A DNA stretch of 64,000 nucleotides, taken from NCBI RefSeq assembly GCF_965638725.1, contig NC_134962.1:7501-71500 (forward strand), read 5' to 3'. The position numbers and the translations under genes are program-made. The notes below the pieces were generated by a model, which was not told the origin of the DNA, did no database searches, and saw only the letters and a list, made by a program, of their open reading frames with translations. Of this stretch, positions 1 through 64,000 are shown one piece after another. How positions within the stretch are numbered: the stretch's first letter is position 1; every line of letters starts with the position of its first letter. The DNA comes from Aptenodytes patagonicus (lineage: Eukaryota; Chordata; Aves; Sphenisciformes; Spheniscidae).

Positions 1-1105
1 TGCCTCCCTGCAATGACATGCAGATGGCACGTTCCAGAACAGTGCTCCCCAGGAACGGCATTCCCAGGGGCATCAAAAATTCACCCTCCCTGCAAAAACC
101 CTGGCCCACACACCTGACTTCTGCCCAAACATTGGTGATGAACATCACCTCACAGAGCGGCCAGGACCAGGGAAAAAAAAACCCAGCTGGGGGGAAAAAA
201 AAAAAATCCCCCAGCTGGGTTTTTTTTATTATAGTTTTTCTAAATGTCTGAAAAGAAAAAAAAAATCTCAACTCCACACACAACCTACCAAGAAACATTA
301 AACACACCACCACACAATCATGCAAGGTTACCTACAGTCATCACACACCACTCATTCAGCTACCTCACCAACCACCCCTCACTCTCAACTGATCCATTCT
401 GCCACCAGCCTGCCACAACAGACCTCTGCCCCGTGTCTGCGGCGCTCCCCCAGAGCCTCAAATTGCCCTGCTTATGAAAACCCCAGCCTGAGCCCAACCT
501 CCGCCAAAACACTGGCAATGAACATCACCTCACAGACTGGCCAGTACCAGGGGAAGAGAAACCAAACAAGCCAGGGAGAGAAAGAAAAAAAAAAAAAGAG
601 ATCCCCCAGCTGTGTTTGGTTTTTTTTTTTTTTTTAAAAAAGCATTATGCTCAACATTAAATACAACCTGCGATGAAACACCTCACACATACAAGGTTAG
701 GCACATTCAGAAGCTAATACTCCTTCAACAGCCACTCACCCCACCCCTCGCTCAAAACACACTTGTTTCACCAGCCACCTACCACGATGCCATATTGCCC
801 CAGTTCTAGAGCCATCCCTGGAACTGTCTTGCCACACACTTCAAAACAATGTTGCCGCTCCATATGATTCCAAAGTTTCAGCCTTCTTAACAGCAAGCCA
901 GGGAAGATGCTTGGCATCAATTTGTATGCTCTGGCAAGACTCGCTTGAGTATCTTCTCCGGTGATCCAAATCACCCTAGGCCACCGGCAAAACACAACTA
1001 AAGGGACTCTACACCCTGCTTGCCAATAGCTACTGGCTATCCAAAAAAACTGCCCAAACCACCTCCACCTAAACAGACCATGCTACTCAAACATTGTAAA
1101 GCGAG
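1..1105. repeat. Divergent left flank with ~380-bp duplication
   Basis: A C/A-rich stretch. The phrase gaacatcacctcacaga occurs at 140 and again at 520 in similar surroundings, each time followed by an A-run and then a T-run, so about 380 bp is duplicated in tandem. I could not place it securely in the 2.1-kb unit that starts at 1106; it may be an older, decayed copy. No credible gene is visible. Confidence 0.5.
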
Positions 1106-3152
1106 TCACCTGGATGCTGACCCATAGCTTGACAAGACCAAAGGTCTTAGTTATGCATATGCCTTCTAACTACAGCTGGAAAAAAAAAAACAAGCCCCAG
1201 ATACTGAGCCCCACATATACAAGTTTGACGAAATATAGCATTAAACCTGCTCAACTACCATGCAAACTGCCACTCCCAAAAGGCCAGAGCCCAACCACTG
1301 GCACCCACAAAACACAATTAAAGTAACTGTGGCAGCTGTCTACAGCTACTTGCCCAGAGATGGACTGCACAGTCTTTCCCTAAAGAATCTGGACAGATCA
1401 ACATGTAACTGTACCACCATAAAGCTGTGCTACCCCTGTCTTTAACATTGCTACGCTCCTGGGCAGGGCAGCTCCAACCCAGACACACACACACACAGTC
1501 CTCACACAGACACCACAAACAACTTGACCATAAGACATGAGAGGACCACAAGTGAGAAGAACTCCCATAGGGAGGATGCCTCCAGCAAAGAAACCCTGCA
1601 GTGCCATGACAGCATAGATGCCCTAGAGCATCCCTGGGGAAAAAAGTGAGGTGACTGCCACAGCCCATGAGAGAAAACTACCATCAAAAACAGAACAATG
1701 GATGCATGAGAAGCCAGGCTTTAAAACCTAAGACCATTAAGGGTGCAGGGATGAAATCCCTAGAGAAAACTATGGAAACAGAACCCTCAAGAGCAGAGTT
1801 GTGGGCACCGCCTGGCTTGCCACTACAATAAGTGACCTCTCAAAAACATCTACAATGCCATTCATGCCAGACAAGTCCATGCTTTAAGCTACAATGGCAA
1901 GGTAAGAAGTGCTCAACAGGCCCTATGCTGATGAGGCAATGCACCCTGAGACCCTTTGGAGGGCTACCGAGGTGCCTGCTGATCACAAAAAGCTACAGCA
2001 ACATTAACACCTGAGAAAACTATGGTTTAAACACACAGAGAAGAGGCTACAGAAAAGTACACACCACCACACACAGAGGCTGGGACTGCCCAGCCCTGCC
2101 CATGCTACCGTCATGCTGAAGAGTAACCCACTACCTTTACCTTCCCAAAGGGGACTCTTCCTGGACAGTCCTCACCCCTACACTGACTTCATAACCCCTC
2201 CTTGCATTTCCCAACCTTGTTCCCTCCCACGCACTGATCCCCTAACTTAGCTTTCAGAGGGCTGGGGACCTGAATACATCCTCAAAGAAAAAAAAACAAA
2301 GCAGCTAACTGGGATGTTGCTGCAGTCACCCAGTCCTCCTTCTTCATCTGGAAAAAAAGCCACAACACAGTGCTGGTATTCAGCATCACACTGGTTACTG
2401 CCAACCTCTTCCACAAGACCCTCCTCCTCAGAAGTGCCATACTGCTCTGCTCACCGGCTCCATGCCAATTCCAGAGTCGGATGCTGCAGCTGTCACTCAT
2501 GGCACCTAAGATGCCAAGAGACAGAGTTACCATTGCACTTGTGAGATATCACCAGTCCCGTGCTCCTCCTCTCTACTAGCCAGCTCACCTCTACTGCTCA
2601 TCCCATTCCAAAGGGAACTGGCACAGCTCCCACAATGCCAAGAGGTAAATGCTTACCCAAGATGCCATGTAATACTTTGCTACTAAATGGTGACCCGGCC
2701 CACAAACACCTCACCTTCTCAGACCACTCCTCAGCAGGTGGCTACACCCCTCCAAGGCTGCCTGTGACACATAGAAAAACCAAAGCAAAAGGCACGTGCT
2801 GAGATACTGCCCAAAACCGCAGCCTGCCTGCGGCATTTCCCATCTGCTACTCCTTTACCTTGGCCGCTTTAGCACCCAGACTACATCATTTGGGGCTACC
2901 ACATTGAAGCTTGCGTACCACCTGTAAAACCCAAACAACAGGCTATGTTTCTAACTATACCAGCAACACAACACCAGAAGAACAACTACTACTTAAGCTC
3001 ACTAGTCATTGCTCACCTTGCATGGGTCTGCTCTAGTACCCATATCCTGCTTCGCTCATTGCTTTGCGCCTTCAAAAACCAAAAACCATTATGCAGTCAT
3101 ATAGCCACAAGATTCATCTTCCCTCCAACACCACAGGCTGACCCACCTTCTT

Positions 3153-4606
3153 CATAGACTACCAGGTTGAAGGGACCTCAAGGATCATCTAGTCCAACTT
3201 TCTTGGCAAAATCACTGTCTAAACAATATGACCCAGCACGCTGTCCAGCCAAATCTTAAAAGCATCCAATGTTGGGGAATCCACTGCTTCCCTGGGGAGA
3301 TTATTCCAATGGATGATTGTTCGCATTGCAAAATGTTTTCCTCTTGTGTCCAATTGGATTCTCCACAGGAGAAATTTGTACCCGTTACCCCTCATCTTTT
3401 CCTTGTGACTCCTTGTAAAAAGGAAGTCTCCATCATCTTTGTAGCCACCCTTTAAATACTGGAACATGGTGATAAGGTCTCCCCTAAGCTTTCTTTTCTC
3501 AAGGCTGAACAAAGTCAGCTCTCTGAGCCTTTCCTCAAATGGCCAGCTTTCCAGTCCTCTGATCATTGTTGTGACCCTTCTCTGCACCCTCTCCAGCCCA
3601 TCCACATCTTTTGTATAGCTGGGACCAAAACTAAACACAGTATTCCAGGCGTGGCCTGACAAGCGCTGAGTACAGTGAGATAAAGGCTTCTTTATCTCTG
3701 CTGGTGATGCCCTTGTTGATGCAACCCCACATCCTATTGACTTTCTTTGCCACAGAAGCATGCTATTAGCTCATAGTAAGCTTGCTCTCCACCAGGACCC
3801 CAGGTCCCTTTCCACAGCAGCTCCCCAGCTGGGTAGATCCCAGCCTGTGCTGCACTCTGGGATTATGTTTTCCCCAGGTGAAAGACCCTAAATTTGTCTT
3901 TGTTGACCCTCATAAAGTTCTCATTAGCCCACACTTCCACCCTATCCAGGTATTTCTGCAGGGTGGCTCTCCCTTCTAAAGTGTCCGCTTCGCCACTCAG
4001 TTTGGTATCATTGTCCAACTTCATCAGGGTACACTTGATCCCATCACCGAGATCACTAATTAAAATACTAAACAGTGTCGGGCCCAATATCGATCCCTGG
4101 GGGACCCTGCTTGTGACAGGTTTCCAGTTTGAAAAGGAGCTATTAACCACCACCCTCTGGGTGCAGCCTGCCAGCCAGTCCCCCACCCACCACACAGAAG
4201 ACTTGTCTACACCGTAACACAAGACTTCATCTAGGAGGAGGCTGTCAGAAACCATATTGAAAGCCTTGGAGAAATCCAAGTAGACAGAGTCCACCGCTCA
4301 CCCCACATCAACCAAACAGGTTACTTTGTCACAGAAGGTGATCAGATTTGTCAAGCACGATTTGCCTTGGTGAATCTGTGCTGGCTTTTCCCAATCACAT
4401 ACTTCACTTGACTTCTGGTAGACCCCAGGAAGATTCATTCCACAGCCTTCCCAAGGACTTAGGTATGACCAAAGGCCCTATAATTTCCTGGATTCTCCTT
4501 TAAGCCCTTGCTGTAGATGGGGGTGACGTTAGCCTTCTTCCAGTCTTCTGGGATATCCACCAATCTCCACAGCTTCTCAAAGGTTATGGAGAGGGGCCTT
4601 GCAATG
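3153..4606 (-). mobile_element. 5'-truncated CR1 LINE (non-LTR retrotransposon)
   Basis: On the minus strand this reads as the 3' half of a CR1 element. It holds a reverse-transcriptase segment, a conserved C-terminal region and a short 3' UTR ending next to AAGAAGG. The C-terminal part has the family hallmarks SLEKRKLRGDL, QYLKGGYK and WNNLPREAVDSP. It is flanked by accttctt at 3145-3152 and 4607-4614, a candidate 8-bp target-site duplication. Unit 3 of the same tandem array carries the uninterrupted site at 8898-8905, which fixes both insertion ends. CR1 is the dominant LINE of birds and is usually 5'-truncated, as here. Confidence 0.93.
3219..4594 (-). pseudogene. CR1 ORF2 (RT) remnant, inactivated
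   Basis: Two main open stretches remain. 3863-4294 is RT fingers/palm, with LDFSKAFN and VPQGSILGPTLFSILISDL. 3219-3761 is the C-terminal domain. Further RT sequence (EDWKKANVTPIYS-like) is readable near 4500-4560 in another frame. The catalytic box, normally FADD-type in this family, reads LDND in the LDNDTKLSGEAD segment, so an active-site aspartate is changed. Stops and frameshifts separate the pieces, and the endonuclease half is absent through 5' truncation. It cannot encode an active RT. Confidence 0.9.
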
Positions 4607-4680
4607 ACCTTCTTATGGTGCTCTGCTTGCCTCCTCTGTCACTCTTTGGTGCATGGCATCTGCAAAAACAGTATCGAATG

Positions 4681-6868
4681 AGTCACCGGTATGTAGAGCT
4701 ATAGCTTAACAATTCCAAAGGCCTTGCTCCCATTCAGGAATACCCTCTAGAGTCCAACTACAGCCTGCCATTAAAAGAAAACCCACAACCTTTAAACCCC
4801 ACACAAAGCAGCCTTCACGCTTTTGAGCTGCAATCTGCTTCACTAGCCCTGCACAGCCCCTCCCACATGGCCCTGCTCATCCCCATAAAACACTCATGAA
4901 AGAGCTGTCCGCACAGCCTGCTGATGGCTACTGGATCTGAGATGACTGTACACCCTGTGCCTCAACAGTCTAGGCATATCAACATATTAGCTGTAGACTC
5001 TTATCACTATTCCACCTACCCTGGACTCTACACCCCCGGGCAGGGCAGCTCCAAGCCAAACACGCACAGGCACAGACCAACACTACACGGAACACTACAA
5101 ACAACGTGCCTCAAAGAGGAGAGAAAACCCTCAGCAAGAAGAATGACAACTGGATGGAAGATGCTGTCCGGCAAGAACACCTGCAGGACCATGACAGTGA
5201 CGTGAGGAGGAGGCTCTGTGGCAACCCCAGAAAAAGAGGAGAACTGTCATGGTCCATGATGAGAAGTTACTCCCAAAACTGAGAACACATATGTGCAAGA
5301 AGGCTGGCATCAAGACCTAAGAACACGAGGATGCAGGGAAGAAGTGCCAGTCTGCAAAAATGGATGGCTAGAGAGCAGAGCTGCTCACGCAGCTGGGAAC
5401 AATGCCATAAAAGAGACCGTCCAGAAAGTTCTGAGATGCAAGACCGATCCATGCTTTAAGCTTGTAACGCAAGAAAAGTGGCACCCGATTGGCACTATGC
5501 CAAAGAGTACAGGCACTCGAGACCCTAGAGATGGCGCCCAAGGTGCCTGCTGGGCTCCTGGAGCACCAAGAGCACATTGAGACCCGAGGAAGGCTTAAGG
5601 CACAGAAGACAGACCACACAAACTAGACAACAACAGACACAGGCTGTAACTGCCTTGCCCACGCTATCATCACAATGAAGAGTAACTCGCTCCCTTTACC
5701 TGCACAAAGGGGACTGTTCCCAGACAGCCCTCTCCCCTACACTATCATTAAAACCCCTTCATGCAATTGCCAGCCTTGTCCCCTCCCTCCACCGACCCCT
5801 CTCCAGCATAAGTGCCTCCACTTAGCTTTTAGAGGGCAGGGAGTCTAAATCCATCCTCGACAAGAATAACCACAATCAGCCCACTAGATTAATCCTGCAG
5901 TCACCAGGTGCCTCTTCATCATCTGAAAAAAAAAAAACCCTACAAATCACCACACACACCAAAAACCCTGCAAAACACCCACATCCAAACCAATACACAC
6001 ACATGCGCCCCGCCAACACCCTCAGTATGCATCACATTGGTCAGAGGCCTTTCCGACAAAATCCCCCACCTCAGACACACCGTGGCAATCTGCTCACCTG
6101 CTCCATGCCGATTACAGAGTTGGACACTGCGGCTGTCATCGCTTCTGGCACCTAGGATACAAAGAGACATAATTACTGTTGCACTTACAAGAAATCACCA
6201 GCCCTGTGCTCCTCCTCTCTCCTACCCAGCTCACCTCAAACGCTCAGCCAATTCCAGAGGCAGCCTGCACAGCACCTGCAAAACCAGAGAGAAACACTTT
6301 ACTGAGTTGCCATATAATAATTTGCTAATAGACATCAACCCGGCCCACCCTTCCCAGACCACTCGTTGGCATGTGGCATCACCCCTCCGAGCCTGCATGT
6401 GGCACCTGCAAAAACCCAAGCAAAAAGGCACATGCTGAGATAGTGCCCAAAAGCACAGCCTGCCCGCACCGATCCCTATCTCACACTCGCTTCCCTTGAC
6501 AGCTCAGCCGCCCGGCCTCCGTCAGTTTGGGTTGCCACATTGAGGATTGCACACCACCTGCAAGATCCAAACAGGAAGGGTTGCTTATAAATTCACCAGC
6601 AATTGCAACACCTGAAAAATAACCTCTACTTCAGCCCACCAATCACCACTCACCTTGCCCGAGTCAGCTCCGGTGCCCATACCCCACGTTATTCCTCACT
6701 TTGCACCTTCAAATTAAAAAAAGCTATAATGTAGTCATATAGCCACCAGTCATATCTCGCCTCTGACACCACAGGCCGACCCACCTTCTTACGACACCCT
6801 GCTCGGTTCTCCTATATCACCCTTAGGGGCACAGCTCATCCCTCTGCATCTGCAAAACCAATATCAAA
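4681..6868. repeat. 2.1-kb tandem array, unit 1 (subtype A-alpha)
   Basis: Distance between the taggcatatc anchors at 4971 and 7164 is 2193 bp. The first half is type A (acaacctttaaaccccacac near 4785) and the second half is type alpha (minus-strand cassettes at about 6070-6120 and 6240-6280). It is nearly the same as unit 3. No continuous gene is present. Confidence 0.9.
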
Positions 6869-8983
6869 TGAGTCACCTCAATGCAGAGCAAATGCTTAAC
6901 AATACCAAAGGTCTTGCTCCCATTCAGGGGTACCCTCTAGAGTCCAACTACAGACTGCCATTAAAAGTCAAACATTAAGCCCTACACATACAAGCCTTAA
7001 CACCTTGGAGATTCAATGTGCTCAACTAGTACTCTAGCTGCCTCTCTCAGCTGGCTCCGATCATCCCCTCAGCACCTGCAAAATGCTACAGAAATGACTC
7101 TCTGTACCTGCTGCTGACATCTACTCTATCCAAGGTGACACTACAACCTTTGCCTCAACAGTCTAGGCATATCAACATATTAGTCAGACTTTTATTGCTA
7201 TTCCACCTACCACTGACTCTACATCCCCAGGCAGGGCAGCTCCAAGCCAAACACACAGACCGACAGTACACAGAACACTGCAAACAACACCTCAAAGAGG
7301 AGAGAGAGCGCTCTTGGCAAGAAGAATGACACCCAGACGGAAGATGCTGCCTGGTAAGACCACCTATGAGACTGTGACAGTGACATGAGGAGGATCTGTG
7401 GCAACCCCAGAAAAAGAGGAGAACTTGTCATGGTCTGTGATGAGAAGTTACTCCCAAAACTGAGAACATGTATGCACAAGAAGGCTGGCATCAAGACCTA
7501 AGAACACAAGGATGCAGGGAAGAAGTGCCAGTCTGCAAAAATGGATGGCTAGAGAGCAGAGCTTCTCATGCAGCTGGGAACAATGCTACAAAGGAGAACC
7601 ATTTGGAGACTCCCGAGACCGATCCATGCTTCAAGCTTGTAACGCAAGAAAAGCAGCACCCGATTGGCACTATGCTGATGAGTACAGGCACTCGAGACCC
7701 TAGGGATGGCGCCCGAGGCACCTGCTGTGCTCCTTGAGCGCCAAGAGCACATTGAGACCCGAGGGAGGTCTAAGGCACAGAAAACAGACCACACAAACTA
7801 GACAACAGACAGGCTGGAACTGCCCTACCTGCGCTAGTGTCATGCTGAAGAGCAACCCGCTCCCTTCACCTGCCCAGAGGGGACTGTTCCCAGATAGCCC
7901 TTTGCCCTATAGTAACTTTAAATCCCCCCTCCTGCAAGTTGCCAACCTTGTCCTCTCCACGGTGGTGGTCCCCTCAACTTAGCTTTCAGAGCACCAGGGG
8001 TCTGAATCCATCCTTGACAAAAACACATCAGCTACCTGACATTTTCCTGCAGTTGCCAGGTTCTTCTTCACCATCTGCAAAAAACCCAAACAATAAACCA
8101 CACAAACCAACCAACACCAACAATAAGCATCAGGACAGTAGACACCAGCCTCTTCCACAACACCCTCATCCTCAGAAGTGCCGTGGTGTTCCGCTTGCCT
8201 ACTCCATGCTGATTCCAGAGTTGCAGGACACAGCCACCATTACTTGTGGCACCTCAGATAGCAAGAGACATAAAGATCACCATTGTGCTTGTGAGATATC
8301 AGCAGTCCCGTGCTCCTCCTCTCTACTACCCAGCTCACCTCAAATGCTCATCCCATTCCAAAGGCAGCCTGCACAGCACCTGCAAAACCAAAGAGAAAAG
8401 CTTCATCAAGTGGCTGCAGGATACTGAGCTCTCGGATGCTGACCCTGCCGACAAGCGCCTTACCTTCTCGGACCACTTGTCAGTGCACTGCCTCAGTCTT
8501 CTGACCCTACATGCATCACCTGCAAAAATCTAAAGTGAGTAACACATGCTGAGATACTGCCCAAAATGAGAGCTTGCCCACACCGATTCTAATCTCCCAC
8601 TCCTTTACCTTGGGTGGTTACCTGCACTGCCTCTGCTGTTTTCAGGTTGCCATGTTGAGGTGCGGGTATCACCTGTAGAACCCAAACAACAAGGGAAGCT
8701 TTAACTTCACCAACACTATGACATCTGAAAAATAACTGCTACTTCAGCTCACTAGTCATTGCTCGCCATGCCCTAGTATGCTCTGGTGCCCATATCCCAC
8801 ACCGCTTCACACCTTCAAACCAAGACATAAACTGCGTACCTAAGCTTCTCATATAGCCACCAGTCAGATCTTGCCTTTGCACACCATGGACCAACCCACC
8901 TTCTTATGGTGCTCTGCTCAGTTCTCCTACACTGCGTTTAGGTGTGTGGATCGTCCCACTGCATTTGCAAAAACAGTATTAAA
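6869..8983. repeat. 2.1-kb tandem array, unit 2 (subtype B-beta)
   Basis: Anchor-to-anchor length is 2112 bp (7164 to 9276). The first half is type B (aagccctacacatacaagcc near 6977, tactctatccaaggtgacac near 7122). The second half is type beta (cagttgccaggttcttcttc near 8050 and a ctgctgttttcaggttgcc segment near 8632). Closest to unit 4. Confidence 0.9.
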
Positions 8984-11177
8984 GGAGTAACCTGGATAGC
9001 TTAACAATTCCAAAAGTCTTGCTCCCATTCAGGAATACCCTCTAGAGTCCAACTACAGCCTGCCATTAAAAGAAAACCCACAACCTTTAAACCCCACACA
9101 AAGCAGCCTTCATGCTTTTGAGCTGCAATCTGCTTCACTAGCCCTGCACAGCCCCTCCCACATAGTCCTGCTCATCCCTGCTCATCCCCATAAAACACTC
9201 ATGAAAGAGCTGTCCGCACAGCCTGCTGATGGCTACCGGATCCGAGATGACTGTACACCCTGTGCCTCAACAGTCTAGGCATATCAACATATTAGCCGTA
9301 GACTCTTATCACTATTCCACCTACCCCTGACTCTACGTCCCCGGGCAGGGCAGCTCCAAGCCAAATATGCACAGGCACAGACCGACACTACACGGAACAC
9401 TGCAAACAACACACCTCAAAGAGGAGAGAAAACTCTCAGCAAGAAGAATGAGAGCGGGATGGAAGACGCTGTCCGGCAAGACCACCTATGAGACCGTGAC
9501 AGTGATGTGAGGAGGCTCTGGGGCAACCCCAGAAAGAGAGGAGAAGGTCACGGCCCATGACAAGAAGTTACTCTCAAAACTGAGATGTATGTGCAAGAAG
9601 GCTGGCATCAAGACCTGACAACATGAGGATGCAGGGGAGAAGTCCCAGTCTGCAAAAACAGATGGCTAGAGAGCAGAGCTGCTCACGGAACTGGGAACGG
9701 CGCCGCAGAAGAGCACCGTCCAGAAACTTCCGAGACACAAGACCGATCCACGCTTTAAGCTTGTAACACAAGAAAAGAAGTGCCCGATTGGCACCATGCT
9801 GATGAGTACAGGCGTTTGAGACCCTAGGGATGGCGCCTAAAGTGCCTGCCATGCTCCTTGAACGCGAAGAGCACATTGAGACCTGAGGAAGGTCTAAGGC
9901 ACAGAAGACAGACTACACAAACTACACAACAACAGACAGGCTAGAACTGCCCTGCCCACGCTAGCATCACACTGAGGAGTAACCCACTCCCTTTACCTGC
10001 ACAAAGGTGACAGCTCCCAGACAGCCCTCTCCCCTACACTATCATTAAAACCCCTTCATGCAATTGCCAGCCTGGTCCCCTCCCTCCCCCAACCCCTCTT
10101 CAGCATCGCTGCCTCAACTTAGCTTTCAGAAGGCCGGGAGCCTGAATCCATCCTCGACAAGAATAACCACAATCAGCCCACTAGATTAATCCTGCAGTCA
10201 CCAGGTGCCTCTTCATCATCTGCAAAAAAACAAAAAACAAACCACAAAAACACCACACGCCAAAAAAATCCCCAAAACACCCACAGACAAACTGATAAAC
10301 ACACACACACCACCGCCCTCAGTCAGCACCACATCGGTCAGAGGCATTTCCCACAAAATCCCCCACCTCAGACACACCGTGGCATTCTGCTCACCTGCTC
10401 CATGCCAATTACAGAGTCGGACACGGCGGCTGTCATTGCTTCTGGCACCTAGGATACCAAGAGACACAAAATTACTGTTGCACTTGCAAGAAATCACCAG
10501 CCCCGTGCACCTCCTCTCTCCTACCCAGCTCACCTCAAACGCACAGCCAATTCCAGAGGCAGCCCACACAGCACCTGCAACACCAGAGAGAAACACTTCA
10601 CTGAGTTGCCGTATAATAATTTGCTCATAGACATCAACCCGGCCCACAACCTGCTCACCTTCTCAGACCGCTCATCGGCACACGGCATCGCCCCTTTGAG
10701 CCTACATGTGGCACCTGCAAAAACCCAAGCAAAAAGGCACATGGTGAGATAGTGCCCCAAACCACAGCCTGCCCACACCGATCCCCATCTCACACTTGTT
10801 TCCCTTGACAGCTCAGCCACCTGCCCTCCATCAGTTTGGGTTGCCATGTTGAGGCTTGCGCACCACCTGTAAGATGCAAACAACAAGGGTTGCTTATAAA
10901 TTCACCAGCAATTGTAACACCTGAATAACAACCTCTACTCCAGCCCACCAGTCACTGCTCACCTTGCCCAAGTCAGCTCTGGTGCCCATATCCCATATTA
11001 TTCCTTGCTTTGCACCTTCAAATTAAAAAAAAAAGCCATGATGTAGTCGTATAGCCACCAGTCATATCTCGCCTCTGACACCACAGGCCGACCCACCTTC
11101 TTACGGCATTCTGCTCTCCTATATCACCCTTAGGGGCACAGCTCATCCGTCTGCATCTGCAAAAACAGTATCAAATG
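8984..11177. repeat. 2.1-kb tandem array, unit 3 (subtype A-alpha)
   Basis: Anchor-to-anchor length is 2202 bp (9276 to 11478). The first ~400 bp nearly match unit 1. On the minus strand, cassettes with consensus splice edges are seen at about 10400-10455, 10525-10565 and 10675-10730. The cassette at 10840-10866 has lost its donor (AAGGGAAAC instead of AAGGTAAAG). Confidence 0.9.
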
Positions 11178-13285
11178 AGTCACCTGGATGCAGAGCAATA
11201 GCTTAACAATGCCAGAGGTCTGGCTCCCATTTAGGAATACCGTCTAGAGTCCAACTACAGCCTGCCATTAAAAAAAATAGGTCAAACATTAAGCCCTACA
11301 CATACAAGCCTTAAAACCTTGGAGATTCTATGTGCTCAACTAGCACTCTAGCGGCCTCTCCCAGATGACTCTGGTCATCCCCTTGGCACCTGCAAAATGC
11401 TACAGAAATGACTCTCTGTACCTGCTGCTGACATCTACTCTATCCAAGGTGACACTACACCCTTTGCCTCAACAGCCTAGGCATATCAACATATTAGCCA
11501 TAGGCTCTTATTGCTACTCCACCTACCCCGGACTCTATACCCCTGGGCAGGGCAGCTCCAAGCCAAACACACACAGACCGACAGTACATGGAACACTACA
11601 AACAACGTGCCTCAAAAGAGGAGAGAAAACTCTCGGCAAGAAGAATGACACCCGGACGGAAGACGCTGTCCCACAAGACCACCTATGGGAGCGTGATGGT
11701 GACGTGAGGAGGCTCTGTGGCGACCCCAGAAAAAGAGAACTTGTCATGGCCCGTGACAAGAAGTTACTCTCAAAACTGAGAACATGTATGCACAAGAAGG
11801 CTGGCATCAAGACCTAAGAACACAAGGATGCAGGGAAGAAGTCCCATTCTGCAAAAAAATGGATGGCTAGAGAGCAGAGCTTCTCATGCAGCTGGGAACA
11901 ATGCTACAAAGGAGAACCGTTTGGAGACACACAAGACCAATCCACGCTTTAAGCTTGTAACGCAAGAAAAGCAGCACCCGATTGGCATTATGCCAAAGAG
12001 TACAGGCACTCAAGACCCTAGGGATGGCGCCCAAGGCGCCTACTGTGCTCCTTGAGCACCAAGAGCACATTGTGACCCGAGGAAGGCCTAAGGCACAGAA
12101 GACAGACTACACAAACTACACAAGACACAGGCTGGAACTGCCCTGCCCCTGCTAAGCGTCATGCTGAAGAGCAACCCACTCCCTTTACCTGCCCAGAGGG
12201 GACTGCTCCCGGACAGCCCTTTGCCCTATAGTAACTTTAAATCCCCCTCCTGCAAGTTGCCAACCTTGTCCCCTTGTCCCACTTCCCAGTGGCGAACCCC
12301 TCAACTTAGCTTTCAGTGGGCCAGGGGTCTGAATCCATCCTTGACAAAAGACACATCAGCTACCTGACATTTTCCTGCAGTTGCCAGGTTCTTCTTCACC
12401 ATCTGCAAAGAAAAACACCACACAACACCAGCAGTAAGCACCATGACAGTAGACACCAACCTCTTCCACAACACCCTCATCCTCAGAAGCGCTGTGGTGT
12501 TCCGCTCGCCTGCTCCACGCCAATTCCAGAGTTGCAGGACACAGCCACCGTTAGTTGTGGCACCTCAGATAGCAAGAGACATGAAGATCACCATTGTGCT
12601 TGTGAGATATCACCAGTCCCGTGCTCCTCCTCTCTACTACCCAGCTCACCTCAAACACTCATCCAATTCCAAAGGCAGCCTGCACAGCGCATGCAAAACC
12701 AACAGAAAAGCTTCACAGAGTGGCAACAGGACACTGAGCTCTCAGATGCTGACCCTGCCGACAACCACCTCACCTTCTCAGACCGCTTGTCAGTGCACTG
12801 CCTCAGTCCTCTGACGCTAGGTGCATCACCTGCAAAAAAAAAAAAATGAGTAACACATGCTGAGATACTGCCCAAAACGAGAGCTTGCCTGTACTGATTC
12901 CAATCTCCCACTCCTTTACCTTGAGTGGTTGCCTGCACCGCCTCTGCTGTTTTCAGGCAGCCATGTTGAGGTGCGGGTACCACCTGTAGAACCCAAACAA
13001 CAAGGGAAGCTTATAACTTCACCAACACTATGACACCTGAAAAATAACTGCTACTTCAGACCACTAGTCATTGCTCACCATGCCCGAGTCAGCTCCAGTG
13101 CCCACATCGCTTCACACCTTCCAAAACAAAAACCCAACATGTAAGCTAGTCATATAGCAACCAGTCAGATCTTGCCTCTGAACACCATGGGCCCACCCAC
13201 CTTCTTACAGCGCTCTGCTTGGCTCTCCTACATTGCCTTTTAGGTGCACAGCTCATCCCTCTGCATCTGCAAAAACAATATCAGA
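11178..13285. repeat. 2.1-kb tandem array, unit 4 (subtype B-beta)
   Basis: Anchor-to-anchor length is 2101 bp (11478 to 13579). Type B first half and type beta second half, matching unit 2. It carries the longest plus-strand open stretch of the array (11365-11817, 150 codons). Confidence 0.9.
11365..11817 (+). other. Recurrent plus-strand open stretch of the 2.1-kb unit
   Basis: A 150-codon open frame, the longest version of a reading frame that recurs at the same place in units 4, 5 (13714-13926) and 6 (15657-16040). The conserved end reads DKKLLSK-R-x-M-HKKAGIKT, then a stop. In units 5 and 6 the same frame continues open past the stop for dozens of codons (KSQS, WRAELL and FKLV blocks). 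The basic segment faintly recalls the Cor1 region of SYCP3/FAM9-type proteins, but over fewer than 20 residues, so I do not assign it. A minus-strand gene with antisense openness is equally possible. Confidence 0.25.
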
Positions 13286-15414
13286 TGAGTCACCGGTATG
13301 TAGAGCTATAGCTTAACAATTCCAAAGGTCTTGCTCCCATTTAGGAATACCCTCTAGAGTCCAACTACAGCCTGCCATTAAAAGAAAACCCACAACCTTT
13401 AAAACCCCACACAAAGAAGCCTTAACACATTTGAGCTGCAATCTGCTTCACGACCCCTCAACAGCCCCTCCCATGTGGCTCTGCTCATCCCCATACAACA
13501 CTCCTGAAAGAGCTGTCCGCACAACCTGCTGATGGCTGCCGGGTCTGAGAAGACTGTACACCCTTTGCCTCAACAGTCTAGGCATATCAACATATTAGCC
13601 ATAGGCTCTTATCACTATTCCACCTACCCCGGACTCTACACCCCCGGGCAGGGCAGCTCCAAGCCAAACACACACAGGCACAGACCGACACTACACGGAA
13701 CACTACAAACAACGTGCCTCAAAGAGGAGAGAAAACTCTCAGCAAGAAGAATGACACCCAGACAGAAGATGCCATCCCACAAGACCACCAACAGGACTGT
13801 GATGGTAACGTGAGGAGGCTCTGTGGCGACCCCAGAAAAAGAGGAGAACTTGTCATGGCCCGTGACAAGAAGTTACTCTCCAAAGTGAGGAGATATATGC
13901 ACAAGAAGGCTGGTATCAAAACCTAGGAATATGAGGATGCAGGGAAGAAGTCCCAGTCCATGCAAATGGATGACTGGAGAGCAGAGCTGCTCATGCAGCT
14001 GGGAATGCTACTGCAAGGGACAACTGTCTGGAAACTTCCAAGATGCCAGACCGATCCATGCTTTAAGCTTGTAATGCAAGAAAAGCAGCACCCGATTGGC
14101 ACTATGCTGATGAGTACAGGCACTCGAGACCCTAGGGATGGCACCTGAGGCGCCTACCATGCTCCTTGAGCACCAAGAGCACATTGTGACCTGAGGAAGG
14201 CCTAAGGCACAGAAGACAGACCACACAGACTACGCAACAGCAGACACAAGCTGGAACTACCCTGCTGGCACTAGCGTCATGCTGAAGAGTAACCCTCTCC
14301 CTTTACCTACCCAAGGGGGACTGCTCCCGGACAGCCCTTTGCCCTATAGTAACTTTAAATCCCCCTCCTGCAAGTTGCCAACCTTGTCCCCTTGTCCCAC
14401 TCCCCAGTGGCGAACCCCTCAACTTAGCTTTCAGTGGGCCAGGGGTCTGAATCCATCCTTGACAAAAGACACATCAGCTACCTGACATTTTCCTGCAGTT
14501 GCCAGGTTCTTCTTCATCATCTGCAAAGAAAAACACCACACACCAGCAGTAAGCACCATGACAGTAGACACCAACCTCTTCCACAACACCCTCATCCTCA
14601 GAAGCGCTGTGGTGTTCTGCTCACCTGCTCCACACCGATTCCAGTCGCAGGCAGCAGCCACCATTAGTTGTATAGCAACTCAGATAGCAAGAGACATGAA
14701 GATCACCATTGCGCTTGTGAGATATCACCAGTCCCGTGCTCCTCCTCTCTACCTGTCAGCTCACCTCAAACGCTGATCCAATTCCAAAGGCAGCCTGCAC
14801 AGCGCCTGCAAAACCAACAGAGAAAAGCTTCATAGAGTGGCTGCAGGATACTTAGCTCTCAGAGGCCGACGCTGCCGACAACCGCCTCACCTTCTTGGAC
14901 CACTCAGTGTGCTGCCTCAGTCCTCTGATACTACATGCATCACCTGCAAAAAAAAACACAGCAAGCAACACATGCTGAGATATCACCCAAAACAAGAGCC
15001 TGCCTGCACCAATTCCGATCTCCCAGTCCTTTACCTTGGCTGGTTGCCTGCGCCACCTGTGCTGTTTTCAGGCAGCCATGTTGAGGTGCGGGTACCACCT
15101 GTAGAACCCAAAGAACAAGGGATGCTTTAACTTCACCAACACTATGACACCTGAAAAATAACTGCTACTTCAGACCACTAGTCATTGCTCACCATGCCCT
15201 AGTTCGCTCTGGTGCCCACATCCCAGACCGCTTCACATCTTCAAAACAAAACAAAAACACCACAAAACATAAGCTAATCATATAGCAACCAGTCAGATCT
15301 TGCCTCTGAACACCATGGGTCAACCCACCTTCTTACAGCGCTCAGCTCAGCTCTCCTACGCTGCCTTTAGGTGCACGGCTCATCCCACTGCATCTGCAAA
15401 AACAGCATCAAATG
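13286..15414. repeat. 2.1-kb tandem array, unit 5 (recombinant A-beta)
   Basis: Anchor-to-anchor length is 2125 bp (13579 to 15704). The first half is type A, like units 1, 3 and 6, but the second half is type beta, like units 2 and 4. It therefore breaks the A-alpha/B-beta alternation and looks like an unequal-crossover or conversion product. It holds the best-preserved set of minus-strand splice-flanked cassettes. Confidence 0.85.
14307..15098 (-). other. Chain of splice-flanked mini-exon cassettes (unit 5)
   Basis: On the minus strand six short segments, each bounded by an acceptor-like AG and most by a donor-like GT, follow one another: 15035-15098 (64 bp, donor GTAAAG), 14891-14943 (53 bp, acceptor T8GCAG), 14765-14805 (41 bp, donor GTGAGC), 14625-14678 (54 bp, donor GTGAGC), 14482-14520 (39 bp, acceptor TTTCTTTGCAG) and 14307-14367 (61 bp, donor GTAAAG). 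Gaps are 85-114 bp. The first four join in an open frame; the fifth brings a stop. The same edges recur, with losses, in the other units. Whether they are spliced or translated is unknown. They may be relics of a tandem gene family. Confidence 0.35.
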
Positions 15415-17390
15415 AGTCACCTGGATTGCTTAACAATTCTTGTTCCCATTTAGGAATACCCTTTAGAGGTAGTTGGACTTTAAAGTCCAACTACAGACTG
15501 CCCTTAAAAGAAAACCCACAACCTTTAAACCCCACACAAAGAAGCCTTAACACATTTGAGCTGCAATCTGCTTCACTACCCCTCAACAGCCCCTCCCACG
15601 TGGCTCTGCTCATCCCCATACAACACTCCTGAAAGAGCTGTCCGCACAACCTGCTGATGGCTGCCGGGTCTGAGAAGACTGTACACCCTTTGCCTCAACA
15701 GTCTAGGCATATCAACATATTAACCACAGACTCTTATCACTATTCCACCTACCCTGGACTCTACACCCCCGGGCAGGGCAGCTCCAAGCCAAACACACAC
15801 AGGCACAGACCGACAGTACACGGAACACTACAAACAACGTGCCTCAAAGAGGAGAGAAAACTCTCGGCAAGAAGAATGACACCTGGATGGAAGACGTTGT
15901 CAGGCAAGGCCACCTGCGGGACCATGAAGAGGCCCTGTGGCAACCCCAGAAAAAGAGGAGAACTTGTCATGGCCCGTGACAAGAAGTTACTCTCAAAACC
16001 GGGAACATGTTTGCACAAGAAGGCTGGCATCAAGACCTAAGAACACAAGGATGCAGGGAAGAAGTCCCAGTCTGTGAAAGTGGATGGCTGGAGAGCAGAG
16101 CTGCTCACGCAGCCAGGAACAATGCTGCAAAAGAGGACCTTCCCAAAACTTCCAAGACGCGAGATCGATCCACACTTTAAGCTGGTAACAAGAAAAGTGG
16201 CACCCGATGGGCACTATGCCAATGAGTACAGGCACTTGAGACCCTAGGGATGGCGCCCAAGGTGCCTGCCGAGCTCCTTGAGCACCAAGAGCACTTCGAG
16301 ACCCAAGGAAGGTCTAAGAGACAAAAGACAGACCACACAAACTACACAACAGACACAGGCTGGAACTGCCCTGCCCACGCTAGCATCATGCTGAAGACAA
16401 ACCCGCTCCCTTTACCTACCCAAACGGTAGGTTTCCTGGACAGCCCTCTCCCCTATGTTATCATTGAATTGATAACAATTGGCAATTGCCAACCTTGTCC
16501 CCTCCCTCCCCCACTCCGGCATCGCTGCCTCAACTTAGCTTTCAGAAGGCAGGGAGTCTGAATCCATCCTCGACAAGAATAACCACAATCAGCCCACTAG
16601 ATTACTCCTGCAGTTGCCAGGTGCCTCTTCATCATCTGAAAGAAAAACCCCACCCAAAACACCCACATAGAAACCACTCCTACACACACCCACCCACCAG
16701 TGCCATCAGTCAGCATCACATCGGTCAATGCAGACCTTACCTACAACACCCTCCACCTCAGACACGCCGTGGCATTCCGCTCACCTGCTCTGTGCCGATT
16801 ACAGAGTCAGACACTGCAGCTGTTGTCACCTGTGGCACCTAGGATACCAGGAGACAAAATTACCATTGCACTTACAAGAAATCACCAGCCCCATGCTCCC
16901 GCTCTCTCCTACCCAGCTCACCTCAAATGCTCATCCAGTTCCAGACCCTGCAAAACCAATGAGAAACACTTCACTGAGTTGGTGCATAGTAATTTGCTAT
17001 CAGACATCGACCTGGCCCTCAACCTGCTCACCTTCTCGGACTGCTCACGGGCACACAGCGTCACCCCTCCGAGACTGCGTGCGGCACCTGCAGAAACCCA
17101 AGCAAAAAGGCACATGCTGAGATATTGCCCAAAACTGCAGCCTGTGTGCACCGATCCCCATCTCACACTCCTTTACCTTGACAGCTCGCCCACCCGGCCT
17201 CTGACACTTTGGGTTGCCACATAGAGGCTTGTGTACCACCCGTAAGACCCAAACAACAAGGGTTGCTTATAAATTCACCAGCAATTGCGACACCTGAAAA
17301 AATAACCGCTACTTCAGCCCACCGCTCACCTTACCCAAGTTAGCTCCGGTATCCATATCCTAAGTTGCTCCTTGCTTTGCACCTTCAAAG
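15415..17390. repeat. 2.1-kb tandem array, unit 6 (A-alpha, last unit)
   Basis: Type A first half (near-identical to unit 5 around 15500-15800) and type alpha second half, ending shortly after the ctttgcaccttcaaag block at 17376-17390. Beyond this no array sequence is recognisable, so the right edge of the array is at about 17.39 kb. Confidence 0.85.
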
Positions 17391-19290
17391 TGAAAAAAAA
17401 AGTGGAGACCTGGATAGTTTATGCTGTGTCTCTAGTGACTTTGTCGTACCTCCCCTCAGCTGCAGAGGGACTAAAACAGAACAGACCTCATTGACACCCA
17501 AAACCAACTGCAAAATGAGTCTGAGAAAGGCTGATGAACTCTCCTCCCTTTCCCAACCATCCCCCAGTCCCAAAACTTTCAAAACCCCTTCTCTTCTCCT
17601 GAACTGTCAGGGAAGGAATCCCACTCCTTTCTGACAGCTCCTTCCCTGTATTCGCAACCCCTGACCCCCCTGCATCGGCCGCTCCTCAGGAGCTGGTCTT
17701 CTGAGCCACGCCCTACTTCTGCAGGCACCTCCTATCTTCTGTCTTCCTACAGACTCTGGACTCTGCTACAGGCCCACAAGATACATGAAGACCTGATACT
17801 TACAATCTACAAGGGGCCTGCTGCAAACTGCAAAGGCTCTAAAGACAACATGGTACTCTGTGGGCAATCAGAAAAGGTGATGAGCTGTCCCATACCCTGA
17901 AAGACACTACACCTTACATACCGGCCACTTTCTTGAGTAATGCTAAAGCTCCATATGCAGATACACATAAGATGCTCACCTTAAGCCCTACTAGATAGTC
18001 TCACCATCAGTCCTACTAAGACAGATTATACCAGCAACTTACGAAGTATACAGCAAAACTGATAAGAACATAAGGTTCTATCTTCAATAAAGTCAGGAAT
18101 TCCAGAAAAAAAGCAATGTACCTAGAACAAAAAAGAAAAATAATGCATACTATCAAACCATGTTGCTCCTCCCAAACACTCAATACAAAATTACTGACCA
18201 GAAAAAAAAAAACCCAAACTGCATATGAGTATACTTCCCACTATATAACTTGCTTAACCTTAGCTACTACTGAAGCTCCTACCTCAGACACCCGTGCTTC
18301 TTTAAATATCAAAACACATCTACCTAATTACCTTAACCAGCTCAAAAGCTGCAATTGAGCAAAGGAACAGTAGAGCACTAACACCAGAGAAGCCCAAGAG
18401 CAGAATGAGCTCCATGACCAGAGGCTGTGGCTCATATACCCCACGATCCACCCACCACCCTTCCCACAACCCCCTGGGAAAGGGGAGGGACCAACCACCT
18501 GAAGGCATAAAGGCGGCCAGACGAGCAGCAGCTCCTCTCATCTGCCTTAAGTTTACAGCGTGCAAAGCGCAGACCAGAGAAGGTAACCCTTACTGGAAAC
18601 AATGACACCTGCTGTCTTACTACAATGACATCTATTGCATCAGCGACGTGACCAGGTAGGGAATTAAACTTAATTTTTCTGGGGTGTAGATAGAAAAAGA
18701 TAGATGTCATACTAAACTATGTAGGAAGCTAGCTCATTAAATGCAATAACAATATTATTATCAAAAATTACATGCTTTAGGTTCCTATAAAAAAAACAAA
18801 ATGCTATGGGGTTACGCTTCATTTCTAGCAAGACCGCGTGCGCTACCTAACTTCTACCAGAACTACGTTCTGGATACGACTGAATGACAAAGCAGAATTA
18901 AATCCCGTAAGAATGCCTTCTTAAAAATATCTCTGGTTGCCAAGTAAACTATTTACTGTAAATGACCGGCGATTCAGAGTCACCTCGACAGCCTCTCCGA
19001 CTGACTCCCTTAACAGAACTAGATGAGTCCCAAAGGACAGAAAGCAGAAAAACCCCATGGAAATACAAGAAATGTATCAGAAGCTGTACGAAGCAGCCTA
19101 ATTAACACCTAAGTAGCTAGAACAAAAGTGAATTGCAAAACACAACAAAAAACACCTCAGGAGCTGGGTCGATAAAAATAGATGAAGGCTATCGCCTTCT
19201 CTGAAAAACTCAAGAGAAGATCTGAGCTGACAATAAACATCTTTGGGTACCAGATACCACATAGAAACATACTATAAGACAGAAAACAGA
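17391..19290. other. No gene seen; unique-looking interval
   Basis: Moderately AT-rich sequence between the 2.1-kb array and the purine arrays. Only short open frames occur (up to 92 codons on the minus strand at 18432-18710), with no recognisable domain. No RNA gene or mobile element was recognised. Confidence 0.5.
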
Positions 19291-19299
19291 CTGCTGTGG

Positions 19300-22260
19300 A
19301 GCACAAAGGTGGCTTTGGCAAAGGTTCTGACAGAACAAGAGGCATCATCGCAGGGATTACAGAGGTCCCGGAGGGGCTGGAGAGACCAAAGGAGTGTCAG
19401 GGATGCAATGAGCTCAAAAGACAATGGAACAAAGTACGGATGTCCTCAGGGGACCAAACGGAGGTGCACCAAACAGGTGAGAGGACAGAAAGAGCGACTG
19501 GGGTAACAGATGTGGACTCAGGAAGGGTTTTGATGGGAAAAGAGGGGTGCAAAGTGCCCTCCAGAGCTAGAACGGGGCTCCGGGGCGTAGGGGATGTCTC
19601 ACAAGAGCTCGGCAACAGGGAGTGGAGGAGTCCCAAGGGGGCCCAAGAGACCAGAGAAGCCTCACAGCTAACAATGAGGAATTCTGAAGGGAGTTCAACA
19701 AAGTACAGATGTCGTCAGGGGGCTGGGGGCTGAATGAAGGCATCCTAAATGGCAAAGAGTAAGACAAGAGCGCTCTGAAGTGGAAAAAAAAACCCAACAA
19801 AACCAAGAAAACAAAGGGAGCTAAAGTGCTACAAGAGTGCTGTCGAGTACAAGAAAGGACTCAGAAGACATGGTTAGAGAGAGTAGAGGAATTAGGCAGG
19901 GGCAGGACAAGAAAAGAAGGCTCAGAGACACAGCGAGTGCCTTGGAGTCTCGGGAGGGCATCTAGGCAAACTACAGACACCCTCGATGGCAGAGAGGAAG
20001 ATAAAGGAGTGCTGCGTAGCAAAGAAAGATGGGAGGCTCTCATGGAACAAGAGAGATGGAAAGGGAGATGAAGTGCTACAAGGTGCTGTGGAGAACGAGG
20101 AAGGTCTCAGGAGGCGTCGTGACTGTGAGGAGAGGGGTGCTGACGGACAAAGAAGGCTTGGGGATGACACGGAGGAACTCGGGGGATCATCTGAGCGGAG
20201 TACAGATGGTCTCGGGTGGGCGGAGACTGAACACAGGAATCCTAGATAGCGCAGAGGAACAAATGAGTGCTCTACGGCTCAAAGCTGGCCTCACCTAAAG
20301 TGCTACAAGATGGATGTGGAGCACAAGGAAGGTCTCGGGAGGCACTGTGACTGGGAGAAAGTGTCCCAAGGGAGCCAGAGAGACAGAAAAAGGACTGGGG
20401 ACACGACGATTAAATCCAGAGGGGATCTGAACCGAGAAAACGTGTCATCAGAGGGCCGGGGAACAAACAGAGGCACGGCTAGAGGGAAGAGAGGACCGAA
20501 TAAATGGGCTGAGTCACAGATATAGACTCAAAAAGTCTTCTGAAGGAACGAGAGGGGTGCAAGGTCCGCTACAAAGCTGGAAGTGTGCTAAGGGTAACAT
20601 CAAAGGCATCGCAACACCATTAGAGGCAACCTGAATGGGCCGAAGACACCAAAAAAGGCTCAGGGACACAAGGAGGAAGTCTGGAGGGGATCTGAACAGA
20701 GTACAGATGTCCTCAGGAGGCTGGGGACCAAATGGAGGCACCCTAGATGGCAGACAGGACAATAAGAGCGCTCTGAGGCACAAACCAACCTGAGGACAGG
20801 GTTCGGAGGTAACGAGAGAAGGTCAAAGTCCGCTACAGAGCTAAAACAGGGCTGCGGGACACAAAGAAGGTCTCGGAAGGCATGGTGACTGGGAGCAGAG
20901 GGGTCACGAAAGGCTCAGAGGGATAAGAGAGAGAAAGGGAAGTAAAGTGCTACCAAAATGCTGTGGAGCACAAGGAAGGTCTCAGGCGGCATCCCAGATC
21001 GCACGGAGCAGAAAAAGAATGCTCTTTTTTGGGAACGGAGATCTTAGGAGAGGTGCGATTGCAACAAAATAAGTCCAAAGGGGGCTTACAGAGCTAAAAG
21101 TGTGCTGTGGGGAACACCCGAGACCTCAGGAGGCATTGTGACAGTAGCAGAGGGGTTCTGAGAGAGACAGAGAAAAGAAGGCTTGAGGACACGATGAAGA
21201 AAGTCTAGAGGGGATTTGAACAGACTACAGATGTCCTCAAGGGACCTGGGACTGAAGGTATCCTAGCTAGCATAGAGGACAACACGAGTGTTCTGGAGAT
21301 GAAAGATGGCATTAGGAAAGGTTCTCAGGGAGTGAGAAGGCTGCAAAGTGTGCAACAGAGCCAAAAGAGGGCTGTGGGGCAGGAGGATGGCCTCGGTAGG
21401 CACGATGATGGGAGAAGAAGGGTGCTAAGAGTGAAAGAGACAGAAGGCGGCTCTGGGACACAATGTAAAACTCAAGAAGGTGTGCCCCCAATGACGTACA
21501 GATGCCCTCAGGGGATGAGCGACCGAATGGAGACATCCTAGATGGCAGTGAGTAAGGCAAGAGAGCTCTGGGGCACAGAGAAAGCCTGAGGAAGGGTTCT
21601 GTCTGAATAAGAGAGATGCAAAGAGGGCTACAGAGCTCAAAGGGTGCCGTGGGGCATGAGGACAGTCTCGGGAGGCGTCGTGACAGGAAGCTGTCACGTG
21701 AGAGCGCTCTGGGCGGGGGTAATGTGGCCATAGAGACAAACAAAGGATTGCTGCTGCAATGAGGTATTCGGGAGGGGATTTGAACAGAGTACAGATGGCC
21801 TCAGGGGACCGGATGAGGCATCCGACATGGCGGAAGGAAGGTAAGAGTGCTCTGGGGCAAAATGAAAGCCTGAGGGAGAGTTGTCTCTGAATAAGAAAGA
21901 CACAAATCCTGCTGCAGAACTAAAGGATGGCCCTGGAACACAAGGACGCTCGCAGGAAGCATCGTGACAGAAATAGAGGGGTGCTGAGGGGGCGGCGGGA
22001 GAGATAGAAGGCGGCTCGAGGGCACAAAGGTACTCGGGGGGGGGGGGTGGTATTTGAACAGAGTACAGATGTTGCGAAGGAGACGCTGACCCATTGGAGG
22101 CGAGCGAGATGGAGGCGAGGACAAAAAGACCGCTCTGACGAAGAGGAGTGACCCGAGGAGATGTTCTGACAAACCGAGAGGGGTACAAATTAAGCTCCAG
22201 AGATAAAAGCGTGCCGAGGAGACCCTCTAAAGCCTCAGGATGAACCGAGAGAAGAGGGGA
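19300..22260. repeat. Purine-rich tandem array, ~270-bp period
   Basis: A G/A-rich block in which a phrase of the type aacagagtacagatgtcctcagg recurs. It starts at about 19436, 19705, 20202, 20703, 21227, 21498, 21791 and 22065. Spacings are 269, 497, 501, 524, 271, 293 and 274 bp, i.e. a basic period near 270 bp with longer steps near twice that. Each phrase is followed by a conserved gatggcag...gagcgctctgggg segment. Long open frames on the minus strand (e.g. 194 codons at 21694-22278) follow from the pyrimidine-rich complement and are not evidence of genes. Confidence 0.8.
22036..22047 (+). repeat. Poly-G run (12 G)
   Basis: An uninterrupted G12 tract inside the ~270-bp array, followed by TGG. 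It may be length-unstable or an assembly-sensitive site. Confidence 0.9.
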
Positions 22261-24720
22261 AAAAAAAAAAAAACCCAAACCACAAAGAAAATTTAAAAAG
22301 CGACACAGTATGTGACAAACAAGAAAGAATTAAAAAATAGGGATGGGCAGCTGGATAAAAGTAGACGTAGAAAGAAAATTTAAAAAGCAAAAGGACACAA
22401 GGCAGAGGAGAAAAAAATTAAAAAATATGGACAGAAAACTAGACAAAAGTAGACATAGAAAAAATTGGAAAACAAAGGCATTAAAGGAGGAAAAAATTAA
22501 AATATACGAACAACAAACTAAATAAACGGAGACATAGAAAGAAAATTGAAAAATTGAGAGAGTACCCAACAGACAAGAAAGAATTAAAAAACAGGGATGG
22601 GAACTAGATAAAAGCAGACGTAGGAAAAAAAAATTAAAAACCGACAAGATTAAGGAAATAAAGGAAAAAATTAAAAAATAGGGACAATGAACTAAAACAG
22701 AGACATATAAAGTAAATTTAAAACCCAACAGGGTACACGACGGACAAGAAAAAATTAAAAAACAGGGAGCTTGATAAAAGTAGACATAGAAAAAAAATTT
22801 AAAAGTGACGGCACTAAGGAAAGACAAGAAATGATTAAAAATAAAGGCAGTGAATGAGATAAAAAGTAGACGAAGAAAGGGCATTTAAAAAAAGGATTAA
22901 GAAAATAAAGGAAAAAGCCTGAAAACTAAGGACGACAAACTAAAATGCAGACATAGAAAGAAAAATTTAACAAGCAAAGGTGTAAAGGACAGACAAGAAT
23001 AAAATTAAAATACAGACAGTGAACTGGATAAAAGAAGACGTAGAAAATATCAAAAGCAACGGGTATTAGGGAAATAAAGGAAAAAATTAAAAAATAAGGA
23101 CAGCGACCTAAAACATAGAAAGTAAATCTTAAAAGTGGTGGGGATTAAAAGAGGAAACGATTAAAAGATAGACAGAAAACTAAAAAATTGGCGTTAAAAT
23201 ATTTTAAAAGCCAAGGGATTCAGAGATGAAGAGATTAAAAAATAGGGACAGCAAACTAGAATGGAGATGTAGAAAGAAAATTTTTTAAAAGGCGGCACTA
23301 AGGAAGGACAAGAAATAATTCAAAACTAGAGACATCAAAGGGGATAAAAGTAGACATAGAACGTTTTAAAAGCAACAAGGACTAGGAGAAGTAAAGAAAA
23401 AAAATTAAGAATAGCGACAACAAACTAAATAAATGGAGACATACAAAGTAAATTTTTAAAGCGACGGGGTACACGACAGGCAGGAAACAAATCAAAGATA
23501 GGGGTAGGGAGCTTGACAAAAGTAGTCGTAGAAGGAAAATATAAAAAGGGATGAGGTACGGGACAGACGGGAAAGAACTAAAAATAGAGACAGCAAACTA
23601 GATGAAAGTAGACATAGAAGCAACATTTTAAAAGCCAAGGGATTAAGAGAGGAAACAATTAAACAATTTCAGTAGCAAATGAAAACACAGCCATAGAAAG
23701 AAAATTTTAAAAGTGAGGGCGCTAAGGCAAGACAAGAAATAGTGAAGAAATAAAAACAGCAAACGGGAGAAAGGGAGGGAGGGGGAGAGAGAGATTAAGG
23801 AAGTAAGGAAAAAATTTAAAGATAGCGACAGCGAACTAAAACGGACACGTAGAAAGAAAATCTAAAAAGCGACGGCGCTAAGGAAAGAAGAGAAATAATT
23901 AAAAGAAAAGAGAGAGAATTAAAGACAGCCAGCGGGGTAAAGGTAAAAAATATAAAAAATCAACGGGGATTAGGGAAATAAATGGAAAAAAATGAAAATA
24001 GGGACAGCGAACTAAAACAGAGATGTAGAAATAAAATTCAAAAAGCGAGGGCGCTAAAGAAAGACAAAAGATAATTAAAAAACAAAGACAGTGAATAGAA
24101 TAAAAGTAGACAGAACATTTTAGAAGCAAATAGGATTAAGGAATTAAGGAAAAAATTAAAAAGTAGCGATGGCAAACTAAAACAGAGTCATAGAAAGAAA
24201 ATTTAAAAAGCGACAGTGCTAAGGAAAGACAAGAAATAATTTTAAGAAAACAGCAAAGGGAAAAAAAGTAGGCATAGAAAGAACATTTAAAAAGCAATAG
24301 GCATTAGGGAAATAAAGGAAAAAATATGAAATAGGGACAGCAAACTAAAACGGAGACATAGAAAATTTTAAAAGGACTGCACTAAGGAAAGACAATAAAT
24401 AATTAAAAATTAAAGACATTGAACGGAATAAAAGCAGATGGAAAATTTTAAAAGTAACGGGGTTTAGGGAAATAAGGAAAAAAATTAAAAAGTAGTGACG
24501 GTGAACTAAAACGGAGACGTAGAAAGAAAATTTAAAAAGCGAAGGGATTAAGAACAGAGAGGAAAAACATAAAATACAGGGCCAGCAAACTAAATAAATG
24601 AGGACACGGAAACAGAACTTAAAAAGTGATGAAGTAGAGGACAGGCAGGAAGAAACAACACAGAGAGGGAACTGGATAAATGGAGACACAGGGAGAAAAT
24701 TGAGAAAGCAACGGGGTACT
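22261..24720. repeat. A-rich minisatellite, ~80/165-bp period
   Basis: Repeats of a phrase like ctaaaacggagacatagaaag, followed by an aaaatttaaaaagcgac segment and aaattaaaaaatagggacag. Clear landmarks (ctaaaac) lie at about 24013, 24177, 24345 and 24504, spaced 159-168 bp, with a half-period near 80 bp. It shares its building blocks (tagaaagaaaatt, aattaaaaaatagggacag) with the minisatellites at 25.8-26.7, 34.6-35.1, 36.4-39.3 and 42.2-45.0 kb, so all belong to one diverging family. Confidence 0.8.
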
Positions 24721-25114
24721 GGTCACAAGGGTAAGAAGTGAAATATCAGTAGAGGGAGCCGGATGGACAGCCACAGTGAAGGGACACGGGAAGAGTGACG
24801 GGGTGCAGAGCAGAGGGAGTCACTGAAAGCAGAGACAGGCGGCTGGGTAGAGGGAGACCTGGAAATGCAATTTTCACAAGCAATGGGGAAGAAGGCAGTG
24901 TGGGAAGAATGAAATGATAGCGGGTGGGGAGCCAGAAAGGGAGAGGCATAGAAAGGAAACTTAGAAGGCGACGGTGTACAATGCAGTGCTAGCAGAAGAG
25001 CAAAAAGCTTCGGGGAGCCGGACAGCCCAAAAGGGAGACGGAGGCAGGGACAGGCAAGACGGCAGGCAGAGATCCAGAGAAGCATGACAGGGATGGGCCG
25101 GGACATGACACACG
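24721..25114. repeat. Degenerate end of the A-rich minisatellite
   Basis: Purine-rich sequence with decaying repeat phrases (ggagccggatgg, gcagagcagagggag), grading from the A-rich array into the module copy at 25.1 kb. No gene is visible. Confidence 0.5.
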
Positions 25115-25480
25115 CAAGGGGACACGTGACTCACCACAGCTCCTGGTGCTGGCAGGAGACCTACATGGCCCTGAGGCTTCTCTCTCTGCCTCTGCCCCTT
25201 CCTCCTCTGCAGTGCCGGCTGCCTGACCCTTGCCCACCCAGGAGGAGGCGGCGGGTCCCTCGACGCTCCTCTCCCACGAGGCTTCCCGGCTGTACGGTGG
25301 CTCACACGTGCGGCCAATGGAGGCACTGAGCTCCCGGCACCATGTGCTGGAGGTGTGCTCCGTTGAGGACGGCTGGGAGGGATCCTTCCTCGCTGTGGGA
25401 ACCGGCCGTTCCTTGCTGGAGGCAGCTGCCTGTGGAAGCCCCTCGGTTTCACTCCTCAGCCAGCTCCTCAGATAGAGCCC
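25115..25480 (-). repeat. Module copy 0, degenerate exon-like region
   Basis: Starts with a minus-strand donor-like GTGAGT (actcac at 25129-25134) preceded by an agctgtg exon end, matching the exon-X edge of the copies at 39.3 and 45.1 kb. Most of exon X and the stalk region are rearranged or lost. It is GC-rich and contains no recognisable gene. Confidence 0.4.
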
Positions 25481-25489
25481 CTTGACACA

Positions 25490-25800
25490 GCAGGGCCAGC
25501 CCCATCCTCAGCCTCTCGGGCTGCACCTGGGGCTGCCCTGGCCCATCCCCACCTGCAGCCTTTTTAAACCCTTGGTCCAGCCCCATCCTCCCTTCACGGG
25601 TCCCACCTGGGCTGCCCCAGCCCACAGCTGGAGCCCATTGGGAACAGGGGGCCATCACCCCAGCCCCATGGCACATCACCCCCTCCCCTGCACCCGTCCA
25701 CAGGAACGAGCTCTGCACCCAGGGGCTGCAAATACATCCAGGGGTGGCAGAAAAGTTTATTCATTAATGCACATAAGAAATCCTGGCTGTGAATTAGCTA
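25490..25800 (-). repeat. Module 3' region, copy A, with AATAAA on minus strand
   Basis: Shares cagccccagccca...ggggccatcac phrases with 36060-36440 and 41830-42170. On the minus strand it holds AATAAA (tttatt at 25756-25761). Position and conservation suggest the polyadenylation end of a minus-strand unit. No transcript evidence is available here. Confidence 0.45.
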
Positions 25801-26673
25801 CAAGGCTCAGTGCCCAAATGCAGCAGGACAGAGGGAGACAAGGGAAGAGAAAAGCAGGAGGAAGGACAGAGGGACATAGAGAAGAGGTGCAGGACAGGGA
25901 GCCAGAAAACGGGACGCTGTGAACAAGAGAGGGACGGGGAGCAGGAAAACAGTGTAGAGAGAGGAGAGCAGAGAGATTGCAGGGAAAACATAGGGAGAGA
26001 GAGATGGAGGAATAAATGAGAGAGACAGGGAGTGGGAGAGAGAGGCGTAAGGGACCAGCAGGACAAGAAGATACAGACAAGAGATGGGGAAAAATTCTAA
26101 AGCGACAGGGGAAAAGAAACATAGGCAAGAAGTAAAAAATAGAAGCAGGGAGCTGGATAGAGGTAGATGTAGAAAGAAAATTTTGAAAAGCGACAGGGTA
26201 CAAGAAACATAGGCAGGAACTAACAAATAGGGACAGGGAGATAGAGGGAGATGTAGAAAGAAAATGTATAAAGTGACGGGGTACAGGACAGAGAGGGAAG
26301 AATAAATAACCATAGACAAGCAGATGGATAGAGGGAGACGTAGAAAGAAAATTTTGAAAGCGACAGGATACAAGAATCTTATACAAGAATTAAAAGATAG
26401 GTACGTGGAGCTGCATAGAGGGAGACGTAGGAAGAAAATTTGAAAAGCGACGGGGTACAAGAAACACTGGCAAGAAATTAAAATTAGGTCAGGGAGACAG
26501 AGAGAGGGAAAGGTAGTAAGAAACTTTAAAAAGCGACTGGGTTCAAGAAACACATGCAAGAATTAAAAAAAGAGGGATGGAGAGGTAGAAAGAAAGCTTC
26601 AAAAGCAATGGGGTACAAGAAACACAGGCAAGAATAAAAAAAAAATAGGGACAGGGAGCCTGATGGAAGGAAC
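25801..26673. repeat. Purine minisatellite, ~80-bp period
   Basis: Tandem phrases such as gagggagacgtagaaagaaaa, followed by gcgac(a/g)gg(g/a)tacaagaaacataggcaagaa. It is the same family as the arrays at 22.3 and 36.4 kb. It is interrupted on the right by a solo LTR at 26674. Confidence 0.8.
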
Positions 26674-27567
26674 TGTGGTGGGTTGACCCTGGCTGGCAGC
26701 CGGGTACCTGCCAAGCAGCTCTATCACTCCCCCTCCTCAACAAGACAGGGGGAGAAAATACAACAAAAAAGCTTGTGGTTCAAGATAAGGACAAAGACAT
26801 CACTCACCAATTCCTGCTCCTGTTAATTTATTGTCATTCAAAATCAGAGTAGAATAATGAGAAATAAGAAAAAAATCTGAAAAACACCTTCCCCCCTGCC
26901 CCTCTCTTTTTTCCTGGGCTCATCTTCACTCCTGACTTCTCCACCTCCTCCTCCCGAGCAGCACAGGGGGACAGGGATTGCGGTCAGTTCATCACGTGTT
27001 GTCTCTGCTGCTCCTTCCTCCTCACGCTCTTCTGCTCCAGTGTGGACTCCTCTCCATGGGGCCACAGGTGCTGCCAGAAAACCTGCTCCAGTGCAGGCTG
27101 TCCATAGGTTCTCAGCTTCCTTCAGGCGCATCCATCTGCTCCGGCATGGGGTCCTGCATGGGCTGCAGGTGCATGTCTGCTCCACTGTGGACCTCCGTGG
27201 GCTGCAGGGGGACAACCTGCGTCACCACGGTCTTTGCCATGGGCTGCAGGGGAAGCTCTGCTCCGGCGCCTGGAGCACCTCCTCCCCCTCCCCCTCCTTC
27301 TTCACTGGCCTTGGTCTCTGCAGGGCTGTTTCACACTCACATGTTCTCTATCACAGCTTCTGCACAGCATTTTTTACCCCTTCTTAAATTTCCATCACAG
27401 AGGTGCTACCAGCATTGCTGATGGGCTCAGCTCTGACCAGCTGCAGCTGGAACTGGCTGGTCCTGACATGGGGACAACTCCTGGTGTCTTCTCACAGAAC
27501 CCACCCCTGCAGCCCCTGCCCCCCCACCCCAGCTAACAAAACCTTGCCATGTAAACCCAATACAACA
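26674..27567. mobile_element. Solo LTR, tgtggtgggttgaccc family
   Basis: An insertion of about 890 bp inside the minisatellite. It begins tgtggtgggttgaccctgg and ends at about ...acccaatacaaca, with TG...CA termini. It contains a T/A-rich middle and a C/T-rich right half. This start is typical of an abundant avian ERV LTR. The flanks (ggaac and gcgac) do not form a clean duplication, so the right edge may be off by a few bases. No internal viral sequence adjoins it. Confidence 0.7.
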
Positions 27568-27775
27568 GCGACCGGCTGCAGCGCAGAGAGGGGGGATTGA
27601 AAAATAGGGAAAGGGAGCCACAGAGAGAGAGGCAGAGGGGAAAAAATAGCGATGGGCGATGGGCCAGAGGGGAGGAAGGGACAGGGAACCAGACTGAGAG
27701 AGATGGAGAAAAACAAAGAATAGCGATGGGCCACAGGGCAGAAGGGAGGAATTAAAAAAGGGGACAGTGAGGTAG
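27568..27775. repeat. Minisatellite fragment between two LTR insertions
   Basis: Purine-rich tandem sequence (gcagaggggaaaaaatagcgatgggc... phrases) continuing the array broken by the solo LTR on the left and the provirus on the right. Confidence 0.7.
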
Positions 27776-28337
27776 TGTCATGGTTTAACCTCAGTCAGCA
27801 ACTGAGCACCACACAGCTGCTTGCTCAGTCCACCCCCCCGGTGGGATGGGGGAGAGAATCGGAAGAGTAAAAGTGAGAAAACTTATGGGTTGAGATAAAA
27901 TCAGTTTAATAATGGAAATAAAATAATAATAATAATAATAGTAATAATCATAATAAGAATATACAAAGCAAGTGATGCACAATGCAATTGCTTACCACCT
28001 GCCAACTGATGCCCAGCCAGTCCCCGAGCAGCGGCCACCCTGGCCAGCTTGCCCCCAGTTTATATACTGAGCATGATGTCACATGGTATGGAATATCCCT
28101 TTGGCCAGTTGGGGTCAGCTGTCCTGGCTGTGCCCCCTCCCAGCTTCTTGTGCACCTCCAGCCTTCTCAGTCGGTAGAACATGGGAAGCTGAAAAGTCCT
28201 TGACTAGCATAAGCACTACTTAGCAACAACTAAAACATCAGTGTGTTATCAACATTATTCTCATACTAAATCCAAAACACAGCAGTATACCAGCTACTAG
28301 GAGGAAAACTAACTCTATCCCAGCCAAAACCTGGACA
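27776..28337 (-). repeat. ERV 3' LTR
   Basis: Begins tgtcatggtttaacc and ends ...ccaaaacctggaca on the plus strand (TG...CA ends on both strands). A TATATAAA box on the minus strand sits at 28059-28066. An (AAT)n tract follows at about 27920. Compared by eye with the other LTR there are roughly 15 substitutions plus small indels. Confidence 0.9.
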
Positions 28338-28731
28338 GCATCCACCCCTTATTCTATACCATCTATGTCATGCCCAGCTCCCCCACTTTCCAAAACATTC
28401 CCATTAATCACCACCCCTTTTCCTGTTTTTTGATATATATACAGCACAGATATCATTCCCTTAGTCTATAGGCCATCCCTCTAAAATATTCGTTGAGTTC
28501 ATTTAGTCCATGACTTTGGGCTCCATCTGTCCTAATAATCTTTCAGGGCAGGAAAGATGGAGATGGTATGCGGTGTTGGATTTTTTCATGTTGAAGTCAG
28601 TTCTGGTTCCATAATCACTGTGCTTTGCTCGGTTTCATCAAAGTTCATTCTTCATTAATCTGGGTGATTCTTATTGTAATATCATTGGTATGGCATATAA
28701 TATTGTAGCAAGTAACATCATATAGTTCAAA

Positions 28732-31700
28732 TCATTGGCTATTCTCACACAAAATCAAATCCCCTTGAGGTACACATCGGACTTCCCCATCCTTCCGCAT
28801 TATCCACCAAGTGCACCCAGATCCTTGAGCAAAAGCAATCCCATGGACGGGTTTGCCTTTGCCCGAGGCAGGAATAACCCAGACTGTCTTCCCCAACATA
28901 TTTTTTATGTGCACTACAGGGACTTTATTCTCATCTACAGTACGTAAAAGTTTTGACTGGGCAGGGCCAGCTCCATTGGCAGATCCCCTAGTGTTGACTA
29001 ACCAGGTGGCCTTTGCTAAGTGTGTAGCCCAATGTTTGAACGTCCCGCCACCCATTGCTCTCAGTGTAGTCTTTAACAGTCCATTGGATCGTTTGATTTT
29101 CCTGGAGGCTGGTGCATGACAGGGGATGTGGTATACCCACTCGATGCCGTGCTCTTTGGCCCAGGTGTCTATGAGGTTGTTTTGGAAATGAGTCCCGTGT
29201 CTGACTCAATTCTTTCTGGGGTGCCATGCATAAGACTTGCTTTTCAAGGCCCAGGAGAGTGTTCCAGGCAGTGGCATGGGGACAGGATATGTTTCCAGCC
29301 ATCCGGTGGTTGCCCCCACCATTGTAAGCATATGGTGCTTGCCTTGGCGGGTTTGTGTGAGTGTGATATAATCGATCTGCCAGGTCTCACCATATTTATA
29401 TTTCAGGCATCGTCCTCCATACCAAAGAGGCTTTAACCGCTTGGCTTGCCTGATCGCAGCGCATGTTTCACGTTCATGGATAACTTGTGCAATAGTGTCC
29501 ATGGTCAAGTCCACCCCTCGATCACGAGCCCACCTGTATGTTGCATCTCTTCCTTGGTGACCTGAGGTGTCATGGGCCCACCGAGCTAGAAATAATTCAC
29601 CCTTATGTTGCCAGTCCAGATCCACCTGAGCCACTTCAATCTTAGCAGCCTGATCTACCTGCTGGTTGTTTTGATGTTCTTCAGTGGCCCGACTCTTGGG
29701 TACGTGAGCATCTACGTGACGGACTTTTACAGCCAGGTTCTCTACCCGGGCAGCAATATCTTGCCACAATGCGGCAGCCCAGATGGGTTTGCCTCTGCGC
29801 TGCCAGTTGCTCTGCTTCCATTGCTGCAACCACCCCCACAGGGCATTTGCCACCATCCATGAGTCAGTATAGAGATAGAGCCCTGGCCACTTTTCTCAGT
29901 CAGCAATGTCTAAAGCCAGCTGGATGGCCTTTACTTCTGCAAATTGGCTCGATTCACCACCTCCTTCAGCAGTTTCTACAACTTGTCGCATGGGACTCCA
30001 TACAGCAGCTTTCCACCTCCGATGCTTTCCCACAATACGACAGGACCCATCAGTGAACAGAGCATATTGTTTCTCATTTTCTGGTAGTTTATCATACATT
30101 GCAGCCTCCTCAGCATGCGTCACCTCCTCCTCCTCTGGTGATATTCCAAAATCTTTGCCTTCTGGCCAATCCATAATCACTTCCGAGATTCCTGGGCGAC
30201 TGGGGTTTCCTATTCGAGCCCATTGTGTGATCAGTGCGACCCACTTACTCCACATAGCATCAGTTGCATCATGTGTATGGGGGATCCTCCCTTTGAACAT
30301 CCAGCCTAGCGCTGGCAGTTGGGGTGCCAGGAAGAGCTGTGCTTCAGTGCCGATCACTTCCGAAGCAGCTCAAACCCCTTCATATGCTGCCAGTATCTCT
30401 CTTTCAGTTGAAGTATAGCGGGCCTTGGATTCTCTGTATCCCCGACTCCAAAACCCTAGGGGTCGACCTTGAGTCTCCCCTGGTGCTTTCTGCCAGAGGC
30501 TCCAGGTAGGGCCGTTCTCCCTGGCTGCGGTGTAGAGCACATTTTTTACATCTTGTCCTGCCCGGGCTGGCCCAAGGGCTACTGTATGAATTATCTCCTC
30601 TTTAATTTGTTCAAAAGCTTGTCGTTGCTCAGGGCCCCATATGAAATCATTCTTCTTCTGGGTCACTTGATAGAGAGGGTTTACAATCAGACTGTAATTT
30701 GGAATATACATTCTCCAAAAACCCACAACACCTAAGAAAGCTTGTGTTTCCTTTTTGCTAGTTGGTGGAGACATGGCTGTTATTTTGTTGATCACATCCA
30801 TTGGGATTTGACGACGTCCATCTTGCCATTTTATTCCTAAAAATTGGATCTCCTGTGCAGGTCCCTTGACTTTACTTTGTTTTATGGCAAAACCAGCCTT
30901 CAGCAGGATTTGGACTATTTCCTTCCCTTTTTCAAAAACTTCTCCTGCTGTGTTGCCCCACACAATGATGTCATCAATGTATTGCAGGTGTTCTGGAGCC
31001 TCGCCCTGTTCCAGTGCGGTCTGGATCAGTCCATGGCAAATGATGGGGCTGTGTTACCACCCCTGAGGCAGTTGGTTCCAGGTGTACTGGACGCCCCTCC
31101 AAGTGAAAGCAAACTGTGGCCTGCACTCCGCTGCCAAAGGGGTTGAGAAAAAAGCATTAGCGATATCAGTTGTGGCACACCACTTGGCTGCCTTTGGCTC
31201 CAGTTCGTATTGAAGTTCTAGCATGTCCAACACAGCAGCACTCAGCAGCGGCGTGACTTCATTCAGGCCACGATAGTCTACTGTTAGTCTCCACTCTCCA
31301 TTAGACTTTTGCACTGGCCATGTGGGACTGTTACAGGGTGAGCAAGTCTTGCTGATCACTCCTTGGCTCTCCAGTCAATGAATCAACTTATGGATGGGAA
31401 TCAGGGAGTCTTGGTTGGTGCGATATTGCTGCCGGTGCACTGTCGTGGTAGTGATTGGCACCTGTTTGTCTTCCACCTTCAGCAACCCCACAACAGAATG
31501 GTCCTCCGAGAGACCAGGCAAGGTGGACAGCTGTTTAATTTCTTCCATCTCCAAAGCAGCTATACCAAAAGCCCACCAGTACCCTTTGGGGTCCTTGAAA
31601 TACCCTCTCCTGAGGTAGTCTGCCAAGGATGCACGGAGCCTCTGGGCCAGTCACAATGGGGTGCTTTTGCCACTCATTCCCAGTTAGACTTACTTCGGCT

Positions 31701-31960
31701 TCCAATACAGTTAGCTGTTGGGATCCCCCCATCACTCCAGAAATACAGATGGGTTCTGGCCCCTTATAGCTTGATGGCATTAGGGTACACTCTGCACCGG
31801 CGTCTACTAGTGCCTTATACTCCTCTGGGTCCGATGTGCCAGGCCACTGAATCCACACAGTCCAGTAAACTTGGTTGTCCCTTTCCTCCACCTGGCTGGA
31901 GGCAGGGCCCCTCTAGTCCTCATCATAGTATTCGTTTCTCATTTCCTGTAAATACGAGTC
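28732..31960 (-). pseudogene. ERV pol remnant (PR-RT-RNase H-IN)
   Basis: Protease-like 31535-31891 has VDAGAECTLMP, with DAG in place of the usual D(T/S)G. RT spans about 30370-31359, with TDIANAFF, LPQGW and YIDD (30970-30981) and a stop right after LPQGW at 31054. RNase H has FTDGSC, AEVKA, YTDSW and VDAHV, with a stop after LALDIAD at 29896. The integrase zinc-binding region (HDTSGH) and first catalytic Asp (WQIDYI) are present. A stop follows at 29206, and near it the second Asp before GTHF is replaced. The later Glu position reads KIKRSNG, so it appears to be Lys. Apart from the protease segment, the pieces share one frame. Both catalysis and translation are broken. Confidence 0.88.
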
Positions 31961-32059
31961 AGAAGTCTCTTCATTAAGATCAGAAGTAAGATCGGCCCTT
32001 CTACTCTGTCTGGGAAACTGCCCACCGGAAACTGGAGCATCAATTTTCCTGGATGAACC

Positions 32060-33280
32060 CCCTTTTGTGATTGTTTTTCCTTGCAACTCACATACCTGTG
32101 CCTCTAAGGCTGAGGTAGGTTTTCCATAGCACTCCTTGTGTCCTCTCCGTGGTTACGCAGGTAAAACCATAGGGTGCCCCGTGGTGTGTACCCTTTATAT
32201 CCTCTCTCTTGAGCAAAAGAACGCTGACTCCTAATAGCAGAGATACTGGTACGTACAAGTGGGGAGTAGGACCTATCCTCTTCAAGTTGCTGGACCTTCT
32301 GGGACAGTTTCTCCACAGCTGAGACGAGGGAGGAAGAGAGACTTTCTTTATATTGCCGGAGTTGACCAGCCAATTCATCCACCATTTGTCCCTCTCCATC
32401 TTTCCAGGTCATCACTGCTGATGTGTTGGCATATGATGATGGCGCGCTCCGTACAAACTTCCGCCACGTGGGTCGTGTGCACTTGACTTCATCTGGATCT
32501 TTGGATAGCTGTTCATTGTTCAGGTCACCATAAATCACCCCCAGCATGGCTAATTCCCTCAGGTATTGGATACCCCTCTCCATGCTGGTCCACTTGCCTG
32601 GGTGACTTATAACATCTTCCTTGAAGGGATACCTTTCCTTGACACTTGACAGGAGTCACCTCCAAAAGCTGAGGACTCGTGTCCCTTTTCCAATCGCTTT
32701 GTCAATGCCCCCTTCCCTAGAAAGGGATCCCAGCTGCTTGGCTTCTTTACCCTCTAATTCCAGGCTACTGGCCCTGTTATCCCAGCATCAGAGCAGCCAG
32801 GTGACAATATGCTCGCCTGGACAACGGCTAAAATCTTTTCGTATATCTCACAGCTCACTCAGGGATAGAAGATCGGGTGGTCACGGCCTCGTTTATGAGT
32901 TCTTCCTCTTCTTTCTCCCTGGGCAGCGGCTGGCTCTCCTCCTCCTGTTCTCGTGATAGCCCTACTCCAGGGTAGTCTGCCTTGTACACTTCTTCCTCCC
33001 TTACTAAACGAGACAACTTCCGCTTCCAAGATTTCTTCTTGTGTATAGGGGCAACTGATACCGGCACAGGTTGGTTCTTTGGTTCAGCTGCAGTGCCTGT
33101 TGCCAGGGTCGGAGTGGCCGCAGTGCCTGTCGTTTTATCGTCTGATCCAGAGACCTTCTCTTCCCCTTGAGGGTACTGAGTAGTGTTGAACAGGGCTCGG
33201 TAGGCATGGGCCAGGCCCCAGCACGTTGCAGTGATCTGTGTCTCTCTGGAGCTGCCAGGGTGACAGCATACTTTTTCCAA
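32060..33280 (-). pseudogene. ERV gag remnant
   Basis: Open pieces 32855-33280 (141 codons, with a Lys-rich stretch followed by an acidic Glu-rich run) and 32104-32583 (159 codons, a Q/E/L-rich helix-like segment) lie in different frames, so at least one frameshift separates them. I did not find a clear CCHC zinc knuckle. Assignment to gag rests on position between leader and protease. Confidence 0.7.
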
Positions 33281-33349
33281 CTATCCTACTAATTTTTCAG
33301 GATTCTGCACCTGTTCAGGGGTGAAGTTCCAAAACACTGGCGGTGCCCA

Positions 33350-33907
33350 CTATCCTAGGCATTTGCCCACGCTATCCCACACACCCTGCCACTCATAACT
33401 ATCCACCCTTGGGGCAGATCTCTGGATAATATTCTTAAATTGCTTATTAACCTTAGACAAAACTGAAACAATATTCCCAAGAAATACCAATAGAAGTATC
33501 TTAACTACCCAAGGATGTTCAAGATACTGAAAAGTTACTGTAATGAAGGAGGAAACATCATAGAAGAAGGTAGCGAGGCTGCCATTCTGTATTTCCTCCA
33601 TAAAAAACCTCTCAGAGGAAGGACTGTAATTGCTAATTGTCTCCATGAAGTGGTACCCGAAGTACAGTAATGGCTTCAGTACAAAGCTCAAATAACAGAT
33701 TAAGCTCAAGGCCAGTGTTTTATTAACAAACCTCCCAGGCAAAACAAACCTCCCAGGCAAAACATCACTAATCACCGCAGACCACAGTAAACTGCAAAAA
33801 CCAACACTAATCTTTAACATGTACAGCAAAAAAAAAAGAGCATGATGCAGATCAGATAAACTAATATCGAGAACAGATGAATCAATATTGTGACCCACAA
33901 CTGTCAA
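33350..33907 (-). pseudogene. ERV gag 5' part: hydrophobic N-terminal ORF
   Basis: A 185-codon open frame between the primer-binding site and the recognisable gag region, in the same frame as gag ORF 32855-33280 and separated from it by two stop codons. It has at least three hydrophobic stretches (around ALFFLLYMLK, LALSLICYLSFVL and VVKILLLVFLGNIVSVL). An 18-bp tandem duplication makes LPGRFVLPGRFV. A multi-span hydrophobic segment at the start of a gag precursor is unusual. It could instead be a separate leader product. Confidence 0.55.
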
Positions 33908-33966
33908 CAGATATAAATTCCTTAATGTGCTCTGGTTAATCTGTTATATTATCTCAAACCCTTTGT

Positions 33967-33984
33967 GCCCCACGTTGGGCGCCA
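33967..33984 (-). other. ERV primer-binding site, tRNA-Lys(1,2) type
   Basis: On the minus strand TGGCGCCCAACGTGGGGC follows the 5' LTR after four bases. It is an exact match to the tRNA-Lys(1,2)-type primer-binding site used by many betaretroviral and class II elements. Confidence 0.85.
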
Positions 33985-33988
33985 ACGT

Positions 33989-34558
33989 TGTGGTTTAACC
34001 TCAGTCAGCAACTGAGCACCACACAGCCGCTCGCTCACTCCCCGCCCCCCCCCCGGTGGGATGGGGGAGAGAATCGGAAGAGTAAAAGTGAGAAAACTCA
34101 TGGGTTGAGATAAAATCAGTTTAATAATGGAAATAAAATAATAATAATAATAATAATAATAGTAATAATCATAATAAGAATATACAAAGCAAGTGATGCA
34201 CAATGCAATTGCTTACCACCCGCCAACCGATGCCCAGCCAGTCCCCGAGCAGCGGCCACCCTGGCCAGCTTGCCCCCAGTTTATATACTGAGCATGATGT
34301 CACATGGTATGGAATATCCCTTTGGCCAGTTGGGGTCAGCTGTCCTGGCTGTGCCCCCTCCCAGCTTCTTGTGCACCTCCAGCCTTCTCAGTCGGTAGAG
34401 CATGAGATGCTGAAAAGTCCTTGACTAGTATAAGCACTACTTAGCAACAACTAAAACATCAGTGTGTTATCAACATTATTCTCATACTAAATCCAAAACA
34501 TAGCAGTATACCAGCTACTAGGAAGAAAATTAACTCTATCCCAGCCAAAACCAGGACA
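33989..34558 (-). repeat. ERV 5' LTR
   Basis: Same family as the 3' LTR. The inner end reads tgtggtttaacc, lacking a few bases of tgtcatggttt. The (AAT)n tract near 34138 is longer than in the other LTR, and a C11 run lies near 34045. The outer end is ...aaccaggaca. Confidence 0.9.
34280..34287 (-). promoter_or_regulatory. TATA box of ERV 5' LTR
   Basis: TATATAAA on the minus strand at the expected place in the LTR, with the R/U5-like part on its 3' side. The same box is present in the 3' LTR at 28059-28066. Confidence 0.6.
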
Positions 34559-35104
34559 GGTGGACAGAGATAAACTGAGACATACCAAAAAACCTCGACG
34601 AGCTGAAGGGAAGAGACAGAGGAATTAAAGAATAGGGACAGGGAGAGAAGGATGAAGACAAAAATGGGCTATGGGACAGATAGGGAAGAAATTAAAACAT
34701 AGGGACAAGGACCTGGAAAGAGAGAATCTAAGAAAGAAGACATATATCTAGAATACAGGGCAGAGAGAGAGGGATTTAAAAATAGGGACATGGAGCCAGA
34801 TGGAGGGGCGGGGGGAACTGCGAAGGGCTAAAGGGCAGATAGAGAGGAATTAAAAAAAAATTAGGATAGGAAGACAGATAGATGGAGAAAGACAAAAATA
34901 GTGATGGGCTGCAGGACAGAGACAGAGGATGGAAAAAAAGAGGGACAGGGAACAGGACAGAAGTGCAGAGAGACAAAGGAAATGGAGAGGTAGTACAACA
35001 GAGACAGAGGGGGACTTGGAGAACAAGAAAGGGAAAGGTGCAGGGAAACAAAAAAATGACAGAAGTGAAAGAGGAGTGGGGGCAGAGAGGGACTGGGATG
35101 CAGA
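34559..35104. repeat. Purine minisatellite right of the provirus
   Basis: Tandem phrases aattaaa(g/a)aatagggacaggga and agatggagaaagacaaaaatagtgatgggctgcaggacagag: the array that the provirus split. Confidence 0.8.
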
Positions 35105-36000
35105 AGAGTGACAACACGTCCCCAAGGGGTCCAGGACTCTACACAGCTCCTGCTCTTGGAGCTGCGGGAAGAATTTGACAGTTTGGACATGTCCTTCTTT
35201 GTGTCCCACTCTCTCCCTCCTCTGTAGCTCCAGTCACTTGACTGTCCTCCACCTAAGAGAATAGATTGATGTCTTACAGCTCTTACAATATGAGGCTGCC
35301 AAGATACATAGCCTCACACGCGCACACACTACTTGGCCATACTGTGCTTTTGGTTACGCATACAGACCCTGCGGAGCACATTGGTGATCGGATCTGCTGA
35401 GGACTACACTAAGAGGGAACCTTCCTCACCCAGAGAGGCAGGCTTTCTCTTGCCTGCAGCAGGAGGCAGCTGCCGGCCGGATGGCCTTTGATTTCTTCTT
35501 CTTTACCTTTCTCTGGCCTCTCCAGCTTCAGCCGCGGCAGCTCCTGTCCACAGCCAGTAAGTGCTCCGCCTGTCCCTTTCCACCCATGCCGCTAGGAGAA
35601 TGAGGCCAAAGGCAACCCACACAAACCTGAGCCAGCAGCCATCAACAGCATCCCCAGAGAGGAACCGACAACTGAGTCCTCAGTGCTGCCTCTGGGAGAG
35701 GGAAAGAACAAGCAACTGTTAGCCACAGTGATGACTGTAGCTCTCCTCAGGCAGGAACCCCTCCTTCTGCAGGAGCTGCTGGAGACAGGGGTTGGGGACA
35801 GTCTGTGGCTACGGGACAGGCTTCAGGGGAGGTGCTGGAGCTGGGGGGGAGCTGCATAGGGTGAGCTGGGCTAGAAGAGTTTTGCTGAGTTGGGGAGGCA
35901 CTCAGCACCTTTTCCAGGGGGTGGGAAGGCCTCCAAGTACCCAGAGGGGTGGGGGCAGCCATCTCCTGCCCCTCTTCCCACTTCCTCACCACCAGCTCTC
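35105..36000 (-). pseudogene. Module copy A: stalk + TM-like exons, frameshifted
   Basis: Read on the minus strand, a Pro/Ser/Thr-rich open frame (35747-35992, with SSSTSPEA and SPAAPAEGG) comes first. Then comes exon-like Y (35507-35691, acceptor after TTCCCTCTCCCAG, donor GTAAAG) and exon-like X starting at 35252 after TCTCTTAG. Y is 4 bp shorter than its copy at 45.4 kb, so its frame is shifted. Past the shift it encodes a hydrophobic stretch, FVWVAFGLILLAAWV, followed by ERDRRS. The donor of X is changed (GTAGAG). The layout recalls a type I membrane protein's stalk, transmembrane segment and short tail, but I do not recognise the family. Confidence 0.4.
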
Positions 36001-36059
36001 AGAAAATTCCCGGGAGCTGCCGTGATGGGGCCTGACTCCAACTGACCACAAACCTGTCA

Positions 36060-36440
36060 GTTGGAAACATCCTTGCAGCTCGTCAGCATTCTCAGACAGG
36101 CATGGCCCAGCAGCACCACCTCCTGGGGCTGCAGCCCTTTTACACAGAGGGGCCATCACCATCAGCCTCACTGGCCCCACCTGGGGCTCCTCCAGCCCCA
36201 GCCCACAGCTGCAGCCATGGCCCCTGACACCCACTGCGTAACCTGCTCCCCTGGACTCTCTGACAGCCCCTCACCAAGTACAAAGCACTACAAACACAGC
36301 CATGAGTGCAAAGGAGACAGCAAGTGTTCATTCGTTAATGTGTATAAGTCCCAGGAGTGAGTCTACTCCAGGGCTCGGTGCCTGTACACTCACCCTTCCT
36401 CTGGGACAACTTGGCAGTCGTTCCTGGAGCAGCAGGTACA
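36060..36440 (-). repeat. Module 3' region, copy B (polyA signal altered)
   Basis: Homologous to 25490-25800 and 41830-42170 (cctcactggcccc... and ctgcagccatggc phrases). The AATAAA seen in the other two copies reads AATGAA here on the minus strand (ttcatt near 36328-36333). Confidence 0.45.
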
Positions 36441-39329
36441 GAGAATGAAAATACAGTGATGGGGAGCAGGACAGAGGAACAGAAAGAGAAAAATAAAATG
36501 AGGGAGGACTGAGGAGCAGAGAAAGAAAGGTACAGGGAAAAGGACCGAGATGGAAAAATCAATAAAAAAAGAGATGAGGAGCCCTGCAGCAACACGGTGG
36601 AAGAAAAACAGGGTCAGGGAGCAGGACAGGAGGAAAGAGAGAGAAAATTATGAGCGAAGAGCAGAACAGATGGATCGAGAGAGAAATTGAATAAGAGGAA
36701 CAAGGAAGGAGGGAGGGAGAGAAAAAGGCAGGGGACAAGCCAGAGGGATTGACGGGGAAGGGGAAGAGAAACACAGATCAGGACAAAGAGATGGAGAAAG
36801 AAAAACCAGCACTGGGCTGCAGGATGAGAAAAAAGGCCAGGGAGCAGGACAGAGGGGAATCATGGGACAGCGAGCCGGGCAGGGGGATATAGCGAGAAAT
36901 GATGGGACAGGCAGTGGTATGGAGATACACGGACAAAAAGTTAGGGGGAGGATGGAGACAGAGAGAATAAGAGAAAAGGGACAGGGAGCGGGGCAGAGAT
37001 GGAGAAAGAAACATTTGAGACAGAGAAAGAGGGACAGGTAAGACAACAGATAATTGGAGAAAGAAAGGAAAGGGAACAGCACAGAGGGTCACAGAGAAAA
37101 AGAGAGGGATGGCAGAAAAAGAAAAAAGAAGACAAGGGAAGAGGACTGAGGAGCAGAGAGAAAGAGGTACAGGGAAAAGGACAGAGCTGGAGAAAACAAA
37201 GACAGACTAGAGGCAGAGCAAAGGGAAAGATTGACAAGGACAGGGAGCAGGACAAAGGGATGGAGGAGGAAAAAAAACCAGTGATGGGCAGTGAATAGGA
37301 CGGAGGAAGAGAGAGAAAAAGAGCAAGAGCAGCAAGAGAAGGAGAATGACAGAAGGATGTAGAGAGAAAGACCAGGACACATAAAAGGGGTGGGGGTGGG
37401 GGGATGCACATCAGAAGGGTAGAAAGACAAAGAGAGGGACAGGGAGCAAGACAGTGTGAGAGGGAGGGAGGGAGGGAGTGGGATGCAAGGATACAGAAAA
37501 ACAGAGGTACAGGGAAGAGGAAAGAATGACAGAGAGAGAAAGGGGAGGATGGGGAGCAGGAAAGAGAGATGGAGAACGGAAAACGTGATGAACAGAAGAA
37601 CAGAAATACAGAGAATTTAAAAAATACTTCTGGGGAGCAGGACAGACGGATAGAGCAAGAGGAAAAAATCAACAGGGAGAAGGACGGGTAACACACAGCA
37701 GGACACTGGGGGAGTGAGAGGGAGGGGACACAGAGCAGGACAGAGGGATGAAGAGAGAAAAAAAAAATAGGGACAGGAAGAAAAGCAGAGTAACCAAGAG
37801 GGGAAAAAGAACCATAAAGGGAACTGGACAGAGATGAGCAGCAGGACAGAGCGATGGAGAAAGAAAAAACAGGGACAGGGACAGAGAGGTAGAGAGGCAA
37901 AGAGAGGGACGGGGACCAGGCCAGTGGGATATAAACAGGGAGGGACAGGGAGTGCGGGACACAAGGTTGCAGAGAGAGAGGTACAGGGAAGTGGAAAGAA
38001 TGACAGAGGGAAAAAGAGAGGGGCAGGGAGCAGGTGAGAGAGCTGGAGAAAGAAAAAGTACTGCTGGGGAGCAGGGCAGGAGGATAGAGCCGAAAGAGAC
38101 GATGCAGACAGCAAAAATAACGATAGGCAATAGGACAGAGGGATTGACAGAGAAGTAAGGGACAGGGAGCAGGACAGAGGAATGGGAGGAAAAAATACTG
38201 ATGAGCAACAGGACAAAGGGATGCAGGTGAAAAGAAGGAGGGAAACGGAAGGAGGGAGAGAGAGAGAAAGATGGGGATAGAGCGCGGGACACAGAGAGAC
38301 CAAAAGCAGGACAAGGAACGGGACAGAGGGAGTGGGGATGGGGGAGGAGGGAGGGACAGATGCAAATTAAGTCAAAAAGATGGAGAAGGAAAAAAAAAAC
38401 TATGATGGGCTGCTGGACAGAGACAGAGGAAGAAAAAGCAGGGCCAGAGTAGGGAAGAGAGAAAGGAAAAAAGGGACAGCTGGCTGGACGGGGGGATGTA
38501 ACTAGAAACAATGAGACAGGCAGTGGGACAGAGGGGTAAAGGCAGAATAACCAGGGAGAGGAAGGAGGACAGATGGACAGTGAGAGGAAAAAAGGGACAA
38601 GGAGCAGGACCAAGAGATGGAGGAAGCAGCATTAGGGGCAGAGGGATAGAGAGAGGGAAATACAGGTTGGAGGAAGGACAGAGAGACAGAGAGAGAAAGA
38701 GAGTGACAGAACTCAGACAGAGAGCAAGAGAAAGAAAACACAGTGACAAGCAGCAGGCCAGAGGCAGGGGGGCCGGGGGAAGGAAGGACAGGAAGGAGAG
38801 AAGGATACAGAAAACAAGTGGGGGACAGGGAGCAAGACAAGGTGATACAGAGAGAGAAGAAAAGGGAGAGTGGGGCAGGACAAAGTGAAAGACAGGCAAA
38901 AATAAGAGACGGGGAGCAGGACAGAGTGACAGAGAACCAAAAAACCAAAGAGGGAACAAGACAGAGAAACAAGGGGAAAGGCAAGGAGGACAGAGAAGCA
39001 GAGAGAGAGGTGGGGGTGGGATAGGGAGCAGGACAGAGAGATGGAGCAAGAAAGGGAAAAAGGACTGGAGGCAGAACAAAAGGAAAGCAAGACAAGGACA
39101 GGGAGCAGGACAAAGAGATGGAAAAAACAGCGATGGGCTACAGGACAGAGGCAGAGGATGAAATACAAAAAAAAGGAGGGAGAGGGAGCAGGACAAAAGC
39201 ACAGAGAGAAAAAGAAAAGGGAGTGGTAGAACAGGAGAAAGAGGGAGAGAGGAAGAGGGAGCAGGACAGAATAGGGAGAGGTACAAGGAAGCAAAAAAAA
39301 AAAAGAGGTGGGGCCAAGGGCGGGGCAGG
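36441..39329. repeat. Purine minisatellite, longest block
   Basis: About 2.9 kb of gggacagggagcaggacagag-type repeats with gatggagaaagaaaaa spacers, period roughly 70-90 bp and imprecise. The minus strand is C/T-rich and therefore almost free of stop codons. It carries open frames of 474 (36941-38365) and 379 codons (38372-39511) made of SLSCSPSLF/PVPLFF-like repeats. Low complexity, shifting frames and absence of domains argue against real coding. Confidence 0.85.
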
Positions 39330-40012
39330 GAGGGTCCGGGACTCACCGCAGCTCTCGCTCTCAGCACTGCCAGGAGAATTTGCCCGTTTAGATGTTTCTT
39401 TCTCCTTCTCTCCTCCCTTCCTCTTCTGTAACTCCAGTCACTTGGCTGTCCTCCACCTAAGAGAATACGTGGGTGTCTTACAGCTCTTACAATATGAGGC
39501 TTCCCAGACACATAGCCTCGCTCGCTCGTGCACTATGTGGCCATACCATGCTGCTGGTGACACATACAGACTCTGCGGTGCACGTTGGCAGCATGACCTG
39601 CTGTGAACTACGAAGAAGGATCCTTCCTCACCCAGAGGCAGGCTTTCTCTTGCCTGCAGCAGGAGGCAGCTGCCGGCCGGATGGCCTTTGATTATTTCTT
39701 CTTTACCTTTCTCTGGCCTCTCCAGCTTCAGCCGCGGCAGCTCCTGTCCACAGCCAGTAAGTGCTCCGCCTGTCCCTTTCCACCCATGCCGCTAGGAGAA
39801 TGAGGCCAAAGGCAACCCACACAAACCTGAGCCAGCAGCCATCAACAGCATCCCCAGAGAGGAACCGACAACTGAGTCCTCAGTGCTGCCTCTGGGAGAG
39901 GGAAAGAACAAGCAACTGTTAGCCACAGTGATGACTGTAGCTCTCCTCAGGCAGGAACCCCTCCTTCTGCAGGAGCTGCTGGAGATGGGTTGCGGGCAGT
40001 CTGTGGCTACGG
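39330..40012 (-). pseudogene. Module copy B: TM-like exon and tail exon
   Basis: Exon-like X spans 39347-39456 (acceptor TTCTCTTAG, donor GTGAGT; frame 1 begins VEDSQVTGVTEEE and then stops). Exon-like Y spans 39707-39891 (donor GTAAAG). From about 39640 to 39985 it matches copy A at a constant 4200-bp offset with only about one difference. Left of that it is much closer to copy C. It carries the same frameshift in Y as copy A. The NRF1-like array begins directly on its minus-strand upstream side. Confidence 0.4.
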
Positions 40013-41215
40013 CTCAGCAGCAGCGAGCGCGGTGAAAAGCTCAACTGCGCATGCGCAGCAATTTAGCTGCAGTACCGGCTTTTGATCACCGGGCGGCAGC
40101 AGCGTGCGCGCTGTAACGCTGAAATGCGCATGCGCGTGCCTCAGCTGCAGTACTGGTATTTGCTCACCAGGTGGTAGCAGAGAGCGCAGCATAATGCTCA
40201 AACGCGCATGCGCAGCTCCTGAGTTGCAGTAACGGCTTTTGATCACCGGAAGGCAGCAGCGAGCGCTGTGTAACACCCTAGTGCGCATGCGCAGCGACCA
40301 TCCTGCAGTACCGGCTTTTGATCACCCGGCGGCAGCAGCGAGGGCGGCGTAACGCCCAACTGCGCATGCGCAGCACTTGAACTGCAGTACCGTATTTTGA
40401 TCACCGGCTGGCAGCATCGAGCGCGTTGTAACACCCCACTGCGCATGCGCATCGTCCCTCCTGCAGTACCGGCGTTTGATCGCCGGGCGGCAGCAGAGAG
40501 TGCGGCATAATGCTCAAATGCGCATGCGCAGCGCTTCAGCTGCAGTACCGGCTTTTGATCATCGGGCAGCAGCAGCGAGCACGGTGTAACGCTCCAATGC
40601 GCATGCGTGGAGCTTCAGCTGCAGTACTGCATTTTGGTCAAGGGGTGGTAGCATCGAGCGCGGTGTAACACCCCTCCACCGCGACCGTACTGCAGTACCG
40701 GCTTTTGATCGCCGGGGGGCAGCAGCGACCGCGTTGTAACACCCCACCGCACATGCGCAGCGCCTCTCCTGCAGTACCGACTTTTGATCACCGGGCGGCA
40801 GCAGAGAGCGCGGCGTAACGCTCCAATGCGCATGCGCGGTGCTTCCGCTGCAGTACCGCATTTTGATCACCGGGCGGCAGCAGAGAGCGCGGCGTAACAC
40901 CCCACCGCGCATGCGTAGCGTCCATCCTGCAGTACCGGCTTTTGATCACCGGGCGGCAGCAGAGAGCGCGGCGTAACGCCCCAATGCGCATGCGCGGCGC
41001 TTGAGTGGCAGTACCGCATTTTGGTCACCGGGTGGAAGCATCGAGCGCGCTGTAACACCCCTCCACCCATGCGCTGCGACCGTACTGCAGTACCGACTTT
41101 TGATCGCCGGGCGGCAGCAGCGAGGGCGGCGCAACGCTCAACTGCGCATGCGCTGTGCTGGAGCGGCAGTACCGCATTTCGGTCGCTGGGCGGCAGCAGC
41201 GAGGGCAGGGGCACG
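40013..41215. repeat. 79-bp tandem array with NRF1-like and CTCF-like sites
   Basis: About 15 units. A TGCGCATGCGCA-type palindrome, the NRF1 consensus form, starts at 40046, 40125, 40203, 40282, 40361, 40440, 40519, 40598, 40748, 40827, 40906, 40985 and 41143, with a degenerate copy at about 41064. The spacing is 78-79 bp except one 150-bp double step where a palindrome is lost. Each unit also has ctgcagtaccg and a CACCGGGCGGCAGCAG box resembling the CTCF core. It is very CpG-rich. Minus-strand open frames here change frame each unit (79 is not a multiple of 3) and are not genes. Confidence 0.85.
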
Positions 41216-41299
41216 CGTTCTCGGGGCGCGGCCGCACGGCTTGTCGGGGACCAGGCGCAGCGGGAAACCAGCAGAAAATCACACGAAACCGGCAACAAC

Positions 41300-41549
41300 A
41301 CTACACCTCATGCCGCGCCGCGGGGGCCGCGGCGGTAGCAAGGACTACGCTGCGCCACGCTCGCCCGAGAGCCGTGCGGTTGCCCGGCAGCCACGTCCGC
41401 GAAAACTACACCTCCCGGCACGCACCGGTAGAGACAGCACGCCCGCCCGGCAGCAGTGACGGAAGACTACACCTCCCGGCATGCTGCGGGGAACCAACAT
41501 GGCCGACCGGAAGCCCCGTGCCCCCCCCGGACTACAGCTCCCGGCATGC
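41300..41549 (+). promoter_or_regulatory. Run of ZNF143/THAP11-like sites
   Basis: Copies of ACTACACCTCCCGGCATGC or close variants start at 41300 (ends early as actacacctcatgc), 41344 (weak), 41405, 41466 and 41531, about 44-65 bp apart. The motif matches the ACTACAAYTCCCAGCATGC-type element bound by ZNF143/THAP11 in vertebrate promoters. It lies in the CpG-rich stretch right after the 79-bp array. Confidence 0.6.
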
Positions 41550-41837
41550 CGCGGGAGGCAGCCCTCCCTGCTCTCTGACCCTGCGGGGACACCGTTCTCC
41601 CCGGCCGATGTACCCGGAACCCCCACCGAGCCCCCAGCGCAGCCCCGCGCAGCCCCCGCTGCACGGCTCCCACACGGCGCGGCCCCCCTCCCTCCCCCGG
41701 CCTCGCCGCCCCCCTCGCCCGCCGCCCACTCCGCTCCTCCCTTGGCTCACACCGGCCCTTCCACGGCCACCCGGGGCACGGCAGCCCCACCACCAGCCCC
41801 ACAGCCTGCAGCTACTCTGGCAACACACCCCCTTTAA
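41499..41837 (+). CDS. Candidate Pro/Ala-rich ORF starting MADRK
   Basis: An ATG in a good vertebrate context (accaacATGGCC) follows the ZNF143-like site at 41466 by about 15 bp and opens a 112-codon frame rich in Pro and Ala (PPPASPPPSP). CpG-rich DNA often has long chance frames. No splice donor of GTAAG/GTGAG type is obvious nearby and no domain is recognisable. It may be chance, or a first exon of a plus-strand transcript from the bidirectional-looking promoter region. Confidence 0.2.
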   Translation: MADRKPRAPPGLQLPACRGRQPSLLSDPAGTPFSPADVPGTPTEPPAQPRAAPAARLPHGAAPLPPPASPPPSPAAHSAPPLAHTGPSTATRGTAAPPPAPQPAATLATHPL

Positions 41838-42170
41838 AGGGAGAAGCCGTCGCCACCAGCCTCGCTGCCCGCCCCTGGGGCTCCTCCGGCCCCAGCCCAC
41901 ACCGGAGCCCAGCAGGAACAGGGGGCCATCGCCCGAACCCCACAGTGCGCCATCTCCTCCCCTGGGCTCCATCACAGCTCCTAGCCCGGTGCAAAGGAAG
42001 TGCAAACGCAGCCGCGCGGGCAAAGGAGACGGGGAATGTTTATTCAGTCACGCACGTAACAAGTCCCGGGAGCAAGTCTGCTCCAGAGCTTGGAGCCTCT
42101 GACACTCCCCCTGCCCCTGGGACACCTCAGCAGTCGTTCCCGGAGTCATGCTCATCGGTCCGGCGGGGAA
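41830..42170 (-). repeat. Module 3' region, copy C, with intact AATAAA
   Basis: Homologous to copies A and B (cctcgctgcc...ctggggctcctcc and ggggccatcgcc phrases) but more GC- and CpG-rich. On the minus strand AATAAA is present (tttatt at 42039-42044), at the end where a minus-strand transcript from copy C would stop. Confidence 0.45.
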
Positions 42171-42189
42171 CAGACAGGCGGTCAGTTAG

Positions 42190-45040
42190 CTCCTGGAGCG
42201 ATGGGCTGCAGGGCAGAGGCGGAGGCCACTAAAAATGAGGAACAGGGCGCAGGATACTAGAAGAGAGAAGTGGCAGCCAGCTGGACAGCAGCAGTGTAGC
42301 AAGAAAGCATGAGGCAGGGAACGGGACAGTGAGAGAAAGATGGGGACAAGGAGCCCAACAGAGATGAAGAAGGAACAGGGAGAGAGGAAGAGAGGCAGCA
42401 GAAAGAGGGAGAAGGAGCAGGAAAGAGACCGATAAAGAAGGTCAGGGAGCAGGATGGAGGTGCAGAAAAAAATGGGGATGGGCAGCATGACAGAGAGGGA
42501 GGAAAAAAGAATAGGGGCAGGGAGCCAGGACAGCAAATGATGGAGGGAAGGGGTGGGGCGAGGGGAACAACACAAAACAAACCACATGGCTACACGCTAC
42601 AGGGCAGAGAGGGAAGAATTAAGAAACAGGGACAGGGAGCCAGAAAAAAAGAGAGCTAGAGAGCAAAAAGAATAGTAATGTGAACAGAAAGAAGAGGGGG
42701 GGAATTCTAAAATAGGGTCACGGGGGAGCCAGAGACAGTGAGATGGAGAAAGGACAAAAGCAACAGGCTACAGGGCGGAGAGGGAGGAATTAACGAATAG
42801 GGACAGAGAGCTGGCCAGAGAGAGATGGAGAAAGGCAAAAGATCACATGGGCCACAGGACAGAGAGGGAGAAATTGATAAATAGGGACAGGGGACCAGAC
42901 AGAGCACGAGCACAATGGAGAACAGAAAAAAATAGCACTGGGCTACAGGGAAGAGGGAGGAATTAAAGAACAGGGACTGGGAGCTGGACAGAGAGACATG
43001 GAGAAAGAAAAAAAATAAAACAGCGATGGGCTACAAGATGGATAGAGGGGGAAATAAAAAATAGCAGCAGGGAGCCAGACAAAGAGAGATGGAGAAAGAC
43101 AAACAAGTAGCGTGGGGCTATGGGACAGAGAACGTGGAATTAAAACATGGAGAGAGGGAGCCGGACAGAGAGAGAGACCGAGGGGAAAGTCCAGACAGGC
43201 TACAGGGGGCAGAGGGAGGAATGAAAAACTGGGGACAGGGAGGTGGACAGAGAGAGATGGAGATCTCAGGGAATAGCGGTGGGTGCAGGAAGAAGAGGGA
43301 GGAATTAATAAATAGGGACAGGGAGCTGCACAGAGAAGGACGGAGAAATGCAAAAATAGCGGCGGGGTACAGGGCAGAGAGGAAGACTTAAAAAATGGGG
43401 GCAGTGAGACAGACCTAGAGAGATGGAGAAAAGAAAAAAGCAACGCAGCAGACGGGGAGGAATTAAAAAACAGGGACGGGAAGCAAGAAGGAGTGAGCTG
43501 GAGAAAGGCGGGGGGGAACCCAAGGGGCACTAGGACAGAGAGGGAGGAATTAAAAGTGAGGGACGGGGAGCTGGGAAAGGAGAGGTGAAGAAAGAAACAG
43601 AATCGCAATGTGCTATGGGGCTGAGAAGGAAGAAACTGAGCAACAGGGACAGGGAGCTGGACAAAGAGAGAAGAGGAGACACAAATAATAGCATTGGGCT
43701 ACAGTGCCAAGAGGGAGAAACTGAAAAATAGAGACCAAGAGCCAGAAAAAGGAGAAACAGAGAAAAAACAAATCGCAATAGGCCACAGGACAGAGAGGGA
43801 GGAATTAAAAAACCAGGACTGAGAGCAATCTACAGAGAGATGTTAGGGAACGAAAATTTAAAGAGCGATGCGTACAGGACAGAGAGAGGGGAATTAAAAA
43901 AAATAAGTAAAGGCAGGCACAGGGAGCCCGACAGAGACACACAGAGAAAGAAAAAACAGCAGTGGGCTACAAGACAGATAGGGACAAATTTAAAAATCCT
44001 GGCAGGGAGCCAGACAGGGAGAGCCAGCTAAACAAATGAAATCGCAATGTGGCACAGGGCCAAGAAGGACAAAATTGAAAAACAGGGCATAGGAGCTGGA
44101 AAGAGAGAGCCAGGGAAAGAAAAAACTACCGATACGCTCTAGGGCAGAGAAGGAGGAATTTTAAAAATCAGGGTCTTGAGCCGGACCGAGAGAGACAGAG
44201 GAAATAAAAATGGTGATGGGTAACAGGGCAGAGAGGAAGGAATTAAAAAACAAGGACAGGAAGCTGGGCAGAGAGACTGAGAAAGGGAAAAGTCCCGACA
44301 GGCTTCCAAGAGAGAGAGGGAGGAATTAAAAATTAGAGACAGGGAGTTGGACAGAGAGAGACGGAGAAAGACAAAACTGTGGCGGGCTACTGGACAAAGG
44401 AGAGTTTAAAAATGGGGACAGCAAGACAGACAGAGAGGAAGGAAGAAAGGAAAGACGCTATGGGCGACACGGCAGAGAGGGAGGAATGAAGAAAGTGGGA
44501 CAGGGAGCCAGACAAACCGAGACAGGGAAAGAAGACTACAGCAACAGGCTAGGGGACAGAGAGGGAAGACTTAGGAAAACAGGGACAGGGAACAAGACAG
44601 AGTGACATGGAGAAAGGACAAAATAGCGATGGGCAACAGGACAGAGGGAGGAATTCAAAATGAGGGGCAGGGAGCAGGATAAAGAGAGACAGAGAAAGAA
44701 ATAGACTCGCAACATGCTACAGGGCCAAGAAGGAAGACCTTGAACAACAGGGACAAGGAGCCAGACACAGAGAGCCAGAGACAGCAAAAATACCAACGGG
44801 CTACAGGACAGAGAGGGAGGAATGCAAAAATAGTGGCCGGAAGCCGGACAGAGAGAGACGGAGAAGGAAAAAATAGCCATAGGCTACAGGGCAGAGAGAG
44901 AGGGAGGACCTAAAACATGGGGACAGGGAGCCGCTCAGAGCAAGATGGAGAAAGGAGGTACAGGGAAGCAAAAAAAAAAAAAAAATTGCAGTAGCATGGG
45001 AAAAAGAGGGGGCCAGGGGAGGGGCAGGGAGGGACCAAGA
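42190..45040. repeat. Purine minisatellite, module C
   Basis: About 2.8 kb of gggacagggagc(c/t)(a/g)gacagagagagatgg, an aaagaaaaaatagcgatggg-type segment and ctacagggcagagagggaggaatt. Units of roughly 75-90 bp are more regular than at 36.4-39.3 kb. The longest minus-strand frame is 221 codons (42943-43608), again low complexity. A poly-A run (about 15) lies near 44973. Confidence 0.85.
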
Positions 45041-45065
45041 TGCAGAAGAGGGGCGACAGGGCCCT

Positions 45066-46080
45066 GAGGGCCCAGGACTCACTACAGCTCTCACTCTGGG
45101 CGCTGCCGGGAGAATTTCCCAGTTCAGACGCTTCTTTCTCCTGCTCTCCTCCCTTCCTCTTCTGTAACTCCAGTCACTTGGCTGTCCTCCACCTAAGAGA
45201 ATACGTGAGTGTCTTACAGTCTTACAAGACGAGGCTTCCTAGACACATAGCCTCGCTCGCTCGCGCACTACGCGGCCGTACCATGCTGCTGGTGACACAT
45301 ACAGACCCTGCGGTGCACGTTGGCAGTCTGACCTGCTGCGGACTACGAAGAGGTATCCTTCCTCACCTGGAGAGGCAGGCTCTCTCTTGCCTGCAGCGGG
45401 AGGCAGCTGCCAGCCGGCCGGCCTTCGATTTCTTCTTCTTTACCTTTCTCTAGCCCCTCCAACTTCAGCCGCGGCAGCTCCTGTCCACAGCCAGTAAGCG
45501 CTCCGCCTGTCCCTTTTCACCCCCACGCTGCGAGAGCGAGGCCAGGCAGAGACAACCCACGCAAGCCTGAGGTGAGTGCAGTCAACAGCATCCCCAGGGG
45601 ACAAACGGAAAACCACATCCTCAGCGTGGCCTCTAGGAGAAGGAAAGAAGCAGCAGCTACCGTTACTACCGTAGATCGCCCCTGGCCGAATCCCCTCTTT
45701 CTGCAGGGGCTTCTGGAGACGCCGCTCCTTCCCCGCACTGCTGCTAACGGCACCCGCGATAAGGGAGAATCACGCACTTTCGAGGGCCAGCTTGCAGCCT
45801 TCACTATAGGGCTTGGGGGCGGCCTGGGGCTACGGTACAGGCTTCAGGGGAGGTGCTGGAGCTGGGGGCAGCTGCACAGGGCGAGCGGGGCCGGGGGAGG
45901 CTTAGGGAGAGCTCTGGTGAGTTGGGGAGGCGTCCGGCGCCTGCGTCTGGGGGGGTGTCCGCCTCCTTCCCCTCTTCCCTGCTATCAGCTCTTGGGTAAG
46001 TCCCTGGGGCTGACCTGATCCGGCTCCCCTCCAGCGGACCGGGAGCCTGCCGCAGAGGGAGGTTTGAAGCTTCCCGTTCC
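45066..46080 (-). pseudogene. Module copy C: best-preserved exon-like set
   Basis: Exon-like X is 45083-45192 (acceptor TTCTCTTAG, donor GTGAGT; frame begins VEDSQVTGVTEEE). Exon-like Y is 45444-45632 (189 bp, acceptor after CTTCTCCTAG, donor GTAAAG). Unlike copies A and B, Y is open throughout in one frame (62 codons, containing LSPGDAVDC and KRDRRSAYWLWTG). A Pro/Ser-rich stalk-like frame at 45804-46030 (SPCAAAPSSSTSPEA) lies upstream on the minus strand. Y ends in phase 2 while the conserved frame of X starts in phase 0, so a simple Y-X join is not in frame. Function is unknown; it could be a decayed gene copy or a non-coding transcript. Confidence 0.4.
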
Positions 46081-46142
46081 GCCACCCCCGGGTGGCCAGC
46101 GGGCAGGAGACACCCCCGCACCGGCCGAAGAGGCCCGCTCAC

Positions 46143-46168
46143 CTCACCGGCGGCCAGTGCGCCGCCAT
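46143..46168 (-). CDS. Candidate first coding exon (MAAHWPPV...)
   Basis: On the minus strand gagcagcATGGCGGCG is a textbook CpG-promoter start context. The frame runs eight codons plus two bases and meets AG|GTGAGC, a consensus donor (end at 46143). An NRF1-like palindrome (46184-46195) lies 16 bp upstream. A possible next exon begins after CTCCCTCTGCGGCAG at about 46051, and its join keeps the frame open. It leads towards the module C stalk and TM-like exons. No transcript evidence is available. Confidence 0.35.
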
Positions 46169-46540
46169 GCTGCTCCCGGGCACCGCGCATGCGCGGGACG
46201 CCGATGGCGCGCCGGCGCGCGATCGTCGTGCTGCAGCACCGCGTTTCGGCCACCAGGCGGCAGCAGCAGCGAGCACCCGCCGGGCGGCGCGTGCCCGGGG
46301 GCGGCACCGGCGCCGCAGTTCCGCGCTTTGTGCGCTGAGCGCCCGCCGACACCGCGCACGTGGGGCGGCAGCGGCGTTTCCTTAACGGGAGGCAGCAACG
46401 AGCGCGGCGGCACCGTTCCGCAGGCACCGCGGCATCGCATTGCAGTTACCGGCAGACGACAACGTGGATCACAGGGACGCCACCGCGCATGCGCGGCTCC
46501 CGAGTGGCAGTACTGGCTTTCGGTGGCCGAGCATTTAGCG
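46150..46540. repeat. Second NRF1/CTCF-like array (CpG-rich)
   Basis: Diverged relatives of the 79-bp unit. CGCGCATGCGCG occurs at 46184-46195 and 46484-46495, with degenerate copies near 46286 and 46353. CCACCAGGCGGCAGCAG at 46250-46266 fits the CTCF core closely. The ctgcagcaccg and cagtactgg phrases of the unit are also present. Confidence 0.7.
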
Positions 46541-46583
46541 GGGTGAGGAACGACTGACACCTCAGCCCCGTTTACACCATCCG

Positions 46584-46595
46584 AAGACGGTAAGG
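46584..46595 (+). other. Plus-strand splice-donor candidate
   Basis: ccgaagacg|GTAAGG, cut after 46589, lies just outside the CpG-rich array on the side opposite the minus-strand start. It could be the end of a non-coding first exon of a divergent transcript. This is a single motif and weak on its own. Confidence 0.2.
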
Positions 46596-46599
46596 ACTT

Positions 46600-48408
46600 A
46601 CTTGGGGGTATAGGGCTTAAATTCATCTGCCCTTTTCCCACTCGCGGCCCAGGCAGTAATATTCGTTGCCTCTCTACCAAAAAGCATCCAAGTGGCTCGG
46701 GCATGTCAGTCCTTTGCATTTGGCTACTTTAAAAGTCTGGCGGTTGTTTCTGTCCGTGCCCCCCACCCCATTACCTAGGGAGGAGAAGCAGCACAGGGAG
46801 CTTGCGGAACAGGGTTTCTTATCCCTCCGAGTAAGCCCCAAGGATTGCTGTATGGCTCCGCATGTGGCATCAGGGTTGTGGGAGTGACAGCAGTGAGTCA
46901 ACAGATGCTGGAGAGAGATTTAAAAAAACTAAGGCAACGCAGATGCCTGACATCCTGAAGGTAAGAGAGAAGAGACTGAAAGCTGCTTTGTGTGAGAGGG
47001 GCAGCTCTGTTTAGCAGGAAGCAGCACGTCCGAGCAGACCAGATGCAAGTGGCTGATCTGCAAATGAGCGATACGCTGGTGATCCTTGGGCTTTGCTGTG
47101 TTGTTTGCACCTTTCCTCACCTCTGTGCTGTCAGTGCTCTGCTCTCCTAACCCTGCATACACACAAGGCTACCTGTGCAGGGCTTGTTACTCAGATAAGA
47201 GACACTGCAGGATGTTACTTACCACCCTGCCCTCCAGCATGCACAGTAATTAGACATGAAGCAGGGAAAGCAAAGAGGCATGTCGGTATATTAGATGTCC
47301 TCAGCAGATGACTGCAGAGCCCTGGAGGTTCCACCTTTGCTCTGTACAGGAGCATAGCTCTGCACTCCTTGCCGCTCCTACCAGCAAGCGTCGCAGTCAC
47401 ACTTTGCTGCCTGCAACACGCAATACATGGTAGGCTGGATGGGCTGTTCTGCCACTGTGTCAGGTGAGCAGCTCAGTTCCTTTGGCTGCCTAATTTGCCT
47501 CCTTAAAACAATCACTTCAGCACTCGGTTTCTTTATTTCGGACCCCTCTAAATATCTCCTGGCCTGCAAGCCATTCTCAGCTATCAACACAGCTGAAATA
47601 CAGTGCTGGTAGAAATCTAGCTGTCATCTTGCTTTGATGTCAAAAGGCTTTTGTAACTTGAACCCCTGATTGTTTTGGCATCAAGACTGCAAGGCAAGAA
47701 ATACGCCTGTACTTGAACAAGCAAGACACCCGCCAAATAGCTGTGCACAGTGATACGTGGCTGCCTGTGACTGACACCTTTTTCTGCTAAAACCAGAGCA
47801 CGGTTTCCTTGTGAAGAGCCATTGGCAGTGCAGAATGTATCTCAGCTTTCCTTGCAGCGGGTCCCCAGAGAACAGCGTCTTAGTTCGACTGGAGGGTGCG
47901 GCAGCCTGTTGTCATCCCGGCCCCTTGCCCTTGAGAAAGTGGCCGCCTGTAGCAGCGGCAGAACCACTGCTGCCCAAAGGGGAAAGGAATGACTTGGTGT
48001 AAAGCTCGCCAGGCTGCCTGTGTCCTGTGCAGAGTCGATGACCTCGGCAGCCTGTGCACAGGGCAAAGCTGACAACCCGAGAAGGAGTCACAGGGTGTAG
48101 CAGTTTCTGCAACAACCGTACTTTCCAGCCTAGCTGGACAGAGTAAGAGGCAAGAGAAAGGGGCCTGCTGGGTGCCTGGAGAGGCAGAACTGCTGTAGAT
48201 TGTGCTGTGGTTGTTTCGCTCTTTGTCTTTGGCAGAGTTACTTCCCAGAGGTTGGGAGACAGGTACGTTTGCACGGCATGAGTACTGCTGCTTATGGAGC
48301 AAAAGGCACTATAAAGCAGCAATGAAGAACAAGGATGGCCAATCAAGATGGTAGGAATAACATGGAGAGCCTAAAGCATTAGCCAGGCAGGGCTTGCGAC
48401 TAACCTTG
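46600..48408. other. No gene seen; unique-looking interval
   Basis: Mixed-composition sequence. Open frames up to 144 codons on the minus strand (47912-48346) show no recognisable domain, and several overlapping frames of similar length make chance likely. No repeat family was recognised. Confidence 0.4.
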
Positions 48409-49015
48409 TGTCATGGTTTAATCCCAGCCGGCAACTAAGCACCACGCAACCGCTCACTCACTCCCCCCACGCCCCGTGGGATGGGAGAGAGAATCAGAAG
48501 GGTAAAAGTGAGAAAACTCATGGGTTGAGATAAAAACAGTTCAATAACCACAACAACAACCACAACCACCAACCACAACCACTTGTAAGGAAAAGAGAAA
48601 AACATAAATGACAAAGAGATAAAAATAAAACCCAAGAAAGACAAGTGATACAAGTGAAAACAATTGCTCACCACCAACCGACCGATGCCCAGCCAGTACC
48701 CGAGCAGCAGTCCCCCCACCAATCTCCCCCCCCAGCTTTATATGCTGAGTGTGACGTCATATGGTATGGAATATCCCTTTGGTCAGTTGGGGTCAGCGTC
48801 CTGGCTGTGTCCCCTCCCAGCTTCTTGTGCACCCCCAGCCTACTCGCCAGTGGGGTGGTGTGAGAAGCAGAAAAGGCCTCGACTGTGTAAGCACTGCTCA
48901 GTATTAACTAAAACATCCCTGTGTTATCAACACTGTTTTCAGCACAAATCCAAAACATAGGCCCATACTAGCTACTATGAAGAAAATTAACTCTATCCCA
49001 GCGAAAACCAGCACA
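48409..49015 (-). mobile_element. Solo LTR related to the provirus LTRs
   Basis: Starts tgtcatggtttaatcccagc and ends ...agcgaaaaccagcaca. It is the same family as the proviral LTRs at 27.8 and 34.0 kb but clearly diverged, with a CAACAACC-type tract in place of (AAT)n. CATATAAA lies on the minus strand near 48737. The flanks (ccttg and gggtt) do not show a duplication. No internal sequence is attached. Confidence 0.85.
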
Positions 49016-49400
49016 GGGTTCCCATAGCCTTCAGTTTGCTCCTTTGCTTTTCCTAACCCTTTTATTTTTTCATCTCCATGTTTTCCTTAAGCATTGTGCA
49101 CAGCACTGTTATCCCAGACCGGCCATATTAGAAAGTCCTCCTGCACAGAGGGTTAAGAAAGATCTCTAAGCAAAAAAGGAGAAAAAAAATCTGGTAGTCA
49201 TCTACATGCCCAACCATCAACAGTCTCCACCAAAAGATGCTGTAAATTCCTTTTCCTCTAAAAGGCTACCGAGCGAAGGAGAGAAAGGTCCCACCCGATA
49301 CTTATTCAAACACCTCTTACAAACTAATCTGTTATGAATAAAAATCAAGATTCTATTAACAATAGCAGATAACTACTTACTTACACAACACATAGTGTCA
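49016..49400. other. No feature seen
   Basis: AT-rich spacer right of the solo LTR. No gene, RNA or known repeat recognised. Confidence 0.4.
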
Positions 49401-49890
49401 GTGGAAACTTTGGGACAAGATCTGGAGGACCTGTGGCATGGCTGGGAGTGTTTCAGGTCTATGGGATCACTGCAGTCCCATTGCAGGTGACAAGGTGGAT
49501 CCCTGTGTGGCATGAAGCTGGCAGGAGCCATGTCAGCCTCCAGTGGTGCTGGTGCCAAGCAGGCTGCAGGCCTGCCCAACTGGGACTGTTTCCCCTTATT
49601 GATTCTAATGACACCTGTATTAACTGAGAATAAAACATATTCAAGGGCTAGCTTGCTGCTGTTGGCACAGGGTCTGGGGGTGGTTTTGGCATTGACTGGG
49701 GCTTTGGGACAGGCTCCCGGGGATGTTCTGGAGTTGGTGATGATGCGGGGACAGAGTCTGGAGGCATCTGTGAGGGTGCTGGGGCGGGGTTTGGGGATCA
49801 TCGAGGGTTTTGGGGCAGAATATATAGGCGGTTTAGGGTCTTGCAGGGAACTGGTTTGGGGGGGGGCTCTGTTGGGCCTTTAGCTGGAGA
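49401..49890. repeat. G-rich minisatellite
   Basis: Imprecise repeats of a ggggctttgggacagg / gtctggaggcatctg type, about 40-55 bp apart, strongest at 49670-49890, with G8 near 49858. It resembles the block at 51880-52110. Confidence 0.55.
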
Positions 49891-51124
49891 AGGGAAGTAC
49901 TGGCATGGTGTCAGAATGGGGGTCCCATTCCAGAAGGGTGCTTAGTGCATACTGATGCTACACATGCTTGTCCTGGTGCTGCTGGTTTCCTGGGGCAATG
50001 TCAGAGGCAATGAGTAACCCAGTGCCACATGCGGATATAGGCAGCCCAGTGACTTTGGGTCAGCTGTGTGGGCTGAGCAGGGCTTGGGGATGCTTGTCAT
50101 GGTTTTCAATTAGTTAGTGCCCTGGTTAATTGGCTCCCACAGCCTATGCCTGGGGGGTGGGAGAGAGCTCAGGGTGCCTGAAAGTGTCTGTTTTGCTTCT
50201 CCAATTACAATTCTCAAGTAATTAATTCACGGCTGCACTCCTTGTGCCTGACTGAAATCCAACCTTCAGTCTGCTCAGTCCATTGGTCTTAAACCTTTTT
50301 GTGACTTCCCAGCACTCTAGGGCATACTTGCCACAGAAGCTGTCCTCCCTGGGATGCCGTGCCAAAATCCTGCTCCAGGGCCTGCCTGCCTCCCCGTACT
50401 TCCAGGCTGCCCGTGTCCACAGGGGCGAGTGCACACACCATCTGGTGCTGGGGAGGAACTGGGGCCCGAATGGTGATACAAGGAAAAGGGAAAGTCAAAT
50501 CCATGCTCTGGGCAGGCCATGCCCCATGCTCCCAGTAAGGAGCAGAGCCCAGCCAGAGCCCTCCACCTCTGCCTCCCGGCAGCAATGGCCCCAACGGGCA
50601 GGAGACTTCCCCACCCACGTTGCCTGCAGCCACCTGAAGGGCTACAGTTACCTTGCACAGACCCCTGGGCCCTTGGCACCAGCCAGCCTGGCTCTCACCT
50701 GCCATTGGGAGGAGGAACCTGCCCCACCTCGGCACCTTGCTGCTCCCGGGCACCATGCACGTGCCGGCCATGAATGCAGCAACAGCGCAGGAGAGTGAAG
50801 GGACAACACAGACCCCAAAAGGCATCTCCAGCACACACACCCCCCCACATGCTCACGTGCAGCGCTGCCATGGCTGCTCACACCACTGCCCCTGGTGAGC
50901 AGCGGCCACCTCACGCACATGCACCAGAGCATGCTGCTCACACCTGGGATGAGGCGCAGCAATGTCTGCATCGCGGCAGCTTGGCCTGTCCCAGAGACAT
51001 GAGCGGGTAGCAGCGGGAACAGGCAGATGCTGTGCCGTTGTGTGAGCACTGCGGAGCGGCAGCAACCAGGGACGGGCTGCGCTGACAGCCTGTGAGCCCC
51101 AGGAAAGGGTGGCAAGTGCTGCCG
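49891..51124. other. No gene seen; GC-rich interval
   Basis: GC-rich DNA with overlapping frames on both strands (171 codons plus at 50283-50798, 183 codons minus at 50289-50840). Openness on both strands over the same bases, without domains, suggests composition rather than coding. Confidence 0.4.
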
Positions 51125-51690
51125 CTAACCAGAACTCCGGTGAACTGCACCAAACCACGCCTGCGTGAGCCTGCAGGATGCAGTGCGCATGCGCAAGCCC
51201 CGCGGCTGCAGTACTGAGGAGTAATCGAGGGAGGGCACCAGTGAGCACGGCAGGAAGCAGTGCGCATGTGTCAGTCGGCTGGCTGTAGCACTGGAGTCTA
51301 ATGACGAGAGGGCAGCGCTGTGCACGGCAGGATATACTGCGCTTGCGTAAACCCATTGGCTGCAATACCGCCTGGGTCTCCGGGAAGGGCAGTAGAGAGC
51401 ATCCCCTTTCAAACTGCTTGCGCGAGGTTTTTGTCTGCACTACTGGGCTGAATCAACAGGGGGCAGCAGGAAGCACCACGGGCTGCAGTGCGCATGCGTC
51501 ATGCATCTGGCTGCAGCACTATAGGACGTTCAAGAGAGGGCACCAATAAGCATAGCGGGCTGCTGTGCCCATATGCGCGTGCCGGGCACGTGCAGTACTG
51601 GACTGTAGTCGAGAGGTGGCAGCAGTGTAGTAGGGTCAGCCTCACTGCGCCTGCAACGAGACTTCTGCATGTAATGAGGCGTGAGCTTTC
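51125..51690. repeat. Third NRF1/CTCF-like array, ~77-bp period
   Basis: Seven diverged units. The palindrome or its relic starts at 51184, 51261, 51338, 51415, 51489, about 51572 and about 51646. Most units carry a CTCF-like box: cgagggagggcacc, acgagagggcagc, and CAACAGGGGGCAGCAG at 51454-51469. The phrase ctgcagtactg is shared with the 79-bp array. Confidence 0.75.
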
Positions 51691-51859
51691 CATTGGCTTG
51701 CGCGGAACCGCTCACCCGTTGGCCACTGAGGGACGGGGTGGGGAGCGGGCGTTGGGGCCAGGCTGCGGGGAGTTGCGATGTGTCTCCGCTCCCCGGCCTG
51801 GCTTTCGGTGTGGCAAAGGCCTTTGGGAGTGCCCCGTGTCCTGGGGTGACCCCGGGTGT

Positions 51860-52115
51860 CTGTCACCCGCAGGTGCCAGCCCCGAGGCAGGGTCTGGGGT
51901 GATCGAGAGCCGGTGGGAGTTTTGGGAGGAGGCTGGGAGCTTTGGGGACCCTGTCAGGCTTTGGCGTGTTTTAGGGTTGATGGAAGCTTTGGGGCAGGGT
52001 TTGGATAGCATGTGGGGACAGTTGGGAGCTTTGGGGCAGGGCTGGATGAGTTTGGGGGTTGGTGGAAGTTTTGAATTACAGCTCAAAGCCCCGAGGGCCT
52101 TTGGGCAGGTGTTTG
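51860..52115. repeat. G-rich minisatellite, ~45-bp period
   Basis: Repeats of gggagctttgggga / ggaagctttggggcagggttt at about 51930, 51983 and 52027, with weaker copies. The G-runs could form quadruplexes. It is related to the block at 49.4-49.9 kb. Confidence 0.6.
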
Positions 52116-53459
52116 CCTTCTCCTGACTGCTCCTGCCTTGTGATAGCTTGTAAAGGTCTGCAGATACTAGCCTGTAGTTCTTTGTGGCAGTGTGCAGTTA
52201 TTTCCTAATGTTCTAGGGTTAATGCAATTTATAAACACATATATACTATTACTGTAGGGTGTTAAAGCCAGGCTAAAAATGTTTGCAGCTGCAGTAAACC
52301 GGTTCAGGTCAGACAAAATCAGCTGTACTCACCAGTGCCTATCGATGAAGCAAGGCTAGCAACTGCACCTAAGCAATGTTCTTCCACGTATCTCAACTCC
52401 TCAGTCTCAACTCGGAGACTCTGTTACGGCATTATAAGTTTGTCAGCCAGCGCTTCTTGATGGAGGTGTAGCAAATCTATCACGCTACAGAAACATAAAG
52501 GAAGCAAAAATCAATGTTTGCAGAAAAACATGAAAAAATAAAGTTAGTATATAAGCCTATAGGCCAATCTAATATGCACAAGCAAGGTAAATGAGACTAT
52601 ACAAGCCACAAATACACCTCCCACTCGCCCCCTTTTAGGGGCAGAATAGGATGATATTTGGGCTTCCCGTAGGAGAGAAAGAGGGCCAGTTAGGTGAAAC
52701 TAAGAAGCTTTTAGAGATTGATTTTTCTGGAGCTTTATGTCCACATTTTGGACATAACTGTGCTCTGCCTGTCGTTCAATTAATGCACAAGCAAGATGAT
52801 CCACTTCTTAAAACTCCTGTACAGTAATCCCTATGTGTTAATATTAGTGCCTGCTGTGCCACTTGGGTGGATGGTACTCTGCTGCCTACTCATTTCCCTG
52901 AAATTAGGTACTTTGGGAGGGTCTAAGCAAACTGGATTGCAACCAGGCTATCGAGGGCGAAACTGCTATAGTCCAGACGGCTGCTAAACAGTCTCTCTCA
53001 GAGTGGGTGAAGTTTTGATCCAACCCCAACGTAATGCAATTCCAATGCTATTAGTACTCGCTTTCACTCACTTCTGCTTTGCAACAGTGCCACTCCCACA
53101 GTATCAGTGAATGTGAAAATCCTTACTGGAAAAGGCTTTCCTTGTCTCAGGAGCTTTAAGGCGGGAGTTTTTAAAACCGCTTATTGAAATTCAGTGAAAG
53201 CAGCAGCATATTCCTTGTTCCAGCTCCATTCCAATCCTTTCCAGTAATTTTCATTGCCGTCTGCTGATACCAGCAAAGTTACCTTGCACTGCTGTGAAAA
53301 ATTAAATTCTCCTAAAGCTTCTTTAAATTGGAGTTGAGAAGAAGCTTTTATTCTACATAAATATCTGTCTTCTATCTATCTGTCTTCCCGTTTCCCCAGT
53401 TACAATTCCTGGGGTAGCACTAATTGAGCCTTACTGAAATTGATCTCTCAACTTTATAA
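52116..53459. other. No gene seen
   Basis: AT-rich sequence starting at a compositional change near 52.1 kb. A 63-codon plus-strand frame (52796-52987) has a hydrophobic stretch (YVLILVPAVPLGWMVLCCLL) but no family assignment. Confidence 0.35.
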
Positions 53460-54000
53460 TTTAGATAGTTCTCCCACTTCCTCTTCCGTAGCCTCGGTCA
53501 CTTGACAACCATCTACCTAGGATAATAACTTGGTGCCTTGTAACTTTTAAAAGATAATGCTTCATCACACACAAATATATGTGTATGTATCATACTTCGT
53601 GTTACGTATACAGACTTTGCAGTACATGTTGGTGAGCTATTCTCCTAATCACCAGGAGAAACTTGGTTTCTCTTGTTTGGAGAAGGAGGTAGCTTTCAAT
53701 TGGATCTATTTGATTTTATTACTTTAGTTTGTTTACATTTGTCTGGTCTGTTCAATTTCAGCCATGACAATCTAAAAACTAAGCATGGTGTCTTTCTGTT
53801 TTAACATATGCATGTAAGATTACAAACAGAGCCATCCAAAGCAAAGCTAAGCAAGATGCAGTTAACAATAGCAACAGGGTGCAAGTGGGAGACAGAAATA
53901 ATGCACAATTGTTATCAATAGTTATCTTAGTTAACCAGGCTGGAACACTTCCCTCTGTAGGAGCTTCTGGTGATATCAGGGGTCTGCTAAACCCATTCAC
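53460..54000 (-). pseudogene. Module copy D: AT-rich, diverged, TM-like ORF
   Basis: Matches the exon-X and stalk/TM region of copies A-C at many points (ggtcacttgac, cctagg acceptor, tttgcagtacatgttgg). On the minus strand a 73-codon frame (53779-54000) runs SPEAPTEGSVPAWLTK and then a long hydrophobic stretch (LLLLLTASCLALLWMALFVI) and KTERHH. Exon-like X starts at 53516 after ATCCTAG and reads VDGCQVTEATEEE, conserving the VEDSQVT-TEEE frame of copies B and C. Low GC content and substitutions suggest an older copy. Family unknown. Confidence 0.4.
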
Positions 54001-56389
54001 GGATCTTCTGTCTGTTATCTTTTAACATTTGCTGTCATTGGCTTCATCTCCATAACAAACAAATAAACTTCACATTTCATTTTAACTGAGATGCTGTTAA
54101 ATTTATGCATGTTCTTTTTTCTTTAGCATGGTGGTGGGGTTTTTTCTGTTTTGTTTTGTTTCCCTCAAAGGAAAAGTCCTAATACATCACTCGCCATCAT
54201 GCACTACAGGGTTAAAATTTTGGAAATGTTAAATACAGCAGTTAACCTTTGGTTATTAGACAGGTAGGAGCATCATCTTATACTCACCTGCAACATCTTC
54301 CATAAAACATTGTTTTTATTCTTGTTCAATATTATTCCACTATTCAGTATTCTCTCTCAAACCCTCATATAAACATGCTTAACCCCTAGTTCTCTCAATC
54401 TTTAACTACCTACAAGATGGATGACATTTAATGAGCTTCCAGGAACTGTAGGGCATTATTCAACCAAAACCAGATCTGTAGGTGAATGGACAGTGTAGAC
54501 CCTCTCAAACAAAGCTACCAGTACCTAAATTCAGGAACTCCTCTTACAAAAGCCTGTATAGCACTGTTGTTATTATTGGGTAATGCTCAATGGAGCAATA
54601 GTACATGAAAGAGCACTGATACATTTACAGTCATTCCAGAGGGTTCATCTCACTGTCCTCCTTCCAAAAGCATTCATAGCATTGAGTTTGGTGACTAAAA
54701 AGTCACCAGAAAAACCAAGTACCCTTCATGCCTTAACAAGTGAGTGAGCTAGTTTACACTGATAGACTTTCATTGGTAATGAATGCTATTCTGTCAGAAT
54801 GACCAGTGCAAAAGTCCCTCCAAATGTAATTTAGTGTCACAGGTACAGTACTTAGCCCAGATCCTCTCTATAGCTTGTCACCTGTTTGAGACACTGTACT
54901 TCCCTTGTCTAGCTCATTTGTGTGACCTGATGTACTTCTGTAATGCAGAGATTTGTAATAGAAACATTAAGGTTGAAATTAATAAATTACATGCAGAAAC
55001 ATATGTATGAAAGCACCAGAAGAAATGACAAGAAAGAAGGGACAAAAGAATGGCGTGACTTGACAGCAACAGCAGGTCATTGAGATCACGGTCAGAGTCT
55101 TGAAATGCACAGACTGGGAAAACAAAGGACAGCCTAAAACTAAAGATAGACTACTCACAGAACAGGAGACAAAAGGACAGGCAGTCAATCAACAACATTG
55201 CTTAATGACTCACGGGCCTGGGTCCCTGAAGGGTACAAAAGGCACTTCTAAAATGAGCACATGGTCACCCAGCAAAGAGAACCCAGGAAACATGATGATG
55301 ACTCCAAATCTGGCATCCTTTGTCCTCTGTTTCACCACAAATAGTCTTGGTTGGACTAGCCAGACATACACATCTTGGTCCTTGTTAAAATGTGGGTATG
55401 GAAAACGAGTATGAAAGACTGACTGATTGAAATCTATAGCAGAATGAATGTGAGCGACTGAAATAATTTTTGCTTAAAATAAAATCACCTTCCCCTTCTA
55501 TACAGTCTCACATTTAGCTTTGCTATATTCATTTTACATCAGTAGCTGCTCCCAGTTGATTATTTAAAAATTTCAATGAAACCTAATAGTGTGTGCTTAC
55601 AGAAGAACGTCAAAGAAGAGAGAGCGCTATTTAGGGAAGCGAGGACACAGCAAGCTTGAAATAGCTTGCCTTTTTGAGGCAATACTTTTCTCTCCCTTTT
55701 GCCCAAAGGAAGAGGCTTGTCACACTTACAGTTTCTGCTGTTACACCAATAACTTCTTATTTCATGGTTCACAAAGAAGAAATAACTGTTAAAACAAGTT
55801 GGTTTCTCAAAACTAGCCCTGAGTATGAAATTACAGGAAATGTCCTAAATGTTTTTGTACAGTGACACATGCACAACTGTGCTAATATGAGCAACCTGAA
55901 CAGAGGGAAGGCCAAGAAAATGAATATTTCTCTTCACCTGAATACGTGAGGCTTAGAAACAAGATTTCAGATGCAAAACATAAATGGCAGGTTAAAAAGC
56001 CCTGCAGATTTCATGGCTTCTCAGAATGCTACTGAGTATTTTAAATTGAATAGAAAGAAAAAAGCCGGAATCATTTGCAGAATCATTTGCAATAGTCAAT
56101 GTTGTTATTGTTAATACCAACAGCAGTAGTTTAAAAATTGTGGGATATTTGGTACCAGTGACCTGTTCTTTCCCTGTGTAGCCACTGAGTCATGCCAATG
56201 GTTATTCTGCTAAACACAAAGGATAAATTACTGCAGTATAATTTATTACAAGGTTATTTGCTCAAAAAATTTCCAAAAGGAAACATTATTCCAATATTTT
56301 TATCATAAAAGACATGATTAAATAGGACAAAAGGGCTGACAGTAATGTACTGGGATGGGACTTAGCATATGAGATCACTTACAGTGTCA

Positions 56390-56460
56390 AGTCATTGCAC
56401 CTATCTTGCCGGTTTCCCCAGCTATAAAATAGGGATACTATTCACTACAGATACAAGCTT
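56390..56460 (+). mobile_element. MIR-like SINE trace
   Basis: tcattgcacctatcttgcc is followed by ggtttccccagctataaaat and agggatac. This resembles the MIR core end (gtttcc-catct-taaaatggggata). A weaker cousin, ttgcctcatccataaaaag, lies near 56779. It is ancient and very short. Confidence 0.45.
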
Positions 56461-58183
56461 TAAAAAAAAAAAAAAAAGAGAAGAGTTCAAGGTAAGCTGA
56501 TAGTGTTATGGATGTTCTTGTTACGAAATTATTATGCTTCCAGGGATACAAAATGGGTAGTATCAAAGCCATAATATCTGTAAATAAGAACATGTTACTT
56601 ACCCATGTCCCTTCCCCTCTTTCACAGTTAAAAGTGGCTTCAGACTTTCAAAAGTAAATCCTGTCCAAAATAGTAAGTTTCTGCTGTTGAACCTATCTCA
56701 TGGTTACAAATGACAGCAGCCACAATTCTCTTACAGTGGAAAGCACTTGCCTTCTTGTACAGCTAGAGAAGTTTCATTTGCCTCATCCATAAAAAGAAAC
56801 AAACAAGGCAGTTTCTTTAATGTTTTAATGCTTCTTTAAATCTGCAGTGAGACTCACTTAACACTCTAAAATGCAAATATAGGCTGATCTATCGCCTTGG
56901 AAATAATCCTCAGAAAGTCCCTTGGTTTGATTGTTGTGTTTCTTGCTCACCGATCTCTCCCCAAATCTTGTTCACTCTCTTTACTCCAGTCAGACTCATA
57001 GATTCAGTCTAGTTTGGGAACTAAATGGATTATACTCTGTTTTAGCCGTAGTCATGCATTCCAAACTGACCAGATGCTTTATTGCTGGAGGAACTTGAAA
57101 CAAGCACAGAATGGCCTCAAAGCTAAGTAAGATGCCACACTGGTGGTCAGAAATGTCTTCAGTCTGATTTGAAACTGAGAAAAGTCGTGTGGCTGTGAGT
57201 AAAGAGGAGCTACAGAGGCAGCACTTGTGTACAGTGCTAGATTCTGCAGAACGGGTTTGGTTAGTTTAAGTTAATGCTATGCCAGTGACTAGAGAGAAAA
57301 CCTCTCAAAACCATGATACAGTGTTTGTAGCCTGGTATACTGTGGGCATGACCTGTTCCTTGGCACTCATAGATTCCAAAGAGTTCTCTTTCAGAGACAG
57401 CGTCAGACACAATTATCCACTATGGAATATACAATGAACTCCTAACTATCTAGTTACAGCCCTTCTAAACTCTGTAAGTGCCTGTCTGACTGCCTCTGCT
57501 GCAAGAAAACAGTAAGGAAAGGGTCAGGATGCACAGTAGTGCTGTGGGGAGCGCCCAGGAGAAAAGGGACTGCTGGTGTGACAGGAGGTGTGGATGGTAA
57601 CCACTGTTTCTGGGAGAGGCATCCCCTACTCCGTCAGTAGTTGCCACCCCTGACAGCAGGGTGTATCCTGCTTGGCAGCAGTAACAACTGTTGGGACTTT
57701 CCAGCACTCTGATGCAAAAAAAAAGGCGGCATCTTGCTGACTCCCCAGCAGCCTCTGTCCTTGGCTGTTTCCTACTTTGCTGACTGTTAGAGCTGGACCT
57801 GCTCTCACTGGTCCACTGCCAAAGGAGCTGGCAAATTGTGGAACATTACCTAAACCATCCTGGTTATGCACAGCCACAGTGTATAGCGCTAAATGATTTC
57901 CTGCTAAAAGGAGAAAATGTCTAGCTATGAGTCAAAGGATTTGTGGACAGAGATGCAAGCAGTTCCAGGTGAAGTACTGCTTTAAATTCTTAGGACAAAT
58001 TCAGCATTGCCAAAATACCATGCTATTCTAGTGGTACTGTTGCTGTAGCCATAATGGTCCAAGGTTACACAACAAACAAGATTTGCAGGGTGAAACAGCA
58101 GGCCAGTAGATGCAACTGGAAAACATGGAAAAGCTGTGGGCATGTGAGATTTCTTACACTAGGTCTTGCTAATTCTATTTTAG

Positions 58184-58300
58184 AGAGCATGTTGGATTTC
58201 AGCACAAGAATTGAAATACAGTATTTATAGATATGCTGATGATGTACTTTTTTACTCACCATCTCCTCACTTTTCTTGTTTGATTTGGTCTTTGATTCTC
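58184..58300 (+). mobile_element. Short LINE reverse-transcriptase-like fragment
   Basis: A plus-strand frame reads KYSIYRYADDVLFYSPSP, fitting the YADD motif of L1/Tx1-type LINE RTs with preceding basic and aromatic residues. Similarity fades within about 40 codons. It could be an ancient fragment or chance. Confidence 0.25.
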
Positions 58301-59106
58301 TTAAAGCTTCCATTTCCTTTGTCCCAGACCTTTTCTCTGTCTTTCATACTCATATCCCTGCCAACCATCCCCAGGCTAGGGATTCCCCCAATACCTCCAC
58401 CTGATGATATTTCCTCAAACTTCATTCTCCTCTTCCTCAGTTCTACTCTTCTTGCACTTTAATGAATATCAAACCATCATTCTGGTTCAGTTTTCTCCAT
58501 CTTTGACTCACCCCTAGTTTCCTTCATTTCTGTGATCTTTTTCCTCTTGTAGGGTAATATTTCTTGATGAAAAAATATCAGAATGTGTGGTTTTCCTCTT
58601 CCCCTTAGCTGTACTCCTGACTAACTTTCCATCTTTAATCTATTTCTCTTTTGTCTCAAATGTATGAATTTTTCATCTTCCTCTGTACTTCCTGCTGTGC
58701 TCCATCCCAATTCCTGATCGCCTTAATTCTGCTCCTTGGTCTTTCACACTTGTTTGGCTTCTCTCTAATAACAATATTCTCTTCCATCTCAGACAATTGA
58801 TTCCACTTGCCTTTCCATCTATTACAGCGTTTTCCTTGCGGTTATCAGCTCACTGAGCATGCTATTTACAAGTCCCTTGCAAGTTCATTTCATACACTCC
58901 AATCCTATCCTTTCTTATTATGGATTCCACCCATCAGATTGTTGTGCAGCCTCTCTTCACAAGATTTCCAATATGCCCATTTTTATCCATCTACACAGTT
59001 AAACATCTTGTCCAGGGTCTTGTTATTTTATATCTCATGACACCATTCCTTTGTGTAGGATGAACAAATACAGTCTTGTGGGCTGAGCTGAGCAAATGCT
59101 TAACTA

Positions 59107-59127
59107 ACAAACAAACAAACAAACAAA
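59107..59127. repeat. (CAAA)n microsatellite
   Basis: Five CAAA repeats, aacaaacaaacaaacaaaca. Confidence 0.9.
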
Positions 59128-60167
59128 AATTGCATTAATAAAAAATAGATCAGGAAATACTAAAATCATTGTCACTATTTTATTGATGGTGTATTCTCCC
59201 TGCTGCATCATGTTCAATTCTTTTTCCTTTATATCAAAAAGTATACAGAAGAAATTGAACAAGTTTCAGAAATGCATGACATATTCAAACTAAGATATCA
59301 GCATGAAAAGAGCCTGAAGTGTCTGAAATTATGTAATTTGGAGGATTATAATATCACATCGTAAGACATGATATTTTAGAGGAATACAAAGCACTGAATA
59401 ATAAAGTGAAGCAAAGCCATGGGTACCTTTTAACCCCGACAATGTAAGAACTATCTGTGGATAGTGGATCTTAAATGAAGAAAGGAAATGTTTAGAACAT
59501 TATTTACACAACTCATAATTAGCGTGTGAAACTCATTGCTCTAAGGTACAAAAAAACCAATTAACTTTAATGGATTCTAAAAAGGAGGCAGCTTTTCTCT
59601 GCACAAGAAAAAGATGTGGTTATTTTCAGGCCACTTTATGTAAAGTCCTTCTTTCAGGGAACAAGTACCCAAGTGACTGAAGGTAGGACAGATTTTCCCT
59701 TCATAAGATAATCGAAAAAGACTGCTGTGGGGCTTCCTGGTAATTCCTGTGAACTGGCTTATACTGGCAGAAACAGGAATCTCAACTGATGCACAGATAC
59801 AGTGCTACCATTCCTCTGTTTCTATGCAAAACATTCTATTACTTCTTTGAAATGAGCAGTTCTTAAGATGAACATGACATGCAAGAAGTCTGCAGGCTTA
59901 TGTGTCATATTATTCAGGAACTTGGTAACCCTTCACCGTAGGTCACAATGCTGTTTATTCACTGTAGGTGAGTCAGTCGCAGCAATAAAGCAATAGCAAG
60001 GCAAATGAGACTGAATCAATACTGGACACAGAATACTTAGTTTCCCTACTAAGGCCCTCTCTACATCACACAGTTCAGTGTCAAGTACCAAGAGTACACA
60101 ACAGGGGGAAAAAGTGTCACTGTCACAGCTTTGACATCAAAAGAAATTCCCCAAGGACAGCTCAACT

Positions 60168-60191
60168 ACACACACACATATATATATATAT
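60168..60191. repeat. (CA)n-(TA)n microsatellite
   Basis: Consecutive CA and TA dinucleotide runs, acacacacacatatatatat. Confidence 0.9.
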
Positions 60192-61217
60192 TATCCTTGA
60201 CAAATGTGTGTTCAGTCCATTCTTAATCTCCATGGAAAAAATAATTAACATTTTTACAACCTACTTAGAGGGTCTAGCTGAGTACTTTTCTTCACTGCCA
60301 ACATTTTTATTTTATGCTTCACTTCAGTGTCTGTAGTGAAAGACTAAAGTTTTTAAGACCATGACTCCTCAACTGGCCTCCTCTTTCTATAAGCACTTTT
60401 CACCTTTTTCAAAAATCATCATCATATCTCTGCAGTTGCCTCTGTTTTAGACTGATCCAACTTGATCCTTCTAATTTTTGTAAGCTCTCCATTCTCTGTA
60501 TTCTTGACATTATCCAGCTGAGGTTAGCTCAGGGCTAACATAGTACTTCAGCTGAAGTCTTATTAACAACAGAAAGAGCATATTTAACAAACGTCAAAGC
60601 TCCAAGGCAGCTTTTAATGGCACTTCAGTTACTATGCCCTTGCAGTTTGACAGTGATCCACTGAAACAATGCAGCTTTTTTTTTTTCACAAGTTATGCAG
60701 GTAGCTAATGGAAATCTTGTGTAATCAGTGTTTCCAAAGCGTACTTATGAAAATACCGTGTGGGATCTTGTTGCAAATTGGTCGGTATGTATGATAGCTG
60801 CCACTTCTTACTTCTCCTCTGATGTATTGATCTGTCAAGGAAAAAAAATTCGATGGGCTTGACTGACTTCTTGGCAACTCCATGCTAGCTGTTAATCATC
60901 TTCTAGATGCTAACAAGTTTATCTAATTCAGTATTTTCCAGGAATTGACATCAAACTAGTTGATGTCAACTATAATTTCTCAGCTCTTTCTCATGCCTCT
61001 TGCCCCATTTTATACATGGATATTGTGCTTGCCCATTTCTGATCTTATGAAATTTCTGCCCTTCAAGTTCTTCAAGGTAAGCACTAACATTCCTGAGATT
61101 GCTTCAGTCCCTTCTCCTCATTGTAGATAAGTGAGATGAAGTAATAATAAAATGAGACAAAATACCTTATTCAAATCTGTATAAGTGTAAGGAAATGGAA
61201 GTTCCTGTATAAGGGGA

Positions 61218-61231
61218 GAGAGAGAGAGAGA
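61218..61231. repeat. (GA)n microsatellite
   Basis: gagagagagagaga following aagggg. Confidence 0.85.
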
Positions 61232-62053
61232 TCCATTGCTAGAGGGCTGATATGAAAAATGAAGAATTAGCCTGAAAAAAAGAAATATTATGAGGCTATG
61301 CTAACAAATCAATTTTCTTTGTGTTTATAAAATGTCCTATATGTGTAGATCAAAGTATTTTAACATTTATTGTTGTGTCTTTATAGTCAGAAACTAGATG
61401 AGTAACCACCATAGAAGCACAAATTATAGTCTTAATTTGTACCTGCTACAAAATGAGTGGAGTTTTTTTGGAGGATGAAGTTTCTCTTTGTGCAGGGAGA
61501 GTTACCACTTGAGATCCACTCCTCAGAGCTATTCAGCATTCAGTGGTTTGTCAAGTTAATAGTAGCTTACATGACATTTACAGCATTAATACCATTAGTA
61601 TAATTCACAGAGACTCTAAGGAGGGACTGACACAGCGGCGTTACTATGGTGATCCCCAAAAAAGGACTGATGAGCTAAATGAAAAGTTTTGGGGTTTTTT
61701 TTTTCAGACTTATGAGTACACTCATAGGGAGGGAACCCTATGAATTTTATTATGAATATATACTTTTATTGCATGAATACTCATCTGTGGATCATACTGG
61801 GAAAAGATATTAATTCATACTGACTCAAAAAATATCCCTTCCCGTGTGACGCATCATTGTATGTGAAATTCTGGATTCCACATATGCAATTAAATGCTCT
61901 ACTTTTCTAAGCATCTCAGTCAACCCTCTGGATAAATAGCCTGAATTGCATAAGTGCAATGTGTTAAAACCCATGAGCTAATATATGGTCACTAGGAAGT
62001 TTACATGCCCACTGGTATGACTTATCTGCCTCACCCACCTAATGTGAATTATA

Positions 62054-62097
62054 ATTGGTTTGAACATAAGGAGAGGCCTAAAGTTTTCTCTATAAAT
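62054..62097 (+). promoter_or_regulatory. Candidate TATA promoter with inverted CCAAT
   Basis: Inverted CCAAT (ATTGG) is at 62054-62058 and TATAAAT at 62091-62097. If transcription starts about 30 bp after TATA (near 62121), the CCAAT lies at roughly -67. A GATA-type ttatct lies upstream at about 62022. The arrangement fits a tissue-specific TATA gene. Confidence 0.4.
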
Positions 62098-62120
62098 GCT
62101 GCCACACAACCAGAGCTCGA

Positions 62121-62196
62121 AGTCTTATCATATAGGCCTACAGTTGCTCAGAGAAATACAAAGTCCAAGGCACAGAGGAGCAAGGAAGCATGGCTG
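62121..62196 (+). CDS. Candidate first exon: ATG GCT G | GTAAGT
   Basis: Downstream of the TATA box the sequence runs to gaggagcaaggaagcATGGCTG, then the perfect donor GTAAGT at 62197-62202. The coding part would be only seven bases (62190-62196) with a 5' UTR of about 70 bp. A good Kozak context (A at -3... gcATGG) and the donor support it. Downstream exons would lie beyond 64 kb or in introns I cannot resolve. Gene unknown. Confidence 0.35.
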
Positions 62197-62202
62197 GTAA
62201 GT

Positions 62203-64000
62203 AAAAAAAAAAAAAAAAAAGAAAGAAAAAAAAAGGCTCTTTGTGCATAAGGAATGGGCAACTGAATAATGTACCATATGTTAGTTTTCTCTGTGGGGTT
62301 ATGTTTTGTAAAGGGCTCTGAATTCTTGGAGTACACTACATTTTGAGATTATGAATACGTTGTTTCAGCATTTTTCTTTCCTGAATTTTCCAAAAGACAC
62401 AAACAAGGAAAAGAAGATAATCCATCTATTACCATACTGGAGTTAAATATTATATAACCACAAATAGAGCAGAAGAAGTTATGGCAAACTGCAAACTATC
62501 TTTTAGCATGAAACTTAATGAATCAGAGAGTAGTTCAGGTATGAATGAATCTTGTGTTGGTGGGAATATTTATGCCAAGAATAGGCTATGGACTAGATTC
62601 CTTTCTGTAGATTCAGAGTCAGCAAACTGCAGTGCCATTTTAACTATTTGTTAAAATTAGTGTGAAAGGCAAAGGCACTTTAAAATACAGACAAAGCAAG
62701 CAGATGTCCAGGACTGAGGTCTTAGGAGGAAAGATACTAAATCACTTTAACATGGTTGGCCACGTTCTCGCTTAGGCCTGACTTGCTGGGACCTCTGTAA
62801 AAATGTATAATGAGGCCTGAGTGCAGATGACGCCACTTTACCTCTTCTAGGCATAGAGCTCATGCTGTGCTGGCTTTATGTGACATGGGCTTTAAAAGCT
62901 CAGGAAGCTGATAAAAACCAACCATCCACAGAGCAGAGGCTTGAGCGCAGAAATGACAGACATTGTGTTCCCCTCATGGAGGTTAAAAGAGGCATGGTTA
63001 CCCCATTCTCAGAGTTTTAGGAGAACTGATTGCACGAACTCTTAGGACACAAGTGTTTGTCCATATACTATTATTTGAAATAATTCATGTTATTGACCTG
63101 ATCTACTTGTGCTAGCATCCCTCAACGGCATCTGCTGTTTGTCTGGCCTGATGGTGCTTAGTTAATGACTGTCTCAATGCATCTGCTAAGTGTAATACTA
63201 TCTAAATGTTTACCTGTTTAAGAGCAGAACATAGGCTGAGAGGGAATCAGGTGCATACGGGCATAAGGCTATTGATTCCCTCATAAATCTTCTCCACTGA
63301 GCAGAGCTTAAATAAAATGGCAAAACACAATTTGATAGGTCAAACTGAAAGATTGGACTGAGTAGAAAAATCCTTCTTTTTAACAAAAGAACTATACGGT
63401 AAAGTGGACAGTAAAAACCTTCATCTACAGCAGTGGGGAAAAAACCACAAACCAATTGTTTCTGCATTGTAACACTTCCTCTTAAGCAACGATTTGCCAA
63501 TAACTTAGCCAAGACGTTTTAGCAAGGTGATCCCTAAAAACTTCCTCTTTAAGTGTCATACACCAGTCTATCCTTCTTAACCACAATTTTCTCATCGCAC
63601 AAAATGCAAGAAGCAATAGCAGCATTTAACGAACAAACTGGTATTTGCTGATGATGGTCAGCACTTGCTTGTGAAATACCCAGGGCCCAAGAAATATGCA
63701 AGCCCAAGTTCAGTTGGAGATGTTGTAAGTGCCTGGGGATGCTCCTCACAGTGCCACGCACAATTTTAATGTAAAAAACTGTGAGGGTCTGCATGCAGGG
63801 GTGCGTGTGCAGAACTGTTTTCATTCCTCCTCTCTCTCCCCACCTCCTCCCGCCCCCTCAACACACACATCCTGCAAATACACACACTTCTTTCCCAGAA
63901 AGTTTTTATCCATCTGTGGGCCAATCTCTAAAGGATCTACATTAAGAGAATTTAGAGGGTGGTGCATAAAGAAAAGGGAAGAGCACCTAGAAAGATCCTA
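62203..64000. other. No gene seen
   Basis: An A-rich run directly after the candidate donor, then AT-rich single-copy DNA. A C/T-rich stretch lies at 63820-63890. It would be intron 1 if the candidate exon is real. Confidence 0.4.

Follow-up and report, generated by a model that had tools for sequence, protein, structure and literature searches.

A penguin tandem array that pairs CTCF-type and NRF1-type sites in a 79-bp unit: a candidate CpG-island regulatory element

A stretch of 64,000 nucleotides from Aptenodytes patagonicus (the window, i.e. the whole stretch of DNA that was analysed) contains a tandem array, array B, whose 79-bp unit combines both halves of a long CTCF-type site with an NRF1-type palindrome. 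The two kinds of site are repeated in a set order, spacing and orientation, they are better matched than the spacers in a diverged array of the same window (array D), and the CpG content of array B is high. CTCF is a loop-anchoring protein and NRF1 is a methylation-sensitive activator. The explanation that we favour, with a probability of roughly 0.6, is that array B is a one-directional CTCF-NRF1 regulatory element within a CpG island, serving as promoter or boundary and derived from an amplified composite unit. The coordinates of the features are collected in Table 1.

Table 1. Array B, the related arrays and the neighbouring features (positions within the window; M1, CTCF-type core; M2, CTCF upstream half; o/e, observed/expected)
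Feature	Position	Strand	Details
Main array (B)	40017..41203	+	about 15 head-to-tail 79-bp units; Tandem Repeats Finder, unit split, bipartite and NRF1 patterns
CTCF-type bipartite sites in B, 34 bp	first complete 40068..40101; also 40146, 40225, 40304, 40383, 40462, 40541, 40691, 40770, 40849, 40928, 41007, 41086, 41165	+	pattern search, at most 3 mismatches
NRF1-type palindromes in B, at most 1 mismatch	first 40046..40057; starts 40046, 40125, 40203, 40282, 40361, 40440, 40519, 40598, 40748, 40827, 40906, 40985, 41143		pattern searches
Rest of CpG island	41204..41800		GC 0.74, CpG o/e 0.91; directly right of B
ZNF143/THAP11-type boxes (three)	41405..41549 (41405, 41466, 41531)	+	2, 1 and 1 mismatches to the assumed consensus
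Conserved block of about 660 bp left of B	39330..39985		self-BLAST; relatives 35079-35786, 45066-45719
Degenerate array (C)	46160..46540	+	palindromes 46184, 46484; bipartite CTCF-type site 46232-46265, 18.7-bit core
Diverged array (D)	51160..51665	+	six 75-78-bp units, of which three combine M1 of at least 6 bits with M2 in the 33- or 34-bp arrangement; a single palindrome (51184, at most 1 mismatch)

Organization of array B

Tandem Repeats Finder reported a period of 79 with 15.1 copies at 40017-41203, together with overlapping rows of periods 158, 237 and 466. Splitting array B at the invariant word GCAGTA produced 15 unit starts, and 12 of the 14 steps between them were exactly 79 bp, the other two being 78 bp and 71 bp, in agreement with the 79-bp tandem array claimed in a preliminary description of this DNA. 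The units lie in a single orientation, each in the order CTCF upstream half (M2), CTCF-type core (M1) and NRF1-type palindrome; individual units are without one or other site, and the whole array retains both.

Identity between units was determined for 12 of the 15, after setting aside those of 78 and 71 bp and the incomplete final one. At even lags it was 0.81-0.83 (lags 2, 4, 6, 8 and 10), apart from lag 12 with its one pair at 0.71, and at odd lags it was 0.68-0.77. Because even-lag identity exceeds odd-lag identity, array B seems to have grown partly through two-unit steps, which supports the earlier proposal that a single unit was tandemly amplified. Origin as a protein-coding repeat was also considered and was rejected, since 79 is not divisible by three and the open frames shift from unit to unit.

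CTCF-type and NRF1-type sites

The constant TGCAGTACC of each B unit corresponds to the upstream (M2) half of a long CTCF site, and its position relative to the core reproduces the published 34-bp spacing. Printed CTCF sites carry TGCAGTACC or TGCAGTTCC followed by the core, with zinc fingers 4-7 binding the core and 9-11 the upstream half (PMC11194110, in excerpt). The two-part M1+M2 site of 33 or 34 bp has only two preferred spacings, according to a paper that writes the motif on the opposite strand and names the second half downstream (PMC3368268, in excerpt). The CTCF-like box noted previously is the core-type half of a longer bipartite element rather than a box standing alone. A pattern search for TGCAGTACC-N9-YCRCCGGGYGGCAGCA with at most three mismatches returned 14 matches in array B and one at 46232, against an expected number of 0.00.

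Sites were also scored with a 19-bp matrix that we take to represent the CTCF core and that underlies every bit score given here, a bipartite site qualifying if M1 scored at least 6 bits and M2 (TGCAGTWCC) matched at least 7 of 9 positions. With this assumed matrix, 12 of the 15 B units qualified, all in the 34-bp form (offset 15), against a mean of 0.006 qualifying sites and never more than one in dinucleotide shuffles of array B (n=500). Allowing offsets from 9 to 45 for the 15 B positions with M1 of at least 6 bits, M2 was found at offset 15 twelve times, at 25 three times, at 29 once and at 14 not at all. The 12 sites are copies of one founding event and thus count as a single observation. 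The rest of the window outside the arrays contained one qualifying site on both strands together, and the bipartite sites of arrays B, C and D were all on the plus strand, with none on the minus strand.

On the same assumed matrix, the cores of array B scored 6.1-13.1 bits in 12 of the 15 units and -2.1, 4.7 and 5.7 bits in the other three, the consensus core scored 9.6 bits, and three printed CTCF sites, in which the core starts 14 bases after the start of the upstream half, scored 21.9-23.9 bits. The best unit core of array B was exceeded by 0.002% of window positions. In one gel-shift study, a TGG triplet of the core oligo was critical (PMC5498337, in excerpt).

Searching for YGCGCAYGCGCR with at most one mismatch identified 13 palindromes in array B (9 exact and 4 with one mismatch), the number given in the preliminary description. 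That account recorded a single long step of 150 bp (40598 to 40748), to which another of 158 bp (40985 to 41143) has to be added; the two long steps arise because the units at 40621 and 41008 are without a palindrome. Across the 64-kb window there were 16 such palindromes, with two at 46.2-46.5 kb and one at 51.18 kb in addition to those in B, and at this threshold none was located outside arrays B, C and D. The pattern search of both strands returned 32 matches, compared with a mean of 0.36 and a maximum of 2 in 100 window shuffles, and with 13 palindromes in array B against 0.36 expected in the entire window on both strands, the NRF1-type sites proposed earlier are upheld. The distance from the first base of the 19-bp core matrix to the beginning of the palindrome core is 43 bp in 11 of the 12 qualifying B units, and the twelfth has no palindrome. 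When the 70 bp to the right of each of the four qualifying C and D sites are considered, only one site is followed by a palindrome, at a distance of 40 bp.

Diverged arrays and constraint

Arrays C and D fall outside the coordinates of the preliminary description. Together with the M2 half at the published spacing, they strengthen its claim of CTCF-type sites. Array C contains the top core score in the window (18.7 bits on the assumed matrix); the other two positions scored in C are without a core, and three of the six D cores reach at least 6 bits. Qualifying bipartite sites numbered one in C and three in D, with shuffle means of 0.002 and a largest value of one for each array, so that array C alone is weak because the shuffle maximum equals its single site. 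M2 was present at offset 15 for one of the two C positions with M1 of at least 6 bits and at offset 14 or 15 for three of the five in D, where three matches lay elsewhere. In a search with a profile of the B unit, the units outside array B with E below 0.01 were those at 46372, 51452 and 46233, while the others had E values of 0.04 and above. Since most of these E values are weak, order and motifs contribute as much as overall similarity to the case that C and D are related to B.

Constraint was assessed on an alignment of six D units, 14 B units and four C stretches. Agreement of array D with the B consensus was 0.76 in M2, 0.64 in the core and 0.71 in the NRF1 palindrome, against 0.38 in the 43 spacer columns. 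This difference between motifs and spacers was reached by none of 20000 column permutations and by one of 79 label rotations, namely the true one only. Within array B the corresponding values were 0.97 for M2, 0.91 for the core and 0.86 for the palindrome, compared with 0.79 for the spacers, and 2 of 79 rotations reached the difference. Because the alignment favours matches and the units within an array are related, these figures are indications and not exact probabilities. The better match of motifs than of spacers in array D is a pointer to a regulatory element.

Similar arrays in other contigs

Since a protein collection may hold read-through frames of animal DNA, a reverse-strand frame of array B was used as a probe. 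This single frame (E up to 10) had one match, P0121, a protein of 84 aa on a 560-bp contig (E 6.0e-20). When P0121 was aligned with three window frames and the alignment served as the query, P0123 (E 1.4e-19, 12.8-kb contig) and P0124 (E 2.8e-4, 2.0-kb contig) were added; scoring in this second search was confined to the 7992 candidates with the most shared words. All three proteins contain, in rotating frames, words that are compatible with the reverse complement of M2. The steps between these words were 44, 79 and 78 nt in P0121, 80, 80, 80, 79 and 90 nt in P0123, and 79 and 52 nt in P0124 (79 and 79 nt when a looser word was added by eye); the steps of 44, 90 and 52 nt are off period, with one word each. 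The observed count of pairs 77-81 nt apart was reached by 0 of 2000 shuffles for P0121, 0 of 2000 for P0123 and 6 of 2000 for P0124, the last being the weakest of the three. The amino acids of these proteins do not fix the underlying DNA, but all three look like read-throughs of similar arrays, which suggests that this type of array is no assembly accident of the window.

The unit patterns had no match in collections of viral contigs and prokaryote genome contigs, a result of little weight as these collections are without birds, and a profile-derived scan of the viral contigs (likewise without birds) gave 16 pattern matches of which none was confirmed. Among the titles and abstract openings listed by full-text searches of open-access papers, none named an avian array of paired CTCF-NRF1 sites, a kind of array of which the preliminary description also knew no avian example.

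CpG content and methylation

Array B (40017-41203) has a GC content of 0.626 and a CpG o/e of 1.12. CpG islands are defined by a GC content above 0.5 and a CpG o/e above 0.6 over more than 200 bp, and both 40017-41203 and 41204-41800 lie above these values. CpG o/e was 1.27 in array C and 0.68 in array D; among six comparison stretches it was 0.62 in the block adjoining C and 0.17-0.36 in the other five. The value of 1.12 in array B is compatible with germ-line hypomethylation, to which the TpG+CpA value of 1.42, which is not low, adds nothing. AT-rich skewed arrays at 22-25 kb, which are without CTCF- or NRF1-type sites, have a CpG o/e of 0.71-1.06. Because a high CpG o/e is thus found in these arrays too, and TpG+CpA is not low in array B, CpG retention alone is no proof.

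Every intact palindrome of array B contains CpGs. A CpG at core position 2, which is the reported methylation-relevant position of CTCF (PMC6600276, in excerpt), is present in 4 of the 15 units, so the methylation-sensitive part would be mainly NRF1. The idea of a methylation-sensitive cluster would accordingly apply to the NRF1 palindromes rather than to most of the CTCF cores. With so few position-2 CpGs, CTCF binding at array B should be mostly methylation-tolerant. However, methylation has also been described as hindering CTCF binding (PMC12408068, in excerpt), in which case CTCF may not be methylation-tolerant at array B. In a screen of transplanted fragments, CTCF protected DNA from methylation and lowered methylation when present, and NRF1 protected only and was without effect on methylated DNA (PMC8184831, in excerpt).

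Interpretation

The favoured explanation of array B as a one-directional CTCF-NRF1 element leads to the following model. CTCF, able to act on methylated DNA and to lower its methylation, would occupy some of the units and keep the stretch open. NRF1, which is blocked by methylation, would then bind the CpG-bearing palindromes and, in concert with the ZNF143-type boxes that lie 200-350 bp rightward, would drive or maintain CpG-island promoter activity. The many weak CTCF sites of the same orientation could jointly constitute a one-sided cohesin barrier. Given the orientation rule of loop extrusion and a CTCF core on the plus strand, loops anchored at array B would extend rightward out of the window. 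Repetition would provide redundancy, with single units losing a site while the array keeps both kinds, and labour would be divided within the unit, CTCF opening the DNA and NRF1 activating. We infer binding of CTCF and NRF1 at array B, and all the later steps, from the motifs. The moderate cores of array B, the single real core among the three positions scored in array C, the six D units of which three reach 6 bits, the lack of a nearby palindrome at three of the four qualifying C and D sites, the CpG o/e of 0.68 in array D, the TpG+CpA value of array B and a 35-kb relative of the flanking block without an array are points against this explanation.

Several other explanations were weighed against the same observations. 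Array B might be a plain CpG-island promoter array, whose NRF1 and ZNF143-type sites promote synthesis of a transcript of housekeeping or long non-coding kind, the CTCF-like boxes being weakly bound or not bound and having no boundary role. Strong NRF1 matches (9 exact of 13) beside three ZNF143-type boxes would be expected of such an array, and the CTCF cores of array B are indeed moderate. However, NRF1 alone leaves unexplained that M2 is the best-kept stretch (0.97 in B and 0.76 in D), and some cores of C and D (18.7, 12.0 and 10.9 bits on the assumed matrix, others being lower) exceed the B consensus of 9.6 bits, and we consider a plain promoter array unlikely. These higher scores also raise the possibility that the core of the founding unit was better than those of array B after homogenisation. 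At the other extreme, the bipartite sites of B, C and D are all on the plus strand with none on the other, as would suit a CTCF boundary with incidental palindromes, that is a DXZ4-like loop anchor without promoter activity, and mouse Dxz4 has 14 CTCF motifs in tandem orientation (PMC5899087, in excerpt). A boundary of this kind is nevertheless improbable, as array D keeps its NRF1 columns (0.71) about as well as its CTCF columns and the ZNF143-type boxes and a further 600 bp of CpG-rich DNA lie to the right.

Array B might also be a neutral GC-rich minisatellite, homogenised by unequal exchange, whose motif matches are fossils of the founding sequence. Under neutrality, the two-unit homogenisation pattern, the 35-kb relative of the flanking block without an array and the presence of several other tandem arrays in the window would all be unsurprising. 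The motif columns of array D are kept over the spacers (1 of 79 rotations), a similar period with compatible words is found in the proteins of three other public contigs, and CpG is not depleted, all of which make a neutral origin very improbable.

Comparison with known systems

Human TERRA promoters of the 61-29-37 type resemble array B in that a CpG island lies inside short tandem repeats with repeated NRF1 sites, two putative ones per 29-bp unit in TERRA, and they have a CTCF site nearby and methylation regulation through NRF1 (PMC6600276, in excerpt). The unit lengths differ, and in the excerpted TERRA description CTCF is about 300 bp from the NRF1 repeats, whereas array B has a CTCF-type site inside each unit. 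In addition, TERRA promoters adjoin telomeric repeats and are transcribed towards them, whereas the 64-kb window contains no telomere-type (TTAGGG) array (one match with two mismatches, against 6.37 expected).

DXZ4 and mouse Dxz4 share with array B, for the latter by motif only, tandem same-direction CTCF motifs within a repeat (PMC5899087, PMC3491370, both in excerpt), and the Dxz4 number of 14 is close to that of array B. The direction of this bank of 14 motifs sets the direction of contacts (PMC5899087, in excerpt), and CTCF binding is kept in mouse Dxz4 despite organisational differences from primates (PMC5899087, PMC3491370, in excerpt). DXZ4 units are several kb long (3.8-5.7 kb in mouse, in the same excerpts), compared with 79 bp in array B, and the pairing of CTCF-type with NRF1-type sites seen in array B goes unmentioned for DXZ4 in the excerpts of PMC5899087 and PMC3491370. 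Moreover, DXZ4 is tied to the inactive X, whereas array B is bird DNA. To our knowledge, birds have no X inactivation.

Array B has the two halves of the long M1+M2 CTCF site, arranged at 34 bp as in one of its published forms (33 and 34 bp; PMC3368268, in excerpt), but in array B this one site is copied about 15 times and joined to an NRF1-type site, and its cores score below the printed examples. At domain boundaries, clusters of CTCF sites likewise comprise several close CTCF sites near a promoter-like region; they contain old and young sites gained singly (PMC6945661, in excerpt), whereas array B consists of tandem 79-bp copies. Array B differs from TERRA promoters and DXZ4 in having both sites in one short unit.

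A wider and more tentative idea, possible though doubtful, is that birds have a family of short composite repeats, each with one directional CTCF site and one NRF1 site, whose amplification gave rise to CpG-island arrays maintained in different species. These arrays might be multi-copy switches, set by methylation, that couple loop anchoring to promoter activity, with copy number tuning strength, and the family would then be a functional counterpart of DXZ4 and the TERRA promoters. Array B provides, in natural and compact form, a set of CTCF-type and NRF1-type sites whose spacing is fixed. Were these sites bound, the array would offer a direct test of how CTCF, which can protect and demethylate DNA, licenses methylation-sensitive NRF1, and of how barrier strength depends on the number of copies of weak CTCF sites that face the same direction, and it would be a possible bird counterpart to mammalian CTCF repeat arrays.

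Genomic setting

The three ZNF143/THAP11-type boxes to the right of array B were recognized with a sequence that we take to be the consensus of these factors, to which the next best match in the window has 4 mismatches. On the left, array B follows one of three copies of a duplicated block (about 660-700 bp; 35.1-35.8, 39.3-40.0 and 45.1-45.7 kb; 78-83% identity). The 39-kb copy is followed by array B, the 45-kb copy by degenerate array C and the 35-kb copy by no array. Past the 35-kb block, the next shared stretch (36132 versus 41826, 71%) is reached after about 320 bp, not 1.8 kb, and 35814-36132 is without the 79-bp array and the CpG island found at the equivalent place beside B. The stretches 39680-39780 and 35480-35580, common to two of the duplicated blocks, are near-identical, with a pyrimidine tract, AG and a downstream GTAAGTGC; judged by eye, they could bound a very short exon.

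No host gene was found among 10 ORFs scanned against Pfam (of 205 ORFs of at least 90 aa), three of which had matches, all of mobile-element type. Rfam gave no match at gathering score in the window and none up to E 1 in 34.8-52.6 kb, and ARAGORN (bacterial code) gave no tRNA. A subtelomeric location was rejected, the window being without telomere-type repeats.

A 2.1-kb repeat is present at 4656-17402 in about six copies in tandem (identity between stretches 72-86%, CpG o/e 0.33), with a diverged partial copy at 1451-3152 (66-74%). The male-hypermethylated (MHM) region of chicken is a 2.2-kb BamHI repeat, and it was rejected as a counterpart of 4.6-17.4 kb, which contains a single BamHI site and is CpG-poor (0.33). 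Purine-rich arrays with a base period of about 72-87 bp and strong positive GC and AT skew occupy 22319-24542, 26099-26643 and 42740-44954 and adjoin the duplicated blocks; the segment at 36.4-39.3 kb has a similar skew and no array reported by Tandem Repeats Finder.

An endogenous retrovirus with minus-strand frames lies at 27781-34559. Its end repeats (27781-28338 and 33991-34559) are 95% identical, reverse transcriptase or RNase H domains were detected in two of four scanned frames, and a related end repeat is present at 48414-49017 (74-77%). Finally, 3222-4297 is a LINE remnant on the minus strand, which we take to be of CR1 type. The neighbouring frame at 3222-3770 had no Pfam match, and the frame at 3866-4297 encodes a reverse transcriptase domain that agrees with a bird source: its named relatives, among the best 120 of 168 matches, were from crane, stork and godwit only.
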